A DNA stretch of 64,000 nt. Source: an uncultured Spartobacteria bacterium (GTDB lineage: Bacteria; Verrucomicrobiota; Verrucomicrobiia; Chthoniobacterales; Chthoniobacteraceae). The position numbers and the translations under genes are program-made. The notes beneath the pieces were generated by a model, which saw only the letters and a list, made by a program, of their open reading frames with translations, was not told the origin of the DNA and made no database searches. Shown one piece after another: positions 1 to 64,000 of the stretch (position 1 is the stretch's first letter; every line of letters starts with the position of its first letter). The stretch is taken from contig CAIXGS010000061.1 of assembly GCA_903919125.1 (NCBI GenBank), positions 1 to 64,000 on the forward strand, read 5' to 3'.

Positions 1-528
1 GCTGTCCACGCGGATCTCCCCCCCGGTTGCGCCTAAAATTCCGCCCTGCGTCGCGGACGAACCCACGTTGATAACAGCGCTACCGCCACCCAGCAAGATT
101 CCGGAACTCGGCCCGTAACTGATACTCATCCCGTTGGGCACGGTGAGCGAACCGCCCGCAGCCAATTGCAAATTTGACAAAACACTGAGATTCACGTCCT
201 TATCCTGAAACAGACTTGTTCCGGAGAAGATGAGGCTGGTCAGAGAAAGCGTCCCACCAGTGACCGTCCCTGTCGCGAGGGTGATGCCGCTAGCAAACGA
301 TCCGCCAGCCGCAACTGTGAGGATCGTTCCGGACTGAGCAAGGTTCGTGATGCTGAGCGAGCCCGAAGTCACCGTGACTGTCGACGTCGTCGCAGCCAGC
401 GCCATCGGCACTGGGCCGGTAAAGGTCAGCGCAACTGCGAGGAAAAGGGAGACCACGCGCAAGAGCGGATGAAGCGGCTTGAATTCACGCGTGGATGGCG
501 ACGTCGCCGAAAGATTTAATACATTCAT
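1..528 (-). CDS. Autotransporter-associated beta-strand-repeat-like surface protein, N-terminal part
   Basis: An open reading frame begins with ATG at 528 and runs off the left edge, leaving 176 codons. The N-terminus has a long positively charged leader followed by a hydrophobic stretch (about residues 24-48, VVSLFLAVALTF then MALA), consistent with an extended signal peptide. The rest is low-complexity Gly/Ser/Thr/Leu sequence with repeated short turns such as AAGGS, GTVTGGTLS and LLGGGS, typical of beta-helical passenger domains in Verrucomicrobiota and Planctomycetota surface proteins. No enzymatic domain is visible in this part. The protein probably continues for hundreds to thousands of residues outside the window. 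The 220 bases between its start and the next gene hold no other gene that I can support. Confidence 0.7.
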   Translation of the reverse strand, partial: MNVLNLSATSPSTREFKPLHPLLRVVSLFLAVALTFTGPVPMALAATTSTVTVTSGSLSITNLAQSGTILTVAAGGSFASGITLATGTVTGGTLSLTSLIFSGTSLFQDKDVNLSVLSNLQLAAGGSLTVPNGMSISYGPSSGILLGGGSAVINVGSSATQGGILGATGGEIRVDS

Positions 529-748
529 CAGAGATAAGGGGAAAAATTTCTCGCGTGATTCAGCAACGGCTCGGTCGGACATTTGCTAGTACAACTTGAG
601 GGTCATTCACTAGCGCAGCTTGATAGGTGCCAATGTGTCTGAAAGTTTAGTCAGGCGCTAGCAAAAGAAGACAGACAACTTGCCTGCCAAAAAGTTAATG
701 ACGATATTCTGAGTGTGGGTAATAGAACGAATTTATTTAGCAAAATAC

Positions 749-1429
749 TCAACGCTCAATAACGACAGGCGTGCCGACTTCCACGCTACGGAAAAACGCC
801 TCTGCCATCTGGGCCGGCATTCTAATGCACCCATGCGAGGCTGGATACCCAGGCAAAAAGCCCACATGCATCCCCACTCCGCCCGTGATTCGCATGAAAT
901 AGGGCATTTTCGCCCCGTCAAACTTCGCCCCAGGCGGCATCGGATCCTTGGTGCGGTCAATGTCTCGCTTAACAATGTTCCCCTTGGAATCCACATAATC
1001 CCCGTACAGTGAAGATTTGTGATCTTTGTCCTTCGCCATGATTTTGAAAGTCCCCGTGGGCGTATCAAAACCCTCGCGGCCCGTAGAAATGGTCGAAACT
1101 CCTACCACGACCCCGTTCTTATAAAAGTAGGCCCTCTGGTGACGCAACTGGATCACCACGTTGGGAGAACCGCTCACAGCATCCCCATCCCAGTGGGAAT
1201 AGTTGTCAAACTTCTCCTGCGCGCCGTCCCTCGCTTTGTAGCCGCCGAGGTACACTGTCTCGCCTGTGTAACGCAAGTCCGTAGAACGGCAACTTGCGAA
1301 AAGGCTCACAAGCAAACAGGCGCACAACGCGGTTGCTGCCCGCGCGGTTGCTGTCCGCGCGGTTGAACGCGCCGCTGACCGCGTAGCGAGAGAAACGCAT
1401 CTATAAAAAACACCTCTATGAATTGGCAT
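749..1429 (-). CDS. L,D-transpeptidase (YkuD domain) lipoprotein
   Basis: This is a YkuD-family L,D-transpeptidase, which makes 3-3 cross-links in peptidoglycan or attaches proteins to it. The catalytic motif is seen as SHGCIRMP near the C-terminus, with the upstream partner histidine in GMHVGF. A lipobox (LFASC) after a hydrophobic segment predicts a membrane-anchored periplasmic lipoprotein. ATG at 1429 is chosen because the longer frame would need TTG at 1471. The leader is odd: it is rich in Arg/Thr/Ala and is encoded by an imperfect 15-bp tandem repeat around 1328-1370, so leader length may vary between strains. It is divergent from the next gene. Confidence 0.88.
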   Translation of the reverse strand: MPIHRGVFYRCVSLATRSAARSTARTATARAATALCACLLVSLFASCRSTDLRYTGETVYLGGYKARDGAQEKFDNYSHWDGDAVSGSPNVVIQLRHQRAYFYKNGVVVGVSTISTGREGFDTPTGTFKIMAKDKDHKSSLYGDYVDSKGNIVKRDIDRTKDPMPPGAKFDGAKMPYFMRITGGVGMHVGFLPGYPASHGCIRMPAQMAEAFFRSVEVGTPVVIER

Positions 1430-1555
1430 GAGACGGGGTGGCTGACTGAGAGTCTTGGAATAAAGGCGCAAAGTGGTGCAGCGTCAAGCGGGGTGCACTG
1501 ACTGGCGCACAATCGCATTGCAGCGCGCCCAAAGCTGCGGCAATCTACCGGTCTG

Positions 1556-2236
1556 ATGGCACCCTCCCCTTCTTATGCGCCACTTGCAATCGTGACTTGC
1601 GGCCCCGGCGTGAGCCCCATCGACTCCGTGCGGCGGATCTCCAACTTTTCCACCGGCGAACTCGGCGTGCGTCTGAGCGAATGTTTGTTAGAACACGGCT
1701 GGGACGTCGTCTGCTTCAGAAGTACGGCGTCCACTTATCCGGCGCCCAACGGTTCTCGGTTACGCCTCGAGGCGTTCACTACCAACGAGGAGCTGGAAGA
1801 GAAATTACTCTCGTTCGAAAACCCTCAGGAAGTTCGCGTGATCTTTCATGCAGCGGCGTTGAGCGACTTTATCGTCAGCCAAGTCCTTTCATTGGAGGGT
1901 GAGCCAATTGACTCACCAAAGTTTTCCAGCCGCCTTCCCGGCCTCAACCTCGTGCTCACGCCAGCTCGCAAGATCCTTCCTCTACTGCCGCAGCTTTTCC
2001 CAGTGGCCCGCGTCATCGGCTGGAAATTCGAACTCGAAGGCGACCAAGCCTCAGCTCTCCTTCGCGGGGCCGATCAAATTCGCGAAAATGGGTCTGCGTT
2101 GTGCGTCGTCAACGGAACGGCTTACGGAAATGGGTATGGTATTTTAACTCCACAAGGCGCTCTCACGAAGATGTTCACCCGCTCCGACTTGTGCACTTGG
2201 CTGACCTGCTGGGCCACGAGCCTCGTCGGCCCGTAA
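1556..2236 (+). CDS. coaB: Phosphopantothenoylcysteine synthetase-type (CoaB/DFP) protein
   Basis: This 226-residue protein corresponds to the CoaB half of the bifunctional CoaBC flavoprotein, which joins cysteine to 4'-phosphopantothenate in coenzyme A synthesis. Visible CoaB features are the N-terminal nucleotide-binding stretch (VTCGPGVSPIDSVRRISNFS, cognate to the family TxGxTxxPIDxVRxISNxS), the AAALSDF segment and a PKFSS lysine segment, followed by VIGWKFE. There is no CoaC decarboxylase domain, so it is a stand-alone CoaB-like enzyme. The partner CoaC would have to lie elsewhere, as is known for some bacteria with split genes. The TAG-like variation CGPG in place of the usual AGGT at the nucleotide loop makes exact activity less certain. 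Confidence 0.72.
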   Translation: MAPSPSYAPLAIVTCGPGVSPIDSVRRISNFSTGELGVRLSECLLEHGWDVVCFRSTASTYPAPNGSRLRLEAFTTNEELEEKLLSFENPQEVRVIFHAAALSDFIVSQVLSLEGEPIDSPKFSSRLPGLNLVLTPARKILPLLPQLFPVARVIGWKFELEGDQASALLRGADQIRENGSALCVVNGTAYGNGYGILTPQGALTKMFTRSDLCTWLTCWATSLVGP

Positions 2237-2315
2237 GCGCGGCGAAAATTTTAGCTGATACGCTGTAAAAACTGCCGGTGCTCCACCACTTCTCCACAGA
2301 ATAGGCGGGCCGTTG

Positions 2316-3605
2316 CTACAGCCCGAAATGCCTGCTGGCGAATGCAATGTATTGCTCCCAGTCATACCGGGTGACGTCGTGAATGCCGGTACGAATGTGA
2401 TAACCGACCACGTCTCCCACAGGTGTGTTGACCGGCGGCTGCTCGTGAACGCCATAGCCCTTTTTCCCGAAAAGATCGAACACCGACTGCGCATGAAGGC
2501 CGGATAGAAACTCGCCCTTCGGATCGGCCCAACGATCTTCCTCCGCGCTCGCAATGTAGATCGCTCGCGGCGCCGCCAACGCGATAAGCATATGACTATC
2601 AACCGGACAGGCCGCCTCGTTGTTCGCGTAGTTGGAATAAGTTTTGGTGAACCAATGCGGAAAAGCTTTGGTGATGACCGCTGTGGTTTCTCCAAAATTT
2701 CGACGCATAATCGCCGCGCCGCCTTCGCCCGAATTGTTGGACACCACCATGCCAAAACGCTTGTCCTGCGCACCCGCCCACAACGAGGTTTTGCCGAGTC
2801 GAGAATGTCCGATCACCGCAAGTTTCCCAGCGTCCACTGCGGAGTCTGTCTCAAGATAATCCACAACGCGGCTTAACCCCCAAGCCCACGCTGCGATAGC
2901 GCCCCAATCGCCATCTTGCCATTCCGTGGAAGCTCCATCTTTGCTCAACACAGCGCGCAGACCGTCCTTCCAGCCGTCGTTGCGATCGGGTTCGACGTCG
3001 CCATAATAATAAGTTGCGACGGCGAAGCCCCGCGCCATGGCGAGCTCGAGTTGCCAGCGTTCTTTTTCGTTGCCACGGGATTGTTCAGTGGCACGGTTGT
3101 CTACGACTCCATTGGTTTTACTGGCCCGCATCCAGCGAGTGGAAAGCGGGATGTCTGTGTCGGCGCTGACAGCCTCATTGCCCCCAAAACTCACGCCTAC
3201 AAAACAAGGCACGGGCCTCGTGGCGGCCTTTGGGAGATGCAGCATCAGCTCGAGCCCAGCCCATTGCGGGTGGTCCGGAAGCGTGACGCGCACGATCTTG
3301 CGGATGGCCTTTCCTTCCAGCGCGTTGTTTTGGACGGAGAGCGTTTCAAAACGGACCTTGCCCCAATTTTGAGGCGTTTTACCGAACACAAATTTCTCGA
3401 AAAGTCCGAGGACTTCTGAGCGCCGGATGTTGGTCCAATCTGCGGCGGTTTTTACCGACTGACCGTCCTGCGTTTTGAGCAGTTCCGGCAGCGTGTAGGG
3501 GACAATAGCGGCCTCGTCGTAATTGGCGGTTTTCTGCTGGGCAACAGCCATAAGGGGGAGAAGGGTAAAGAGAGACGTTAAGATCGGAGCGGGGAGGAAG
3601 CGCAT
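2316..3605 (-). CDS. Glucuronoyl esterase-like protein (carbohydrate esterase family 15)
   Basis: The 429-residue protein has a signal peptide (hydrophobic core, cleavage near AVAQQ) and an alpha/beta-hydrolase domain. The nucleophile motif GHSRLGK (around residue 267) is the CE15 G-x-S-R-x-G-K signature. An acidic residue in SAEEDRW (about 355) and a histidine in GIHDVTRYDW (about 407) complete a plausible triad. CE15 enzymes cleave ester bonds between lignin alcohols and 4-O-methyl-glucuronoyl groups on xylan. Secretion and the nearby CE7-type esterase (7.3 kb) fit plant polysaccharide turnover, although activity on other uronate esters is possible. It converges with the CoaB-like gene, with about 80 bases between. 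Confidence 0.82.
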   Translation of the reverse strand: MRFLPAPILTSLFTLLPLMAVAQQKTANYDEAAIVPYTLPELLKTQDGQSVKTAADWTNIRRSEVLGLFEKFVFGKTPQNWGKVRFETLSVQNNALEGKAIRKIVRVTLPDHPQWAGLELMLHLPKAATRPVPCFVGVSFGGNEAVSADTDIPLSTRWMRASKTNGVVDNRATEQSRGNEKERWQLELAMARGFAVATYYYGDVEPDRNDGWKDGLRAVLSKDGASTEWQDGDWGAIAAWAWGLSRVVDYLETDSAVDAGKLAVIGHSRLGKTSLWAGAQDKRFGMVVSNNSGEGGAAIMRRNFGETTAVITKAFPHWFTKTYSNYANNEAACPVDSHMLIALAAPRAIYIASAEEDRWADPKGEFLSGLHAQSVFDLFGKKGYGVHEQPPVNTPVGDVVGYHIRTGIHDVTRYDWEQYIAFASRHFGL

Positions 3606-3724
3606 AGTGAAGATTTATTTCTGTGCAGATTATTTTCAACTTAAAGAGACGAAGTAGCGTGGCATAGATATCGTCGCCCTTCACAGCGAACGAGCTCATC
3701 ACAAACGTTCGCAGCCGCATAGAC

Positions 3725-4225
3725 ATGACTCTAAAAGATCTTTTCGACAAAATCGCAGCACGTCCCGAACCGGTCTTGCTCTACTTCGCGCTGCTACCGC
3801 TTTTGGCTGGTGGCATTGGGTTTGCGTGCGGCTCTAAAGCTGCTCAAAAGCCTTATTCCGTCCTGTTTTCTACACTCATCTACCTGAGCTGTATCCCAGG
3901 AATATTTTCCGCCATGATCTTGCTAGACGATTTATTCACCCGCAGAGGTTGGCGCAACTTTGATGTCTACACGCAGATTTTGCCGGTCATTTCCATGGCA
4001 CTAACCGTCCGCCTTATCTCCCAAAAGGTCAGCCTCGATCTACTTCCTGGATTCAAAAGATTATCCGGTTTCATCACGCTGATCGCCGGAACTTTTTTGG
4101 TCATCTTTGTTTTGGAAAGACTTAACTTCCATGTCCTCTTCCTCGGCTCGGTGTGGCAGTTGTTCCTGCTGTTCGCCCTGATTTTTTTGCTTCTCAAATA
4201 CGGCTGGGAGCGTTTTACCCGCTAA
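3725..4225 (+). CDS. Unrecognised four-helix membrane protein
   Basis: I do not recognise this family. The 166-residue protein has four clear hydrophobic segments (about residues 17-35, 43-65, 82-98 and 108-160, the last probably two helices) separated by short charged loops, and ends with a positively charged tail (KYGWERFTR). No catalytic or binding motif is visible. It lies between a divergently transcribed esterase and a DUF5069-type gene 90 bases downstream on the same strand, so co-transcription is possible. Confidence 0.6.
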   Translation: MTLKDLFDKIAARPEPVLLYFALLPLLAGGIGFACGSKAAQKPYSVLFSTLIYLSCIPGIFSAMILLDDLFTRRGWRNFDVYTQILPVISMALTVRLISQKVSLDLLPGFKRLSGFITLIAGTFLVIFVLERLNFHVLFLGSVWQLFLLFALIFLLLKYGWERFTR

Positions 4226-4315
4226 TTGCGGCCCTTCATCAAGAGCGCTCCGAACACACGCAATTCTTCCGAAGGAGGGATAGACCTCCCATCGTCGCGC
4301 GGCTAGAATTTCAGA

Positions 4316-4843
4316 ATGCCCATCGAAACTTGGAAAGAACAACTGCGTGAGGTTCACGCCCGTGGCACCGCCGCGTGGCGAGCAGGTCGACGTTCTCCTG
4401 CGACCATGTTCGACTCGGCAGATCTCACGTTTCTGGGATCCATCGGGTGCTCAGCGCAGGAGTTGTTTGATTTTATCGATGATCTTCAGGATTACGGCGA
4501 ACCCGACCTCGAAACGGTACTGGAAGTGCAAGCCATACGGCGTGAATATTTTATGAACGTTATGGGAGGCCAGCTTTCCGCCCACACAGCCTCCATGAAC
4601 GATTTGCCGGCGAAATCCACCGCCGTGGATGGCATCGCTTGGCTGCCCCGACTCATTGTTAAAGCGCGCCTCAAACTGCGCGGCGAAATGCCCCCCGACC
4701 TCATGTACGGCTGCGGCGGAGACCGGCCATTTTTGCGGCGCATGAACATGACCCTCCCCGGCTTTCTCAAGCTCGTCTGGGACTGCGGTGACGACGATCG
4801 CAAGATCGTGGATGCGGTGAAACACGCGGCGGGGAGCGCCTAA
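4316..4843 (+). CDS. DUF5069-like protein
   Basis: This soluble 175-residue protein lacks a signal peptide. Its C-terminal half contains the segment WLPRLIVKARLKLRG followed by Tyr-Gly-Cys-Gly and a late acidic stretch, resembling DUF5069 proteins of Verrucomicrobiota (family pattern xLPRxIDKARA). The function of that family is unknown. It sits 10 bases upstream of a low-molecular-weight phosphatase and is probably in the same transcript. Family assignment rests on recalled motif similarity and needs a profile search. Confidence 0.6.
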   Translation: MPIETWKEQLREVHARGTAAWRAGRRSPATMFDSADLTFLGSIGCSAQELFDFIDDLQDYGEPDLETVLEVQAIRREYFMNVMGGQLSAHTASMNDLPAKSTAVDGIAWLPRLIVKARLKLRGEMPPDLMYGCGGDRPFLRRMNMTLPGFLKLVWDCGDDDRKIVDAVKHAAGSA

Positions 4844-4853
4844 TTTGTTTCCG

Positions 4854-5330
4854 ATGTCAGCGCCTCTCATCCCCACAAATGTGCTCATCGTTTGCATGGG
4901 CAACATCTGCCGTTCGCCCACTGCGGAAGCGGTGTTGCGTAGCGCCCTCACAAAGGCCCAACTCGCAATTGAGGTCGATTCGGCAGGCACGGAAAATTAT
5001 CACGTCGGTTCCGCTCCGGACTCCCGCTCCATCCGTCACGCGAAGCGGCGCGGCTACGAACTGGACGCCCTGCGCGCGCGCCAAGTCACCAAGACAGACT
5101 TCCTGCATTTCGATCTGATCCTCGCCGCGGACGAGCTGAATCTTTCTGTGCTAAGACGTCAGTGCCCGCCGGAGCAACGACACAAGCTCGCGCTGTTTCT
5201 CGGCGATCAGCCGCTCCCTGATCCCTACTACGGCGAGAGCGATGGTTTTGAAACGGTGCTGGATCTTGTCGAAAACCGAGCCGCCGCACTGGTGAACACC
5301 TGGCTCACCCCAGCCGAGCCATTAGACTGA
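4854..5330 (+). CDS. Low molecular weight protein-tyrosine phosphatase
   Basis: The P-loop CMGNICRSPTAE near the N-terminus is the C-x5-R-S signature of LMW protein-tyrosine phosphatases, with the nucleophilic cysteine first. The general acid Asp is seen in the late motif LPDPYYG. Members dephosphorylate phosphotyrosine on kinases such as those controlling exopolysaccharide export, but no such kinase is present here. ATG at 4854 is preferred over an upstream TTG at 4845. At 158 residues the length is normal for the family. It follows the DUF5069-like gene closely. Confidence 0.9.
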   Translation: MSAPLIPTNVLIVCMGNICRSPTAEAVLRSALTKAQLAIEVDSAGTENYHVGSAPDSRSIRHAKRRGYELDALRARQVTKTDFLHFDLILAADELNLSVLRRQCPPEQRHKLALFLGDQPLPDPYYGESDGFETVLDLVENRAAALVNTWLTPAEPLD

Positions 5331-5442
5331 GGTCAGGCAGACTCCGTAGAGGACCGCATCGCGACGAAAGTGCACGAACTCCACTCTCGCCTTTCGGAGT
5401 AGTCAACTTTTGCGCGCCGCAGGATGGCGGTTTCCTCCAAGA

Positions 5443-7239
5443 CTAGCGTTCTAGCAACAGCAGCGAACATCGTCTCAGATTGAGCGCTCCATCGGCAGTG
5501 CCGTGCTGCAGAAAGATGTCGGTGAAAATGACGTGGAAGGATCTGCCACCTATTTCCCAGTCAGCGCTCATTTTTTCCAAAGGTATTTCGCTCTCATTTT
5601 GCTTCGTCAACGATGCGAAGAGAGTATCCATCGGAACATTCTCCCAAGGATCCTCTTTCTTAAATCTGGCCTTCAAAGCACCCTCCTCCACCTTCATCCA
5701 AAGGTCGCCGACAAGTGCTTCTTTGCTAGCCAATGAGGAGTTGAAGAACCGGGCCCGACGGAACCCATCAAGAGGGAAATCATTGCCCCCAATTAACTTG
5801 TACTCGGGAATATACCTGCCGTTTTTATCCTCCATTTTTCGGAGACGAAGTTTACCCATCACCTGCGCAGTGTAACCCCACGAAGGACGTCGCCCCTCAA
5901 CCTTGCTTGTGTCCAACAGCAGATCGTCAAAAATTTCACGCACCACTCCACGACCGTGCGTCGCCACCAAATACTTGAGCGTCGACTCCAAGCGCTCGTA
6001 ATCCTTGCCTGGTAACAGAGTTTCTTTTTCAGGCGGCCGAATTTTGCCATCCACCATTAGCCCACCGCGCTCGAGCAAACCCACGAGCTGGCGCAACTGA
6101 CTTTGTCGGGAAATAGATCCCGCGCTCCAAGGACCTGCGCTGGTCATGAAACAGGCGAGCGCCAGGGAAACAGGCACCCACCGAATGCCCACATTTTGCC
6201 AGATAACCGACACGAACGACCACGCAAGAAGCCACCCGCCTACAAGCATTCCCAAGTAGCGACTCTCCGTCACTCCGTACGCGGTAATACGTTCCCTCAA
6301 AGATAATAACAACAGTATGGATAGAGGAGCCAAGGCCCTCGGAAAATAGTGCATGAACCATCTGGCCCACCGCTGCTCGGGTTGATTCCGCAGAGGGTGC
6401 AATAGCAGTACCGCCAATATCCCGACTCCCGAAAGCAGTAAGACGGGAAGGGCCACCCAGCCGCGTGGCCACGAGTGCAGGCCTATAATCTTGAAAGTAT
6501 AGACGTAAAGTATCCCCGTAAAAATGGCCACAAGCGGGGCAAGGGCAATCTGGGTAAACGCTTTGAGTGGCTTCGGGTATGGCTCGTCTATTTCCAAAGC
6601 GTCAAAATCCCGAGGCACGCCAGCCAAGAAAAACAGGGGATGGAAAATGCCGATCATCACCAAAAATAAACGCATGTAGCCGAAACGGATGTTCAGCTCG
6701 AAAAGTTTTTCCGCGCTCAATAGCGCCAGTTCCAAGCCCAAAGTAAGTACCCCTGTGTACAACGAAGTCAGACAAAAGCGGGTGAAGATGCGGCGGTTAA
6801 ACTGCCAGAATCCAACGCCCTCCGCGCCGCTCATGAAGCCGCTAATCGCCACGCACCCATGCAGCCCGACCATCAAAAGCGCCCACCGGATACTTATGAT
6901 TTGCGGCTCGCTACCCAGCTCCGCTGACTGCCAAAAAAAGTAGCCCGCCAACAACGGAACTCCCACCCACTCCACTGACACCTTCGGCTGCCTCTTTTCT
7001 TTGGTCTCCTGCCATATCCGTAACGCAAAGAAAAGAGGCAGCCCCAAAGCCGCCGTCATAAAAATTCGTGAGCTATATGCGTACCATCCAGTGCCCGTCT
7101 TTCGCTCCACCAAATCCATCGCCGCGGCAGTTCCCGTTACCGCACACAGCAGCATCCAAGGGAACCGCCCAACGAGCTGAATAAGCGCCTTCTGAAGATT
7201 AGGCCAAGTCTCACGAATTCGATGAAGCACACCTCTCAT
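5443..7239 (-). CDS. DUF4153-type polytopic membrane protein
   Basis: The N-terminal two-thirds carries roughly ten hydrophobic helices, including a stretch with the DUF4153-like pattern ILYVYTFKIIGLHSWPRGWV. The C-terminal third (about residues 390-598) is soluble, with charged segments and a predicted extracytoplasmic or cytoplasmic domain that I do not recognise. DUF4153 has no established function. ATG at 7239 is chosen; the longer version would need TTG at 7260. The gene is divergent from the CE7-type esterase, with about 100 bases between starts. Confidence 0.72.
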   Translation of the reverse strand: MRGVLHRIRETWPNLQKALIQLVGRFPWMLLCAVTGTAAAMDLVERKTGTGWYAYSSRIFMTAALGLPLFFALRIWQETKEKRQPKVSVEWVGVPLLAGYFFWQSAELGSEPQIISIRWALLMVGLHGCVAISGFMSGAEGVGFWQFNRRIFTRFCLTSLYTGVLTLGLELALLSAEKLFELNIRFGYMRLFLVMIGIFHPLFFLAGVPRDFDALEIDEPYPKPLKAFTQIALAPLVAIFTGILYVYTFKIIGLHSWPRGWVALPVLLLSGVGILAVLLLHPLRNQPEQRWARWFMHYFPRALAPLSILLLLSLRERITAYGVTESRYLGMLVGGWLLAWSFVSVIWQNVGIRWVPVSLALACFMTSAGPWSAGSISRQSQLRQLVGLLERGGLMVDGKIRPPEKETLLPGKDYERLESTLKYLVATHGRGVVREIFDDLLLDTSKVEGRRPSWGYTAQVMGKLRLRKMEDKNGRYIPEYKLIGGNDFPLDGFRRARFFNSSLASKEALVGDLWMKVEEGALKARFKKEDPWENVPMDTLFASLTKQNESEIPLEKMSADWEIGGRSFHVIFTDIFLQHGTADGALNLRRCSLLLLER

Positions 7240-7343
7240 TTGGAAGACACTAACAGCCAAGCATTACGCGGGTGAATCTGAAAAGCAGACATCACCTTGG
7301 TTGGAAGTTTGACCGTGTGACATACCTTCCTGTACTGAAGGGA

Positions 7344-8702
7344 ATGTCCCCTCAATTACTACCTCGTTTACTCCTGTCGCTAGCGGCCTTCTCCCTGCAG
7401 CCGCTCCTCGCACAGACTCCAGCCGCGCCCGTTGCCGCGCCGATTGCCACACCCACAGCGCCCGCGACTACTTGGGCCATTGCAGTGCGCGCCCAACGGC
7501 CCGATGCAATTTATCACCGTGGACAGACGGTGAGTTTCGACGTCAAGGTAACCGATTCAGGCGTGGCCGTCGCTGACGGTCTTGTGGACTGGACCGTCGT
7601 TAAGGACGGCTTACCCACCGATCAAAAGGGACGGGTGAAATTGGTAGATGGCACGGCTGTGGTGAGCGGTCAGCTTGCGGAACCCGGTTTCATTCAGGTG
7701 AAGGTCAACTACCGCGCAAACGAGAAGGCCGCTGTGGTGCCAGTCACTGGATTGGGTGGGGCTGCGATCGATCCAACCGAGATACAGGCCAGTCTCCCAG
7801 TGCCGGACGACTTCGATGCGTTTTGGACGGGAATGAAACAGCAGCTCGCGAAGGTGCCAGTGGCGCCAGTTTTGACGGCCGTCAAGTCGCCTAGCAAGGA
7901 CGTGGAGGTGTTTGACGTTCAAGCGCCCGCGCTCGGCTTGCCGATCTCGGGTTACATAGGGAGACCTGTCGGCGCGCAGGCGAAGTCCTTGCCTATTATT
8001 TTGACAGTCCACGGAGCCGGGGTGAGTGACAGCTCTCTTGGCGGAACTGCGAGTTGGGCAGGCAAAGGATTTTTGGCGATGGACATGAACGCGCACGGAC
8101 TTCCCAACGGCAAGCCAAAGGAGTTTTATGCGGACCTCAAAGCCGGAGCGATGAAGGACTACCGCTACGAGCATCGGGACAGCCGTGAGAATGCGTATTT
8201 CACCGGAATGATGTTGCGACTCGTACGCGCGATCGACGTACTCACCGCGCAGCCCGAGTGGGATGGCAAACACGTCATCGTGTTTGGATCGAGTCAGGGC
8301 GGCTACCAAGCGATTGTCGCCGCAGGCTTGGATCCGCGCGTGACCTTTTTCGCAGCGGGCGTCCCTGCGGGTTGCGACCACAGCGGAATGTTGGCGAATC
8401 GCATTGCGGGCTGGCCGAAAATCGCGCCTATCGACGCGGATGGAAAACCAGACATGAAGGTGCTCACGGCGTTCCGTTATTTGGACGCCATGAATTTCGC
8501 GACGCGCACAAAAGCAGAGGGCTGTTATCTCACTGTTGGGTTTATCGACTCGACGTGCCCGCCCACGAGCATCTACGCGACTTACAATCAACTCCGCATT
8601 CCCAAGCAAATTTACAACGACATTCCGAGCGGCCACAACTTCTCGTTGGAAGGCCGACAAGCCATGTCAGACGCAGTGCTGAAGTACGTGGGGAAGAAAT
8701 AA
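7344..8702 (+). CDS. Acetyl xylan esterase / cephalosporin-C deacetylase-like (CE7) secreted protein
   Basis: ATG at 7344 follows a purine-rich GAAGGGA site and gives a signal peptide ending near LLAQT. A longer reading from 7272 would bury it. An N-terminal beta-sandwich-like region (about residues 45-140) precedes an alpha/beta-hydrolase of the AXE1/CE7 type: nucleophile GSSQGG, acid in FIDSTCPPTS and histidine in SGHNF. The family removes acetyl groups from xylan-oligosaccharides and other acetylated sugars. Beyond secretion and the CE15 gene nearby there is no direct substrate evidence. The usual CE7 RGQ motif is not evident, so it may be a CE7-like subgroup. Confidence 0.82.
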   Translation: MSPQLLPRLLLSLAAFSLQPLLAQTPAAPVAAPIATPTAPATTWAIAVRAQRPDAIYHRGQTVSFDVKVTDSGVAVADGLVDWTVVKDGLPTDQKGRVKLVDGTAVVSGQLAEPGFIQVKVNYRANEKAAVVPVTGLGGAAIDPTEIQASLPVPDDFDAFWTGMKQQLAKVPVAPVLTAVKSPSKDVEVFDVQAPALGLPISGYIGRPVGAQAKSLPIILTVHGAGVSDSSLGGTASWAGKGFLAMDMNAHGLPNGKPKEFYADLKAGAMKDYRYEHRDSRENAYFTGMMLRLVRAIDVLTAQPEWDGKHVIVFGSSQGGYQAIVAAGLDPRVTFFAAGVPAGCDHSGMLANRIAGWPKIAPIDADGKPDMKVLTAFRYLDAMNFATRTKAEGCYLTVGFIDSTCPPTSIYATYNQLRIPKQIYNDIPSGHNFSLEGRQAMSDAVLKYVGKK

Positions 8703-8721
8703 ACACGCGTCTACTCCGCGC

Positions 8722-11394
8722 CTACCGCGCGTCGAACTGGAGCCAGTCGAAGTTCATCAACCCACCTTTTCCTGGGTTCACGAATACTGCGTATACATCT
8801 GCGCGGTCTGGGACGTTTTCGATTGCGAGACGGGGCGCCTTTAATTCCACCCAGTTATCCCAGCCCCCAGTGGGCTTGACCTCAAACTCCCCCAGTAGCG
8901 AGCCGTCCGCCGCCCCAAGCCGTAACTCGACCTTTCCGCCAGCGCCCCCAGAGGCGACGCGACACGTGAAACCGCCAACCTGTTTGAGAGGAACGTCCTT
9001 AAACGCCGCGCTATTTCCATGGCCAATACTTCCGAGGAACTTGCTTCCGGACGCCAATTTACTTCCCAAAGTTTTGCAGCCACCGGGGCTCTCATTGCCC
9101 TCGGCTTCAACGCGACGCAAACGCAACTGCACACGAGCCTTGCCGGTGAGCGGAGGCGCTTCACCCCGGCCGTTGTCGGTGTAACTGGCCTCTAGAACTG
9201 CGATCTTCACGCTGCCTTCCTTCGACGCAGTCACCTCGCCACTCAGTCCGCGTTGTCCCCCTGCACCGCCGGTTTTGCCGCGCTCCAGTGAGAACACCCA
9301 CGAGACCATCTGCGCAATTTCATCCGACGTGTGCTGCTGATGCGCCAACATGGGAATGGGCCCCCAGACGCCGCTACTCCCATTTCGTACGCGCAAAACA
9401 CTGGCTTCAAGCGCTCCGTTCACGCCTTTATATTTCTCCGCGACCTCCAAGTAAGACGGCCCCACCAAACGCTGTTCGACTTGATGACAATTGAAACAGT
9501 CGCTCTGTTTGGCGAGCGCCATCCCCGGATCAATGTTCGTTTTCTCGTCCGCACTTTTGAGCCAACGACTTTCCACCACCACGCGCGGGCCCATCGCATC
9601 GGCGTGTTCCGTAGAAGCGCCATCTTCAAAATCGTTCACCGCGACCTTAAAGGCAACGGGTTGACCGGGGGTGAAAAAGTCACCGGGCTGTGGGCTTTCG
9701 AAGCGGACTTCGGGCACACTGTTTCCCACCACGACATTCGTCGTCTTAGTCGTGAAAGCGCCTTGTGCGTCCGTCACCGTCAACTCTACCACCGCATTGC
9801 CCCGCTTGGTAAATGTCGTCGCAAAGCTAGTTCCCGTGGATAATACGGCCCCTCCAGACTGCAAACGCCAAGCGTACTTGAGCTCGCCCCCTTCTCGTTT
9901 GTAAGTGCCCTGCGAAGTGAAATTAACCGCCAAGGGTTCGCGCCCAGAACTCACGCTGGACTGAATGTCCACCACGGGCGGAAGGTTGCCGCGCACGTAG
10001 GAAATCTTGAGCAGCTTCGCATCCAGGTTTGCACCCCAAGTCGTCCCGTAATCGAGCATGTACATGCACCCATCCGGGCCAAAACGCACGTCCACAGGAC
10101 GGCGAACAAGAAAGCCCGAAGTGACTTCCTCGTCTTTCACTTTGTCAGAAACCACGGTGAGCGCATTTGAAAACGGATCTACCCCCGCGAGGTCACCCTT
10201 GGCATCCATGCGTGCCCATTTGATGAAGGGCCGCTGCCAATCCCAGAACAACAGCGAACCGTCGTATTCAGCAGGGAAGCCATTCGTTTTTTCGAAGGAA
10301 GCCTGATAATGGAAAACTGGACCGGCACAGGCGGTGCGTCCTCCGGTTCCCAACATCGGGAACTCCGGTGAATCTTCATAGGGCCAATAAATCCAAGCCG
10401 GTTGTGCAGGTGGAAGTTCCTTGGCTCCAGTGTTATTCGGACTGTTGTTCACAGGCTTTGCTGGATCTGGGAATGCGCCAATTTCTTGCGTCGCGAAGTC
10501 GAACTTTGCGTAGGAAAAATTGTTGCCGACAAAATAGGGCCACCCGAAAAAGCCGGCTTTGCGCGCCTGATTGATTTCGTCGTAACCGCGTGCGCCTCTC
10601 GGGCCGTCCACGCGGGCATCCGGTCCCACTTCACCCCAGTAGAGCCACCCAGTTTTCGAGTCGATGTTAATGCGCCACGGATTACGGCAGCCCATCACGT
10701 AAATTTCGGGACGCCCTGCGGAACCGTCTTTCGGAAAAAGATTCCCGTCCGGAATGGTGTAACCCCCTTCAGCCGTGGGACGAATTCGAAGAATTTTACC
10801 AATGAGATTGTTGGTATTGGCTGCGGTTCTCTGGGCGTCCCAAGGTTCGCGGCCAGCCTGTTCGTCACTCGGAGAATACCCACTGGAGCCGAACGGATTG
10901 GTATTGTCGCCCGAGGAATATAAAAGGTTCCCCTGCGGATCGAACATCACCGAGCCGGCGTGATGACAACATTGAAGACGCTGTTCAGCGGACGTGAGCA
11001 GCACTTTTTCCGACGCCATATCCATCACGTCGCCGTTCATCGTGAAGCGGCTAAGCTTTTGACCGTCGAAATCTGGTGGCGAGTACAGGCAATAAATCCA
11101 ATGGTTCTCCGCAAACTTCGGATCCAGAGCAAACCCGATGAACCCGTTTTCTTGTCCGTTAAACACCTCTAGTTTTCCGCAACTCACCACCGTGCGCAGC
11201 TCAGGTTTCCAGACCTTCAGAAAGCCACCGATTTCATTGAAGAAGATGCGGCCGTCTGGGGCGAGGTGGAGCTGCATGGGTTGCGGCATCCCCTTCGCAA
11301 GCACTTCGACTTGAAAACGATAGTCGGTGACTTCCGCCTGACTCAAGGTAGCGGCTGCAAAAAAGGCCAGCATCGTAAAAGGTTTATATTTCAT
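8722..11394 (-). CDS. PQQ-dependent sugar dehydrogenase-like protein with PKD and cytochrome c domains
   Basis: ATG at 11394 gives a signal peptide (cleavage near SQAEV). Domains in order: a six-bladed glucose/sorbosone dehydrogenase-like propeller (about residues 20-470, with paired histidines in CCHHAGSV and the WGEVGPDAR segment), a PKD domain (about 475-565, with TYKREGGELKYAW-type strands), a single-haem cytochrome c (CFNCH near 640), then a C-terminal carbohydrate-binding-like beta domain. The expected role is periplasmic sugar oxidation with electrons passed to the haem. PQQ synthesis genes are absent from this window. The next gene on the same strand encodes a FG-GAP protein and may be co-transcribed upstream of it. 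Confidence 0.83.
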   Translation of the reverse strand: MKYKPFTMLAFFAAATLSQAEVTDYRFQVEVLAKGMPQPMQLHLAPDGRIFFNEIGGFLKVWKPELRTVVSCGKLEVFNGQENGFIGFALDPKFAENHWIYCLYSPPDFDGQKLSRFTMNGDVMDMASEKVLLTSAEQRLQCCHHAGSVMFDPQGNLLYSSGDNTNPFGSSGYSPSDEQAGREPWDAQRTAANTNNLIGKILRIRPTAEGGYTIPDGNLFPKDGSAGRPEIYVMGCRNPWRINIDSKTGWLYWGEVGPDARVDGPRGARGYDEINQARKAGFFGWPYFVGNNFSYAKFDFATQEIGAFPDPAKPVNNSPNNTGAKELPPAQPAWIYWPYEDSPEFPMLGTGGRTACAGPVFHYQASFEKTNGFPAEYDGSLLFWDWQRPFIKWARMDAKGDLAGVDPFSNALTVVSDKVKDEEVTSGFLVRRPVDVRFGPDGCMYMLDYGTTWGANLDAKLLKISYVRGNLPPVVDIQSSVSSGREPLAVNFTSQGTYKREGGELKYAWRLQSGGAVLSTGTSFATTFTKRGNAVVELTVTDAQGAFTTKTTNVVVGNSVPEVRFESPQPGDFFTPGQPVAFKVAVNDFEDGASTEHADAMGPRVVVESRWLKSADEKTNIDPGMALAKQSDCFNCHQVEQRLVGPSYLEVAEKYKGVNGALEASVLRVRNGSSGVWGPIPMLAHQQHTSDEIAQMVSWVFSLERGKTGGAGGQRGLSGEVTASKEGSVKIAVLEASYTDNGRGEAPPLTGKARVQLRLRRVEAEGNESPGGCKTLGSKLASGSKFLGSIGHGNSAAFKDVPLKQVGGFTCRVASGGAGGKVELRLGAADGSLLGEFEVKPTGGWDNWVELKAPRLAIENVPDRADVYAVFVNPGKGGLMNFDWLQFDAR

Positions 11395-11532
11395 GAGGTT
11401 GTGAGTGGTTTGATTGGGGTGCGCATCCATCGAGACGCGACAATTTTACCAACATTGTTGGTGTTCACCGAGATGGTTTTACCGCGCCTAACCCAGCGGG
11501 TTTTGCTGCGGTCGGGCTTGCTGTTACGCAGA

Positions 11533-12777
11533 CTACTTTTGCTCGAAAACGAAGGCGCCCTTTTTGTTACCCACGAGGATGCCGGGCTTCTTGCCCACTC
11601 CGAGCGGGCCGGCCATCACTTGGGTTCCGACGCCGGAATCGCTATCGATAAGGTGCGGAATAAATTCTGCATCCTTGCCGTTACGCCTGAGTTCAAACCA
11701 GTAAAGAACGGCTGGGGCGTTGGGGTCAATGTCGCCAGCAGGGCCGTGCGCCCAGAAGCGTTTTCCACTAACGAGGTCGGGCAGTCCATCGCCGTTGAGG
11801 TCCAGTAAAGCCAGAGCGTGGGGTTGGGTGAAGACCGTGCCGTGTGATGTTTCCTCGGGCTTCGCGCCGACGATCATGTGTTTTTTCCAACCTTGCACAC
11901 CATCTTCCTTGGTTTGTTCAAACCAAGCGATCCCATTCCCGTGGGCTTCCAAGCTCGTGACGACGTCTGGGAGGCCGTCGCCATTGACGTCGTTGACAAG
12001 CATTTGAGCACCGCCCTTGCCAAAGATGAACTCATGAAAAGCCCACGCTGGGTCGCCGTCCAATACCGCCGGCTGCTCCCACCAACCGCGCGCTTCGAGC
12101 ATGTCTGGGCGACCATCTCCGTTTACATCGCCAATGCCGATCCCATGCGTAAAGCGCTGCCATGGACCCTTCGGAGATATCGGGTGCCACGTCCATTCCG
12201 CGTCGGGTTGACCTTTGACAGGTAGCGCGTATCCAAGAAAGCCACCGCTACTGCAAACCAGACCCTTTCGTCCGTCGGCCAATACCGGCGCATAAGTCGG
12301 TGATTCGTTATCTACCGAAGCGAGGCAGAGATGCTTCTTCCACACGCCACCTTCTGCCTTGGGGTTCTCGTACCAGAAGGTCTCCTTACCCGGAAAACCA
12401 ATCACCAGAATGTCATCCCAACCGTCTCCATTGAAATCATCTGTGAATGCTATGAAGTTGTCTGAGTACCCATTTTTGGGGCTCTTCGCACCCATGAATC
12501 CCGGAAGTGTTTCCGCCGGTTCGCCCGGCTTGGCTAATTGCCACGTCGCGGTGGCGGGATACACCTCATGTTTTTTTGTGAAATCCGGCCCTTCAAACCA
12601 CCATGGGCCGTAGGCAACGTCCGGAGTTCCATCGTGATTAAAATCACCAATGGTGGCGCCTTCCGCCCAGAAATCGTCAGTGATTTGTTTTCGGGAAAAA
12701 CTGGGCTCTGCGGCTTGGACAGAAGCCGAGATTAGAGCGAGCGTTGCAACAAAGAACACGGTACGGGGGACGTTCAT
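11533..12777 (-). CDS. Secreted FG-GAP/VCBS repeat protein
   Basis: ATG at 12777 gives a signal peptide ending near VQAAE. The mature protein carries at least five calcium-binding-like FG-GAP repeats, seen as DFNHDGTPD, DFNGDGWDD, DVNGDGRPD, DVNGDGLPD and DLNGDGLPD, which would form a beta-propeller. Such proteins in this phylum often bind carbohydrates or partner enzymes, but the ligand cannot be read from the sequence. It lies 138 bases upstream of the PQQ sugar dehydrogenase on the same strand, suggesting a shared transcript and shared role. Confidence 0.85.
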   Translation of the reverse strand: MNVPRTVFFVATLALISASVQAAEPSFSRKQITDDFWAEGATIGDFNHDGTPDVAYGPWWFEGPDFTKKHEVYPATATWQLAKPGEPAETLPGFMGAKSPKNGYSDNFIAFTDDFNGDGWDDILVIGFPGKETFWYENPKAEGGVWKKHLCLASVDNESPTYAPVLADGRKGLVCSSGGFLGYALPVKGQPDAEWTWHPISPKGPWQRFTHGIGIGDVNGDGRPDMLEARGWWEQPAVLDGDPAWAFHEFIFGKGGAQMLVNDVNGDGLPDVVTSLEAHGNGIAWFEQTKEDGVQGWKKHMIVGAKPEETSHGTVFTQPHALALLDLNGDGLPDLVSGKRFWAHGPAGDIDPNAPAVLYWFELRRNGKDAEFIPHLIDSDSGVGTQVMAGPLGVGKKPGILVGNKKGAFVFEQK

Positions 12778-12870
12778 GAAAAATAGTGTGCAGACGTTTT
12801 CGTCGGCAGGAAAGCGCAGAACACGAAAAACCGCTGCACGTTCCCTGCGCTGAGTTCTAAGACATGCCGC

Positions 12871-12895
12871 CATCTTTCCGATTGTAGCAAAGATG
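12871..12895 (-). terminator. Hairpin downstream of tRNA-His fragment, probably its displaced terminator
   Basis: A 7-bp perfect stem (CATCTTT and AAAGATG) encloses an 11-base loop. Read on the - strand it begins immediately at the end of the tRNA-His 3' fragment, exactly where an ancestral terminator would sit. No comparable hairpin follows the intact tRNA-His. Confidence 0.45.
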
Positions 12896-12924
12896 GGGTG
12901 ACCGACGGGACTCGAACCAGCAAC
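12894..12924 (-). pseudogene. 3' fragment of a tRNA-His gene
   Basis: Read on the - strand this stretch reproduces the T-arm, the 3' acceptor strand and the CCA of the intact tRNA-His at 13804-13879. One T-stem position differs, which breaks a pair. No matching 5' half (acceptor, D-arm or anticodon arm) precedes it, so it cannot make a tRNA. It marks the left boundary of the small insertion. Confidence 0.8.
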
Positions 12925-12994
12925 AGGCGGATCGCCTCGGAACGTGCGCGCCGTAACGCTCGCACGAAGATGCGGATTATGCTAAAACTGTCCC

Positions 12995-13417
12995 ATGAGT
13001 GGATCTGACATCCGTTGGCGACAGCGCCTGCAAAGCTTTCGCAAAGCGTTCAAGCGCCTCTCTGATGGAGTGCAGATTAGTGAAGAACGAAGGCTTTCAG
13101 AACTGGAACAGCAAGGGCTTATACAAGCCTTTGAATTCACCCACGAGTTAGCTTGGAATGTGCTAAAAGATTATCTTGAAGACCAAGGGTTACAGGGTGT
13201 TATAGGATCTAAGGGAGCGACTCGGGAGGCTTTCAAGAACGGTCTTCTCTTAGAGGGCGGAGTTTGGATGGACATGATCAAAAGCCGAAATCAGACCAGC
13301 CACACTTACAATGAAGCCACGGCGAACGAGATCACCTCAGCCGTCACCGGACGTTATTTTTCGCAATTTAAGATCTTCCTTGAGCGTTTCACCGAGCTCG
13401 AAAAAGCCGACTCATGA
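12995..13417 (+). CDS. HEPN-family (HI0074-type) nucleotidyltransferase substrate-binding protein, toxin-like
   Basis: The 140-residue all-helical protein matches the HI0074/TIGR01987 type of HEPN domain. Near residues 98-105 it has RNQTSHTY, the R-x4-H-x-Y motif that in HepT-class toxins forms the RNase site, and whose tyrosine is AMPylated by the MntA antitoxin. The C-terminus overlaps the next gene by four bases (ATGA), so the two are translationally coupled. The pair lies inside a small element flanked by duplicated tRNA-His ends. Toxin or antiphage activity is inferred from family knowledge, not shown. Confidence 0.87.
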   Translation: MSGSDIRWRQRLQSFRKAFKRLSDGVQISEERRLSELEQQGLIQAFEFTHELAWNVLKDYLEDQGLQGVIGSKGATREAFKNGLLLEGGVWMDMIKSRNQTSHTYNEATANEITSAVTGRYFSQFKIFLERFTELEKADS

Positions 13418-13758
13418 AAACCAAACACGGCTTGCATGCTCAAGTAGTAGACCAAATCGTGGCGGTACTCGCCCGATTCCCTGAGATTAGAAAAGTCGTG
13501 CTTTTTGGTTCTCGGGCGAAAGGGGTGCAAAAGCCGGGGTCCGATATCGATCTAGCAATCTGTGGCGTAAACCTCGACTGGCGAACCCTCGGTAGAGTTG
13601 AGGACGCTCTGGACGATCTTCTCCTTCCCTACTGTTTCAGCCTGTTGATTTACAACGATACCACTGATGCAGAAGTAGCAGCTCACATTCAAAGGGTGGG
13701 ATGGGTTTTTTACGTCCGCGAGAACGCCGAAGAAAGCGCCCTCACCCCATCATCCTGA
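13414..13758 (+). CDS. MNT-family minimal nucleotidyltransferase (MntA-type antitoxin)
   Basis: The 114-residue protein has the minimal nucleotidyltransferase signature GSRAKG followed ten residues later by SDIDLA, giving the G-S-x10-D-x-D metal-binding motif. MntA-class antitoxins neutralise their HEPN partners by adding AMP to the tyrosine after the R-x4-H motif; that tyrosine is present in the upstream protein. Start ATG overlaps the HEPN stop. No further gene lies between it and the tRNA-His. Confidence 0.88.
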   Translation: MKTKHGLHAQVVDQIVAVLARFPEIRKVVLFGSRAKGVQKPGSDIDLAICGVNLDWRTLGRVEDALDDLLLPYCFSLLIYNDTTDAEVAAHIQRVGWVFYVRENAEESALTPSS

Positions 13759-13803
13759 AGGTGCGGCTTTGATGAAGTTCGAAGAAACGCACGACTCCAA
13801 AGA

Positions 13804-13879
13804 TGGGGTGACCGACGGGACTCGAACCCGCAACAACCAGAATCACAATCTGGAGCTCTACCATTGAGCTACGGCCACC
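13804..13879 (-). tRNA. tRNA-His (anticodon GTG)
   Basis: The cloverleaf folds with a seven-pair acceptor (one G-U), anticodon stem CCAGA/TCTGG with GTG in the loop, and a T-arm with TTCGAGT. The extra 5' G (-1) opposite C73, diagnostic of tRNA-His, is encoded. The 3' CCA is encoded and the 3' end is duplicated at 12894-12924. Confidence 0.97.
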
Positions 13880-14023
13880 ATCTTTGGGGCCTTGGAGTCT
13901 AGCAGTAGCCGTGCCCATGCCAAAACCTTTTTACTGAGAAATAAGGCGTCGGCTCCATTCTTCCGTTCCTCTAAAAACAGCCTCTTTCCAGCACGCGTTG
14001 CCTGCGTTATCTTCCCCACAACT

Positions 14024-14872
14024 GTGAATCCTCCCGCGATCACTATTCAAAATCTTTCCAAAGACTTCACCGTACCGTTTCGGAAAGAGCCGGTACGAGC
14101 GTTGCGCGATCTCTCATTGCAAATTACTGCGGGCGAGGTATATGGACTGCTTGGCCCAAACGGTTCAGGGAAGAGTACTGCGATGAAAATCCTGCTCGGC
14201 CTCGTGCTTCCCACGGCGGGCTCCACTGCGATTTTTGGGGTCAGTTCCAGGCGTGTCGAAAGCCGGGAAGCCGTGGGTTTCCTGCCCGAGAATCCCTATT
14301 TTTACAAATACCTGACGGGATTGGAGACGGTACTCTTTTTTGGAAAACTCTGCGGCCTGAGCGGCTCCACGTTGACTGACAAAGCGCACGCGCTGCTGCG
14401 CACCGTCGGTTTGACGGACGCCGCCGGACGCCGTCTGGGAGGCTATTCCAAGGGTATGCTGCAGCGTATCGGCCTTGCACAGGCGCTTATCGGGGACCCT
14501 CGCCTTTTGGTGTTGGACGAGCCCACGGCCGGAGTAGACCCAGCAGGCTCGCATGACATTCGGGACTTAATTCTTCAGTTTAAGGCGCAAGGCATCACTG
14601 TGCTTTTGTGCTCCCACTTGCTCAGTCAAGTGCAGGAGATCTGCGACCGTATCGGAATTATGCACCAGGGCCGTTTGCTCACAGAAGGCCGCCTGGATGA
14701 GCTACTGAATAGTCATGCCAAGCCCGAATGGACGGTGGAAAACGCGTCCCCAGAATTGCTCGCTCAGATCGAGTTGCTCGCCGGCAAAGCAGGCGCACGC
14801 ATTGTAGAGCGGGCGCAGCCGCAAACTGATTTAGAACGCTATTTTTTGGAGGTCACCCGTGGAACCCATTAA
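14024..14872 (+). CDS. ABC transporter ATP-binding protein
   Basis: The nucleotide-binding domain has Walker A GPNGSGKST, a signature variant YSKGMLQR in place of LSGGQ (typical of CcmA/DrrA/NatA-type exporters), Walker B LLVLDEPTAGVD and an H-loop in CSHLL. GTG at 14024 is chosen because homology starts a few residues later; an ATG frame from 13892 adds a low-complexity leader directly beside the tRNA. It overlaps the permease gene by 14 bases, so the two form one exporter of unknown substrate. Confidence 0.9.
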   Translation: MNPPAITIQNLSKDFTVPFRKEPVRALRDLSLQITAGEVYGLLGPNGSGKSTAMKILLGLVLPTAGSTAIFGVSSRRVESREAVGFLPENPYFYKYLTGLETVLFFGKLCGLSGSTLTDKAHALLRTVGLTDAAGRRLGGYSKGMLQRIGLAQALIGDPRLLVLDEPTAGVDPAGSHDIRDLILQFKAQGITVLLCSHLLSQVQEICDRIGIMHQGRLLTEGRLDELLNSHAKPEWTVENASPELLAQIELLAGKAGARIVERAQPQTDLERYFLEVTRGTH

Positions 14873-15773
14873 CACAACTTCCTCGAGCGGAGTGAACAGC
14901 GCACCACGCCACCGGCTCTTTTCGTGGCTGCGCGTCTGGGCGCTTGCACACAATACGCTGTTGGAATTGATCCGGCTCAAGGTGTTTTATTTCCTGCTGC
15001 TCTTCGCCTTTCTCGTGATTGGCAGTTCAATTTTCACCGTCAAATTCAGCTTCCAGAATCCCATCCAGATCCTCAAGGACGTCGGTCTGGGCGCAATGAG
15101 CATTTTCTCCTGGCTCCTCGGACTTCTCTGCACAGCGAACCTTATCCCAAAGGATCTCGAGGATCGTACGCTTTACACGATCCTCGCCAAGCCGGTGCCG
15201 CGCTTCGAATATATTTTTGGTAAACTATTGGGCGTGTTTGGGATGCTGACTATTGCGATCTTGCTTATGAGTGCGCTTTTCGCCGGTGTCCTCGGCCTGC
15301 GAGAACAGCAGGAACTTGCAGAGCTCGCGGCCAACACCCCGCAAGAGCAGCTTGCAGCCGCTATGGCGGAAGTGCGTGCGTCCGCGTTTCAGGCGAACCT
15401 CGTGCCCGGTATTGTACTCATTTTGATCAAGGCGCTGCTTTGCTCCACGCTGACACTGTTGTTATCCACTTTCGCCACTTCGTCGGTGTTCACGATGCTG
15501 ACCTCGGTCATCATCTACCTCATCGGCCATGTACAAGGCGTCGCGCGAGAAGCGTGGCTTTCGGGCGGCGACGTTTCCCCGTTGCTCAAAGTTCTTTCGG
15601 CAGGAGTGGCGTTGGTGTTTCCAGATTTGCAGCTTTTCAACGTGGTCGATGAGATCGCCGTGGGTACGCTGCTCCCAGCCACATTGTTCTGGCAGGTCGC
15701 CGGCTTTGGAGCGTTGTACACGCTAGTGTACTTTTTGCTCGCCCAGATCGTGTTCGCGACAAGGGAGTTGTAG
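14859..15773 (+). CDS. ABC transporter permease (ABC-2 type)
   Basis: The 304-residue protein carries about six hydrophobic segments in the ABC-2/NosY-like arrangement, with the cytoplasmic motif KDLEDRTLYTILAKPVPR after the second helix, characteristic of ABC-2 permeases. Its GTG start lies eight bases after a strong TTGGAGG ribosome site inside the end of the ATPase gene. It is the membrane partner of that ATPase. The long loop between residues 145 and 170 is rich in Glu/Ala/Gln. Substrate unknown. Confidence 0.87.
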   Translation: MEPINTTSSSGVNSAPRHRLFSWLRVWALAHNTLLELIRLKVFYFLLLFAFLVIGSSIFTVKFSFQNPIQILKDVGLGAMSIFSWLLGLLCTANLIPKDLEDRTLYTILAKPVPRFEYIFGKLLGVFGMLTIAILLMSALFAGVLGLREQQELAELAANTPQEQLAAAMAEVRASAFQANLVPGIVLILIKALLCSTLTLLLSTFATSSVFTMLTSVIIYLIGHVQGVAREAWLSGGDVSPLLKVLSAGVALVFPDLQLFNVVDEIAVGTLLPATLFWQVAGFGALYTLVYFLLAQIVFATREL

Positions 15774-15802
15774 TTGTTGCGTACGGCGCGCCGCCTCCCG
15801 GC

Positions 15803-16618
15803 TTAGTGCTCCGCAAAAAAAGGATTCCAGATGCTCTCCCAACCCACCGTCGTGAGGGGACCATGGCCGGGACACAAAACGGTGGCCGACGAGAGGCTGA
15901 AAATGACCTCGCGATTCGTCCGTAACGCTGCGGCATAATCCACCTTCGCTCCGCCCATGGAGCCAGCAAATAGCGCGTCACCGACGACGGCAATTTCCTT
16001 TTCCAGTCCTGTAATGTGGTAAGTGGTGCCGCCCTTGGAGTGGCCGTAAGTCAAACTAGAGACCACCTGCAGGTCGCCCAAACTCCACGCGCGACCCGTC
16101 GCAAAAGACTCCGCGCCGTCGATGGGCTCAAGCGCGTTTACAAAAGCTGGTGCGCCGGTTTTTTCACAAAGCCGATCCAAATCAAAAACGTGATCGCCGT
16201 GCGTGTGGGTTAGAAAGACGGCCTGCAAACTCAGTCCGAGCTCCTCGATGCGTGCGAGCATCGGCCCGCAATCCGCGCCAGTGTCGAAAGCGGCAGCGCA
16301 CTTCGTGGTCGGATCCCACACGACGTAACTGTTCACCAACATATCGTCGAACGGCGTGGAGAATGCCTCCAGGCCGTGCACGGCGAGCGGTGGCGGTGCG
16401 GACGTCCCTGCCGCTAGCGCACTCAGAGCGTCGGGGTTTAGCGAGAGAACGCTCGCTACAGCGCGACCGACAGCGTCGTTCCACTGTCCAGTGCGCAGCG
16501 CCACGACTTCGCTCTGCGAAACAGCAGCGCGCTCCGCGACCATTGCGTCTGTTACAACGAGGCCGCGCATCGCCTTGGAAACGACGTCAGCAAAAGTATC
16601 TTCCTGAGGGATGCTCAT
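15803..16618 (-). CDS. MBL-fold metallo-hydrolase with N-terminal helix-turn-helix-like domain
   Basis: The C-terminal two-thirds (about residues 85-271) is a metallo-beta-lactamase fold with metal ligands in THTHGDH, a GHSKGG segment, GDALFAG and PGHGP, as in glyoxalase II-like hydrolases. Ahead of it, residues 15-65 form a short helical region (VAERAAVSQSEVVALRTGQW) that reads like a lambda-repressor-type helix-turn-helix. There is no signal peptide. It lies 15 bases downstream of an MFS transporter gene on the same strand, so the two are likely co-transcribed. Whether the N-terminal part binds DNA is inference. Confidence 0.8.
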   Translation of the reverse strand: MSIPQEDTFADVVSKAMRGLVVTDAMVAERAAVSQSEVVALRTGQWNDAVGRAVASVLSLNPDALSALAAGTSAPPPLAVHGLEAFSTPFDDMLVNSYVVWDPTTKCAAAFDTGADCGPMLARIEELGLSLQAVFLTHTHGDHVFDLDRLCEKTGAPAFVNALEPIDGAESFATGRAWSLGDLQVVSSLTYGHSKGGTTYHITGLEKEIAVVGDALFAGSMGGAKVDYAAALRTNREVIFSLSSATVLCPGHGPLTTVGWESIWNPFFAEH

Positions 16619-16633
16619 GATCGGCGATGCAGC

Positions 16634-17908
16634 TTAATGAGCCGCTGAGGCAGGCTGATTTGCGGGCTCGGAAACTGTGGGCACTTTGAGCAAAAGAACG
16701 CACAAGAAGGAGACTCCAACCAATATGGCTCCACCTGTAAATGCCGTGATATAGCCGGTTTGAATGCTCGGCAACACATCAGGGGAGAGCGGGCGCATTA
16801 ACGTCGAAAAATTTAACGGAAGCGGAAGCACAGCTAAAGCAGGACCTAGGAAACGCCCAAAGCTTCCGGCAGAAGTCATCAACCCCATCAAGCGTCCTTG
16901 GGCGCGGCCGCTGACATAGCGCGAAGCCATGCCGGGGAGCGTGGGCGTGAGGAGCCCGTTTCCGACGGCCATCAACGCGCAACTGCCGAGAAAGGCGGAT
17001 AATCCTGTAGCGCGTGGCAGCCAGAAGAGGCTTGCGGCGAGAAGCAACGCGCCGATAGCCGCGAGCTGCTTTTCGATATTATACTTTAACAACCGGCGCA
17101 AAAGCCCGCCCTGAACGAAGACCGCGAGCACTCCCACATACGCGAAGGCGTAACTGGTTTCACGCAGGCCCCATTGAAAAGTATCGCCGCAGAAGAGCGC
17201 GAATAGGACGTGGATGAAGGCGAACCCCGTGGTGGAAACAAGCGTTGCCACGAGCAACAACGTGATAAACACCCCACGTCCATCAGCAAACACCTCCCCC
17301 AGCGAGACGCGTTGCTTGTCCAGCGCACGCGCCTCGGCCGGATACGTTTCCGGAAGACGCCACCAAATGAGAAGCGCATTCACCACAGCCAAGCCGCCTG
17401 CAAAGTAAAAGGGCGCGGTGTGCGAATACGAAGCCAGGAAGCCGCCCAACGCCGGCCCCATAATGAAGCCCAGTCCGAACGCGGCCCCGATCACGCCCAT
17501 CGCACGCGAACGCTTCTCCGGGGCGGTCACATCGGCGATACACGCCTGCGCCGTGGCGATGTTCCCGCCGCTCGCGCCGTCAATAATGCGGCCGAGAAAC
17601 AGCATCCACGCAGCATCGGCTCGGCCTATGACAAAAAAGCCTACTGCGGTGCCAATCACACTAAAAAGAAGCACAGGCTTGCGCCCGATGCGATCCGAGA
17701 GCATGCCAAAAAACGGTGCGGCAATCAGCTGGATCAGAGAAAAGATACCGACGAGCCATCCCAACTGTGTGGGATTAAGGAGAAAAGGTTCGTTCCTCGC
17801 GTAAACTGGCAGAACTGGGATGACTATCCCGAAACCCACCATGCTGATGAAAACGGTCAGGAAAATGATGCCGATAGGGGAACGGGAGACGGTGCTGGAA
17901 GGCTGCAT
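16634..17908 (-). CDS. MFS transporter (TetA-like, drug:H+ antiporter type)
   Basis: Starting at ATG 17908 the protein has about twelve hydrophobic helices and the MFS loop 2-3 motif GMLSDRIGRKPVLL. The motif GAAFGLGFIMGPALGG in helix 5 is the antiporter (motif C) signature of the TetA-like drug exporters. A longer frame from 18082 adds a leader with no family likeness. Substrate cannot be told from sequence. It probably shares a transcript with the following HTH-MBL gene. Confidence 0.88.
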   Translation of the reverse strand: MQPSSTVSRSPIGIIFLTVFISMVGFGIVIPVLPVYARNEPFLLNPTQLGWLVGIFSLIQLIAAPFFGMLSDRIGRKPVLLFSVIGTAVGFFVIGRADAAWMLFLGRIIDGASGGNIATAQACIADVTAPEKRSRAMGVIGAAFGLGFIMGPALGGFLASYSHTAPFYFAGGLAVVNALLIWWRLPETYPAEARALDKQRVSLGEVFADGRGVFITLLLVATLVSTTGFAFIHVLFALFCGDTFQWGLRETSYAFAYVGVLAVFVQGGLLRRLLKYNIEKQLAAIGALLLAASLFWLPRATGLSAFLGSCALMAVGNGLLTPTLPGMASRYVSGRAQGRLMGLMTSAGSFGRFLGPALAVLPLPLNFSTLMRPLSPDVLPSIQTGYITAFTGGAILVGVSFLCVLLLKVPTVSEPANQPASAAH

Positions 17909-18118
17909 GAGAACGGGGAGGAGCTTCTCACAAAACCCGCTCGAAGCAACTCTGGAAAGTGAAGGGTTTCTTGAGTAGTTACTCTCTACACAGAGTGTGC
18001 TTACTTCACTACGGTTGAGAAGATTAGATGCGAGTGCCGCGCCCGAAACGGCAGATTGTAGACTCGGCAGACAATCCGCCATTCTTTTCGGGCCGCGGCG
18101 CGGCGCCCGTCAACACCT

Positions 18119-18910
18119 TTACTGCATCATGCGAATCGTCCAGAAGTCGGACGCCAAATCCGCGCTGAGCAAATACGCGTAGGGCATCGTGAAATAGCCC
18201 GCCCGCCCCCATTTTTCTCCCCACGAATTGCGCACGATAAAGCGCTGCGTGGCATCGTCGTAGCCCACCGCAAGGACCGCGTGGCCACCCAGCAGCTTTT
18301 CACCGCCATGCGGTAAATCCACCACGCCAGTACGTTCCACCGCTTTACTCTCAAACGCCGTGTACACCGTAAACCCAAACACAAACGGAAAACCCGCCGC
18401 AAGACAGCCCTTCATTTGCGTAATGCGCCGCAGCACCGTCTGGTATTGCAAGGCCCGCTGCCCAAGCGCCTCCTGATACGCGGCGACGGGCGGCTTTTCC
18501 GCAAACCGCGCCACATCGTACGACCATACCGTCTCCGAACAGACCCCTTGCTTCGACACCGCCTTGATCCCGTCCCGAATGCGGGCGCCAGCGTCGGACG
18601 CGACGGAATGTTCCATCACTCCCTCATTGAAATAGATAAAGAGCCGGGAGGGAGCAAACACTGGGAGTTGCTGTTTCATCAGGTCAAACTGTACGGCCCC
18701 CGCGATCGCATTGGCGGTGCAGCTCCCCAACGCACCCTGATCGCAAATAGTCGGGCAACTGGGGCGCAGGTCAACTTTGGACGGCAGGGCGGCAATATGT
18801 TCCACTCCCGCGCTAAAAAGGATGTCGCGCTGGTCTGGGAGTTGGGGTGTCCAGCCGTAACGTCGAATTGGCGTGGGGGAAGTTTGGCGAGCGAGTTTGC
18901 GTGTGGCCAT
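18119..18910 (-). CDS. C1-family (papain-like) cysteine peptidase
   Basis: The 263-residue protein has the papain triad in order: Gln and Cys in CDQGALGSCTAN (about residue 57-66), His in LGGHAVLAVGYDD (about 208) and Asn in NSWGEKWG (about 228). The substrate-defining SCTAN replaces the SCWAF of plant papains, as in bacterial C1A relatives. No clear signal peptide or pro-domain is visible, so a cytoplasmic enzyme or one exported by another route is possible. A ribosome site AGGAG lies just upstream of ATG 18910. Biological substrate unknown. Confidence 0.88.
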   Translation of the reverse strand: MATRKLARQTSPTPIRRYGWTPQLPDQRDILFSAGVEHIAALPSKVDLRPSCPTICDQGALGSCTANAIAGAVQFDLMKQQLPVFAPSRLFIYFNEGVMEHSVASDAGARIRDGIKAVSKQGVCSETVWSYDVARFAEKPPVAAYQEALGQRALQYQTVLRRITQMKGCLAAGFPFVFGFTVYTAFESKAVERTGVVDLPHGGEKLLGGHAVLAVGYDDATQRFIVRNSWGEKWGRAGYFTMPYAYLLSADLASDFWTIRMMQ

Positions 18911-19106
18911 GGGAGTGTTGTTTTTAGGAGGTTAGGTTGGGCTTGCTCCGCAGGCAGGATGCACGGCGGGGCGCGGCTTATGACGCAATCGGCTCCCGAG
19001 CATCTCATGACTGAACGGATTTTTCTCAAAAACGAGGAGCACCGTTTGCGGGCGGGTCGTTTGCGGTTGCGGCACGCTGGGGATGGCGTAAAGACTCAGC
19101 GAAGCC

Positions 19107-19775
19107 ATGCACACCACTGGGGAGCTTTTTTTTCAACCGCCCATTTCCCGAATTCGCGGGTGCGTCGTGCCCACTTTTTTTCCCGAATCCGGCCCTGTCC
19201 ACACGCTGCTTTACGGAGAAGCGCCGGGGCCGCGCGGAGCGGATCAGAGCGGCGTTCCGTTTTGGGGCGACGGGGCTGGGATCCCGCTGTACCGCGCACT
19301 TGCGGCGGCCCGTTGCGCTGAGGTGCCCGAGGACGCGTGGAGCGAGTGGGACGGGGGGACATTTGTGAAACTCGGTTTGCGGCCGGTGCTCCACGGCGTG
19401 GCGCTTAGCAACGCTTTTCCGCAATGTCCGACGAACGACGGCTGCAAGTTTCGCGCGCCGACTCGATCAGAGTTACGTTCGCATGATAACTTGCAACGTA
19501 TTACCGCAGAACTGGAACGCTCAACTGTCGTCGGGCTAAAGCAAGTCATCACTCTGGGCCGCTGCGCCCGTGAGAGCCTCGCTCCAATCGCGCAAACGTT
19601 TGGCGTGCCGCTTGTCGCATTGCCACATCCAGCGGCGCAGGGCCTCCTCGCCGACGCGCCGAATCGAGGGCGCGGCTTGCGTCTAGCCGATCTTCAAATC
19701 GCGTGGCAAAACCGACTGGTCCAACTGCTCAGCGCCACTCGTGACGGGGATATTTTCGCGACAACTCCTGTTTGA
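19107..19775 (+). CDS. Uracil-DNA glycosylase superfamily protein
   Basis: The segment LLYGEAPGPRGADQSGVPFWG has the GEAPG water-activating loop and the stacking phenylalanine/tryptophan region typical of family 4-like uracil-DNA glycosylases, and LPHPAAQG near residue 178 corresponds to the HPS/HPA DNA-minor-groove motif. The four Fe-S cysteines of family 4 are not evident in the usual places. It therefore may be a UDG-like protein of another subfamily. The 3' end overlaps the end of the convergent hrpB by 47 bases. Confidence 0.68.
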   Translation: MHTTGELFFQPPISRIRGCVVPTFFPESGPVHTLLYGEAPGPRGADQSGVPFWGDGAGIPLYRALAAARCAEVPEDAWSEWDGGTFVKLGLRPVLHGVALSNAFPQCPTNDGCKFRAPTRSELRSHDNLQRITAELERSTVVGLKQVITLGRCARESLAPIAQTFGVPLVALPHPAAQGLLADAPNRGRGLRLADLQIAWQNRLVQLLSATRDGDIFATTPV

Positions 19776-22260
19776 TTTTGGGGTAACTTTCCTTCCAAAA
19801 ATTCGCCAAATTCTGCGTCACTTGGATAGGTCGCTGATTCGGCGCCAGCACCTCGATCACCAACGTCACGCGGCCGCCAGCAATTCGCAAATCACTTTCT
19901 ACGCCATACAAATCCTGAATCCGCACGGCCACGGTTGGCGCGGCTTTCTCCGCGTACAAGACTTTTGCCTTACGTCCATTTGGAAGCGTAATTCTTTCTG
20001 GAGCATACTGTTCCAATAAGGAATTTTGCGCCTGAGACAGCCAGCTTTTCACCACGGGCCACACGGGACGTTCCTTGATGTCCTTGTAACTCACTGCGCC
20101 CAAACAAATTTGTTCGACCAACATCAGACGGTCTTCCGGAGTGATGGCAGGAAATTCCAGTTCGGGATAACCCGCCGCCACGAGATTCACGCGCGCGATC
20201 CATTGTTCGACGGAATCGTCCCAGCTTTTGATTGGACAACGCCCCGCCTCAACCTCCAGCGCAAGCAGCCTTGCAGCAGCATCTTCTGGTATTCGATCCG
20301 TGTCCTTGGTGCGCAAAAGCAAGTCACGAAAACGAACGATTTGTTTGCCCACCACACGGCGCTGCGTGGTGTCGAAAACCACCTCCACGCGCTCCTCGAA
20401 ACCAGCGGGGAAAAGCTCGCGCAACCACGCCTCGCTCACGGCCGTCGCAATTGTCAGCAACACTTGCCGCTCAGCCCCGCGTCCCTCGACTTCGCGTACC
20501 TCGCACGCCACAAGAAGCGGCGTATCCTGCACAACACTCTCTCGCGCAAGCACTCCCCGTCGACCATGCACCAACTGACAACGCAAAGTCGCCGCGTCCA
20601 TCCGCAACGCCACCTGATCCGGAAAGCCCGCCAGCACGCACCGCCGCACCGCCTCAGCCGAGGCCGCACGCTGATTCATCCGCAAACCCTCCGCGCGCGC
20701 GATGCCCAAAAACTGGTCCGCCAACGCTACCGCTTCCCGAGCCGCGCCCGCATGAATTCCCGGGCCTTCACAGCGCCGCACGTCAAACTGCGCGTCCTGC
20801 GCGAAGCGGAGCGCCTTTAACAAAAGAAAGAAGTCAGAACCGACCTCGTCATCCGACAATTCGCCCAACGCCGCCGTGAGCGGCTTAGAATCGCCACGAC
20901 GCAGCAACGGCCGCCCCTGCGTGAGCGCCGCGACCTCCGCCGCCTCGGATACGCAGCCGTATTCGTCCGCCGCCAGCAACATCCGCGCATAACGAGGATG
21001 CACGGGAAACGCGAGCATACGCCGGCCCAGCTCGGTGATCGCGCCGTCGCCAGCGAGCGCGCCGAGATCCTGCAAAAGCGTCAGCGCGCGTTCGAGCGCC
21101 TTGGGCTCCGGTTTTTCCAACCACCGAAACGCCTCCACATCCGCGACGCCCGCCGCTTTGAGCGTCAAAACGACCTCCGCCAGATCCAGTCGCCGCACTT
21201 CGGGCAGCTCTTGCAACGCGCGTTCGCCATGCTCGCGTTCCGTCCACAAACGCAAACACAGACCCGGCGCCGTCCGCCCGGCCCGACCCGCCCGCTGGTC
21301 CGCCGCAGCCCGACTGATCCGCGAACTCAACAGCGTGTTAATCCCGCGATACGGATCGAAGCGCGCAATTTTCGCGAGCCCACAATCCAGCACGACTCGG
21401 ACGCCGTCGATGGTGAGGGAGGTTTCAGCGACGTTGGTAGAAACGACGACCTTCCGGCGCGCCTGCCTTTCAATCGCTCTATCTTGTTCTGCGGGAGGGA
21501 GTTCGCCGTGTAGAGGTAAAATGATACAGTCTCTTCCAGCACGCGTTTGGCGCAACGCCTCGATAGTGCGGTGGATCTCGTAACTTCCCGGCATGAAGAC
21601 CAACACGTCGCCTTCGGTGAGCGGCGCGAGGCGTTCGAACTCGATGGCGACGAGTTCCCACACCGGCGCGGTGCCCGCAGTGCGCGGCAAGTATTGGACG
21701 TCGACGGGGTAGGTGCGGCCGCGGGAAACGAGCAGTTCGCACGGCGCCATGTAGCGCTGCAAGACGTCGCTTTCGAGCGTCGCGGACATGACGAGGATGA
21801 GCAAATCAGGCCGCGTGATTTCTTGGATTTCGAGCGCGCGCGCCAGGGTAATGTCGCCGTAGAGATGGCGTTCATGGAACTCGTCGAAGCAGACGGCCGA
21901 GACGCCGCGCAAAGTTGGGTCGGCGAGCATTTGGCGCAGCAAAATGCCCTCCGTCACGTAGCGGATTCGCGTGGCCTTGGAGACGACACGATCCAGACGG
22001 ATTTGGTAGCCGACCTCGCCACCCACGCGGCTGCTGCGCTCGGAAGCGACTCGTGCGGCGAGCATCCGAGCGGGGAGACGGCGGGGCTGGAGCACGACGA
22101 CTTCACCGTCGCCGAGGAGATCGTGGTCGAGGAGGATTTGCGGGATTTGCGTGGATTTTCCCGAGCCAGTGGGAGCTTCCAGCACGACGCGCGGACAACG
22201 GCGGAGCGTGGTTACGAGCGTCTGTTCGAGTTCAAAAATGGGCAGGTCGCGCCGATTCAA
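19729..22260 (-). CDS. hrpB: ATP-dependent helicase HrpB
   Basis: An 843-residue DEAH-box helicase with Walker A APTGSGKST (about residue 30), motif II DEFHERH (about 125), motif III SATL and motif VI QRAGRAGR, followed by the HA2/OB and HrpB C-terminal domain. HrpB proteins are DExH helicases linked to RNA metabolism. The start appears to be TTG at 22260, giving the family-typical LPIFELEQTLVTTLRR beginning; no ATG lies nearby. Length matches the family (about 800-850). Confidence 0.9.
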   Translation of the reverse strand: MNRRDLPIFELEQTLVTTLRRCPRVVLEAPTGSGKSTQIPQILLDHDLLGDGEVVVLQPRRLPARMLAARVASERSSRVGGEVGYQIRLDRVVSKATRIRYVTEGILLRQMLADPTLRGVSAVCFDEFHERHLYGDITLARALEIQEITRPDLLILVMSATLESDVLQRYMAPCELLVSRGRTYPVDVQYLPRTAGTAPVWELVAIEFERLAPLTEGDVLVFMPGSYEIHRTIEALRQTRAGRDCIILPLHGELPPAEQDRAIERQARRKVVVSTNVAETSLTIDGVRVVLDCGLAKIARFDPYRGINTLLSSRISRAAADQRAGRAGRTAPGLCLRLWTEREHGERALQELPEVRRLDLAEVVLTLKAAGVADVEAFRWLEKPEPKALERALTLLQDLGALAGDGAITELGRRMLAFPVHPRYARMLLAADEYGCVSEAAEVAALTQGRPLLRRGDSKPLTAALGELSDDEVGSDFFLLLKALRFAQDAQFDVRRCEGPGIHAGAAREAVALADQFLGIARAEGLRMNQRAASAEAVRRCVLAGFPDQVALRMDAATLRCQLVHGRRGVLARESVVQDTPLLVACEVREVEGRGAERQVLLTIATAVSEAWLRELFPAGFEERVEVVFDTTQRRVVGKQIVRFRDLLLRTKDTDRIPEDAAARLLALEVEAGRCPIKSWDDSVEQWIARVNLVAAGYPELEFPAITPEDRLMLVEQICLGAVSYKDIKERPVWPVVKSWLSQAQNSLLEQYAPERITLPNGRKAKVLYAEKAAPTVAVRIQDLYGVESDLRIAGGRVTLVIEVLAPNQRPIQVTQNLANFWKESYPKIKQELSRKYPRHEWR

Positions 22261-22331
22261 AGTGGGGATGTGAGCGGGTGGTGTTTCTTGACAACGCCGA
22301 GCCGGAGCAGCGCGTTTCGAGGCGGTGCAAT

Positions 22332-23348
22332 CTAATCTTCAAACGCGATTGCGCGCAAATAATCAGCGGCAACTTCCGGCCAGACGCCGTTGACCCAAGA
22401 GGCCGTGGCGATTTCCAGCGGGCCACTGGGATACAGTCTCGGGAGGATCTCGATGTGCCAGCGGAAATCCTGATCTATCGAACACCAGTGATCGGGGCGA
22501 GACGTTCGGGTGGGCGCGGTGACAAGCGCGAGTTGGTAGGGCGCGTGATCCAGCGCGGCGTTGAGTTTGAAGAGCGCTACTTTGAGGGCATCGGCAAGCT
22601 GCACGACTTCATCCGGCGCGATTGCATGAAAGTCGGGTGACTGGCGTTTGGGATAAATCGCGAGTTCAAATGGAGCGCGCGCGGCGTACGGGCAGAACAC
22701 GCAGAAGCCGTGATTTTCATAGACGATGCGTTTACCGGCGCGGACTTCTTCGGCGAGAATATCAGCGAAGATGGAGCGCTTTTTTCCCTCATAAAAGGCG
22801 CGCGTGATTTCGAGTTTACGTTTCAACCGTGCCGGAATCACGGCCATCGCAATGATCTGACTGACGGCGTGCGGCACCAAAGCGCCGGCGGGTTTTCCCA
22901 CGGCTTTGACCACACAAAATGCCCGCAACCGAACATCCCGCATGAGGTCTTGAATACGCGATTTCCACGCCGAAATGACCTGCTCAATATGGGGCACTTC
23001 AAGGCACTCCAAGGACTGCGTGTCGTGAGTTTCCACCACGACTTCATGCGCGCCTACGCCGTCCATACGATCGTAAAAGCCGTCTCCGTGCCGGGCGTGG
23101 TCGCCTTCCACGCGCAACACTGGCGCACGATTTGGCACGACCCGCACCCGCCAGCTGCCATCCGAGTGATTCGCTTGGAAGAGGGCGTGCGGCGCGTATT
23201 GTTCGCGCCCAGCCACAAACGGATCGTCCACCGCAACCGCCGCCTGTTCTTCCAGCACAGACGAAGACGCTGGCTGCAACGCGCGTGCTTCGGAAAACAA
23301 CGTCCACTCGCCGGTCAAAGGATCCAGGCGCATCTCATTTTTGTGCAT
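22332..23348 (-). CDS. GalT-like (galactose-1-phosphate uridylyltransferase fold) protein lacking catalytic and zinc residues
   Basis: Overall sequence follows GalT: RLDPLTGEWTLFSEAR at the N-terminus, WRVRVVPNRAPVL, and late motifs VFCPYAARAPFE and FRWHIEILPRL. However, the CPFC zinc motif reads DPFV, and the active-site H-P-H-x-Q reads H-A-V-S-Q, so the nucleophilic histidine is valine. If the reading is right, it cannot use the known double-displacement mechanism with a uridylyl-histidine. It may belong to a GalT-like subfamily of unknown role (possibly the DUF4921 group). The gene stands 69 bases downstream of a YjbQ-type gene on the same strand. Confidence 0.75.
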   Translation of the reverse strand: MHKNEMRLDPLTGEWTLFSEARALQPASSSVLEEQAAVAVDDPFVAGREQYAPHALFQANHSDGSWRVRVVPNRAPVLRVEGDHARHGDGFYDRMDGVGAHEVVVETHDTQSLECLEVPHIEQVISAWKSRIQDLMRDVRLRAFCVVKAVGKPAGALVPHAVSQIIAMAVIPARLKRKLEITRAFYEGKKRSIFADILAEEVRAGKRIVYENHGFCVFCPYAARAPFELAIYPKRQSPDFHAIAPDEVVQLADALKVALFKLNAALDHAPYQLALVTAPTRTSRPDHWCSIDQDFRWHIEILPRLYPSGPLEIATASWVNGVWPEVAADYLRAIAFED

Positions 23349-23417
23349 AGTCGAATGTAACGGCGGCGCGCTCGGAAGGGAAATAGCGATTTAGCAAGCG
23401 TTTGAAAACGCTCAGAG

Positions 23418-23837
23418 TCACTCGCCAAGCACGCTCACTACGACCGTTCGCTGATGCGGTGCCCGACGGTGCTCGAACAAGAAAACGCCCTGCCACGTGC
23501 CAAGCTGCAACGCTCCTTGGGCCACGGGAATCACTTCGCTAGTTCGCGTCAATACCATGCGCAAATGCGACGGCATGTCGTCCGGGCCCTCAGCAGTGTG
23601 GATGAAATAATCGGCGCCCTCCGGCACGAGCCGCTCGAAGAAGGCGTGCAAATCTACCCGCGCCGAAGGGTCCGCATTCTCGTAAATCACCAGGCTCGCG
23701 CTGGTGTGCTGCACAAACACCGTAACGATCCCAGTGCGCACGCCGGAGTCGCGCAGGATCTGGGAGATAGCGTCGGTGATTTCATAGGTTCCTTTGCCCC
23801 GGGTTTGGATCGAGAAGGAGACGGTCTTGGCGGTCAT
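23418..23837 (-). CDS. YjbQ family (UPF0047) protein
   Basis: ATG at 23837 gives a 139-residue protein with the YjbQ core: HTSASLVIYENADP and the C-terminal GTWQGVFLFEHR. These small proteins have a trimeric barrel-like fold; some complement thiamine-phosphate synthase mutants, but the native reaction is unsettled. The His residues in HTSAS and IHTAEG are the likely metal or active-site ligands. A longer frame from 23867 is less likely. Upstream, divergent, is yebC. Confidence 0.9.
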   Translation of the reverse strand: MTAKTVSFSIQTRGKGTYEITDAISQILRDSGVRTGIVTVFVQHTSASLVIYENADPSARVDLHAFFERLVPEGADYFIHTAEGPDDMPSHLRMVLTRTSEVIPVAQGALQLGTWQGVFLFEHRRAPHQRTVVVSVLGE

Positions 23838-23918
23838 CCCACCATCCCAGCGAGGCTGCGGACACAAGGCAAATGCTGTTTACCTCGAATCAAAATTTCT
23901 GTTATTGTAACCGGACTT

Positions 23919-24650
23919 ATGGGCCGCCAGTGGTTACTCGCCAAACGTCAAGTTAACGCCAAACGCAAATCTGCCGCCACCGGCAAACTTGTGAAGGAAA
24001 TCTCCGTCGCCGCCAAAATGGGAGGCGCCGATCCCGAGAGCAATGCCCGCCTTTTCGCTGCCATTGAAAAGGCGCGCAGAGATTCCGTCTCCCGTGACGT
24101 CATCGAGCGCGCCATTAAAAAAGGCGCGGGTCTTGGGGAAGAAAAATTGGTTCTCGAAGAGGTTACTTTCGAAGGCTACGCGCCCCACAAAGTGCCGCTC
24201 ATTGTCGAGGTTCTCACGGACAACAATAACCGAACCGCGCCCGAACTGCGGGTGCTGTTTAAAAAGGGCCAGCTCGGTTCGCCTGGGAGCAACAAGTTCC
24301 TTTTCGACCACGTCGGCCTGGTTGAAGCCCACCACGCCCCCGATGGCGTCGATCCCGAAGAAGCCGCGATCGAGGCCGGTGCCCAAAACTTCGAACCGCT
24401 GACCCACGAACAAAACGACGACATTCCCGCCGATCGCACTGGCGTACGCTTCATCACCGAGCGCACCGATTTGCACGCGGTCTCGAAATGGCTCTCCGGC
24501 CACGGCTGGACCATTGTCACCTCCGAGCTGGGGTACCTGCCCAAATCCTTTCCGGAACTCACCGAGGAGCAGATGGTCGAAGTAGGCGAGTTTTTGGAGT
24601 CGCTGGACGAACATGACGACGTTCACCGTGTTTGGGCCGCCGTAAAGTAA
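23919..24650 (+). CDS. yebC: YebC/PmpR family regulatory or translation-related protein
   Basis: The 243-residue protein matches YebC across its three domains, including GGADPESNARLFAAIEKAR, SRDVIERAIKKGAG, EGYAP and TDNNNRTAPELR. YebC-type proteins include DNA-binding regulators (PmpR) and factors helping ribosomes at proline stretches. The N-terminus is MGRQWLLAKRQ rather than the common MAGHSKW, a variant that I recall from Verrucomicrobiota. ATG at 23919 is chosen on that basis; the longer frame from 23454 runs antisense through the YjbQ gene. A strong terminator follows. Confidence 0.88.
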   Translation: MGRQWLLAKRQVNAKRKSAATGKLVKEISVAAKMGGADPESNARLFAAIEKARRDSVSRDVIERAIKKGAGLGEEKLVLEEVTFEGYAPHKVPLIVEVLTDNNNRTAPELRVLFKKGQLGSPGSNKFLFDHVGLVEAHHAPDGVDPEEAAIEAGAQNFEPLTHEQNDDIPADRTGVRFITERTDLHAVSKWLSGHGWTIVTSELGYLPKSFPELTEEQMVEVGEFLESLDEHDDVHRVWAAVK

Positions 24651-24681
24651 CACGGACTGGGATTTGCCCCCGAAAAACCGC

Positions 24682-24759
24682 TTAAAACGCCGCAAAGGCC
24701 CCTTAAAGGGGCCTTTCTCGTGTCGCGAAGGTCGTGATAGCAGAAGGGTGCTCCATTTC
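24682..24759 (+). repeat. Dispersed repeat copy A, flanking mnmG
   Basis: About 78 bases here resemble, in inverted orientation, 26940-27017 on the other side of mnmG. Shared blocks are TTAAAACGC, AAAGG, CTTAAA, TTTCTCGTG, GGTC and ATAGC at constant spacing. The copy includes the terminator hairpin. No coding function fits. Confidence 0.6.
24694..24716. terminator. Bidirectional terminator between yebC and mnmG
   Basis: A 10-bp perfect stem (AAAGGCCCCT with AGGGGCCTTT) closes a 3-base loop. Flanking A-rich and T-rich ends make it usable from both strands. It lies 43 bases after the yebC stop and 65 before the mnmG end. Confidence 0.85.
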
Positions 24760-24780
24760 AGCCCCATTCCAGCCCGACCA

Positions 24781-26664
24781 TCACTCCCGAACGGCCTCGT
24801 GCCACGCCGCCTTCGGCTTTTCAATCAACAACGCCAGCAACGCCACGTCCGCCGGCGTAATCCCGCTAATCCGTCCCGCCTGCCCCAACGTCGCCGGACG
24901 CACCTTCCCCAACTTTTGCCGCGCCTCCGCCCGCATCCCACGCACGCGCTCAAAATCGAGGTCATCCGGCAAACGCCGCTCGTCTTGGGAACGTAGCTTT
25001 TCCACCGCCGCGTATTGCCGAGTGATGTAGCCCTCGTAACGCAGGTCAATCTCCGCCGCCTCCCACACCGTGTCGGGATAAAGCGCGCGCAATTCCTGGG
25101 GCAATTCGCTCCAACTCGTTTCAGGACGGCGCAGCCACTGAGCCACGCGGAGTTCACCCACGCGCGTCTTTTCGGCCCAGAGCTTGAGGGAAGCAAGTTG
25201 TTGCCGGCGGGCATCGGCACGTTGAGCGCGCTCTAAATCGGCGAGACCGGCGGCGTGGGCGAGGGGCGTAAGGCGCAAATCCGCGTTGTCGTGGCGCAAA
25301 AGAAGGCGATGTTCGGCGCGGCTGGTGAACATACGATAGGGCTCTTCGGTACCGCGAGTGACGAGATCATCGACCAGAACGCCGAGGTAGGCATCGGCGC
25401 GACTGAGGATGAGGGGCGGCTTGCCCAGCACTTTCAGGGCGGCATTGGCTCCGGCGAGAAGGCCCTGACCGGCGGCTTCCTCGTAGCCGGAAGTGCCATT
25501 GATTTGACCGGCGAAATAGAGGCCGGGAAGCAGGCGCGTTTCCAAGGTATGATGCAGCTGGGTGGGCGGACAAAAGTCGTATTCCACTGCGTAACCGGGC
25601 CGGAGGATCACGGCTTTTTCGAGGCCGGGCACGGTATGGATAAAGGCGTATTGAACTTCGAGAGGAAGCGAGGTCGAAATGCCGTTGACGTAGAATTCCT
25701 CGGTGTGGCGGCCTTCGGGTTCGAGGTAAAGCTGGTGGCGTTCCTTGTCGGCGAATTTGACGACCTTGTCCTCGATAGAGGGGCAATAGCGGGGACCAAC
25801 GCCTGCGATGCGCCCGGAATACAGAGGGGACTGGTGGAGGTTGGAGCGGATGATGTCGTGGGTCGCGGCGTGGGTGTAGGTGCTCCAACAGGGCATTTGT
25901 TCCACGTGGAACACGCCGTTTTCGCAACGGTTCAGCGTGAAAATATCATCCCGCCCACCGTTGATGCGCTCAGGCAGACTACTAAAGGGCTGCGCCACCT
26001 CATCCCCCGGTTGCAGCTCGCATTTTCCAAAATCGATGCTCCGCCCATTCAGCCGGCACGGCGTCCCCGTCTTAAAACGCCCCACATCAAACCCGAGTTC
26101 CACCAGGCTGTCGCTCAGCGTGGACGCCGCGTCCCCCAGTCTCCCGCCCACCGCATTCTGCAACCCGACATGCAGCAAACCCCGCATGAACGTCCCAGTC
26201 GTCACCACCACCGACCTCGCCAAAATTCGCATCCCAAGCGTCGTCTCCACCCCACACGCCCCGTTTTCGTCCCGCAAAATCCGCACCGCATTTCCCTGAC
26301 AAAGCGTCAAATTCGTGGCCCGCTCCAACTCCACTTTCGCCCGAAACTGATACGCCTTCTTGTCGCACTGCGCCCTAGGCGAGCGCACGCTTGGCCCCTT
26401 TCTCGCATTGAGCATCCGAAACTGAATCCCCGTCGCGTCCGTGTTGAGTCCCATGAACCCGCCCAGCGCGTCAATCTCGCGAACAATCTGCCCCTTCGCC
26501 TGTCCTCCAATGGCTGGGTTGCAGGACATCTGCCCGATGGAATCCAGGTTCTGGGTCAGCATCAGCGTGGAGCAACCCAACCGCGCAGCCGCCAACGCCG
26601 CCTCGATCCCCGCGTGGCCGGCGCCAAGAACCACCACATCGTATTGGAGAGGGAGCGTGTACAT
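24781..26664 (-). CDS. mnmG: tRNA uridine-5-carboxymethylaminomethyl modification enzyme MnmG (GidA)
   Basis: The 627-residue flavoprotein has the FAD-binding motif GAGHAGIEAALAAARLG at the N-terminus, the conserved GPSVRSPRAQCDKK block and the second glycine-rich loop near ATGTFMRG (here TTGTFMRGLLH). With MnmE it modifies the wobble uridine of certain tRNAs. In many bacteria gidA lies near the replication origin next to parA/parB; neither is in this window. A parS-type palindrome at 25898-25913 lies inside this gene, at the codons for VFHVEQ near residue 252. Confidence 0.95.
   Translation of the reverse strand: MYTLPLQYDVVVLGAGHAGIEAALAAARLGCSTLMLTQNLDSIGQMSCNPAIGGQAKGQIVREIDALGGFMGLNTDATGIQFRMLNARKGPSVRSPRAQCDKKAYQFRAKVELERATNLTLCQGNAVRILRDENGACGVETTLGMRILARSVVVTTGTFMRGLLHVGLQNAVGGRLGDAASTLSDSLVELGFDVGRFKTGTPCRLNGRSIDFGKCELQPGDEVAQPFSSLPERINGGRDDIFTLNRCENGVFHVEQMPCWSTYTHAATHDIIRSNLHQSPLYSGRIAGVGPRYCPSIEDKVVKFADKERHQLYLEPEGRHTEEFYVNGISTSLPLEVQYAFIHTVPGLEKAVILRPGYAVEYDFCPPTQLHHTLETRLLPGLYFAGQINGTSGYEEAAGQGLLAGANAALKVLGKPPLILSRADAYLGVLVDDLVTRGTEEPYRMFTSRAEHRLLLRHDNADLRLTPLAHAAGLADLERAQRADARRQQLASLKLWAEKTRVGELRVAQWLRRPETSWSELPQELRALYPDTVWEAAEIDLRYEGYITRQYAAVEKLRSQDERRLPDDLDFERVRGMRAEARQKLGKVRPATLGQAGRISGITPADVALLALLIEKPKAAWHEAVRE
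25898..25913. other. parS-type centromere site 1 (inside mnmG)
   Basis: A perfect 16-bp palindrome TGTTCCACGTGGAACA matches the bacterial parS consensus TGTTNCACGTGNAACA bound by ParB. It lies in mnmG coding sequence. Two identical sites lie within 1.4 kb. Confidence 0.85.
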
Positions 26665-26878
26665 GAAGCTGGCATCCTAACACGAGGAGCCTTCCTGCCA
26701 AGACCCGCGATTTATCGGCGTCACGCGTTTAGGATCCGCCGCCACTTTTTAGATCCCGACACACAGCGACAAAAGACGGCTTGGATGCAATTGTGTCGGC
26801 TCCGCTTTTGGGTGCGCCACCAAGTCAGCGAGAGCGCCCCGACGGCTGCCCATTCGAAATGGACGAGCTCGAGCGGAA

Positions 26879-26894
26879 TGTTCCACGTGGAACA
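26879..26894. other. parS-type centromere site 2
   Basis: The same perfect 16-bp palindrome TGTTCCACGTGGAACA, extended by one more pair to 18 bp at 26878-26895. It is intergenic, upstream of mnmG. Confidence 0.88.
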
Positions 26895-26939
26895 TCGGAG
26901 CGGGCGCACAAACTCACCAAAACCACCGCGTATCGCCCC

Positions 26940-27017
26940 GAAAACTGACGCTCCTCCGCTATAGAGACCCTCCCGGCACGAGAAACACCCTTTTAAGTGC
27001 CCTTTCCAGCGTTTTAA
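26940..27017 (-). repeat. Dispersed repeat copy B, flanking mnmG
   Basis: Reverse-complement relative of 24682-24759. The terminator-like core is degraded here (AAAGGGCAC then TTAAAAGGGTGTTT), so it can form only a weak hairpin. The two copies are about three-quarters identical by eye. Confidence 0.6.
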
Positions 27018-27173
27018 CCCCGTTTGGGACGCATCCGAACCCAAATTTGAGCCGACGTGGCCTTCAATGCTTCCCACGCCCAAATCGCGAGGCCGTCGAG
27101 CCGCCGACACTCGCGCAATCGGTGTGGCTCGCGTGTAGCCTCCCGGAGGAAACGCGCTCGGACGTCCCGCCGA

Positions 27174-27201
27174 ACATCGCACATCGCACATCGCACATCG
27201 C
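27174..27201. repeat. 7-bp tandem repeat (ACATCGC x4)
   Basis: Four exact tandem copies of ACATCGC lie between parS sites 2 and 3. Copy number may vary between strains. No function is evident. Confidence 0.85.
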
Positions 27202-27265
27202 GTGCAGCAGGGGAGCGGGGTGCCGCCACGTTCATAGCCAAATCACAGCATCGGTGTGGGAGAAT

Positions 27266-27281
27266 TGTTCCACGTGGAACA
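27266..27281. other. parS-type centromere site 3
   Basis: Third exact copy of the TGTTCCACGTGGAACA palindrome, intergenic and 19 bases before the end of the CPBP gene. Confidence 0.88.
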
Positions 27282-27299
27282 TCCGCACTCCAATCCTGC

Positions 27300-28217
27300 T
27301 CACGCATCAACCTTGCTCATGCGCCGATCCTGCTCCCGCGAAGCACCGCGCGTCATCATCCACACCAGCCCGAGCACCAAAAGCAGCACCAGCACCGGAA
27401 GCAGCCCCACTTGCAACTCCGGCCCCGACCACGGCCACCAATCCAAGCGCCGGTCCGACCCTTTCGAAAACAACCCCTTCACCAACACCAATCCGCCGTG
27501 CAACCCGATGCTCATCCAAAGCGACCCCGTCCTGCGCGCAGCCAGACCCAGCAAAAGCCCAAACACAAGGAGCGTCCCAAACCCTCCCAGTAACAACAAC
27601 GGCTGCGCAAACTGATGAAATAAGTGCGGCAGCAACGCGAACCCCGACCACCAAAAGACCTCGCCCACCACTAGCGACGGATCCGGCTTGAGAAAATGCA
27701 CCGCCGCAAACAACCCGCTCGTCACCCACAGAGCCCGCCATTCGCGCCCCGCTCCCATCCCGCGCTCCACCAACCCGCCCAACACCCCACGAAATACACT
27801 CTCCTCCAGCACCCCCACCACCACCGCTGACGCCAGCACCGCCGCAACCTCCTTCCACGAAACCTCGCCTTTCCACACGTACACGCCCACCCGTAAATAC
27901 ACGCCCGCCAGCAACGCCATCGCTCCCGCCCCTAACGCCACACCCAACGCTAACCGCCGCGCCCAATGCGCATCCCTCGTAAACAACGGCGGCCGCCAAC
28001 ACCGCAGGCCCAACGCCCCCACCAACGGCTTAAGCAACATCAACGCTGCAACCAATGCACTCCGGTTAAAATACTTCTGAAAACCATACTTCTGCAGCAT
28101 CAGCAAAAACCCCATTCCCATCACCGCATGCGCCGCCCACCAAAGCGGTGGCGCCAATAAAGCCCCCAGCACCAGTACACCGCACACATACGCTATAATT
28201 TTGGCCGCTTCCTTCAC
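27300..28217 (-). CDS. CPBP family intramembrane metalloprotease
   Basis: The polytopic protein has the CPBP/Abi motifs in order: EESVFRG (EExxxR), FAAVHF (FxxxH) and SIGLHGG (HxxxN-like, with Gly at the last position). Members are membrane proteases of the Rce1/CAAX type. Start is uncertain: GTG at 28217 puts the first helix right after the start, ATG at 28301 would add a Cys-rich leader, and the longest frame (28397) would overlap the divergent gene. Eight hydrophobic segments are visible. Neighbours do not indicate a substrate. Confidence 0.8.
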   Translation of the reverse strand: MKEAAKIIAYVCGVLVLGALLAPPLWWAAHAVMGMGFLLMLQKYGFQKYFNRSALVAALMLLKPLVGALGLRCWRPPLFTRDAHWARRLALGVALGAGAMALLAGVYLRVGVYVWKGEVSWKEVAAVLASAVVVGVLEESVFRGVLGGLVERGMGAGREWRALWVTSGLFAAVHFLKPDPSLVVGEVFWWSGFALLPHLFHQFAQPLLLLGGFGTLLVFGLLLGLAARRTGSLWMSIGLHGGLVLVKGLFSKGSDRRLDWWPWSGPELQVGLLPVLVLLLVLGLVWMMTRGASREQDRRMSKVDA

Positions 28218-28299
28218 CGGGCAGATGCTCTCACAACGTTTTGCGCAAGCAACACCGTTTCCCGTGGAAACCTCAGCGTAACCAAGGCAACCTCCTCCC

Positions 28300-28605
28300 A
28301 TGCGAAACGTCCATGTCTGGAAATCCGTCACCGAAGACGGCGAAAAAAGAGAGGCCCGCGCCGAACGCTTTGGCGGCCGCTGGAAGTTCCAAGCCAAATT
28401 AAAAAACGAGTCCGTCTGGACCTATTACACCGAAGCGCCCCTCGAAGACCTCATCGAATTGCGCGACATCGTCTGGCGCAAGTACCAACGCAAACGCCTC
28501 CCCTTCGACGACGTCGCCAGTCTTGACCGCATGCTCGAGGCCCGCGGCCACAAACTCGAACCCGACGACGACGCGCCCTCCACTGAGCCGCAAGACACGC
28601 CGTAA
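28300..28605 (+). CDS. Conserved-looking small protein of unknown function
   Basis: A 101-residue soluble protein, rich in charged residues, with a likely beta-rich N-terminal half (VWKSVTEDGEKREARAER, RWKFQAKLK) and an acidic, Pro/Asp-rich tail. I do not recognise the family. The start ATG at 28300 lies back-to-back with the CPBP gene. Codon use matches the neighbourhood, which supports it being real. Confidence 0.6.
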   Translation: MRNVHVWKSVTEDGEKREARAERFGGRWKFQAKLKNESVWTYYTEAPLEDLIELRDIVWRKYQRKRLPFDDVASLDRMLEARGHKLEPDDDAPSTEPQDTP

Positions 28606-28664
28606 CCTCTCGCAATAACTCCGCAGCTTACTTGCCAAATCTTGAAGAAAACTGGTCCTTCTCC

Positions 28665-28748
28665 CCTGGGACCGCGGAGCCCCAGCTCCGCTTTGACGCC
28701 CCAAAAACTCAGACAATCATTGCGGAGCTGGGGCTCCGCGCTCCCAGG
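28665..28748. repeat. 27-bp inverted repeat forming a long hairpin (REP/MITE-like)
   Basis: Arms at 28665-28691 and 28722-28748 are reverse complements with one mismatch (26/27), both with the core GCGGAGCCCCAGCTCCGC, separated by a 30-base loop. It sits between convergent genes. It is much longer than a usual terminator and resembles REP-type repeats or a small MITE, and may also stop transcription from both sides. Confidence 0.75.
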
Positions 28749-28770
28749 TGCTGAGGTCTTTGACCCTTCC

Positions 28771-29646
28771 TCAAAAGCCGTCCAGCGTCCCCGACTGCAC
28801 CGCCGCAATCGTTCGTACCGCCGCCGCCGCTGCTCGCACGTTGTGAACGCGAAAAAGATGCGCGCCTCGCAGCATCCCCGCGACGATACACGCCACAGTT
28901 CCCGCGTCGCGCTCCGCCGGGTTCGCCAAACCGAGCACGTTGCCAATCACAGTCTTGCGCGAGACCGGCAAAAGAATGGGCCGCCCAAACTGATGCAGCC
29001 TCTCTAGCTGCGCGTAGATGCGCAAATTGTCGTCCTTCTGCTTTGCAAAATCAATCCCCGGATCCAGCACCACCGCGTCCCTAGACAAACCAGCCGCATC
29101 CGCCAGTGCGAGCTTCTCCCCGAAGAACTGCTCCAGCGCCTCCATTACATCCCCATAGCCCACGTGCGTGTGCGCCACCTTCGGCTGCCCCACGCTGTGC
29201 ATGATCAAAAGCGCCGCCCCAAATTCAGCGCAGATCCGCGCGTTCTCGCCGTCAGGCAACGCGCCAATGTCGTTCAACAAATCGCCCCCAACCGCCAGCA
29301 CCCTTCGCGCCACCTCCGGCCGCCACGTGTTGATGGAAAGCCACTCCGCATGGCCCGCCTCCCGCCAAAGTTCGACAAACGCGCAAAGCCGTTCCGCCTC
29401 CTCCTCGATGCTCACCGGCCCCCGGTTCGTGCGCGCGCTTTCCGCGCCGACATCGATAAGATCCGCTCCATCGGCAAGCAGACGCTCCGCATGCAGCAGC
29501 GCCTGAGACGCATTCGCGATGCCATCCCCGGAAAACGAATCCTCCGACAAATTGACAATCCCCATCACTAGAGGCCGTTTCTCAAACTGCAGCTCCCGCC
29601 CCCGAGCCCGTAACACCGTCCCGCTCCCGCCACTCATTCCACTCAT
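28771..29646 (-). CDS. folP: Dihydropteroate synthase
   Basis: A TIM-barrel pterin-binding enzyme that condenses 6-hydroxymethyl-dihydropterin diphosphate with p-aminobenzoate for folate. Family motifs: MGIVNLSEDSFSGDG, DVGAESAR, LNDIGAL, LDPGIDFAK, PVSRK and RVHNV. Expected ligands at Asn (NLSEDS), Asp (LDPG), Lys (SRK) and Arg/His (RVH) are present. The loop usually reading DTxKP reads INTWRP, so the pterin-contacting aspartate is asparagine. It overlaps hisJ-like by four bases (ATGA) and is translationally coupled to it. Confidence 0.85.
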   Translation of the reverse strand: MSGMSGGSGTVLRARGRELQFEKRPLVMGIVNLSEDSFSGDGIANASQALLHAERLLADGADLIDVGAESARTNRGPVSIEEEAERLCAFVELWREAGHAEWLSINTWRPEVARRVLAVGGDLLNDIGALPDGENARICAEFGAALLIMHSVGQPKVAHTHVGYGDVMEALEQFFGEKLALADAAGLSRDAVVLDPGIDFAKQKDDNLRIYAQLERLHQFGRPILLPVSRKTVIGNVLGLANPAERDAGTVACIVAGMLRGAHLFRVHNVRAAAAAVRTIAAVQSGTLDGF

Positions 29647-30461
29647 AACTCCACCTCCGGCAACGCGACCGCCACCCGTCGTCGTCCCTCGAAACGGACC
29701 ACCTCGCTATACCCAACCTCCCGCAACAAACGCACCGCCTCCCCGAATCCCGCCCCCAATTCCTCCACCGCATGCGCGTCGGAATTGATCAGCACCGGCA
29801 CACCGGCCTCCCGCGCCAGCGCCACAAAACCGTGCGCCGGATACAACTCCCGACAGTCTTTGCGCAACCCAGCCGTATTCACTTCATAAGCCAAACCCGT
29901 ATCTACAAGCGCCTGCACACAAGGCGCATAGAACCGCCGCAAATCACCCTTTGGCCGGTATCCAAACTTCTTTGGCAAATCCGGATGCCCTACAAAATCA
30001 AACCATCCCGAGCGAATACACCGCTCGTACTGTTTCCAATACGCGCTCCAAATCAGCTCGGGATCCTCGTCCCGATAACGGCTTAAGTACTTGGGATTAT
30101 CCACCTCCACACCCCCAGGGAGATAGTGCACACTGCCTATCCAAAAATCCCACGGCCCAAGCGTTTGTAAAGTCTCCCACCACGGCTCGCTTCCGTCGAG
30201 ATAGTCCATTTCGAGCCCCAGTCGGATGGGCAGATCTGGAAACGCAGCCCGCGCATCCTGAACAGCGGCAATGTATTGCGGTAACTCTTCGCGCAGCATC
30301 CGCCAGTCATCGAAGGGTTCGTGCATCGGGTTGTGATCCGCAAACCCGAGCTCCGCAAGCCCCAGCTCCGTCGCCCGCCGCGCAAATTCCAGCGGCCAGC
30401 CCTGCGCATGTCGGCAAAGCGGCGTGTGTACGTGATAATCTGTCAGTCCAGAAAGCGGCAT
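29643..30461 (-). CDS. hisJ: Histidinol-phosphatase-type PHP-domain protein
   Basis: A PHP-superfamily phosphoesterase with the N-terminal DYHVHTPLCRHA metal motif, ADHNP, glutamate in GLEMDYLDG, GSVHYL, and late VGHPDL and NSDAHA motifs that supply the remaining metal ligands. HisJ/HisK members release phosphate from L-histidinol phosphate in histidine synthesis. No other his gene is nearby. It is the first gene of a two-gene unit with folP. Length (272) fits the family. Confidence 0.86.
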   Translation of the reverse strand: MPLSGLTDYHVHTPLCRHAQGWPLEFARRATELGLAELGFADHNPMHEPFDDWRMLREELPQYIAAVQDARAAFPDLPIRLGLEMDYLDGSEPWWETLQTLGPWDFWIGSVHYLPGGVEVDNPKYLSRYRDEDPELIWSAYWKQYERCIRSGWFDFVGHPDLPKKFGYRPKGDLRRFYAPCVQALVDTGLAYEVNTAGLRKDCRELYPAHGFVALAREAGVPVLINSDAHAVEELGAGFGEAVRLLREVGYSEVVRFEGRRRVAVALPEVEL

Positions 30462-31075
30462 AGGAATGTGTCAGACACCCAAATCAAGAACTGCCTGCCA
30501 CTGAGCATGCAAATAGTTTTGTGTGATCAGCGCGAGCAGCGATTTTGCCGCCCCTTCGTCGAGCGCCCCGATCAGCCGATCAGCATACGTTGAACGCCCC
30601 GCACACCTAGGTCGTTTGCCCAGCGCGTAGTGACTAGAAATGGCTCAGCAAGGCGCATCCCAGCAGCTTCCAGCTTTAAGATTAGCGCCCATGCCGCACG
30701 GGTTACGCAAGCCATCCCTCTGCCCCAAGCTGGGAGAAACCGCCGTCTTGCTCCCTATGCAAAGGCATCTGCGAACCAAATGCGTAGGCAAAAGTTTGCC
30801 TCACGCGCTTTTTCTTAACAGCGGAAGTTTTCCAATTGAGATGCCTACACAACAACCAGATACATAGCGGACACACATCTGTAGTTAAAAGATTAACAGA
30901 AATGCTTTGAAACATTTTTTCCATCTGCGCAACTCCGTATTCATAAGTTAATTACAACATTAGAGACTCGAGATTTTTTAAACTTGGCGAATGCGTAACC
31001 TGAAAGTTTCTTGACCATGTTGTACGCTTGGATAATGTGACGCCGCTTCATCTTAGCCGAAAAACCATCCCTCAA
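30462..31075. other. 614-bp gap with no supported gene
   Basis: No frame here has convincing protein character. The right half is noticeably AT-rich and holds a candidate promoter for the envelope locus. No RNA gene or repeat is recognised. Confidence 0.5.
31011..31038 (+). promoter_or_regulatory. Candidate sigma-70-like promoter for the envelope locus
   Basis: TTGACC at 31011-31016 and TAATGT at 31033-31038 have a 16-base spacer, 38 bases upstream of the first lipoprotein start, in AT-rich sequence. The -10 match is weak. Confidence 0.3.
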
Positions 31076-31774
31076 ATGAAAAAGTTCCTCCTCATCGCGT
31101 TGCTTGTGCCCATCACAGCGCTTTTCTTCTCTTCTTGCGCCGCCATCACCGCAAAGGTGGCCACCAAGGAGAATATCGACAAATTGCCTGAGCCTTTGAA
31201 AAGTCAGGTGCAGGAACTTGTCCGCCAGCAAAAGACGATGGAAGTGAGATATACCAGTGGGACAAGAAAAATGCTCGAGGCTTACTTCGTCATAGCAGAC
31301 GCAATCGGTCTGAAAAAAGAAGCCATGTTGTTCAAAGCACAGGCGGATTCCTTGAATGCTGGCTCCTCCTTGAGTCAGGCGAGAAAAGCTGTGGACCAAA
31401 CTGCCGATGCGAGAAAAGCAGTCAGATCCAAGATCGGTGCCTCCGATGCGAAGGCTGAGTTCAGCAAGGAAAAATTTGTCTCCGGCGTGCGTGTGAAAAA
31501 CGAGGCTTACATGATCGAGTACCAGATCGGCATAGACGCGGGATTACAAGCGGTGAAAGGCATTTCCGCCATGAGGAGCGCTTCCCCACTGGAAAAGGTG
31601 ATGCTGACTGCAACTCTCGACCCTCTGTTTTTCTTTGCCCGCGACATTCCAAAGTTCCAAGCGCAAGAACGCGAGTTTGATGAAAACTGCAAAAAATTCG
31701 CCCAAGTGAAGGGAATTTCTTTGCCACCAGCGAATCTTCCCACGCCGAAGCCGAGCAGTCTTCCCGCTTTCTAA
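31076..31774 (+). CDS. Envelope locus: helical lipoprotein of unknown function
   Basis: ATG at 31076 gives a clear lipoprotein signal peptide with lipobox FSSC (Cys21). The mature part is mainly helical and charged, with a long amphipathic stretch across residues 35-140 and a Pro-rich tail. I know no family for it. A strong terminator follows. It is separated from the next, larger + strand operon by 110 bases but is likely related to it because it shares export and lower GC. Confidence 0.75.
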   Translation: MKKFLLIALLVPITALFFSSCAAITAKVATKENIDKLPEPLKSQVQELVRQQKTMEVRYTSGTRKMLEAYFVIADAIGLKKEAMLFKAQADSLNAGSSLSQARKAVDQTADARKAVRSKIGASDAKAEFSKEKFVSGVRVKNEAYMIEYQIGIDAGLQAVKGISAMRSASPLEKVMLTATLDPLFFFARDIPKFQAQEREFDENCKKFAQVKGISLPPANLPTPKPSSLPAF

Positions 31775-31786
31775 TCGCTTAATCGC

Positions 31787-31820
31787 AGACCCCGTTCGTT
31801 CCAAAATGCGAACGGGGTCT
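31787..31820 (+). terminator. Rho-independent terminator
   Basis: A 12-bp perfect stem (AGACCCCGTTCG with CGAACGGGGTCT) closes a 10-base loop, with CGTCTTT after it, 13 bases after the lipoprotein stop. Confidence 0.88.
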
Positions 31821-31884
31821 CGTCTTTAACGCTCGAAGGCGTGTCCAGAGCCTTCCTCCTCATTGTAACCCCCAAGCATGGCTC

Positions 31885-33186
31885 ATGTTATTTAAACGAT
31901 CGATTGGCCTTCTCTCGGTTGCGCTAACCATGATTTTCTGGGGTTCGCTAACAACGAGCCTGCCGGCAGCGAAAGCTGACAAATCAAAAGAGGCGTCTAA
32001 GGCGGCCAGTGTTGAGCCTGAACCGACACCACCGTTAGACCCTATCAAATATGGAGGGGTTTGGCTAAGCGGCAGTCTAGCCGATGCAGACAAAAATTTT
32101 CCAGTTGGCAAAGCTTTCACCCAGCGGCGTCTTGAAGGGCAGGGAGGCAGTGACGACTTGGCCGGAGAACTCCTTCAGGCGCTTCGCAAGGCGGCGAAAC
32201 CAGGCGGAAGACGTCTGGTGGACGCCTTGGCCCCTAACGATTATGCTCCAGAGGCGAAGGCCGGTAAGGCGCTGGTTATGGCCTGTGCCATCAACTACGA
32301 GCAGGTGGACGCCTTAAGAATCGGAGGCGTAACCAAAGTGATGGCCGAGGTGGGGTTTGACCTAGTGATCTGTGATTTCAGCACGCGCGCTGTGGTGGTT
32401 GCACTCCCAGGAAGAGTGATGCTGGTTGATGTCGATCCGGCCAATAATCCATCCCCGCAGAAAAAAAAGCTGCTTCTCCAACGTCTTTATCACGAAAGTG
32501 TTTTGAAGCAATTTGTCAAACTTGCTCAAGACCGCGGTCCCGAAATCATGGGCCTTAGCGCTGCGGGCGTCACGAAGGTTACCGTTTTTGACGAGGCGAA
32601 GAAAGTCCTCCCAGATTGGATGAAGGAGAAAACGGAAAACTATTTCGCCAACGTGGCAGGAAGTAACTTCTACGAGGGTTCTGGACTGCCTCTCTTGCCG
32701 TTTTCTCGGGGCAACGAATTGGTCTTCTGTTCAATGCAGGAGAAACTTTCAGATGCTTCCGAAGCGGCGATTAAATCTAATGAATCCGGCGGGGGAGAGC
32801 ATTTTACCCTCAAAAAGCCTGAGTACGAAGTGGAGCTCGTGATCCCCGCATTCCGCACTGTCACAGCCACGTCAACGGATGCAGGCAAAGTAGTGCAGAA
32901 CTGCGCTTATTCCAGAATCACAATCAAGAGGGGAGAGCAGGTCCTCTACACCTCCCAGCACGATGCCAACGTGCAAAACATTGTCCCGCGCGGCTCATCC
33001 GAAGCGGTGCCTTGGTTGGCTTACTCGGACGCTCTGAACGACTTATTTTTTAAGGGGGCCAAACAAATCAAGACAAAGATCTCGGGGGCTCGCAAGAAGC
33101 AAGACAACCCTAGCTTAATCATTGAGCCAGACAGTCTTAAAAATATGTTCCTCGACTGCGCACCGTGGTCGATCGTCGGCAAATAA
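31885..33186 (+). CDS. Envelope locus: exported protein, possibly CsgG/TolB-like
   Basis: ATG at 31885 begins a protein with a long hydrophobic leader (about residues 8-25) and a charged Lys/Ala/Pro linker. The body contains an alternating strand-helix pattern with VMACAINYEQV, AEVGFDLVICDFSTRAVVVALPG, reminiscent of the central fold shared by CsgG, LpoB and TolB N-terminal domains. This is likeness of pattern only. The last third is rich in beta strands. It starts a tight + strand series; the following gene begins 16 bases after its stop. Confidence 0.65.
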   Translation: MLFKRSIGLLSVALTMIFWGSLTTSLPAAKADKSKEASKAASVEPEPTPPLDPIKYGGVWLSGSLADADKNFPVGKAFTQRRLEGQGGSDDLAGELLQALRKAAKPGGRRLVDALAPNDYAPEAKAGKALVMACAINYEQVDALRIGGVTKVMAEVGFDLVICDFSTRAVVVALPGRVMLVDVDPANNPSPQKKKLLLQRLYHESVLKQFVKLAQDRGPEIMGLSAAGVTKVTVFDEAKKVLPDWMKEKTENYFANVAGSNFYEGSGLPLLPFSRGNELVFCSMQEKLSDASEAAIKSNESGGGEHFTLKKPEYEVELVIPAFRTVTATSTDAGKVVQNCAYSRITIKRGEQVLYTSQHDANVQNIVPRGSSEAVPWLAYSDALNDLFFKGAKQIKTKISGARKKQDNPSLIIEPDSLKNMFLDCAPWSIVGK

Positions 33187-33202
33187 TCTCATACCGCTCC
33201 CT

Positions 33203-34315
33203 ATGAAACTGTTACCTATTCTCACCGCACTTTTTGTAAGTACCGTTTCCCTTATCGCCGACACCGCACGGATTAGTGGCCGAGGTGAAGCGCCCTATAC
33301 AAACCCCATTGGCAAGCCCGGGAAGGAAGTGGAAGCCGCCGCCAGAAAAGAAGCTATCTACAACGCTGTCGATCGAGCTCTAGAAGGCCAGTCGGACGCA
33401 CTCCGCGAGCAGTTCAAGAAGTTCGGCAAAACATTGACGGCGGAAGAGTATGAGGCAAAGGGAATTGTGACGGAGTCACGCAAGGCTACCGCGATTCCTG
33501 ATCCCAAAGCCCGCAAGGTGACCGTCTTGTTCGAAGGAACGCTCGATATGCAGGCGCTTCGGGACAAGATGAATGCAACTTCCGCCACGGAAGGCAGCAC
33601 TGATGTAAAACTGTCGAAAGCGGCCGCCATGGTGTTCTTCACCGTTCGCGAAACGACAGAAAATTTTGTTCATGACGATAAAATCGTTAGGGCCACCAAG
33701 CGACTAGACACCGTCGAGGGGGAGAAAAATTTGGCGGTTTCAGAGAGCGATGATTCTGTATCTGTAAAAGGAGATGCTTCTCGGCTTCGCGAAACAAAGG
33801 TGTCTGTTGAGTCGGGCGTCGCCAAAAGAACGGATAAACAGAAATTTGCTTTAGATACCCCCAATAAGAAAGCCTTCGGATCAGGATTAAAGGACGTATT
33901 TACCGCCAAAGGATTTGAAGAGATAGGCGATGGTGCGACTTTGGAGTGTTCGGTGGACGTAGATGAAGCGTTTGGTTCCTCTGGCGAGCTTCCACCAAAG
34001 GTATTGAAAAAGATTGCTAAGGAGGTCAGAGAGGAAATGCCTGAAGCAAAATATGTGATCATCGGCACCGTGGATTTCTCAATGCCGACCCTCGATAAGG
34101 TTACCGGTCAGCACCAATATGTCGGTACGATTACTGGGGATGTTTACAAACTGCCAGAAGCGGGGTTGCTGAAGGTAGTTGCCGCCCTCGCTCCCACCCA
34201 GGTCTCGATGTCCGCCGACACTCAACAAGACGCGAAGAAAAGAGTTATACGAAAACTCTCAAATGAGGCAGCCAACGACATCATTACAAAACTACGTAAT
34301 AAGTCAGGTATATAA
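33203..34315 (+). CDS. Envelope locus: exported FlgT/LPP20-like protein
   Basis: ATG at 33203 gives a signal peptide ending near LIADT. An N-terminal module (about residues 20-120) has the helix AARKEAIYNAVDRALEG followed by a beta strand KVTVLFEGTLD, the layout of the LPP20/FlgT N-domain. The second half (about 140-360) has FVHDDKIVRATKR..., AKYVIIGTVDF and QYVGTITGDVYKL, like the TolB-type middle domain of FlgT. FlgT forms an outer-membrane/periplasmic ring around flagella in vibrios, but no flagellar genes are here. Confidence 0.6.
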   Translation: MKLLPILTALFVSTVSLIADTARISGRGEAPYTNPIGKPGKEVEAAARKEAIYNAVDRALEGQSDALREQFKKFGKTLTAEEYEAKGIVTESRKATAIPDPKARKVTVLFEGTLDMQALRDKMNATSATEGSTDVKLSKAAAMVFFTVRETTENFVHDDKIVRATKRLDTVEGEKNLAVSESDDSVSVKGDASRLRETKVSVESGVAKRTDKQKFALDTPNKKAFGSGLKDVFTAKGFEEIGDGATLECSVDVDEAFGSSGELPPKVLKKIAKEVREEMPEAKYVIIGTVDFSMPTLDKVTGQHQYVGTITGDVYKLPEAGLLKVVAALAPTQVSMSADTQQDAKKRVIRKLSNEAANDIITKLRNKSGI

Positions 34316-34361
34316 ATTTAACTTCAGCAGTATAAATAGTCCCCAAAATCAATAGCCTAAC

Positions 34362-35123
34362 ATGAAAAACAAAAAAATTATCACTAGATTAGCCGCTACT
34401 TGCGCTGGAATTATGATCGCCACCGCACTCCAAGCGGATGCCCAGCAGGATAATGGGGCGTTCAACGCGGGAGTCAAAGCGGCCCAGCAGGATGCACAGT
34501 TTGTGCAGGGCGTACAGGCCAATGCTGACGAGGAAACTTTAAACCAACTCCTATCGAATGGTAATGGCGTGGCGAATCCTAAATACGACGACGCAGGCGC
34601 ACTGAAATCAGCCCACATCGTAGTAAAGGTTCCACTGACAAAATCATTGCCGCCTGCGTTTGCCAAAAATGCAGCTAGAAAACTGGCTGGCATCAACTCA
34701 AAAGCAGAATTCGTCAAGTTCCTCAAAACTAATTGTAAGACTGAAGAGCGCGGTGGCGAAATGGTAGCCATTGCAGTGGGGGGGCAAGACGACGGCACTA
34801 CGGGACAGGGCGGAGGCGCAGCTCAGGCAAAACAGGATGTCGGGACTATGACCGAAAACACAGCTCAGGGGCTAGCAATAGGCATCATTAGCATCAAGGA
34901 GGCGATTACCGCAGATGAGTATGTAGGAATTTTTGGCTGGAGCAAAAAGTTGGCGAAGGGTGCGCAGTCGGCAGAACAAACGCAAAATCAAGGAAGCCCT
35001 GCTCCGAGTAGTTCGGCTGCTCAAAGTAATTCCGCGCCGCAAGGTAGTGCGCCACGTCCGACCGGAGTTTTTCAAGGCGTTGCTCCTGTAAAGCCATCAG
35101 CTAAAGGAATTAATGATTTCTAG
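34362..35123 (+). CDS. Envelope locus: exported protein with low-complexity tail
   Basis: The signal peptide runs to about ALQADA. Residues 30-150 hold KYDDAGALKSAHIVVKV, FAKNAARKLAGINSKAEFVKF and GEMVAIAVGG, again a helix between strands as in LPP20-type modules, though divergent. The C-terminal 100 residues are rich in Gln, Gly, Ser and Pro, resembling a flexible linker. The next gene overlaps its end by 11 bases. Family not recognised. Confidence 0.65.
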   Translation: MKNKKIITRLAATCAGIMIATALQADAQQDNGAFNAGVKAAQQDAQFVQGVQANADEETLNQLLSNGNGVANPKYDDAGALKSAHIVVKVPLTKSLPPAFAKNAARKLAGINSKAEFVKFLKTNCKTEERGGEMVAIAVGGQDDGTTGQGGGAAQAKQDVGTMTENTAQGLAIGIISIKEAITADEYVGIFGWSKKLAKGAQSAEQTQNQGSPAPSSSAAQSNSAPQGSAPRPTGVFQGVAPVKPSAKGINDF

Positions 35124-35967
35124 ACGCACTTCGATGCGCCTGTTTACAGTCGCGATGTTCCTCTTCTATCGCTCCGTAGCAGTTTGCAAAGATCCCGCAA
35201 ATACAGTGAGCTTGGGCAATCCCAAGATTCCATCCACATTAGTGTTTTCGGAGACGCCTCTTGAAAAAGTGGTGTACGACGCGGGTCCGCATCAGACACT
35301 CACAGGCATCGTCTCCGTGGCGGTCGGGCAGATGTCTCGTCCAGAAGTTGCACGAACTGCTGGACGAGCGATCTCCAAAAAGATGTTTATCAGCGGCCTT
35401 AGAAATATTTACGGGGTCGATAGAGGAAATGAGTTAGTCCTCGAAGGGCTTTCGGTTGGAAAGGAGTCCTACGGAGAAGGGCTTTACGTAGGGATCTACA
35501 CAATTCCGTTAGGCGGTGTTAAACTTGTGAAGCCTGTGACACACTCTCCGCTGGAGGCGGATAGAGTTGGCGGGAATCAGAGCACCAGTCCAGGAAACGG
35601 GACGAGAGACGTTTTGAACAGTCCGGCCGGCCTTGTTAAGAAGCCGTCTTGGGTAGTTGACCCTAAAGTACTTGAGTTCACGAATCTTCAGTCAAGTTCG
35701 GTAGTCTTGCTGCGTGCTGAAGAGAAACTTCAGCACGAATTTGAGTGCTGTTCTCTCGCTGTTGAAAGTGTCTTCGCTCTCATGCAATCCGAAACGGGAG
35801 TCACTTATGAAACCGCTGCCGTCGATTTAAAAAAGCTCACCGAAAGTTTTAAGGCCAAAATTGCCGGGGAACTGCTTTTCAGCAGGGACGAGAAGGCGGC
35901 TTTTTCAAAGCGAATCGATGCTTTGGCTGATTCTGGATATCAAAAGATAGTTGAATTAATAAAGTAA
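35113..35967 (+). CDS. Envelope locus: exported protein of unknown function
   Basis: ATG at 35113 overlaps the end of the preceding gene and starts a signal peptide (residues 1-25, ending near VAVCK). The middle contains TGIVSVAVGQMSRPEVARTAGRAISKKMF and GEGLYVGIYTIPLGGVK, the same strand-helix-strand rhythm seen in its neighbours. The C-terminal third is helical and charged. I assign no function. Coupled translation with the gene before it points to a shared complex. Confidence 0.65.
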   Translation: MISRRTSMRLFTVAMFLFYRSVAVCKDPANTVSLGNPKIPSTLVFSETPLEKVVYDAGPHQTLTGIVSVAVGQMSRPEVARTAGRAISKKMFISGLRNIYGVDRGNELVLEGLSVGKESYGEGLYVGIYTIPLGGVKLVKPVTHSPLEADRVGGNQSTSPGNGTRDVLNSPAGLVKKPSWVVDPKVLEFTNLQSSSVVLLRAEEKLQHEFECCSLAVESVFALMQSETGVTYETAAVDLKKLTESFKAKIAGELLFSRDEKAAFSKRIDALADSGYQKIVELIK

Positions 35968-35975
35968 TATAACAC

Positions 35976-37262
35976 ATGCGCAAAAAGCTTATATTTGCAT
36001 ATGCCTTCTCCACAATTCTGGCTTTTTATGCGCATGCGGATGGTGATGCGGACAGATTATTTGCCAAAAACTCGCATCTTCGAAACGCGGAGGGGGCCGT
36101 AATCGAACGAAGGGCGGACGGGACCTCTTTAATTTTGGGGGTAGGAATGTCCACCATCGAAAGCTCTGAGGCAAAGGCGGTCACTGACGCAACAATGAGC
36201 GCACGGTTGAGAATTGCCGAGTTGGTCAGGGGGGCGAATGTGAAAACCGAGCAGAAGATGCAGGAAGAGGCAGGCGTAAAAATACATGCGGGAAACGAAA
36301 GCGCACATTTCTCACAGTCTTTTAAAGAGGCTACGTCCCTTTCCATTGCTGGCAGAGTTAGGAATGCATCAACTGTGGACACGTGGAAGAGCTCCGATGG
36401 ACAAACAATCTTTGTCGCGCTCCTCCAACGCAATGAGACGGTTTACCTGCCTGAAACGACTGGCATCCGAGTGGACCTTGGACGCGGGGTAGAATGGATG
36501 GATTTTATCGCCCCCGAGCTTCGCAGTTCTCGAAGCGAATTCCCGAATGGAGAGCGGCGCAAAAAGGAGATGCTAGATGAGATTGCGGTCGAAATCCGTG
36601 ATTCAGTGCTCTCCACACTCGCTAAACAGAAGCGTTACGTCCTGACCACAGAGAAGGACAGCGCCTCGATGATTACGGAGATTAAAACCGAGGCGTTCAA
36701 GGCCAAAGTCGAGGGTTCTCCGTCGAGTGGGAAACGGTCCGTGCAAATCACGATTTCCGGGATGATCCGTTTGTACACGGAGTCTACCGGGCAGGAGTTT
36801 TTCCGGACTACATTCAGTGCCGGAACCTCTAAAGTCCCATTTGCGAAAGCGGACGACTTCGAAGCTGCGCTAGAGAGTGCACGTGGCGAGATCCTAGTAA
36901 AATTACGGACCTCATTACGGTTCGCAAAGTGCACCCTAATGAGCAAGCTGGGGGTGACGAAGCTCGTTTTTAGCGAGTACGGAAGTTGGATGCTGGGAGA
37001 GGGAGTCGATGCGGGGCTGCTGAGCGAGGGCGATCGCGTCAGCCTATGGAAGGGCGACGGTGAAGATGCCGTCAAAGTGGCTGAATGCACCTTGGTAGCG
37101 CAAAATAACTCCCTCACCCTCTCCAACATTACCCCAAACGGTGGAGATATTTTTCTCTTTAAGATGGAAGCTTGTGCGGAGCCTCCGCCGCCGCCGAAGC
37201 CCATCCAAGAAGAACCTGCGGCCCCAAGCAAAAAGCCTTCAAAGAAAAAGTCGGTAAACTGA
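35976..37262 (+). CDS. Envelope locus: exported FlgT/LPP20-like protein
   Basis: The signal peptide ends near YAHAD. Residues 45-160 (GTSLILGVGMSTIESSEAKAVTDATMSARLRIAELVRG, broken by a charged stretch, then SDGQTIFVALLQRNE) closely follow the LPP20/FlgT N-terminal pattern. A middle TolB-like part and a C-terminal small beta domain (LGVTKLVFSEYGSWMLGEG, LSEGDRVSLWKGD) follow, then a Pro/Lys-rich tail. The - strand protein at 40603-42129 has the same layout, so the two are paralogues. It begins eight bases after the preceding stop. Confidence 0.68.
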   Translation: MRKKLIFAYAFSTILAFYAHADGDADRLFAKNSHLRNAEGAVIERRADGTSLILGVGMSTIESSEAKAVTDATMSARLRIAELVRGANVKTEQKMQEEAGVKIHAGNESAHFSQSFKEATSLSIAGRVRNASTVDTWKSSDGQTIFVALLQRNETVYLPETTGIRVDLGRGVEWMDFIAPELRSSRSEFPNGERRKKEMLDEIAVEIRDSVLSTLAKQKRYVLTTEKDSASMITEIKTEAFKAKVEGSPSSGKRSVQITISGMIRLYTESTGQEFFRTTFSAGTSKVPFAKADDFEAALESARGEILVKLRTSLRFAKCTLMSKLGVTKLVFSEYGSWMLGEGVDAGLLSEGDRVSLWKGDGEDAVKVAECTLVAQNNSLTLSNITPNGGDIFLFKMEACAEPPPPPKPIQEEPAAPSKKPSKKKSVN

Positions 37263-37270
37263 ACTGATTT

Positions 37271-37681
37271 ATGAACAACCTAACCTTTCTGACGACAACC
37301 TTAGCGGTGAGCCTCTTTACAGGATGCGCGTCGCAACGCGTCTCAGATTCCAACTACCCTACAAACTCGGGAGCGCTCATCTACGAAAAAACGGCTCCGC
37401 GCTCAAATATGGCAGTGCCTCAGGAAAGCGCGCCCAGAAACGCTGTCGGCGTCTGGACGGGCTCTAATGGAGAAGAGCGCATCACTCTCAAGTTCGGTGT
37501 CAACGGGAGTTTGATTTTAACTAATGCAGCCGGTGCTGAATCTGGCAGATGGAGTGGATCGCGCAATTCATACCGGATTTCGGTGGGTGAATTCTCAGGG
37601 GAATTCGTCCTTCTCGATGGCTCCACCGCCTCCTTCACGCTCGGTGGTTCGCACATCGAAATGCGGCGCACCGGCGGCTAA
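37271..37681 (+). CDS. Envelope locus: small lipoprotein
   Basis: A lipoprotein signal peptide with lipobox LFTGC (Cys19) starts this 136-residue protein. The mature part has a Ser/Pro-rich linker and a compact beta-rich domain (VGVWTGSNGEERITLKFG ... FVLLDGSTASFTLGG) of a lipocalin-like or DUF-type small barrel. It starts eight bases after the preceding gene, so it belongs to the same operon. Confidence 0.78.
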   Translation: MNNLTFLTTTLAVSLFTGCASQRVSDSNYPTNSGALIYEKTAPRSNMAVPQESAPRNAVGVWTGSNGEERITLKFGVNGSLILTNAAGAESGRWSGSRNSYRISVGEFSGEFVLLDGSTASFTLGGSHIEMRRTGG

Positions 37682-37741
37682 AGGCGTTGCGACTGCTATT
37701 CGTTGAATACCTCCTTTATAGCAATTACGGCCTAAATCGCG

Positions 37742-38266
37742 TTGAACATCAGCATCGCCATCCTAATCCTGGTCCTAGGCGTGGTCCAATGTTTCGCAGG
37801 ATACAGACTACTACGCTTCGTTTTATCCGTTACTGGGTTTGGGATAGGCGCGGCAGCCGGCGCTGGAGCGGCGCAGCTTCTCTCACAGAACCCACTCGTT
37901 ATTGGCGCGGTCGGTCTCCTCTTCGGAGCGGCCTTCTTATGGTTAGTCACACGTCTTTATATGGCGGGAGTATTCATGCTTGGCGCACTGGCGGGAACGG
38001 CATTGTCGGCCTTTCTACTGCAAATGTTTGGAAGGCCTCCTTTTTCTGCGGTCTTAATCCTGTTTGCGCTGGCATGGGGAGTCTTGGCTGTCGTCTTGCA
38101 AAGATGGGCGGTGATTCTAGCGACAGTTGCCGTGGGTGCAGCAGGTTGCGTAATTTCTGTCCATTACCTCCAACACGGTGTGTTCGAATGGCAGAATCTG
38201 TCCTGGCAAGAGGAACTGGGAGGTGTCGCTCTGTGCCTTCTCGGGGCAAGGAGGCAACTAACCTGA
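37742..38266 (+). CDS. Envelope locus: DUF4203-like membrane protein
   Basis: The 174-residue protein has about seven short hydrophobic helices rich in Gly/Ala (GAAAGAGAAQLLSQNPLVIG and similar), like DUF4203/TM7S3-type membrane proteins. The start is TTG at 37742; no ATG fits. The C-terminus is short and charged. It may anchor or help insert the surrounding exported proteins, but no direct evidence for this exists. Confidence 0.6.
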   Translation: MNISIAILILVLGVVQCFAGYRLLRFVLSVTGFGIGAAAGAGAAQLLSQNPLVIGAVGLLFGAAFLWLVTRLYMAGVFMLGALAGTALSAFLLQMFGRPPFSAVLILFALAWGVLAVVLQRWAVILATVAVGAAGCVISVHYLQHGVFEWQNLSWQEELGGVALCLLGARRQLT

Positions 38267-38288
38267 CGAAATAACCAACTTGAGATTT

Positions 38289-38687
38289 ATGAAAAAAAAC
38301 CTGATTTCAACCGTCCTTCCATTGCTCGCTTTGGCTTTGTGTAGCTGCGCAACTACAAAATCCAAAACCACACAAGCCAGTATACAATATCGGTCACCCG
38401 AACCGTCCTTTCAACCGTTAGATCAGGACACCAGAGAACCAGAATCTTTGTACGGAAAGTTTATCGTGACTGCGACGAACGGAAACACTGTTGTTCTCAG
38501 GCAGATGAGCCCCGACCAGGATCGTTCCACCGCTCGGATCATTGTAGAGTACCCGACGGGATTGTTGATTCCGCAGCAAGGCACTCTAATTGAGCGTCAA
38601 AAAGGGAAAGGCTTTGAGGTCCGCAACGTAGCAAAATCTCAAGACGGACAAACGAACGTCTATGTTCGGGATTTGATCGCTCGGTAA
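38289..38687 (+). CDS. Envelope locus: small lipoprotein
   Basis: ATG at 38289 (a TTG nine bases earlier is unlikely) gives a lipoprotein signal with two cysteines in LCSCA; Cys20 is the probable lipid site. The body is a beta-rich domain of about 90 residues, with IVTATNGNTVVLRQMSPD and a following basic segment. Family unknown. It is the last + strand gene of the locus. Confidence 0.75.
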   Translation: MKKNLISTVLPLLALALCSCATTKSKTTQASIQYRSPEPSFQPLDQDTREPESLYGKFIVTATNGNTVVLRQMSPDQDRSTARIIVEYPTGLLIPQQGTLIERQKGKGFEVRNVAKSQDGQTNVYVRDLIAR

Positions 38688-38794
38688 TGATTAGTCGGCT
38701 CCATTGTTCCGCAAAGAAATTGAGCTAGCAACGGTTGCCCGTTTCTACCGTAAATACGCGTGCTCCGGCGGTAACCTGCTTCTTCTAAAAGTTT

Positions 38795-39670
38795 TTAGTT
38801 CCGTTTGGGACGAATCAGATCTACTGGGACCAATGTTTCCTTACTCACTCGAATCTTAACTCTGCTCGAGACATAGTTGCGTGCAGAGATCACAATTTCA
38901 TGTACGCCTGCGGGAACCAGAATCTTATCAGAACAAGTTCCTTCAAGCACACCATCAATCTCTACAGATGCGTCGGGGACATTGCAGTCAAACCTGATAA
39001 TAAACTGATCCAATCCCGCGCCATTCATTCTTGAACTGGGAGTGGGAGAAGACTCTTGCGTCTGAAACTCTTTTTGCTGCGCCAACTGATCTCTCCGAAT
39101 ATCCTTGAGGAGAGCCGTCAACATCGGCGCGGATACAGACTTAGACACATCCTTGGAGAGGTTCGTAAAAACCCCTGCACTAAACCCAGGAGACGTATCA
39201 ATGTTAACCTGAGGGGCCGAAGAGGTTTCCAGAATTTTAGCAAAGACAATCGCCTTACTGTAAACGTTAAGCACTTTTAAACTCACTCTGAGATTAAAAG
39301 TAGTTTTAAAAGACGTGACGCCGTAACCCGAGAATCTAACACTGTCGACATCCGCATTTAGCACGTCTCCAAAGACGACATATTGACAAGCCATTTCATG
39401 GGCTAGTACTTCCACAACCTTTTCATCCGCCAACGCTGAAATACCCCCTCTTTCATCGATCGCCTTAACGACCGCACCGGCTTTCATAACCTCGAACTTA
39501 TCGGAAACAGCAAGCGCTTGGGTAAGCACCGAAGTAAAAGCATTCGCTACGACAGTCTGGTTTCGCGTGGTTCCACAAAAACCAAAAACCGCCACAACAG
39601 GAGAATCAGCCCGAACCGACGAGAATGCCGAGAGCAGCAACAGGAGAAAACTGATGTTGATGTATTTCAA
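38795..39670 (-). CDS. Envelope locus: CsgG-like exported protein with C-terminal PEGA domain
   Basis: Start appears to be TTG at 39670, giving a signal peptide (KYINISFLLLLLSAFSSVRA). Residues 25-190 match the CsgG/LpoB/TolB pattern: SPVVAVFGF, helix with FTSVLTQALAVSDKFEVM, then CQYVVFGDVLN and LRVSLKVLNV. The last 80 residues are a PEGA domain (VPDASVEIDGVLEGTCSDK, VPAGVHEIVISARNY), a fold often found at the cell surface. The protein pairs a secretion-channel-like module with a cell-surface PEGA domain. Confidence 0.7.
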   Translation of the reverse strand: MKYINISFLLLLLSAFSSVRADSPVVAVFGFCGTTRNQTVVANAFTSVLTQALAVSDKFEVMKAGAVVKAIDERGGISALADEKVVEVLAHEMACQYVVFGDVLNADVDSVRFSGYGVTSFKTTFNLRVSLKVLNVYSKAIVFAKILETSSAPQVNIDTSPGFSAGVFTNLSKDVSKSVSAPMLTALLKDIRRDQLAQQKEFQTQESSPTPSSRMNGAGLDQFIIRFDCNVPDASVEIDGVLEGTCSDKILVPAGVHEIVISARNYVSSRVKIRVSKETLVPVDLIRPKRN

Positions 39671-39729
39671 AACGTTCCGTTTCTAAAGCGTTTTGAAACG
39701 CTAACTGCAAAATCTGGACTAATTTTGTC

Positions 39730-40401
39730 CTACCGAGCAGGCTTCGGATATCGATCTGGGTAAGTTTTGGCCACTTTTATAGCGAGCGTGTGCGCTAAGT
39801 TTTCGGCTCCTCCCATACCTTCACCGAAACCAGACTGGAGAATAGAAAGTGGGCTGTCGCCGCCTCCTGACTTTGCTTCACCAACCCAAAGCACATCAGT
39901 TGTGCTGACGTCAATTAAACGTGCGCTTATTGCAGCTGAGGAGATCACCAGATTGCTGGGCCCGTTGGAGTAAGCAAAGGTTTCACCCTTCTTGTTCTGG
40001 GAATACCCGCTGCTCGCAGCGACATAGTGATTCTTATCCTCTACGTTGTTAACCGCAACTAATACAAACCCAGGAACGTTAAGTATTTTACCTATCTTCG
40101 CTGCCTGTTGCGCGGAATCCGTAAGACCTGAGTTCTGAAACTGGATTTCTTTTATGACTCTCTGCACATCCGAACGAGAGACCACGGAGTAACCCTTTCT
40201 AATAAGTTCCATCGTGAACTCATCTTCCATTCTTCGCAAAACACCTTGGTTTACGCCATCCTGCTCCGCATTTGCCATCACCGCTATTCTCGAGTACTTT
40301 TCTGGACTGAAATTGGGGCTGACGGCTGAACGCGGCGTCGCACAAGAGGAAAATCCGAGGGCGACAGACGCTAAAAGGACGAATTTATTTGAGAGTTTCA
40401 T
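39730..40401 (-). CDS. Envelope locus: LpoB/CsgG-family lipoprotein
   Basis: ATG at 40401 begins a lipoprotein signal with lipobox GFSSC (Cys20). The body follows the LpoB/CsgG fold: RIAVMANAEQDGVNQG, FTMELIRKGYSVVSRSDVQRV, VPGFVLVAVNNVEDK, SAAISARLIDVSTTDVLWVGE. LpoB activates penicillin-binding protein 1B in enterobacteria, whereas CsgG forms the curli export pore; which of these applies here cannot be told from sequence. It lies 59 bases before the CsgG-PEGA gene on the same strand. Confidence 0.78.
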   Translation of the reverse strand: MKLSNKFVLLASVALGFSSCATPRSAVSPNFSPEKYSRIAVMANAEQDGVNQGVLRRMEDEFTMELIRKGYSVVSRSDVQRVIKEIQFQNSGLTDSAQQAAKIGKILNVPGFVLVAVNNVEDKNHYVAASSGYSQNKKGETFAYSNGPSNLVISSAAISARLIDVSTTDVLWVGEAKSGGGDSPLSILQSGFGEGMGGAENLAHTLAIKVAKTYPDRYPKPAR

Positions 40402-40602
40402 TTTAGAGGGGGGTGGGACGAGAGCAGTCAGAAACACCAAAGGATTACATAATAGGCAACAAACAAACAATGATTAATTGTAAAAGTGCAACAGACTCCG
40501 CGAAGGAAAAACACTGAACTAATTACCCGGAAATCCTCAGAGATCGTGAGTCGTGAAGAAACATTGAGCTAAGAAGCAAGTTTTCTTAAGATTTTTAACT
40601 GC

Positions 40603-42129
40603 TTAAAACGGCTGGCGACCCGGCACTCGACCATTTTGAACCGGAACCGCAATGGGATCGTCAAGATGTCTGATAATAGAATAGCTCGTCTTTATTTCCA
40701 CCTTGGAAAGATCCCCCTCCCCTTCAACTTCAAATAGCTCAAGCAAAGTACTGTCCTCACCAACCTGTTTAACACGAGCCCTACCAACTGGATAAGACGC
40801 GTCAGTTCCGAATTTGGAATCAGAAGGTTCGCAAACCTCAACAATCATTCCAACAGACATTCCAGAGGCGCGCCCCCTGTCCACATGAAAAAAACGACCC
40901 CTCGAGTCGGTAATTTTGGGCGGACACGTAACATCGAGAATCCGCATCCCTAATTTTTTACTAACACCGCCAGCAAGCGATTTTAATGTTCCGGAGTCGA
41001 AACTCAACGCACCTTTAGGAGATGATCTTCGGTCACTTTGAGGAACAAGCTTCGTGATCGTTTCTTCCATGTCCTCCTTCAAGACACGCTTTGTTCCGTT
41101 GATCCGGTCGATAATCTGTAGGGATATCGTGACCCGCAACAACCAGCGAGTAGCGCTTCCAGAAACACCAGCCATCTTGCTAGTGATTGATGCATCCAAA
41201 TCCTCGAGCTTGGCAGTTGCGACAAAATGAGCTTCTTCCACCGTGTGGTCAGCGCCCGCGGCTTCACTTTGACCGCGCCCATAATTCTCAGAAACAAGCC
41301 ACTCTTGTTGAAGTTTTTTTAGATCTTCTCCCCGCACAGCAAGCGTCAAACGCTTGGAACTTGCAGAAGACAGTTCCTGAGTTAAAGTATTTAACAAAAG
41401 TCCTTTAAGAATTCCTTCAGTGTCCTGCTGTGAAGCTTGGAACCTCGACGCGATCTCAGGAGTCACCAAGCCAGACGCGATCTCAAAAGCCGATACGGCC
41501 ATAACTTTCACCTCCTTTGGCTCACTTGGTCCGCTTTGAATTTTTTTTCCCAAAGCAACAAACAACATCGAACCGTCGGGCGAATTCCATCCCCCGACTG
41601 TTTCGAGACGATTGACGTTGCGTGAAACCTCAGACTGAACCGAAGTGTCCAACCTGCTATCCACGGAACCCTCTTCGTTTTTGTTTTTTACCCGTATTTG
41701 AACGTTTTCGCTGGTGCTCTCCCTCACCCGCACCATCACAGTACCGAGAGCCTCAACAACCGCCCTACGAGCATCAATCTTCGCTCTTTCCAACTGTAGT
41801 TCTCTCTGTTTCCCACTGTTTCCATCTACGTCAGTCTTCCCAATACCAACAACCCAAACGGACTCATCAGATAACCTTATCAGTTTACCGCCACCAATAT
41901 TCATTAGGGGACGAATAAACTCAAAAATCGGCAGAAACTCAGGGACGACCTTCTCTCTCAAATCGCTAGCTGTCCCGTTAAGAAGTCGGCTTTCTAGCTC
42001 TGTCCCGCTTAGAGAGGGTTGACTGGAAAATCCTTCGGAGACCAACAAGTGGGACACTAAACAAGACACAAAAAAGTGAGTGCTTAAAACCAATCTGACG
42101 GGGTATTTAAGGAGGGATTGAAAATTCAT
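40603..42129 (-). CDS. Envelope locus: FlgT/LPP20-like large exported protein
   Basis: A 508-residue exported protein. Residues 85-200 are an LPP20/FlgT-N module (SVWVVGIGKTDVDGN, RAKIDARRAVVEALGTVMVRV, SPDGSMLFVALGKK), a TolB-like middle region follows, and a C-terminal domain (about 395-480) has FHVDRGRASGMSVGMIVEV and PVGRARVKQVGEDSTLLEL as in FlgT C-domains. It is a paralogue of the + strand gene at 35976-37262. It is the first gene of the - strand trio and may carry its own promoter in the unannotated 260 bases upstream. Confidence 0.72.
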   Translation of the reverse strand: MNFQSLLKYPVRLVLSTHFFVSCLVSHLLVSEGFSSQPSLSGTELESRLLNGTASDLREKVVPEFLPIFEFIRPLMNIGGGKLIRLSDESVWVVGIGKTDVDGNSGKQRELQLERAKIDARRAVVEALGTVMVRVRESTSENVQIRVKNKNEEGSVDSRLDTSVQSEVSRNVNRLETVGGWNSPDGSMLFVALGKKIQSGPSEPKEVKVMAVSAFEIASGLVTPEIASRFQASQQDTEGILKGLLLNTLTQELSSASSKRLTLAVRGEDLKKLQQEWLVSENYGRGQSEAAGADHTVEEAHFVATAKLEDLDASITSKMAGVSGSATRWLLRVTISLQIIDRINGTKRVLKEDMEETITKLVPQSDRRSSPKGALSFDSGTLKSLAGGVSKKLGMRILDVTCPPKITDSRGRFFHVDRGRASGMSVGMIVEVCEPSDSKFGTDASYPVGRARVKQVGEDSTLLELFEVEGEGDLSKVEIKTSYSIIRHLDDPIAVPVQNGRVPGRQPF

Positions 42130-42389
42130 ATCTACGCAGGAACACTTTCAGTATCTTGCAAGATCAAAATAATCCAGATATTATAATCCCCTTGTTTTTC
42201 GGCCCCGAGCTGCGAATAGCAATCCCGCCGTCCTATGTTCCCCGCCCCGCAAATTCACCCCACGGCGGTCCTAAATAGGCCTAGGCTTTCTTGAGCCCTT
42301 GTCGTACATGACAAAAGTTGCACTGCCTTGTTAATCCAAAATTCATGGCGACGTCCCGCACCCACTAAAGCTGTTCGTCAGCCAACACA

Positions 42390-44354
42390 TCACACAGTCG
42401 CCGCATCCTCCTCGACGCTATGCTCGGCTGCCAGCGCATCCCAGCGCAGAGTCGCCTCTGCAATCTGGCGCTGCACCTCGCCAAGCTCGCGGTTTAGCTG
42501 CACCGCCGTCGAGCTGTTCGGCGCAATGTCGGAGCCGTCCAAGGCCGTGATAATCTCACGTTGCCTCGCCTCCAATCGCACCACCTCGCTCTCCGCCGCT
42601 AACAACGCTTTTTCCCGCTCACGCGCCACCTTCGCACGGGCCGCGCGTTCCGCAGATTCGCGCTTTCGCAGTTCTCGAATTTCCTTCATCCCCAGTCCCG
42701 CCCCGGGTTGAGGTACAACCGCGGCCGCCGTGGGACGGTGATCGCTAAGCCCTTCTCCTGCAGTGAGTGCTGCGCGGGCCGACAAAGCCTTCGTCTTCTC
42801 TAAATAATAGTCGTAACCGCCAGCATAGGGCGTGAGCTTACCAGCAGAAATGTGCAGGACACTCGTCGCAATCGCGCGAATAAAATGGACGTCATGCGAA
42901 ATGAAAATGAGCGTCCCATCGTACTGTTTGAGCGCCCCAATGAGCGCGTCAATGGACGCCATATCCAAGTGTGTCGTGGGCTCATCCATCAGCAGGAGAT
43001 TCGGCGGATCCAGCAACAGCTTAATCAACCCCAGCCGAGTTTTCTCCCCACCACTCAATACGGAAACCGATTTGAAGACATCGTCACCGCGAAACAGAAA
43101 TGCTCCGCAGAGAGAACGCGCCATCTGCTCTGAAACGCCCGCTGGATTGGACTCCAGCGCTGATTCAAGCACCGTGGAATTCGCCTTTAACATCTCCTGA
43201 CGATGCTGCGCGAAATAACCCGAACGAACCTGATATCCGAGCTCCAGGCTACCAGCCTGAACAGGCAACACGCCCGCCAACAATTTCAACAGCGTCGATT
43301 TCCCCGCCCCGTTTGGCCCCACCAACACCGTGCGCTGACCGCGCTCCGCCATAAAATCCAGCCCCTTGTAAACCACTAGCTCGCCATACGCGTGGTCCAC
43401 TCCCTTAAGGGTCACCACCTTCTGTCCAGAACGCTGCGGCTGAGGAAATCTAAACTGACCCACGACCTTCTCCGCAGCATCCGGCGCATCGATTTTCTCC
43501 ATACGGTCTATCTGCTTCAGTTTGCTCTGCGCCTGTGAAGCCTTGCTAGCCTTCGCCCTAAAGCGGTCCGCAAATGCTTGTAGTGAAGCAATTTCCTTCT
43601 GCTGATTTTTATAGGCCGCGAGATGTTGATCAGCGCGTGCTTCCTTTTGTACGAGGTAAGATTCGTAATTGCCCCGGTAACGATGGAGCCGGCTACGACT
43701 CAATTCCACGATGGAATCTACGAGCAGATTTAGAAATTCGCGGTCGTGCGAAATAACGAGTACCGCCCCGCGATACGTCCGGAGATGTTCCTGAAACCAG
43801 CCAAGCGATTCGAGATCGAGATGGTTAGTCGGTTCGTCCAGAAGCAAAAGATCAGGCTCCTGCACGAGCAGTCGCGCTAAGTGTGCGCGCATAATCCAAC
43901 CACCACTCAGGGTGCGAGCCGGACGGTCAAAATCGGCGTCCCTAAACGCGAGCCCCTTGAGGATCTGTTTGGCTCGTGCCTCGACCCGCCAGCCATTTTC
44001 ATCCGCGAAAACTTCCATCGCAGCGTGATGCTCCTCAGAGTCCTCCGAAGTTGTCGCAAGCGTCCTGTGGGCCTGCGCCAACGCAGGTGTCACCGCACAA
44101 GCCAGATGCAATACGCTCTCGTCTCCGGCAGGCGCGGTTTCCTGCGGCAAAAAACCGTAGTTCGCCCCGCGCTCCCAAGACACCGATCCTGAATCCGGAG
44201 GTTCACTCCCGAGGATGACGGAAAGAAGCGTAGACTTCCCCGCCCCATTTGGACCAACCAACCCAATGCGGTCCCCGCGGTTTAGTTGAAGAGATGCATC
44301 ATCGAACAGGACGCGGCCGCCGAAGGACTTCGAAACTTGAGAAAGCGTTAACAT
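42390..44354 (-). CDS. ABC-F family ATP-binding protein
   Basis: ATG at 44354 (rather than the 44519 longer frame) gives a 654-residue protein with two ATPase domains and no membrane segments. Two Walker A loops (GPNGAGKST) pair with signature motifs LSGGW and LSGGE and Walker B DEPTNHLD and DEPTTHLD. The C-terminal 90 residues form a charged coiled coil. ABC-F proteins act on ribosomes in translation or antibiotic protection; subclass not assigned. It is encoded 7 bases downstream of the AmgK gene. Confidence 0.92.
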   Translation of the reverse strand: MLTLSQVSKSFGGRVLFDDASLQLNRGDRIGLVGPNGAGKSTLLSVILGSEPPDSGSVSWERGANYGFLPQETAPAGDESVLHLACAVTPALAQAHRTLATTSEDSEEHHAAMEVFADENGWRVEARAKQILKGLAFRDADFDRPARTLSGGWIMRAHLARLLVQEPDLLLLDEPTNHLDLESLGWFQEHLRTYRGAVLVISHDREFLNLLVDSIVELSRSRLHRYRGNYESYLVQKEARADQHLAAYKNQQKEIASLQAFADRFRAKASKASQAQSKLKQIDRMEKIDAPDAAEKVVGQFRFPQPQRSGQKVVTLKGVDHAYGELVVYKGLDFMAERGQRTVLVGPNGAGKSTLLKLLAGVLPVQAGSLELGYQVRSGYFAQHRQEMLKANSTVLESALESNPAGVSEQMARSLCGAFLFRGDDVFKSVSVLSGGEKTRLGLIKLLLDPPNLLLMDEPTTHLDMASIDALIGALKQYDGTLIFISHDVHFIRAIATSVLHISAGKLTPYAGGYDYYLEKTKALSARAALTAGEGLSDHRPTAAAVVPQPGAGLGMKEIRELRKRESAERAARAKVAREREKALLAAESEVVRLEARQREIITALDGSDIAPNSSTAVQLNRELGEVQRQIAEATLRWDALAAEHSVEEDAATV

Positions 44355-44361
44355 GACATTT

Positions 44362-45378
44362 TTAGTGGGCGGGGGCTCGATACGATGCCTCGATTTCCGC
44401 CACAAGGCCATCCAATGCGCCCAGCTGCTCGAAAATTTTGAGCAGTCGGGGCAGCGCGACCGGAATATATTCGAGGAAATGCAGACGTCCCTTTTGATGT
44501 CCCAAAAAGCCGTATGCACCGAGCGCTTGCATCAGTCGCTGCGCTGCACACAACAAATACGTGCGCTCAAAATCCGCGCTCAATGCGGCACCTGCGGCCG
44601 TCGCTGCGGTCACATAAAACGAGAGCAGGGTGTTACGCTCGCCCTCGGTAAGGGCGACATACGGATCCAAAAGTAAAGACGCTAAGTCGTACTGAGGCAA
44701 CCCGAAGCGCATTCCTTGAAAGTCGATCAGACAAGGCGCTCCGTTTCGAATGATAATATTTTGCGACTGGAAATCTCGGTGGATCAGACACCGGGGCAAG
44801 GCCGCCAATTCCTCGGCAACCAACCGCAGTCGCTCACGCCAAGGCGCAAGAAGTACTTCCGCCATCCGCAAATGTCCGATGAGACACTGGTTGAAAAAAT
44901 AATCCTGCTCCCACTGGTACAACGCCGCGTCGAACGGCGGCTGCAGTCCGAGAGCCGCCACATCGACTGCGGCCCGCTCCGCCGCACCGTGCAGACGAAC
45001 CGCCTCTAGCAGCACCGCCTCGTATAAGCGCTTGCGAATCTCCCACGCCTCCGCTCGGTACGCCCACAAATCTTGCTCGCCCAAATCCTCCATCCAAATC
45101 AGCCCCGCCTCAGGCTCGTGCACAAACATCTCCGGGACTCGCACTCCCGCATTTTTTAAAAACGAAGCGATCTCCACGTAATGCCGGTTTTCTTCGCGCT
45201 GCATCCCGTACTGCACAAAAATCTTTGTCCCTCGTTCTCCGTGGAGCCGATAAAATTTCCGATCAGAGCCTCCTTTTTCCAAAGGTTCGGGCCGCAAGGT
45301 TTCTCCCGCGTCCTCGGGGAAGCGAGAACGCGTTAGGGCGGCGATGTGATCAAGTGTGTGGAAAGCGGTTTCTGTCAC
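44362..45378 (-). CDS. amgK: N-acetylmuramate/N-acetylglucosamine kinase AmgK
   Basis: An aminoglycoside-phosphotransferase-fold sugar kinase with catalytic HRDFQSQN, the metal aspartate motif LIDFQGMR and an N-terminal lobe typical of AmgK. AmgK phosphorylates MurNAc or GlcNAc at C1 for MurU, in a cell-wall recycling bypass that skips MurA-type de novo synthesis. GTG at 45378 is chosen since it overlaps the murU stop by four bases (GTGA); a longer frame to 45432 overlaps more. The gene order murU-amgK on the - strand strongly supports the assignment. Confidence 0.87.
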   Translation of the reverse strand: MTETAFHTLDHIAALTRSRFPEDAGETLRPEPLEKGGSDRKFYRLHGERGTKIFVQYGMQREENRHYVEIASFLKNAGVRVPEMFVHEPEAGLIWMEDLGEQDLWAYRAEAWEIRKRLYEAVLLEAVRLHGAAERAAVDVAALGLQPPFDAALYQWEQDYFFNQCLIGHLRMAEVLLAPWRERLRLVAEELAALPRCLIHRDFQSQNIIIRNGAPCLIDFQGMRFGLPQYDLASLLLDPYVALTEGERNTLLSFYVTAATAAGAALSADFERTYLLCAAQRLMQALGAYGFLGHQKGRLHFLEYIPVALPRLLKIFEQLGALDGLVAEIEASYRAPAH

Positions 45379-46313
45379 AGGTCTGCGTCTAAATGTTGCC
45401 CCGAAACCAAAGCGTTCCCCGTCACTATGCAACGCTGCAGTTTAGAATTTGCTGCGATGGTTGCTCTGGGCCAGACCACGCAATCCTCAAGCACGCTTCC
45501 AGCTTCAATCCTCGCTCCAGCTCCAACAGCCGTTGCACCAAGTAGTTCCACCCCGTCTTCCAACGATGCACCCGGATCACACCACGGTGCACCGCCGTTT
45601 TGTGCCAGCGCCACGTGCACCGCTAAAATCTGTTCGCGTGTTCCCAAGTCCCACCAATGTCCCTCGTCCAATACCACTCCTCCTAATTTCGCCCCCTCGC
45701 GAATCATGTCCAAAAATACCGGCACCACCCCCAACTTTACCCCGGCTGGGATCCGTTTCAAAAACGCTGGCTCCACCAAGTACACACCCGTGAATAAAAA
45801 CTCTGGGACACTCTCGGGGTGCAAACGGCGCCCAAGGTCCAAGACTCGTCCGGTGGCGGGATCGAAGCTCACCTGCAAAGGACCGTCCTTGGAACGAAGC
45901 ACAAGCGTCACTTCGTTCTGTGCGGCACAATGCGCGGCCCACGCTTTTTCGAGGGGAAGATCCGTAAGAATATCTCCGTTATAAACCCAAAAAGGGGCGT
46001 CTTGCGGCAGCAACTCTTCGGCGTATTTTAGTCCCCCAGCCGTCTCCAGAACTTCGGGCTGTTCATGACTGAAGTGTAGCGAGGCCCCATTCCATTCACC
46101 GGTTGGGAAGGCCGCCTGATAAGCCTCAGCGCGCCAATGCGTGTTCACAACGAAGCGGCCTGCTCCAGCCCGTTGCAAATGCTCAAAAGCCCGCGTGATC
46201 AGCGGCACGTTGCAAACCGGCAACAGCGGTTTGGGCAAATGTTGGGTGAGCGCCTTGAGTCGCGTGCCCAAGCCGGCACCGAGAACGAAAGCTGAAAGTG
46301 GGGCTGGGCGCAT
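45375..46313 (-). CDS. murU: N-acetylmuramate alpha-1-phosphate uridylyltransferase MurU
   Basis: The nucleotidyltransferase start AFVLGAGLGTRLKALT is the conserved sugar-nucleotide pyrophosphorylase P-loop, with PKPLLPVCNVP lysine next. A C-terminal set of beta-helix turns (about residues 230-312) replaces the short C-terminus of Pseudomonas MurU and may aid oligomerisation. Together with AmgK it yields UDP-MurNAc from recycled MurNAc. ATG at 46313 is chosen; a longer frame from 46394 has no homology in the extra part. Confidence 0.82.
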   Translation of the reverse strand: MRPAPLSAFVLGAGLGTRLKALTQHLPKPLLPVCNVPLITRAFEHLQRAGAGRFVVNTHWRAEAYQAAFPTGEWNGASLHFSHEQPEVLETAGGLKYAEELLPQDAPFWVYNGDILTDLPLEKAWAAHCAAQNEVTLVLRSKDGPLQVSFDPATGRVLDLGRRLHPESVPEFLFTGVYLVEPAFLKRIPAGVKLGVVPVFLDMIREGAKLGGVVLDEGHWWDLGTREQILAVHVALAQNGGAPWCDPGASLEDGVELLGATAVGAGARIEAGSVLEDCVVWPRATIAANSKLQRCIVTGNALVSGQHLDADL

Positions 46314-46532
46314 GGGGTGAAGACAGAAAAAGACCAATAACGCGGAGCCCTGATTATGCAAGCCAACGCCCCGACATATCGACCCTTCGGACACAGATTC
46401 TCCACTCCTGGAGGTCCAACCGGTACTTCACAAAGAAGACAGAGCGCGACCTTCACTCGCACATTGCCGAGGTCATTTTTCCCTCGCCAAAAACCACCAC
46501 AGCGTTAGGATTCCATCACTAGATAGTTACGG

Positions 46533-46607
46533 GCGCGGTTAGCTCAGCGGTAGAGCGCTTGCTTCACACGCAAGAAGTCGCAGGTTCAAACCCTGCACCG
46601 CGCACCA
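46533..46607 (+). tRNA. tRNA-Val (anticodon CAC)
   Basis: Seven-pair acceptor GCGCGGT with ACCGCGC, anticodon stem CTTGC/GCAAG and loop with CAC at 34-36, T-loop TTCAAAC, encoded CCA. Read on the + strand upstream of folD. Confidence 0.96.
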
Positions 46608-46759
46608 TCTCTATCAACCTCCCTCTGCCAGCGGCCTTCCCGCTGCCAGCCCGCCATAACAGATCAAGACGCGCACCAGAGTCGTCTTCTAGGCCCCAAC
46701 TGAGCCGCTTGGTTTTTGCGCTCCCACCCGAATCCGTTGTGCGCCACAATCCCGGCGCT

Positions 46760-47644
46760 ATGAATTTAATCGACGGAAAAGCCATCGCCCAAAAAATCCT
46801 TTCCGAGCTACGCACTGAAATCACAGAACTGAGAGCTCGGGACTTTCCGCCCGGCCTAGCCGTCATTCTGGTGGGTGAGGATCCGGCTTCCCAAGCCTAC
46901 GTCCGTTCGAAGGACAGAACGTGCCATGAGTTAGGAATGCATTCCGTGAAGTTCGAGCTTCGCGCCTCCACCAGTCAGGCTGAGCTGTTAACCCTCATTC
47001 ACCAGCTCAATCAGGACCCTGCAATTCACGGCATTCTGGTTCAATCCCCGCCGCCAGCGCACATCGACGAAGCCACCGTCATCCAAGCGATAGACCCTCG
47101 TAAAGACGTCGACGGCTTCCATCCGGTCAACGTCGCGAAGGTTGCTCTGGGAGATCCCTCCGCGTTTGTGCCTTGCACCCCGTTAGGTTGCCAGCGCCTT
47201 CTTGTGGAATCAAACGTGCAAACCGCCGGGGCCAACGTGGTGATCCTCGGCCGCTCAATGATCGTGGGTAAACCCCTAGCCCTGTTATTAATGCAAAAAG
47301 GACTGGGCGGTGATGCCACAGTGACCGTGGCACATTCCCGCTCGCGCGACCTCCCCGCAATTTGTCGCAACGCAGACATCCTTATCGCCGCTATTGGTCG
47401 CCCCGAATTTGTGACGGCAGACTTTGTGCGCGAGGGCGCGGTGGTGATCGACGTCGGCATCAACCGGATCGCCGACGCTACAAAACAGAGCGGAAGCAGA
47501 CTCGTGGGCGACGTGGCCTTCGCCGAAGTCGCGCCGAAATGTCGGCTCATCACGCCCGTCCCCGGCGGCGTCGGCCCAATGACCATCGCGATGCTCATGC
47601 GCAATACGGTCCAAGCCTGCCGCGCATTCCATACCGTAGCGTAA
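46760..47644 (+). CDS. folD: Methylenetetrahydrofolate dehydrogenase/cyclohydrolase FolD
   Basis: ATG at 46760 gives 294 residues, usual for FolD. Signature motifs are [14 protein letters not shown] (catalytic Lys in the YxxxK pattern), [19 protein letters not shown] and [11 protein letters not shown], with the C-terminal [15 protein letters not shown]. The enzyme interconverts methylene- and formyl-tetrahydrofolate. A longer frame from 46559 runs through the tRNA. The PQQ dehydrogenase gene follows 25 bases later. Confidence 0.95.
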
Positions 47645-47669
47645 ATCAAGACCGCCCATTCACTACCCC

Positions 47670-49847
47670 ATGCGTGCCTTTCTCTACTCGGCGTCCGCGA
47701 ACCTCACTCTGTTTTTCGGTGCCTTGAGCGCCATCTCCCTCGCCGCATCAGATGCCAATACCAGCGGCGCACGCGAGCGTCCGAGTTCCGCTAAAGAACA
47801 AAACTTGGACTGGCCAACGTATCTCGGCGGTAAAGAACGAAATCTCTATTCTCCTCTCCAGCAGATTAATCGAGAAAATGTCGCGAAGCTGAAAGTCGCT
47901 TGGACTTACGACACAGGAGATAAAGGCGATTATCAATCAAACAACTTAATCGTTGCCGGGGTTCTCTACACCGCCACACCCGCACGCAAAGTCGTCGCCC
48001 TCGACGCCGCCACAGGCCGTGAACTCTGGAAGTGGGATCCCCTTACAGAAAGGCCTGAGGGCGCCAAACCGCGACAGCGTGGTTTGGTGTTCTGGCAAAG
48101 TGAGGACGCCACCGAATCGCGCATCTTCACTGCCGCTGGCAACTACCTTTACGCGCTGGATCCGAAAACGGGGCAGCCGATCCGGAGCTTCGGTAAAAAC
48201 GGCGCCATCCATCTCGGAAGCGGACTAGAGGTGGAAGGAACGCCGGGAGTCGGGCTCAACACTCCAGGAGTTCTTTACAAGAATTCGTTGATCATCGGTG
48301 GACTCGGTGGCCCAGGTGCGGTCAGGGCGCTGGATGTCCATACCGGCGAGCGCCGTTGGATCTTTCATCTCATTCCGCAACCTGGAGACGTCGGCTACGA
48401 CACTTGGCCAGAAGGGACAACCAAAACAGCGACAGGACTTATGCCTTGGTCTGGGCAGTCGCTCGACGAAAAGCGGGGCATTGTTTACGTCGCCACCAAA
48501 ACAGCAGAACCCGACTTCTACGGCGGGGACCGGCACGGGATGAATTTGTTTGCGAACTGCCTTGTCGCACTCGACGCCACGACCGGAAAAAGGCTCTGGC
48601 ATTACCAGCTCGTGCATCACGATTTGCTCGATAAAGACTTGCCGTGCGCGCCTGTTCTTTTGACGGTTAATCACGATGGCAAAAAGGTCGATGCCGTTGC
48701 ACAAGGCACAAAGCACGGGCTCTTATTTGTGTTCAACCGAGTGACTGGCGAGCCCCTCTGGCCAATCGAAGAAAAGCCCGTTCCACAGTCCCTTCTCCGC
48801 GGCGAGCAAGCGTGGCCAAGCCAACCCTTCCCGACAAAACCAGCGCCGCTGATGCGCCAGCACTATGGCGAGGAGGACACTTCTACAATCTCTCCCGAAG
48901 CAAACGCTCTCACACTTGATCGTATTCGAAGCTCCCCAAACTTCGGGCCATTTCCAGCGCCTAGCATCAACGAAACGATCATGTTTCCTGGCTTTGACGG
49001 AGGTATGGAATGGGGCGGTGGAGCAGCCGATCTCGATGGGGTTTATTATGTAAACGTCAATGAGATCCCCTGGATTCTACAAATGGCCGAGACGCGTAAA
49101 GCGGACGGAAGCCCCTTGGCTCGTGGCGAAAGCGATTACATGATCCATTGCGGCGGCTGCCACGGGCTGGACCGCGCAGGCAATGCGCTCGGCGGTTTCC
49201 CTACGCTCATCGACATCGGCAAGCGGCGGCCTCGTGAACAAATCGCTCAAATTACAAAACAAGGCGCTGGACGCATGCCAGCTTTCGACCGCATTCCAGA
49301 TGCCCAGCGCGAAGCACTTCTGGATTATGTTTTGGGCGTGACGCCTCCCCATACCACGGCGCGTCCGGATGAAGCGCCGTCTACAGCGCCGACAAAAAAA
49401 ACTGCTCCATACGCCTTCGGAGGCTTCCGTCGTTGGGTCGATCTAGAGGGTTATCCCGCCATTAAACCGCCGTGGGGAACCTTAAATGCGGTGGACTTAA
49501 ACACCGGAGAAATCAAATGGAAGGTGCCCTTGGGCGAATACCAAAAACTTAAAGCGCGCGGCATCCCTCCCACGGGAACTGAAAACTACGGAGGCCCAGT
49601 GGTGACCGAAAGTGGTCTGATCTTTATTGCGGCGACCGCCGATGAAACGATCCGCGCCTTCGACAAAAAAACCGGCACTGTTCTTTGGGAGGCTCCGCTA
49701 CCCTTCGGAGGAAACGCCACGCCAAGCGTTTACATGGTCAACGGTCGCCAGTATTTGGTGATCTCAGCCGGAGGAGGAAAGTCGGGACGCCCTTCTGGAG
49801 GGAGTTTGGTGGCCTTCGCCCTCCCTGAGGAGGATACGAAACCCTAG
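47670..49847 (+). CDS. PQQ-dependent dehydrogenase with cytochrome c domain (quinoprotein)
   Basis: A secreted quinoprotein with an eight-bladed propeller: WPTYLGGKERNLYSPL near the N-terminus, tryptophan-docking repeats such as ALDAATGRELWKWDP, ALDVHTGERRWIF and ALDATTGKRLW, and a cytochrome c CGGCH inserted near residue 490. The C-terminal VDLNTGEIKWKVPLGEY and GGPVVTESGLIFIAA close the propeller. Membrane-bound or soluble alcohol/glucose dehydrogenase activity is plausible. Substrate cannot be told; PQQ genes are not in this window. Confidence 0.9.
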   Translation: MRAFLYSASANLTLFFGALSAISLAASDANTSGARERPSSAKEQNLDWPTYLGGKERNLYSPLQQINRENVAKLKVAWTYDTGDKGDYQSNNLIVAGVLYTATPARKVVALDAATGRELWKWDPLTERPEGAKPRQRGLVFWQSEDATESRIFTAAGNYLYALDPKTGQPIRSFGKNGAIHLGSGLEVEGTPGVGLNTPGVLYKNSLIIGGLGGPGAVRALDVHTGERRWIFHLIPQPGDVGYDTWPEGTTKTATGLMPWSGQSLDEKRGIVYVATKTAEPDFYGGDRHGMNLFANCLVALDATTGKRLWHYQLVHHDLLDKDLPCAPVLLTVNHDGKKVDAVAQGTKHGLLFVFNRVTGEPLWPIEEKPVPQSLLRGEQAWPSQPFPTKPAPLMRQHYGEEDTSTISPEANALTLDRIRSSPNFGPFPAPSINETIMFPGFDGGMEWGGGAADLDGVYYVNVNEIPWILQMAETRKADGSPLARGESDYMIHCGGCHGLDRAGNALGGFPTLIDIGKRRPREQIAQITKQGAGRMPAFDRIPDAQREALLDYVLGVTPPHTTARPDEAPSTAPTKKTAPYAFGGFRRWVDLEGYPAIKPPWGTLNAVDLNTGEIKWKVPLGEYQKLKARGIPPTGTENYGGPVVTESGLIFIAATADETIRAFDKKTGTVLWEAPLPFGGNATPSVYMVNGRQYLVISAGGGKSGRPSGGSLVAFALPEEDTKP

Positions 49848-50005
49848 CTCACAACAAGCCCCTTCACTCCCTCGTCTTCCGCACGACTACCACAGACGGT
49901 TCCCTCCACGTAATTGCTGCAAAGCATTTCTCCCGCGCTTCCAGTTTGCGAAGTCGGCCCTGGCCGCCCATGATCGCGCGCCTCCACCATCCATCTCATC
50001 CACCC

Positions 50006-50926
50006 ATGTCCGTCCTCGTCGTTGGTTCCATCGCTCTTGATACCGTCAAAACCCCGCTTCATGAACACGCCGATTTGCTCGGCGGTTCGGCGAGTTACGC
50101 AGCTGTCGCGGCCAGTTTCTTTTCGCCCGTTAAACTCGTCGGAGTCGTCGGCACCGACTTCCCAGCGGAACACCTCGCCTTTCTACAAGGACGGAACATC
50201 GACCTCACCGGATTGCAACACGCCGAGGGAAAGACATTTCGCTGGTCAGGGGAGTACATGCTGGACATGAACACGCGGGAAACACGTTCTGTGGATCTCA
50301 ACGTTTTCGAGCATTTTACGCCGACGCTGCCCGCCTCCTTCGCGGCTACGCCTTTCGTTCTCCTCGCGAACATTGCGCCCTCTCTCCAGGGCCATGTGCT
50401 CGACCAAATGAGCCGCGCCCAATTCGTCATCGCAGACACGATGGACCTTTGGATCAATATCGCGCGGCCCGATCTCGAGGCGCTCCTCAAACGCGTGGAC
50501 ATGCTCATTCTCAACGATGGAGAAGCCCGCCAGCTCACCGGTGAACACAACCTAATTTCGGCAGGCCACCACATCCGCGCTATGGGTCCGCGTTACGTCG
50601 CTCTCAAAAAAGGCGAACACGGTTGCCTCCTCTTTGGGCCGGACGGCGAATTCTTTTCCTGCGCAGCGTTTCCTTTAGAAAACCTCCACGACCCCACCGG
50701 AGCGGGAGATACCTTTGCAGGCGGGTTGGCCGGCTATCTCGCTGCCCACACCACGGGCCCCATTACGTTTGCGCAACTCAAACATGCGGTCGTCAACGGC
50801 AGCGTTCTGGCAAGCTTTAACGTCGAAGCCTTTAGCCTCGAACGTCTTCGTACACTTCAAAAAGAAGACATCCAGCACCGCTACGAAGCGTTTCGTCTAC
50901 TCAGCCAATTCGAACTCAGCCGGTGA
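50006..50926 (+). CDS. PfkB family carbohydrate kinase
   Basis: Ribokinase-type fold: N-terminal VLVVGSIALDTV with GGSASYAAVAA, and the C-terminal catalytic motif DPTGAGDTFAGG with its aspartate base. The specific sugar is unknown. ATG at 50006 is chosen over an upstream ATG at 49946 because family similarity starts there. The stop region is overlapped by the GTG start of the next ABC transporter (GTGA), so the kinase, exporter and flavoprotein are translationally linked. Confidence 0.88.
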   Translation: MSVLVVGSIALDTVKTPLHEHADLLGGSASYAAVAASFFSPVKLVGVVGTDFPAEHLAFLQGRNIDLTGLQHAEGKTFRWSGEYMLDMNTRETRSVDLNVFEHFTPTLPASFAATPFVLLANIAPSLQGHVLDQMSRAQFVIADTMDLWINIARPDLEALLKRVDMLILNDGEARQLTGEHNLISAGHHIRAMGPRYVALKKGEHGCLLFGPDGEFFSCAAFPLENLHDPTGAGDTFAGGLAGYLAAHTTGPITFAQLKHAVVNGSVLASFNVEAFSLERLRTLQKEDIQHRYEAFRLLSQFELSR

Positions 50927-52641
50927 GCACCGTCCTGCGGGTTCTCAGATACTTGCGCCGTTACCCAGGCTATGCCGCGGGCACGATCGGATGCGCGCTG
51001 CTCTCCACGGCGCTAGTCATCGTTTTTCCAAAGGTCACGCAACTCATCATCGATGAGATCCGAGCTGGACGCGGAGAGCGGATCTGGTCGTTGGTCGGAT
51101 GGGCCGTAGCAGCCTTCATCGCTCGGGACGCGTTGAACGCGCTCCGTATTATCCTCAATAACACCTTCGAACAAAAAGTCATATTTGACCTGCGAAGCGA
51201 TCTTTACCGTCATATCCAACTACTGCCTCTACGTTGGTTCGACAACCGCGCCACCGGCGACGTCATGACGCGAGTGATGGAAGATGTGAATTCCGTAGAG
51301 CGCGTGCTCATCGACGGCGTGGAACAGGGCTCCGTCGCAGTGCTCCAAGTGTTCATCGTCACCGGCATGCTTTTCTCTTATCACGCGGCACTTACGTGTT
51401 GGGCGCTCACGCCCGTCCCGCTGCTCGCAGGAGGTGCGCTCGCCTACACCCTCACAGCAAAGCTTCGTTACCGAGGGCAGCGCAAGGCCTCGTCCGCCAT
51501 GAACTCGCTGCTCCACGACAACTTAGCCGGCATTCGCCAGATCAAAACGTACGTACTTGAAGACGAACAGCTTGCTCGCTTCAATGATGCCAGCCGCCTT
51601 CTGCAACGCGCCACCCTCGTGGTCATGCGCGTCTGGGCCGTCTACAACCCCTCCATGTCTTTCCTCGCCTCCCTAGGTGTGACGCTCGTCATCGCCTTTG
51701 GCGCACAGGCTGTTTTGCGCGGCGAAATGAGCGTCGGCGATCTCACCGGTTTCCTTTTGCTCACGGGATTTTTGTACGAACCCATCGGCCGCCTCCATCA
51801 GCTTAATCAAATCCTCCAAGCGGGGCGCGCCGCAGGAGAACGTGTTTTTGAAATTCTCGATGAGCCCGCCGAACCCGCGGACACCCTTCAAAGTAATCTA
51901 ATCCTCCCGCTTAAAGGAGAGGTCCGTTTTCAAAACGTCAGCTTTTCATATCGTCCAGAAATACCTGTCCTCGACGATATAACGCTCCATGCTCAGGCGG
52001 GGCAGACGCTCGCACTCGTCGGCGAAACCGGAGCTGGAAAATCCACGTTGGTGCAATTGCTCATCCGTTTTTACGAGTTCACCGAAGGCGAAGTCTTGCT
52101 CGATGGCCAACCGCTTCGACAACTTCCACGTGCCGCCCTTCGCCAAGCAGTGGGATTGGTGACGCAAGAAAGTTTCCTTTTCAATGGCACGCTGCGAGAG
52201 AATCTCCTTCTCGGAAAGAGCTCGGCAAGCGAAGCGGAATTGTTCGCGGCACTCGAGGCAGCGAACGCCGCGGCATTCGTAAACCGCCTGCCAGAGCGGC
52301 TCGACACGCTAGTCGGCGAGCGCGGTGTGAAATTAAGCGTCGGAGAAAAACAGCGCGTTGCCATCGCTCGGATGCTGTTGAAGGACCCGCCCATTCTTAT
52401 TTTGGATGAGGCCACCGCCAGCGTTGACACCGAGACGGAGCGTCAAATCCAACAAGCGCTCGAGCGGCTCATGCAACACCGCACGTGCTTCGTCATCGCC
52501 CACCGTCTCTCCACGGTGCGCCACGCCGACCAGATTCTCGTGCTCGAACGCGGCCGCATTGTGGAGCGCGGCGTTCATGCTTCGCTTCTCGAACTCAACG
52601 GCATTTACGCCAAACTCTGCCGCAATAGTGATTTGCGATGA
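50923..52641 (+). CDS. ABC transporter ATP-binding protein/permease (MsbA-like)
   Basis: A six-helix exporter half-transporter with fused ATPase: Walker A GETGAGKST, signature LSVGEKQR, Walker B ILILDEATASVD and H-loop AHRLST. The resemblance to MsbA/lipid-exporter or multidrug types is strong but the substrate is not resolved. GTG start overlaps the kinase stop by four bases, and its own stop overlaps the ATG of the following flavoprotein by four bases, pointing to one operon. Confidence 0.92.
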   Translation: MSTVLRVLRYLRRYPGYAAGTIGCALLSTALVIVFPKVTQLIIDEIRAGRGERIWSLVGWAVAAFIARDALNALRIILNNTFEQKVIFDLRSDLYRHIQLLPLRWFDNRATGDVMTRVMEDVNSVERVLIDGVEQGSVAVLQVFIVTGMLFSYHAALTCWALTPVPLLAGGALAYTLTAKLRYRGQRKASSAMNSLLHDNLAGIRQIKTYVLEDEQLARFNDASRLLQRATLVVMRVWAVYNPSMSFLASLGVTLVIAFGAQAVLRGEMSVGDLTGFLLLTGFLYEPIGRLHQLNQILQAGRAAGERVFEILDEPAEPADTLQSNLILPLKGEVRFQNVSFSYRPEIPVLDDITLHAQAGQTLALVGETGAGKSTLVQLLIRFYEFTEGEVLLDGQPLRQLPRAALRQAVGLVTQESFLFNGTLRENLLLGKSSASEAELFAALEAANAAAFVNRLPERLDTLVGERGVKLSVGEKQRVAIARMLLKDPPILILDEATASVDTETERQIQQALERLMQHRTCFVIAHRLSTVRHADQILVLERGRIVERGVHASLLELNGIYAKLCRNSDLR

Positions 52642-53897
52642 CGCCGTCCCTCCAACACGTGGACTTTCTCGTGGTCGGTGGAGGCGCCGCCGGTTACTTC
52701 GGTGCCATCACCGCCGCACAAGCGCGCCCCGGCTCTCGCATTCTCATCGCTGAACGCGGCAACCAGCCGCTCGCCAAGGTCCGCATTTCCGGGGGAGGCC
52801 GCTGCAACGTCACCCACGCTTGCTTCGAAACCCGCCCGCTTTCCTCCCGTTATCCACGGGGCGCCCGCGCACTACTCTCCGCCTTCTCCCGGTTCCAACC
52901 CGCCGACACCGTCCACTGGTTTGAGCAGCGTGGCGTGCCCCTCAAAACTGAGTCTGATGGGCGCATGTTCCCAACCACCAACGACTCGGAAACCATCATC
53001 GCATGTCTTGAGAGCGAAGCCCGAAACGCTGGTGTTGAGCTTCGCTTACGATGCGGTATCGAGGCGCTTCGTCCTAGTCCTCAGGGTGGCTGGCTCGCGG
53101 AAATTGCAGGCTCCAATCCCACAGTCATCCATGCACACCGCGTGCTATTAGCCACCGGCGGTTGGCGCTCTGGACCGCTTGCTACTATCCTTGAAGCACT
53201 TGGTCACGAAATACTTCCGCCAGTGCCATCACTCTTCACTTTCCACGTGGATGAGCGCTGGGTCCGTGATCTTGCGGGCCTCGCTGTTCCGCAGGTCGAG
53301 GTGAGCGTACTCGGAACAAACTTGCGCGAGACTGGGCCGGTTCTTTTCACGCATTGGGGACTGAGCGGGCCCGCCATTCTACGACTCTCAGCGTGGGGAG
53401 CTCGGGAACTGGCGCAGGTAGATTATCAATTTGAAGTACGGTTGAAATGGGTGCCCAGTGAATCTTCAGAAAGCGTCGCTCCACTAATTCAAAGGATGAG
53501 GGAAACCCACCCCGGAAAGGCGGTGGAGAACACGCCCATGTTTCAACTCCCAGCGCGCCTCTGGGAACAGCTCGTGCAGCACGCTGGAATTGAGACGGGC
53601 GAACGTTGGAATCAGCTGCCCCGTAACAAGGCTCAAGAATTAGGCGCCTTGCTCCTCCATAGCGAATTAGCGGTGACTGGAAAAAGCATGCACAAAGACG
53701 AGTTTGTGACGTGCGGTGGGATCAGTTTAAAACAGGTCGATTTTAAGACCATGGAAAGCCGCGTCTGTTCCGGCCTACATTTTGCCGGAGAAGTTCTTGA
53801 TGTAGACGGCATTACAGGTGGCTTTAACTTTCAAGCCGCGTGGACAACCGGTTGGCTCGCGGGCAACGCCATGGCGCAGCTCGCTCTTCCTGCGTAG
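52638..53897 (+). CDS. HI0933/YhiN-type FAD-dependent oxidoreductase
   Basis: The protein has the Rossmann FAD-binding VVGGGAAGYFGAITAA and the second motif GGRCNVTH, with a C-terminal GGISLKQVDFKTMES and GEVLDVDGITGGFN. HI0933-like proteins (BaiN among them) are putative flavoproteins of uncertain substrate. It is the third gene of an operon with a PfkB kinase and ABC exporter, overlapping by four bases. Confidence 0.85.
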   Translation: MTPSLQHVDFLVVGGGAAGYFGAITAAQARPGSRILIAERGNQPLAKVRISGGGRCNVTHACFETRPLSSRYPRGARALLSAFSRFQPADTVHWFEQRGVPLKTESDGRMFPTTNDSETIIACLESEARNAGVELRLRCGIEALRPSPQGGWLAEIAGSNPTVIHAHRVLLATGGWRSGPLATILEALGHEILPPVPSLFTFHVDERWVRDLAGLAVPQVEVSVLGTNLRETGPVLFTHWGLSGPAILRLSAWGARELAQVDYQFEVRLKWVPSESSESVAPLIQRMRETHPGKAVENTPMFQLPARLWEQLVQHAGIETGERWNQLPRNKAQELGALLLHSELAVTGKSMHKDEFVTCGGISLKQVDFKTMESRVCSGLHFAGEVLDVDGITGGFNFQAAWTTGWLAGNAMAQLALPA

Positions 53898-53954
53898 TCC
53901 CAGTCTTGCCAACGCCGGGTTGCACCGCGACACAGACGCACGTACGATCTGCCC

Positions 53955-54458
53955 ATGCCCAAACCACGCCGCGAAGTCATGGCCGATGCGCAGGCCATTG
54001 CCGAGGTCAAAGCCGTGTACGCGGACCTCGCCCAGCGTCCGCTCGAACGCGATTGCCTGCGCCGCACCGAATGTTGCCAATTTAAGCTTACAGGAAAAAC
54101 TCCCTACCTCACCGCAGGCGAAGCTCTGATCGCTGCCAACGCTCTCCGCGCCACCGGCAAGCACAGGCTTCCAGAAAAAAAGGATGGCTCGTGTCCGATG
54201 CTCACGCCCGAGACTGGGCTGTGCATGATTTATGAAGATCGCCCGTTTGGTTGCCGCTCCCATTTTTGCGCAGCCGCCGGCGGACCTTACACCCGTCGCG
54301 AGGTGGTCGATTTGGTGCGCCGTCTCGAGGACGTGGATCATGCGATGGGCGGTTGCGGACCCCAAACGCTTCCTGCGGCTATGAAAAGCGCCTTGGAACG
54401 CCCCCGCTTTTCCAACGGAGTAAGTGCTACGGCCTCACCACGTTCACGCGGCCGGTGA
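53955..54458 (+). CDS. YkgJ family cysteine cluster protein
   Basis: A small soluble protein with clustered cysteines: CLRRTECCQF near residue 35, then CPML, CMIY and CRSHFC. The spacing matches the YkgJ/UPF0153 zinc or iron-sulfur-binding family, whose function is unclear. The stop is in the overlap with the convergent prepilin gene (32 bases). Confidence 0.82.
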   Translation: MPKPRREVMADAQAIAEVKAVYADLAQRPLERDCLRRTECCQFKLTGKTPYLTAGEALIAANALRATGKHRLPEKKDGSCPMLTPETGLCMIYEDRPFGCRSHFCAAAGGPYTRREVVDLVRRLEDVDHAMGGCGPQTLPAAMKSALERPRFSNGVSATASPRSRGR

Positions 54459-55134
54459 TTCCAGAAATTAACACCGCAGCCAAATCCTTTTCGTTCTGAA
54501 CCAACTTTCCCTCCACCGTCCGGCCCAGACCAAAAAGTAAATACTGTTCCGGCAAAGGCAGCGCACCGGCTGAACCCGTCTCCAACAAAGCCTCGCCGCG
54601 CGGGGTGAAGAGAACCAATTTATCAAACGTCATTTTTCCGGTTCCACCCGCTCCGCCCCATTCCAAAGTAGTGGAACTCGCCGCTGCTGCTGACATGTCC
54701 ACCGCAGTATCTGGCACCGCACCGGAAACGACGGAAGGTAGCTCCGCTTTTTTAACCAAGCCGACCCCTTCGATTCTCTGGAGAACGGAGGTCGGAATGA
54801 TGCTTTTTGAATCCGTTGGCACACGGTTCTCTCCCTTGGTGGCTCGAAAAGTCATCACCCACAACTCGTCTTGACCGCTAGTCGTTGGCTTGGACTTCGG
54901 CACTGCGGCCACGCCCGTCCAATAATACGAGTTCTGAGTAATGGCATCCATCCGTGCGCTTTCCAAAATTCCGGATAACGCTCCGATAGCCTGTTCCACT
55001 TTTTTTCCTTTGAGCACCCCCACAATCGACGGAGCCGCAAATCCCAAAATCATCGCGATAATACCCATCACCACCATGAGTTCCGTTAGCGAGAAGCCAC
55101 GGCGGTTTCCTGAAAGTGGGGGGAGCGCACGCAT
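54427..55134 (-). CDS. Type II secretion/type IV pilus prepilin-like protein
   Basis: A prepilin leader ends with the peptidase site G-FSLTELMVV, followed by a hydrophobic helix (residues 15-35) ideal for pilin assembly. The C-terminal 180 residues form a globular region without a known family match. No prepilin peptidase, secretin or other pilus gene is nearby, so it may be a minor pseudopilin encoded away from its cluster. It is 115 bases downstream of rpoN on the same strand. Confidence 0.85.
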   Translation of the reverse strand: MRALPPLSGNRRGFSLTELMVVMGIIAMILGFAAPSIVGVLKGKKVEQAIGALSGILESARMDAITQNSYYWTGVAAVPKSKPTTSGQDELWVMTFRATKGENRVPTDSKSIIPTSVLQRIEGVGLVKKAELPSVVSGAVPDTAVDMSAAAASSTTLEWGGAGGTGKMTFDKLVLFTPRGEALLETGSAGALPLPEQYLLFGLGRTVEGKLVQNEKDLAAVLISGITGRVNVVRP

Positions 55135-55249
55135 AGGGAAATTCTAGGGGAACAGATTGTGGAGGAAACTTCGGGGGATATTTCGGCGGGCGTACACTCC
55201 TAGCCTACCCACATCCCACCCAGTCGGAATGATCGCGCATTCACGCCGC

Positions 55250-56650
55250 TCAGTAAAGCTTCCGCATGTTACTAGGCAGGATGTTCAATTCCGCGCGGTA
55301 CTTCGCCACAGTGCGGCGGGCTATGGGGATTCCCCTTGCCAAAAGTGTCTCAACTATCTCTTTGTCGCTCAATGGACTGCGGTGATTTTCGTTTTGAACC
55401 AATTCCGCAATTTCACCTTTGACGCTGGTATTGGACATTTCACCGCCATCGGAGGTTTGATAGCCGGGCGTGAAAAAATATTTCATGTCAAAAACACCGT
55501 GAGGTGTTGCCATGTACTTTCCTGAAATCGCACGACTTACAGTTGTTTCATGCACCCCAACTGCTTCTGCTACCTGTACCATCGTCATGGGCCGCAACGC
55601 GCTCGCCCCTGCCGACATAAACTCGCCCTGTCGTTTCACAATCTCCACGGCAATGTTTGAAATGGTCTGCTGCCGCTGATGGATGCTCTTGATTAAAAAC
55701 TTACCACTACGAATTTTGTCTCGAATGTAATCCTTTACATCACTTGCACTTCCTTCTTGAGACATCAGATCCTTGTACGTATTCGAAATGCGAAGATGCG
55801 GGATCTGATCGCCGTTTAATGCCACCACCCAGTCGCCGCTATTGTACTCAACCGTGACATCCGGCAGCACATAGTTGTTTGGATCCGCGGTAAAAATCTG
55901 CCCTGGCTTGGGATCCAACGTGGCAATAAAGTTCGCCGCCCGTTGCACCTGTTCGGGAGTGGTGGAAAGACGCCGGGCCATTTCTGGGAAGCGTCTTTTA
56001 CCAAGATCGTCGAGAAAGCGATCCACAACGCGCCACTCTAGGGAGTTTTCCTTCCCCAGTCGCTTGAGTTGAATGAGCAAGCAATCCCGCAAATCCCTCG
56101 CTCCAACACCCACGGGATGAAACATCTGCACTATCTCCAAAACCCTTTCGACGTCCTCTAATTCTACGCCGCTAGTAAGCGCTATTTCTTCAGTAGACGC
56201 CTGTAAAAAGCCCGCGTCATCGATGTTGCCAATGAGCAACTCCGCGACTTTGCGGTCGGTGTCCGCGAGATCATTTGTCCCGATTTGCTCCAACAAGTGC
56301 TGCTGCAACGTTTCCTCACGAACCAGCGAGTCAAAAAAGAACTGGCGCCGCTCCTCATCCTCCGAAGAGCGCCCCGCGTAACTACTGCTCTGGGCCATGT
56401 AATCCCGCCATTCCTCATCCAGCTTCGCCAGACGCTCGAATTCCTCCTGAAACTCATCGTGTTCTCGCTTTCTATCCTCAAGGGAAAGTTCCAGTGACTC
56501 CTCTTCTAGGGTGGGATTCGTCTGGATTTCCTGCTGAATCAGGTTACGCAATTCCAACACGGGCGCCTGCAGAATAATCAGGCTTTGTTGGAGTTGCGGC
56601 GCAAGAACCTGCGTTTGGGCGAGGCTCTGCGTTTGCGATAAGCTGGGCAT
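55250..56650 (-). CDS. rpoN: RNA polymerase sigma-54 factor RpoN
   Basis: ATG at 56650 starts region I (Gln-rich LSQTQSLAQTQVLAPQLQQSL), followed by an acidic linker, the core-binding domain, the HTH with ETTVSRAISGKYMATPHG and the C-terminal RpoN box ARRTVAKYR, which binds the -24 element. Length of 466 is normal. A longer frame from 56842 has no homology. The gene sits next to a prepilin gene; no enhancer-binding activator is in the window. Confidence 0.95.
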   Translation of the reverse strand: MPSLSQTQSLAQTQVLAPQLQQSLIILQAPVLELRNLIQQEIQTNPTLEEESLELSLEDRKREHDEFQEEFERLAKLDEEWRDYMAQSSSYAGRSSEDEERRQFFFDSLVREETLQQHLLEQIGTNDLADTDRKVAELLIGNIDDAGFLQASTEEIALTSGVELEDVERVLEIVQMFHPVGVGARDLRDCLLIQLKRLGKENSLEWRVVDRFLDDLGKRRFPEMARRLSTTPEQVQRAANFIATLDPKPGQIFTADPNNYVLPDVTVEYNSGDWVVALNGDQIPHLRISNTYKDLMSQEGSASDVKDYIRDKIRSGKFLIKSIHQRQQTISNIAVEIVKRQGEFMSAGASALRPMTMVQVAEAVGVHETTVSRAISGKYMATPHGVFDMKYFFTPGYQTSDGGEMSNTSVKGEIAELVQNENHRSPLSDKEIVETLLARGIPIARRTVAKYRAELNILPSNMRKLY

Positions 56651-56903
56651 GCCAGAACTTTTAGCCGAGAGTCGGGATTTCGCAAGCAAACAGCGGGCCA
56701 AGCGTGGATTAAAAATTAGGATTTTATTTGAACATCGAACAGACCTGTGAAGTCTCGGGCACACCCGATACCAAAATCTCCGTAGCGCTAAAGCCAAGAA
56801 GCGCCCAGTGCCCAATGACTCCTGGCTCATGCCCCGCCACACTGAAATTCAAGATTCTCCTTGCGCCCTTAGTGAAGAAGGTACATTCTCAACCCTCATC
56901 AAT

Positions 56904-56980
<77 letters not shown>

Positions 56981-57001
56981 CTTTAACATAGCGTGTTAAA
57001 G
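56981..57001 (+). terminator. Terminator of tRNA-fMet
   Basis: CTTTAACA pairs with TGTTAAAG across a 5-base loop immediately after the CCA end, followed by TCTTTG. Confidence 0.75.
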
Positions 57002-57198
57002 TCTTTGAGCAGATGGTCTTTGAGCCCAACCAACTAGCCAAGACCAGACCGAGCCTTATGGTTTAAGCCGGTATAAGCATTGCACCTCCACCGCAAAGCG
57101 CGTTCCCTCGCCGCTTTGCAGCTCTTTTAAGAGTGCCCATTACTCTGTTGGCTTACCCCTCCTTGTCTCTTTACACTGCCCCCTTTAACGCACACCCC

Positions 57199-59946
57199 AT
57201 GATGACCAGCACCCAGATCCGTCAGTCTTTCCTCGATTTCTTTCGCGAGAAAAAACACACCCTCGTCTCCTCGTCGAGCCTGCTGCCCGATTCACCCAAC
57301 CTGCTGTTCACCAACGCTGGGATGAATCAATTCGTCCCCATCTTCCTCGGCCGCAAAGCTCCTGATGTCTCACACTGGGCAAACGCCATCCCCGCTCTGG
57401 ACTCGCGCGCCGCGGACACCCAGAAATGTATCCGCGCCGGCGGTAAACATAACGATCTCGAAGACGTTGGTTTAGACACCTACCACCATACCTTTTTCGA
57501 AATGCTGGGAAATTGGTCCTTCGGAGATTATTTCAAAAAAGAGGCCATCGAATGGGCGTGGGAACTCATCGTCGGTCGCTGGAAATTCCCTCCCCAACGC
57601 CTCTACGCCACAATCTATCAACCCGATGCGTCTCTAGGCGACCCAGCAAGCCGCGATCAGGAAGCCTGGGACATCTGGGCGGCTCTCTTTCGCAGTGTAG
57701 ATCTCGATCCCCACGTCCATATTGTTAACGGCAACAAAAAGGACAACTTTTGGATGATGGGCGACACCGGCCCCTGTGGTCCCTGCTCCGAATTGCACGT
57801 TGATTTAACCCCTGCTGGCGACACTCGGGGCGCGCTTGTCAACATGGGTTCCAGCGATTGTATTGAAATTTGGAACCTTGTTTTTATTCAATTCAACGCC
57901 AACCCAGATGGCACATTTTCTCCGCTCCCCGCGCAACACGTAGACACCGGAATGGGCTTTGAGCGTGTATGTTCCATCATCCAAGGGACTCGCGACTTCT
58001 CTGACTTCGCAAACGCCTCTATTTCAAATTACGATACGGATGTATTTCGCCCCATTTTTGATGAATTGGAAAAACTCTGCGGCAAAAAATACGAGAGCAC
58101 CTTGCCTAAGAAAAATGCGGCGGGCCAATTCGCCGCCAGTACGCCTCAGGAACATTTAGACGTCGCTTTCCGAGTCATCGCCGACCATATCCGCACACTT
58201 TCCTTCGCGATCGCCGACAATATCCAACCCGGCAATACCGACCGTCATTACGTGCTCCGCCGTATTTTGCGCAGAGCGATCCGCTACGGGCGCATTTTGG
58301 GATTCCGCGAGCCCTTCTTCTATAAACTCGTCGCGGTTCTCTCCCGAACCATGGGCGACGTGTTTCCGGAACTACGTACTCGCCAAGCTTTTGTCGAACA
58401 AGTTCTCAAACGGGAAGAGGAGGCGTTCAACCGTACGCTAGACCGCGGGATCTCCTTGTTTTCAGATGAACTCACCCGTTTAAGCACACTGGGTTCCCAA
58501 GAAGTTTCCGGAGAATTCGCGTTCCAACTCTATGACACCTCTGGCTTCCCTCTCGATTTGACGGAATTAATGGCTCGTGAGCGCGGCTTCACGGTCGATC
58601 ATTCGGGCTTTGAGCTCCTCATGGACCAACAGCGCGCACGGGCACGGGCTGCGCAAAAAAAAGAAATCATTGAGTTGTCACAGATTGAAACCGTTCAACC
58701 CACGCATTTTGTGGGGTATGATACTCTACAAACTCAGGCCAAGGTATTGGAAGTCGTTTCGGTTTCAAATAAGACCGCCGTTATTTTGGATACCACCGCC
58801 TCCTACGCTGAACTGGGCGGACAAGTTGGTGATTTCGGCCTCATAGAAGCCGGCGCAGAGGTTTGGACCATTCACCAGACTGCAAAAAACGGCGGCGTTT
58901 GGTTACATTTTATCAGTGATGACTCCGCTCCATCAGTCGGTCAGGAAGTTCAAGTGACTGTGGATCAGACCCGGCGGCGGTCTGTAGAGCGCCATCACTC
59001 AGCCACGCATCTACTGCATTGGGCATTGCATGAAGTCGTGTCCAAAGACGCGTCTCAAAAGGGCTCCTTTGTCGGCCCTGACAAACTAACCTTCGATTTT
59101 TCCAGTGCGGCTCTTTCTCCGGAACAAGTTTCGCAGATTGAGACATTGGTGAATGAAAAAATTCTAGAAAACGCAGGCGTATTCAGTTCGGAAGTTCCCT
59201 ACGCAGAGGTAAAAAAGCATCCGGATATTCTCCAGTTTTTTGGCGATAAATACGGCGATCTCGTACGCGTTGTGCAAATCGGCGGCGACGTTACGGCTTT
59301 CAACGGTTATTCGATGGAGCTATGCGGCGGAACACACACGCGCGCCACCGGTGAAATCGGACTCTTTCGCATCGTGTCTGAAGGTGCAGTCGCAGCGGGA
59401 ATACGCCGGATCGAGGCCATCGCAGGCCGTGCAGCGTATCAACACACTGTGTCGGAGGCGCATCGCTTAGAAAACTTAGCTCTTAAGTTGGGTACGCCGC
59501 TTGTGGATTTGGAACGCAAAGCTGAGGCGATGCTCTCACAAACGCGAGAGCTGGAGAAGCGGCTGAAGGCAGCTCAACAACGTCAAGCGGCTCTTAAGGC
59601 GCAGGAATTGTTAGCTCTTCAAGAGACACTTGGAGGCACTCCATTTTTGGCTGCTAGTTTAGCAGACGTTTCCGGTGATGACTTGCAAGCGATTGCAGAC
59701 GCTTTGAAAACTCATTTTTCCGGTGTCGTTTTTCTTATTGGCTCACAAGAAGGTAATGTTTCATTGGCTTCGACTGTTTCTCCACCATTTATCAACAAGT
59801 TTGCTGCGGGTAAATTAGTGCAACTGGCAGCACCTCTCGTGGAAGGTAAAGGAGGAGGGCGGCCTGATGCTGCGAGAGGAGCGGGAAAACATATTCAAGG
59901 GATTCCAGCCGCCATTGCCGCGATACGTGCAGCCATTGGCGGCTAG
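57199..59946 (+). CDS. alaS: Alanine-tRNA ligase
   Basis: Class II synthetase with all domains: motif-like GGKHNDLEDVG, HHTFFEMLGNWSFGDYF, editing-domain HHSATHLLHWALHE and CGGTHTRATGEIG (zinc-like site), then the C-Ala coiled-coil tail. ATG at 57199 precedes the MTSTQIRQSFLDFF start. Hand counts show 35/60 G+C at 57601-57660 but only 22/60 at 59701-59760 within this same gene. Confidence 0.97.
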   Translation: MMTSTQIRQSFLDFFREKKHTLVSSSSLLPDSPNLLFTNAGMNQFVPIFLGRKAPDVSHWANAIPALDSRAADTQKCIRAGGKHNDLEDVGLDTYHHTFFEMLGNWSFGDYFKKEAIEWAWELIVGRWKFPPQRLYATIYQPDASLGDPASRDQEAWDIWAALFRSVDLDPHVHIVNGNKKDNFWMMGDTGPCGPCSELHVDLTPAGDTRGALVNMGSSDCIEIWNLVFIQFNANPDGTFSPLPAQHVDTGMGFERVCSIIQGTRDFSDFANASISNYDTDVFRPIFDELEKLCGKKYESTLPKKNAAGQFAASTPQEHLDVAFRVIADHIRTLSFAIADNIQPGNTDRHYVLRRILRRAIRYGRILGFREPFFYKLVAVLSRTMGDVFPELRTRQAFVEQVLKREEEAFNRTLDRGISLFSDELTRLSTLGSQEVSGEFAFQLYDTSGFPLDLTELMARERGFTVDHSGFELLMDQQRARARAAQKKEIIELSQIETVQPTHFVGYDTLQTQAKVLEVVSVSNKTAVILDTTASYAELGGQVGDFGLIEAGAEVWTIHQTAKNGGVWLHFISDDSAPSVGQEVQVTVDQTRRRSVERHHSATHLLHWALHEVVSKDASQKGSFVGPDKLTFDFSSAALSPEQVSQIETLVNEKILENAGVFSSEVPYAEVKKHPDILQFFGDKYGDLVRVVQIGGDVTAFNGYSMELCGGTHTRATGEIGLFRIVSEGAVAAGIRRIEAIAGRAAYQHTVSEAHRLENLALKLGTPLVDLERKAEAMLSQTRELEKRLKAAQQRQAALKAQELLALQETLGGTPFLAASLADVSGDDLQAIADALKTHFSGVVFLIGSQEGNVSLASTVSPPFINKFAAGKLVQLAAPLVEGKGGGRPDAARGAGKHIQGIPAAIAAIRAAIGG

Positions 59947-59964
59947 CTTGAACTAAGCATTCAA

Positions 59965-60681
59965 ATGAACCCTCTCGAACAGCGAATTGAGTATAAGTTT
60001 CGTAATCCTTTGCTACTGGCAGAGGCGTTGACGCATCCGAGTCTTGGCTATGAAACGCAACGTCATCATTTTGATAACCAACGCTTAGAGTTTCTTGGGG
60101 ACGCCGTTCTTCAACTTATTTTTACTGAGTTTCTTTTCGATACGTATCCAGGTCTTCCAGAAGGTGATCTCACTAAACTTCGCGCAAGGTTGGTTTCTCG
60201 CGAAGGTTTGAAAATCAACGCAGAAGCACTGGATCTTGGGAAATATTTGATGCTTGGCCGCGGGGAAGAAGCGACTGGCGGAAGAACACGTGCTTCATCC
60301 TTAGCGGATGCTTACGAAGCTCTGATTGGTGCGCTATACTTAGATTCAGATTATGTAACGGTACGGCGTATTGTTCTGACAGATTCCCGTGAACGCTTAG
60401 AGAATTTATCGCTCGAGGACATGAGTGCGAATCCTAAGGGACGCCTTCAAGAAATTCTCCAAGCGATTACTCCCATCAGTCCTGTTTATGAAATCGTAGA
60501 GCAATCAGGGCCTGAACACATGAAAGAGTTTGTTTCTCGAATCATTTGGAACGGTCGAGAATTGGCCCGAGGGCAAGGGCGAAGCAAAAAAGACGCTGAA
60601 GTTCATGCTGCTCGTGCTGCCATTGACACAGCGGCTTGGGTCTCCGAACTTCCCACTCCTCCAAGCGCTCAAATACGGTGA
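59965..60681 (+). CDS. rnc: Ribonuclease III
   Basis: The N-terminal endonuclease domain has the RLEFLGDAVLQL signature and the second acidic motif SLADAYEALIGALYLD; a dsRNA-binding domain spans about residues 155-225. It processes rRNA and other structured RNAs. It starts 18 bases after alaS. Codon use is AT-leaning compared with genes at either side of the block. Confidence 0.95.
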   Translation: MNPLEQRIEYKFRNPLLLAEALTHPSLGYETQRHHFDNQRLEFLGDAVLQLIFTEFLFDTYPGLPEGDLTKLRARLVSREGLKINAEALDLGKYLMLGRGEEATGGRTRASSLADAYEALIGALYLDSDYVTVRRIVLTDSRERLENLSLEDMSANPKGRLQEILQAITPISPVYEIVEQSGPEHMKEFVSRIIWNGRELARGQGRSKKDAEVHAARAAIDTAAWVSELPTPPSAQIR

Positions 60682-60724
60682 CAGTAACTTTGTCGAAAAC
60701 TACCCAATAACTGCCCATAACCTC

Positions 60725-60760
60725 TAACAACTCCACTTGTTCTCATTTTCAGAGTTGTTA
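60725..60760 (+). terminator. Possible terminator after rnc
   Basis: TAACAACTC pairs with GAGTTGTTA (9 bp) over an 18-base loop, 44 bases after the rnc stop. There is no T-run, so termination is uncertain. Confidence 0.45.
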
Positions 60761-60855
60761 TGCGATGTTTTTCACAAGCTTTACGCTCTTTCTTTTCTCA
60801 CCTAAATTGCTCACCTTCAGGGACGATCGCTCTTCTTCCTCTACTTATTAACACA

Positions 60856-60900
60856 CTGAAGAAGAAGAAGAATGACTTTAAATTTTCATCTCTTCTTCAG
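60856..60900. repeat. 10-bp inverted repeat upstream of cysteine desulfurase
   Basis: CTGAAGAAGA at 60856-60865 is the perfect reverse complement of TCTTCTTCAG at 60891-60900, 65 bases before the desulfurase start. It may be a leader hairpin or operator. Confidence 0.6.
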
Positions 60901-60965
60901 AAGCTGTGAACAGTTCCCCAACTTCTTCTTTGCTCCTGCCGCTTTCAAGTTTCACTAAAGTTTCG

Positions 60966-62123
60966 ATGTCACTTCCACCTTCTGTCATCTACCTAGATAA
61001 CAACGCAACGACTCAGACTGATCCCGCCGTTGTAGAGGCTATGCTGCCTTACTTGACCTTCCGGTATGGAAATCCTTCCAGTCCCTACGCTCTGGGCAAA
61101 GAAAGCGCACGAGCCATCCAAGTCGCTCGTGAACAAGTCGCAGCGTTGTTAAAATGCGAAGCAGGGGAAATTATTTTCACTAGCAGCGGAACCGAATCCA
61201 CAAACGCGGCGATTATGTCTGCGATTGCAGCGGATCCGGATCGAAAGCATGTGGTAACCACGCGAGTGGAACATTCTGCGACACTGAAAACGTGTGAAAT
61301 GCTCGCTAAACGTGGCTATGAAATCACTTGGCTCGGTGTGAACAGTCAGGGACAAGTAAATCCTGAGGACGTTGAAAAAGCGCTTCGTTCAGATACGGCG
61401 TTGTTGAGTGTAATGTGGGCTAATAACGAAACTGGAACGTTATTTCCGATTAAGGACCTTATAGAAATAGCGCGACAAAAAGGCGTTTATTTTCATACAG
61501 ATGCCGTTCAAGCGATAGGAAAAATTCCGATTGCATTAGATACGCTTGGAATTCAATTTTTATCTCTATCAGGCCATAAATTACATTGTCCAAAGGGTGT
61601 GGGCGCTTTGTATGTTAATAAAAAGACGCGGTTCATTCCGTTTATGACTGGAGGAAGTCAGGAAAATAACAGAAGGGGTGGGACAGAAAATGTGGCATTG
61701 ATTGTAGCTTTAGGAAAAGCCTGTGAATTAGCGCGGGAAAGAATGGAAATAGAGGATGAAAAAATATTGCACATTCGAAACACATTTGAATCTAGTCTGT
61801 TATCCTCGGTTTTTGACATCAAAATCAATGGAGATTTACAGAATAGGCTCCCAAATACGACAAATGTTACCTTTCCAGGTATAGATTCTGAAGCCTTGCT
61901 GATGCTTTTGGATGAAAAGCAAATTTGTTGTTCTGCTGGTTCTGCTTGCACGTCAGGGTCTCATGCAGCGTCACACGTGTTGAAGGCGATGGGCATTTCA
62001 GATGCTCAAGCACGGGCGAGTCTTCGGTTTTCATTTTCTCATTTAAATACCGAAACTGAAATACAACACGTTGTTGAACAAATCACAGTACTTGTGAAAA
62101 AGATTCGGAAGCATACGGTATAA
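60966..62123 (+). CDS. Cysteine desulfurase (NifS/IscS type)
   Basis: ATG at 60966 gives a class-V PLP enzyme of about 385 residues with YLDNNATTQTDPAV at the start, the PLP lysine in LSGHKLHCPKG and the sulfur-accepting cysteine loop CSAGSACTSGS near residue 330. It mobilises sulfur for Fe-S clusters and thio-modified tRNA. No isc/suf/nif genes follow, so the partner is unknown. recJ begins 12 bases later. Its sequence is strikingly AT-rich for this window (22/60 G+C at 61501-61560). Confidence 0.92.
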   Translation: MSLPPSVIYLDNNATTQTDPAVVEAMLPYLTFRYGNPSSPYALGKESARAIQVAREQVAALLKCEAGEIIFTSSGTESTNAAIMSAIAADPDRKHVVTTRVEHSATLKTCEMLAKRGYEITWLGVNSQGQVNPEDVEKALRSDTALLSVMWANNETGTLFPIKDLIEIARQKGVYFHTDAVQAIGKIPIALDTLGIQFLSLSGHKLHCPKGVGALYVNKKTRFIPFMTGGSQENNRRGGTENVALIVALGKACELARERMEIEDEKILHIRNTFESSLLSSVFDIKINGDLQNRLPNTTNVTFPGIDSEALLMLLDEKQICCSAGSACTSGSHAASHVLKAMGISDAQARASLRFSFSHLNTETEIQHVVEQITVLVKKIRKHTV

Positions 62124-62135
62124 CTTAAGAATTTG

Positions 62136-63830
62136 ATGCGTTGGATTTTCCCAAAGCCGGTTAGTGGCGACTTAACGAGCACACTTGAAAAAGCGCTGGA
62201 AATTCACCCAAGTATTGCGGTGTTATTAGTGCGACTTGGAGTGGATACCGTAGAGAAAGCAGTTTCACTGTTACATCCTAAGCTAAGCAGTTTGGCTGAT
62301 CCATTTTTACTGCCAGACATGGATCGCGCTGTTTCCCGGATTTTAAAAGCGATAGATTCAGGGGAACAAATTTTACTCTATGGAGATTATGATGTCGATG
62401 GAGTGACGTCCGTTACACTTTTACACAGAGTGTTAGTAGAGTTTGGAGGAAAGGTGAGAAGTTTCCTCCCAAACCGGTTACGGAATGGATACGGCCTTTC
62501 AAAAAAAGGCCTGGAAGAAAGTTTTGAAGCAGGCAAACCAGATCTACTGATTACTTTAGATTGCGGGACTTCTTCAAAACAGGAGATTGCGGATGTTTAT
62601 GCAATGGGGATCGACGTGATAGTTATTGATCACCATGAATGTGCAAAAGAGTTGCCTGAGTGCGTTGCGATAGTGAATCCAAAACGAGGGGTTAATTTTG
62701 AATATTTATGTACTGTCGGGCTCGCGTTTAAAGTAGCGCATGCATTAGCAAAAACTCGGCGTGAAGTTCCTGTAGCATTAAAAGATTATTTGGACTTAGT
62801 GGCCCTCGGAACAATTGCTGATGTCGTGCCATTAATTGCTGAAAATCGTTTATTTGTGATAAAGGGCCTAGAACAGGCAGCGTCTTCTAAATGGGCAGGT
62901 TTAAGAGCTTTAAGTCGAGTTGCAGGACTGTCTCAGACACTTAGGGGGCCGGATATTAGTTTTAAAATCGCGCCGCGTATCAATGCGGCGGGCCGGCTGG
63001 AGTCTGCTGGAATCGCCTTGGAACTCATGTTGTCGTCAGACGAAACAACCGTTCAAAAGTTGGTAGAACAATTAGAACAGTTAAATACACGGCGGCGTGA
63101 ACTCGCAGACTTAGTATTTCAACAAGCGGAAGCAGCAGTGGCCGCTCAGTACAATGCTCAAGAACACAAAGCAATTGTGGTCGGAGGTAAAGACTGGCAC
63201 CCTGGCCTTATCGGAATTGTAGCGGCAAAGATGGTACAAAAGTATCATTGTCCAGTCATCGTGATTGGATTTGATGCGGACGGTATCGGTAAAGGAAGTG
63301 CGAGAGGCGTCGAGGGCTTTTCCCTCGTGGACGCGTTGCGTCATTGTGACTCCTACCTGCTCAAACACGGAGGCCACCATTTAGCGGCTGGGGTCAGTTT
63401 AGAGGAAAGTAAGATGGCGGACTTTCAAAAAGCATTCGGCGAATACGCAATTAAGGCCTTCAGTCAAATATCGTCCGAACGAGAAGTCGCGCCTGATATT
63501 CATTTGGAGCTGCGTGACGTCACCATGCACTTAGTAGAGGGCTACGAAGCCGTTGGACCTTTCGGGACAAATCATCCGGAGCCCCTTTTCCTGCTGACAA
63601 AAGTGCAAGCCGCAACCCCTCCGACGATCATAAAGGAAAAGCACCGAAGCTTCACTTTCCGGCAAAATGGGACGACGGCCCGCGCCATATGGTTTAACTC
63701 CGCTGACGAACCGCTGCCCGAGCCGCCTTGGGACGTGGCTTTTACACTAGGTCGCAACGACTTTAGAGGGACATCCTCCCCCTCAATTTACGTTCAACAC
63801 CTCCGTTCTGCCGCTGAGGCGTCTAAATAA
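62136..63830 (+). CDS. recJ: Single-stranded-DNA-specific exonuclease RecJ
   Basis: DHH-superfamily motifs in order: LLYGDYDVDGVTS, LDCGTSSKQEI, DHHECAKEL, and GGHHLAAG of the DHHA1 domain, with a C-terminal OB-type region. It degrades single-stranded DNA 5' to 3' in repair. ATG at 62136 (TTG three bases earlier is less likely). Composition inside the gene changes from low (24/60 G+C at 62821-62880) to high (37/60 at 63301-63360). Confidence 0.93.
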   Translation: MRWIFPKPVSGDLTSTLEKALEIHPSIAVLLVRLGVDTVEKAVSLLHPKLSSLADPFLLPDMDRAVSRILKAIDSGEQILLYGDYDVDGVTSVTLLHRVLVEFGGKVRSFLPNRLRNGYGLSKKGLEESFEAGKPDLLITLDCGTSSKQEIADVYAMGIDVIVIDHHECAKELPECVAIVNPKRGVNFEYLCTVGLAFKVAHALAKTRREVPVALKDYLDLVALGTIADVVPLIAENRLFVIKGLEQAASSKWAGLRALSRVAGLSQTLRGPDISFKIAPRINAAGRLESAGIALELMLSSDETTVQKLVEQLEQLNTRRRELADLVFQQAEAAVAAQYNAQEHKAIVVGGKDWHPGLIGIVAAKMVQKYHCPVIVIGFDADGIGKGSARGVEGFSLVDALRHCDSYLLKHGGHHLAAGVSLEESKMADFQKAFGEYAIKAFSQISSEREVAPDIHLELRDVTMHLVEGYEAVGPFGTNHPEPLFLLTKVQAATPPTIIKEKHRSFTFRQNGTTARAIWFNSADEPLPEPPWDVAFTLGRNDFRGTSSPSIYVQHLRSAAEASK

Positions 63831-63845
63831 GATGGCTGAAAGTTG

Positions 63846-64000
63846 TCAAACAAGGGCGTCCTGACCATCTGTAGCGCCGAGCAAATCGATGATTAAGTTT
63901 CGATAAGCTTCACCCGTTGGATCTTCTATCGGAGACATCGCCACCGGCTTCATGAAGCGAATGTGCACGGTTGAGAATGGCTTTGGGATCCGAAATTTGT
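63846..64000 (-). CDS. C-terminal end of a DUF374/lysophospholipid acyltransferase-like protein
   Basis: A frame open from the right edge to a TGA at 63848-63846 reads FRIPKPFSTVHIRFMKP then a helical tail. The segment resembles the C-terminus of DUF374 acyltransferases (pattern xxIPxPFSxVxVxFGxP). The rest lies outside the window. It converges with recJ with only 15 bases between. Confidence 0.55.
   Translation of the reverse strand, partial: KFRIPKPFSTVHIRFMKPVAMSPIEDPTGEAYRNLIIDLLGATDGQDALV

Follow-up and report, generated by a model that had tools for sequence, protein, structure and literature searches.

What does a protein of the FlgT type do in a locus for exported proteins that itself holds neither flagellar nor curli genes? 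Proteins of this type have been described as components of the flagellum, and the first-pass annotation of positions 31,076 to 42,129 of the window (the whole 64,000-nt stretch that was analysed) had proposed that twelve genes for envelope proteins, several of them with an LPP20/FlgT-N module, specify one complex. As described below, only part of this locus forms a conserved unit, and this part occurs in two phyla.

Gene content of the locus and its conserved core

All twelve reading frames, nine on the + strand (g01 to g09) and three on the - strand (g10 to g12), were confirmed at or very near the annotated positions (Table 1). Nearly all products are predicted to be exported, and by reading four of them carry lipoprotein-type signal peptides. 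A membrane protein is encoded by g08, which matches Pfam PF13886 (TM7S3_TM198) with an E value of 1.9e-9. Spacings of 8 to 60 bases and overlaps had been taken as a sign of a single complex. This holds for part of the gaps, and g04 and g05 overlap by 11 bases, but g01 and g02 are separated by 110 bases and g11 and g12 by 201 bases. A scan for promoters and terminators found sites no more frequently than in shuffled sequences. The low G+C content noted before was evident: the value of the locus (0.499) is the minimum among 11-kb stretches of the window, compared with 0.575 on the left side and 0.540 on the right side, and positions 39301-39360 hold 26 G+C.

Table 1. Genes of the locus, with coordinates in the 64,000-nt window
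Gene	Position	Strand	Product and conservation
g01	31076..31774	+	232 aa; lipoprotein, FSSC lipobox (FFSSC, by reading); core
g02	31885..33186	+	433 aa; exported; core and signature gene
g03	33203..34315	+	370 aa; exported; core
g04	34362..35123	+	exported, Gln/Ala/Ser-rich; local insertion between g03 and g06
g05	35113..35967	+	exported; local insertion
g06	35976..37262	+	FlgT-architecture protein; core
g07	37271..37681	+	small lipoprotein, FTGC (LFTGC, by reading); usually present
g08	37742..38266	+	membrane protein, TM7S3/TM198-like, TTG start; local
g09	38289..38687	+	small lipoprotein, LCSC (by reading); local
g10	38795..39670	-	exported; CsgG/FlgT_M-like domain and C-terminal PEGA domain; local
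g11	39730..40401	-	CsgG-like lipoprotein, FSSC (by reading), ATG at 40401; local
g12	40603..42129	-	g06-type N-terminal module and ~300-aa part; local

A survey of gene neighbourhoods across Verrucomicrobiota did not support the twelve genes as a single unit or complex. Joint conservation was limited to g01, g02, g03 and g06, usually together with the lipoprotein gene g07, whereas g04, g05 and g08 to g12 were not detected in the syntenic loci. The order of the window, g01-g02-g03-g06-g07, is repeated in four other Chthoniobacterales; in these close relatives g07 is kept 3' of g06, but it was undetected in distant cassettes. The order g01-g02-g03-g06 occurs in two genomes of another family. The most widespread form of the cassette is g02-g03-g01-g06, present in genomes G350 and G536; G500 has g02-g03-g01, G666 has the whole set, and diverged copies are found elsewhere in Verrucomicrobiota.

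Profiles built from verrucomicrobial sequences only (E values at Z=20000) also recognised the cassette in Burkholderiaceae. In Cupriavidus metallidurans CH34, the four core genes lie in order on the 2.6-Mb replicon (NC_007974.2:2457093-2461430), with E values of 1.5e-59 for g02, 1.8e-69 for g03, 2.8e-23 for g01 and 2.5e-35 for g06. All four were likewise matched in Caballeronia sp. SBC2 (g01 with 2e-9), where g06 is located upstream. The core is thus conserved together across two phyla. A match in Polaromonas (H9) was set aside as a short C-terminal match beside which the other cassette genes were not recognised. Carriers are sparse, with 5 among the order's 197 genomes and 5 among 76 for a single genus, and the cassette may have spread among Verrucomicrobiota and Burkholderiaceae by horizontal transfer. 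With regard to a phage origin, the Cupriavidus g03 had no match in 50,697 phage records, and PADLOC gave no match to anti-phage defence systems for the ten proteins scanned.

Domains of g06 and its core partners

The FlgT/CsgG kinship proposed for the locus is clear for g06, extends to the N-terminus of g12 through its homology to g06, and is weak for g10 and g11. Sequence comparison divides g06 into an FlgT_N-like domain (residues about 50-150), a CsgG/FlgT_M-like domain (about 160-325) and an FlgT_C/TsaP-like domain (about 326-400), i.e., the three-domain order FlgT_N-FlgT_M-FlgT_C of FlgT from the H/T ring of the Vibrio flagellum (PDB 3w1e, 8z5n). Evidence for this order came from profile-profile, PDB profile and Foldseek comparisons. 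In hhalign, the g06 family matched FlgT_N-bearing proteins with a probability of 97% (5.9e-11), and its profile, which supports the middle and C-terminal domains, found only three families among 177,635 PDB sequences, TsaP (4.6e-6, 3.8e-5), CsgG (0.0012) and FlgT (0.0038, 0.013). Pfam CsgG was above its cut-off in g06 relatives (9e-9, 3e-10), whereas the Pfam FlgT models stayed below theirs for g06. At the level of sequence, the domains of g06 are thus homologous to FlgT, CsgG and TsaP modules.

Confidence in the structure models of g06 and g02 is low, with mean pLDDT values of 43.7 and 41.2. Foldseek placed FlgT first for the g06 model (3w1e, 2.8e-4, long alignment), followed by FlgT within the LPHT ring (3.3e-4); in VIA, LptE scored above FlgT (Z 7.0 versus 5.1), all values being below the stand-out level. 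In the same low-confidence model, the N-terminus follows a strand-helix-insert-strand-strand pattern with 47 residues inserted between helix 68-84 and strand 132-138. An insert between the helix and the second strand of SHS2-type domains has been reported alongside ring formation in FlgP and FlgT (PMC12222027). The pattern may be that of the LPP20/FlgP SHS2 family, which includes the Campylobacter basal disk protein; with another g06 profile CsgG was the top PDB match, and FlgP chains followed at a nonsignificant E value of 0.3. Unlike that family, the cassette has no flagellar context, and LPP20 (PF02169) matched none of the twelve window proteins. The claim that several genes carry an LPP20/FlgT-N module narrows to g06 and the g12 N-terminus. 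Such a module in g03 was set aside as unproven, its N-terminus reaching only 10% in hhalign against FlgT_N proteins.

Residues about 55-222 of g02 appear to adopt an LptE/CsgG-type fold in the model, for which VIA gave a Z of 9.1 to an LptE-like lipoprotein and lower values to CsgG, PqiC and FlgT. Ring formation is not general among outer-membrane lipoproteins of this fold; LptE, for one, is not known to form rings. There was no PDB sequence match for g02, no meaningful PDB match or known family for g03, and for g01, which has syntenic relatives in loci L006-L009, L020-L024 and L040, no Pfam match over the cut-off and no known family. A common origin of g02, g03 and g06 was set aside because no mutual sequence relation was detected.

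Possible functions of the cassette

Genes for exported proteins stay together in two phyla, including species without flagella, and the probable product of the cassette is therefore a structure, so far undescribed, at the inner face of the outer membrane. We see roughly even chances that this self-contained, sporadic cassette encodes an outer-membrane-tethered periplasmic ring or scaffold of FlgT/CsgG-type modules that is not a dedicated flagellar part. In such a structure, g06 would be the ring-type subunit, with an SHS2-type N-terminal domain bearing an insert, a CsgG-like domain and an FlgT_C-like domain; the lipoproteins g01 and g07 would anchor the complex to the outer membrane, and g02 and g03 would contribute other structural elements. 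We infer the outer-membrane location, the formation of a complex and a ring, and a partner of the cassette products; the complex may work around some non-flagellar envelope structure or alone. More tentatively, the products could be an as yet undescribed ring machine of the outer membrane that depends on neither flagella nor pili nor curli, the Vibrio FlgT ring being a specialised offshoot of a broader, sparse and probably horizontally spread module kit. That a protein of FlgT architecture and three uncharacterised partners stay together in both phyla, even in hosts that lack a flagellum, suggests an outer-membrane ring-building kit more general than the flagellum. In the part of the literature covered, we found no relevant paper linking FlgT with Verrucomicrobiota, and none on DUF6844, FlgT-like proteins or FlgT homologs, or TsaP together with FlgT. 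The cassette is a defined four-gene set for testing, which its carrier C. metallidurans CH34, a laboratory strain that has been studied in depth, makes accessible to direct study.

A flagellar accessory, i.e., an H-ring or a basal-disk-like collar around the LP ring of flagellated hosts, would fit the FlgT architecture of g06. The absence of flagellar genes applies to the locus but not to the genome, where a flagellar gene set on contigs C28 and C52 includes, by reading, genes for rod, hook, FlgH/FlgI-like and export proteins, and six of the eleven carriers (five Chthoniobacterales and G666), including all close ones, are flagellated, so that a flagellar role in such hosts is conceivable. The other five (G275, G289, G350, G536 and G500, the last with part of the cassette) have no Flg_bb_rod match in genomes that are 97-100% complete. 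This finding strongly weakens the flagellar reading, which we consider rather improbable; together with several flagellated relatives within the family that have no cassette, it led us to reject a dedicated flagellar component. In the loci read, moreover, the cassette does not adjoin flagellar genes, flgO and flgP are not nearby, and g01, g02 and g03 have no known flagellar counterpart. It is unlikely, too, that g06 acts as a TsaP-like collar stabilising a secretin pore of a type IV pilus or type II secretion system, in the way that TsaP stabilises PilQ (PMC10653833). The TsaP chains owe their rank as best PDB sequence matches of the g06 family to the common FlgT_C-type domain, but Pfam found no LysM domain in the locus proteins or g06 relatives, g06 having FlgT_N and CsgG-like domains instead, and none of the genes beside the cassette was recognised as belonging to a pilus or secretion system. 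Every carrier tested has secretins, but so does every tested genome that lacks the cassette, 21 genomes in all, which makes this correlation uninformative.

A CsgG-like pore exporting some substrate with the aid of accessory lipoproteins would account for the CsgG domain of g06 relatives and the CsgG/LptE-type folds of the g06 and g02 models. We judge it improbable, as CsgG itself has neither FlgT_N nor FlgT_C, the domains on either side of the CsgG domain here, no curli partners were recognised in the loci, and all window proteins stay under the CsgG cut-off. Very improbable is a complex of the LpoB type that would regulate peptidoglycan synthases through the outer membrane. It draws on a g06 relative on Azospirillum plasmid p1 (4e-29 to the Cupriavidus g06) that is clustered with true LpoB (1.8e-39), YcfL/DUF1425 and DUF6844, and on a DUF6844 gene flanking the verrucomicrobial cassette of G350. 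This link is one of neighbourhood only: g01, g02 and g03 were not found in the Azospirillum cluster, and true LpoB is absent from the window.

Local genes g04, g05 and g08 to g12

The ring or scaffold favoured above concerns the core; the remaining genes are local additions. In close relatives g03 and g06 adjoin directly, without g04 and g05, which were not found in other cassettes and had no Pfam match; Pfam also gave no family for g09. The two - strand genes annotated as CsgG/LpoB-like are weakly CsgG-like. For g10, PEGA (8e-4), FlgT_M (0.002), CsgG (0.015) and LpoB (0.021) were all below the cut-off, and the g06 profile matched at 7.7e-5; g11 fell just under the CsgG cut-off (0.0011) and had no LpoB match. 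The cassette of locus L022 also holds a PEGA-like gene.

The predicted paralogy of g06 and g12 was borne out for the N-terminal module common to both (BLASTP 4e-7; 3.8e-5 in the genome search). Relatives of g12 occur in other genomes where the cassette was not found, and those of its residues 198-491 are separate, shorter proteins.

The locus and its conserved core

All twelve genes of the envelope locus proved real, nine on the plus strand (g01 to g09) and three convergent on the minus strand (g10 to g12). As the first-pass annotation had claimed, export signals were recognized by reading at the start of almost all twelve proteins and lipoprotein signals in g01, g07, g09, and g11, and the single membrane protein is g08, of the TM7S3/TM198 type. 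This was the only one of the twelve over a Pfam cut-off; none of the ten proteins scanned against NCBIfam exceeded one. The low G+C content was likewise confirmed, the locus being the lowest of any 11 kb in the window (0.499; left side, 0.575; right side, 0.540). Housekeeping-type genes flank it: those for PHP and pterin-binding enzymes precede the locus, and those for an ABC-F-type ATPase, an APH-type kinase, and a nucleotidyl transferase follow it.

When 197 genomes of the order were searched with g03, five carriers emerged, counting the window's genome. The four related carriers show the order g01-g02-g03-g06-g07, with identities of 37 to 63% for g01 to g03; g04 and g05 are absent there, g03 directly adjoining g06, and g08 to g12 were not found at these loci. 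Of the proposed neighborhood, only g01, g02, g03, g06, and g07 were kept together. As the flanking genes, judged by reading, differ between loci (an RND transporter at L006, a Mfd-like gene at L008, a Tgt-like gene at L009, and others in the window), the cassette is a self-contained unit.

Profile searches of more distant genomes revealed the order g01-g02-g03-g06 in both G275 and G289. The order is g02-g03-g01-g06 in G350 and G536, as also in G666; in G500, g02-g03-g01 precedes a PEGA gene and a gene of the CsgG/FlgT_C type. The distribution is sparse: among genomes of the phylum, g02 was detected in 6 of 388, among those of the class g03 in 10 of 384, and in the genus of G275 the cassette in 5 of 76. 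In G275 itself, reading places the cassette close to genes for an integrase and Fic. Outside the phylum, a tblastn search of a plasmid collection with g02 matched a 2.6-Mb replicon of Cupriavidus metallidurans. Profiles of verrucomicrobial members only, with the database size set to 20,000, recovered all four genes there in the order g02-g03-g01-g06 (E-values of 1.5e-59, 1.8e-69, 2.8e-23, and 2.5e-35, respectively). In Caballeronia sp. SBC2, g06 lies upstream of g02-g03-g01. Because the four genes were recovered in both, g02, g03, g01, and g06 represent the core; such recovery beyond Verrucomicrobiota far exceeds chance. The contig of locus L010 (CAMCIN010000112.1) is titled Akkermansia muciniphila, a label that looks wrong, as a counterpart contig exists in G108, of the window's genus.

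Domain architecture of g06 and the other proteins

The proposed FlgT/CsgG relationship was borne out for the g06 family. Pfam CsgG was over the cut-off in the g06 relatives of G350 (9.3e-9) and Cupriavidus (3e-10). When a nine-member g06 profile was searched against 177,635 PDB sequences, the only families matched up to E = 10 were TsaP (4.6e-6 and 3.8e-5, C-terminal part), CsgG (0.0012, middle part), and FlgT (0.0038 and 0.013, middle to C-terminal part); an earlier profile had placed CsgG on top (0.01) and FlgP lipoproteins lower (0.3, N-terminal part). The family also aligned with proteins of the window's genome and G061 bearing FlgT_N (matches of 4e-5 and 0.002) with a probability of 97% and an E-value of 5.9e-11. 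A three-domain FlgT architecture of g06 is thus well supported at the sequence level. The AlphaFold model of the window's g06, poor overall (mean pLDDT 43.7; best stretch 232-400), supports it no more than loosely: the two top Foldseek matches were to FlgT, either by itself (2.8e-4) or within the LPHT ring (3.3e-4), and CsgG chains came next, one low-probability ribosomal row aside. By VIA, the middle domain was closest to LptE (Z 7.0), followed by CsgG (5.3) and FlgT (5.1), none outstanding. Both the FlgT-like architecture of g06 and the co-conserved core are shown by these data.

Composed of known modules, g06 is the sole readable subunit of the cassette. Searches including the PDB assigned no known family to g01 and g03, the LptE match of Cupriavidus g03 (0.063) being not significant. 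No sequence relative of g02 was found among proteins of known structure; in its low-confidence model, residues 55-222 matched lipoproteins of the LptE type (Z 9.1 to 8.2), with CsgG, PqiC, FlgT, and PelC ranking below them. Of the two minus-strand genes described as CsgG/LpoB-like, g10 combines a PEGA domain with a weakly matching CsgG/FlgT_M domain in Pfam (g06 profile, 7.7e-5), and the Pfam CsgG match of g11 falls slightly under the cut-off. The presumed paralogy of g06 and g12 holds for a common N-terminal module, but in g12 this is fused to a part that occurs separately elsewhere. Several cassette proteins, among them g06 relatives of L008, L022, L023, and L040, and also g04 end in short acidic-aromatic tails (KFD, NDF, LDF, DDF, DDNW), possibly a common signal for sorting or docking.

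Flagella, secretins, and a possible ring

The locus had been described as free of flagellar genes, but flagellar clusters do occur elsewhere in the same genome, on contigs C28 and C52. Rod genes were present in 6 of the 11 cassette carriers tested, which leaves room for a flagellar role in some hosts. They were not found in the other five (G275, G289, G350, G500, and G536, 97 to 100% complete), and many flagellated relatives lack the cassette; we therefore rejected a dedicated flagellar part. Secretins occurred in all genomes tested and did not discriminate carriers from non-carriers.

The most economical mechanism would be an outer-membrane-tethered ring or scaffold, because FlgT, CsgG, and TsaP each act in ring-shaped outer-membrane assemblies, FlgT and CsgG in solved structures and TsaP together with the PilQ secretin. 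FlgP, Lpp20, and FlgT have the SHS2 fold in common, and an insert between its helix and second strand accompanies ring formation (PMC12222027). In the g06 model (strand 51-56, helix 68-84, strands 132-138 and 144-150), 47 residues separate helix and second strand; as the pLDDT of this part is about 25-32, a ring-type insert is suggestive only.

Related clusters elsewhere

Coordinates of the locus and of related features
Feature	Sequence	Position
g01 to g09, plus strand	window	31076-38687
g10 to g12, minus strand	window	38795-42129
Acidic-aromatic tail of g04	window	35123
FlgT_N protein (about 4e-5)	L057, contig C70	583-3009
FlgT_N protein (about 4e-5)	L058, contig C32	1432-2670
Likely retroelement	L041, contig C75	148-5252
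Reverse transcriptase	L041, contig C75	744-1745
LpoB cluster	L064, Azospirillum plasmid	4080-9083

A g06 relative of Azospirillum lies in a cluster with a TPR-like protein, YcfL (DUF1425), LpoB, and DUF6844, and in G350 a DUF6844 gene precedes g02; FlgT-type genes therefore appear to be shared between two or more types of envelope cluster. The Azospirillum plasmid cluster (TPR-like, YcfL, LpoB, DUF6844, FlgT-like) is an uncharacterized LpoB neighborhood. The window's genome encodes further FlgT_N proteins at L057 and L058. One of these genes adjoins a gene resembling the DUF4384/CsgG-like gene of L041, making this a recurring pair outside the cassette. By reading, L041, also of the window's genome, holds a likely diversity-generating retroelement, whose reverse transcriptase (SQ-type motif) follows a small HRDC-like gene; an LPP20 protein (7.6e-6) and the DUF4384/CsgG-like protein are encoded nearby.
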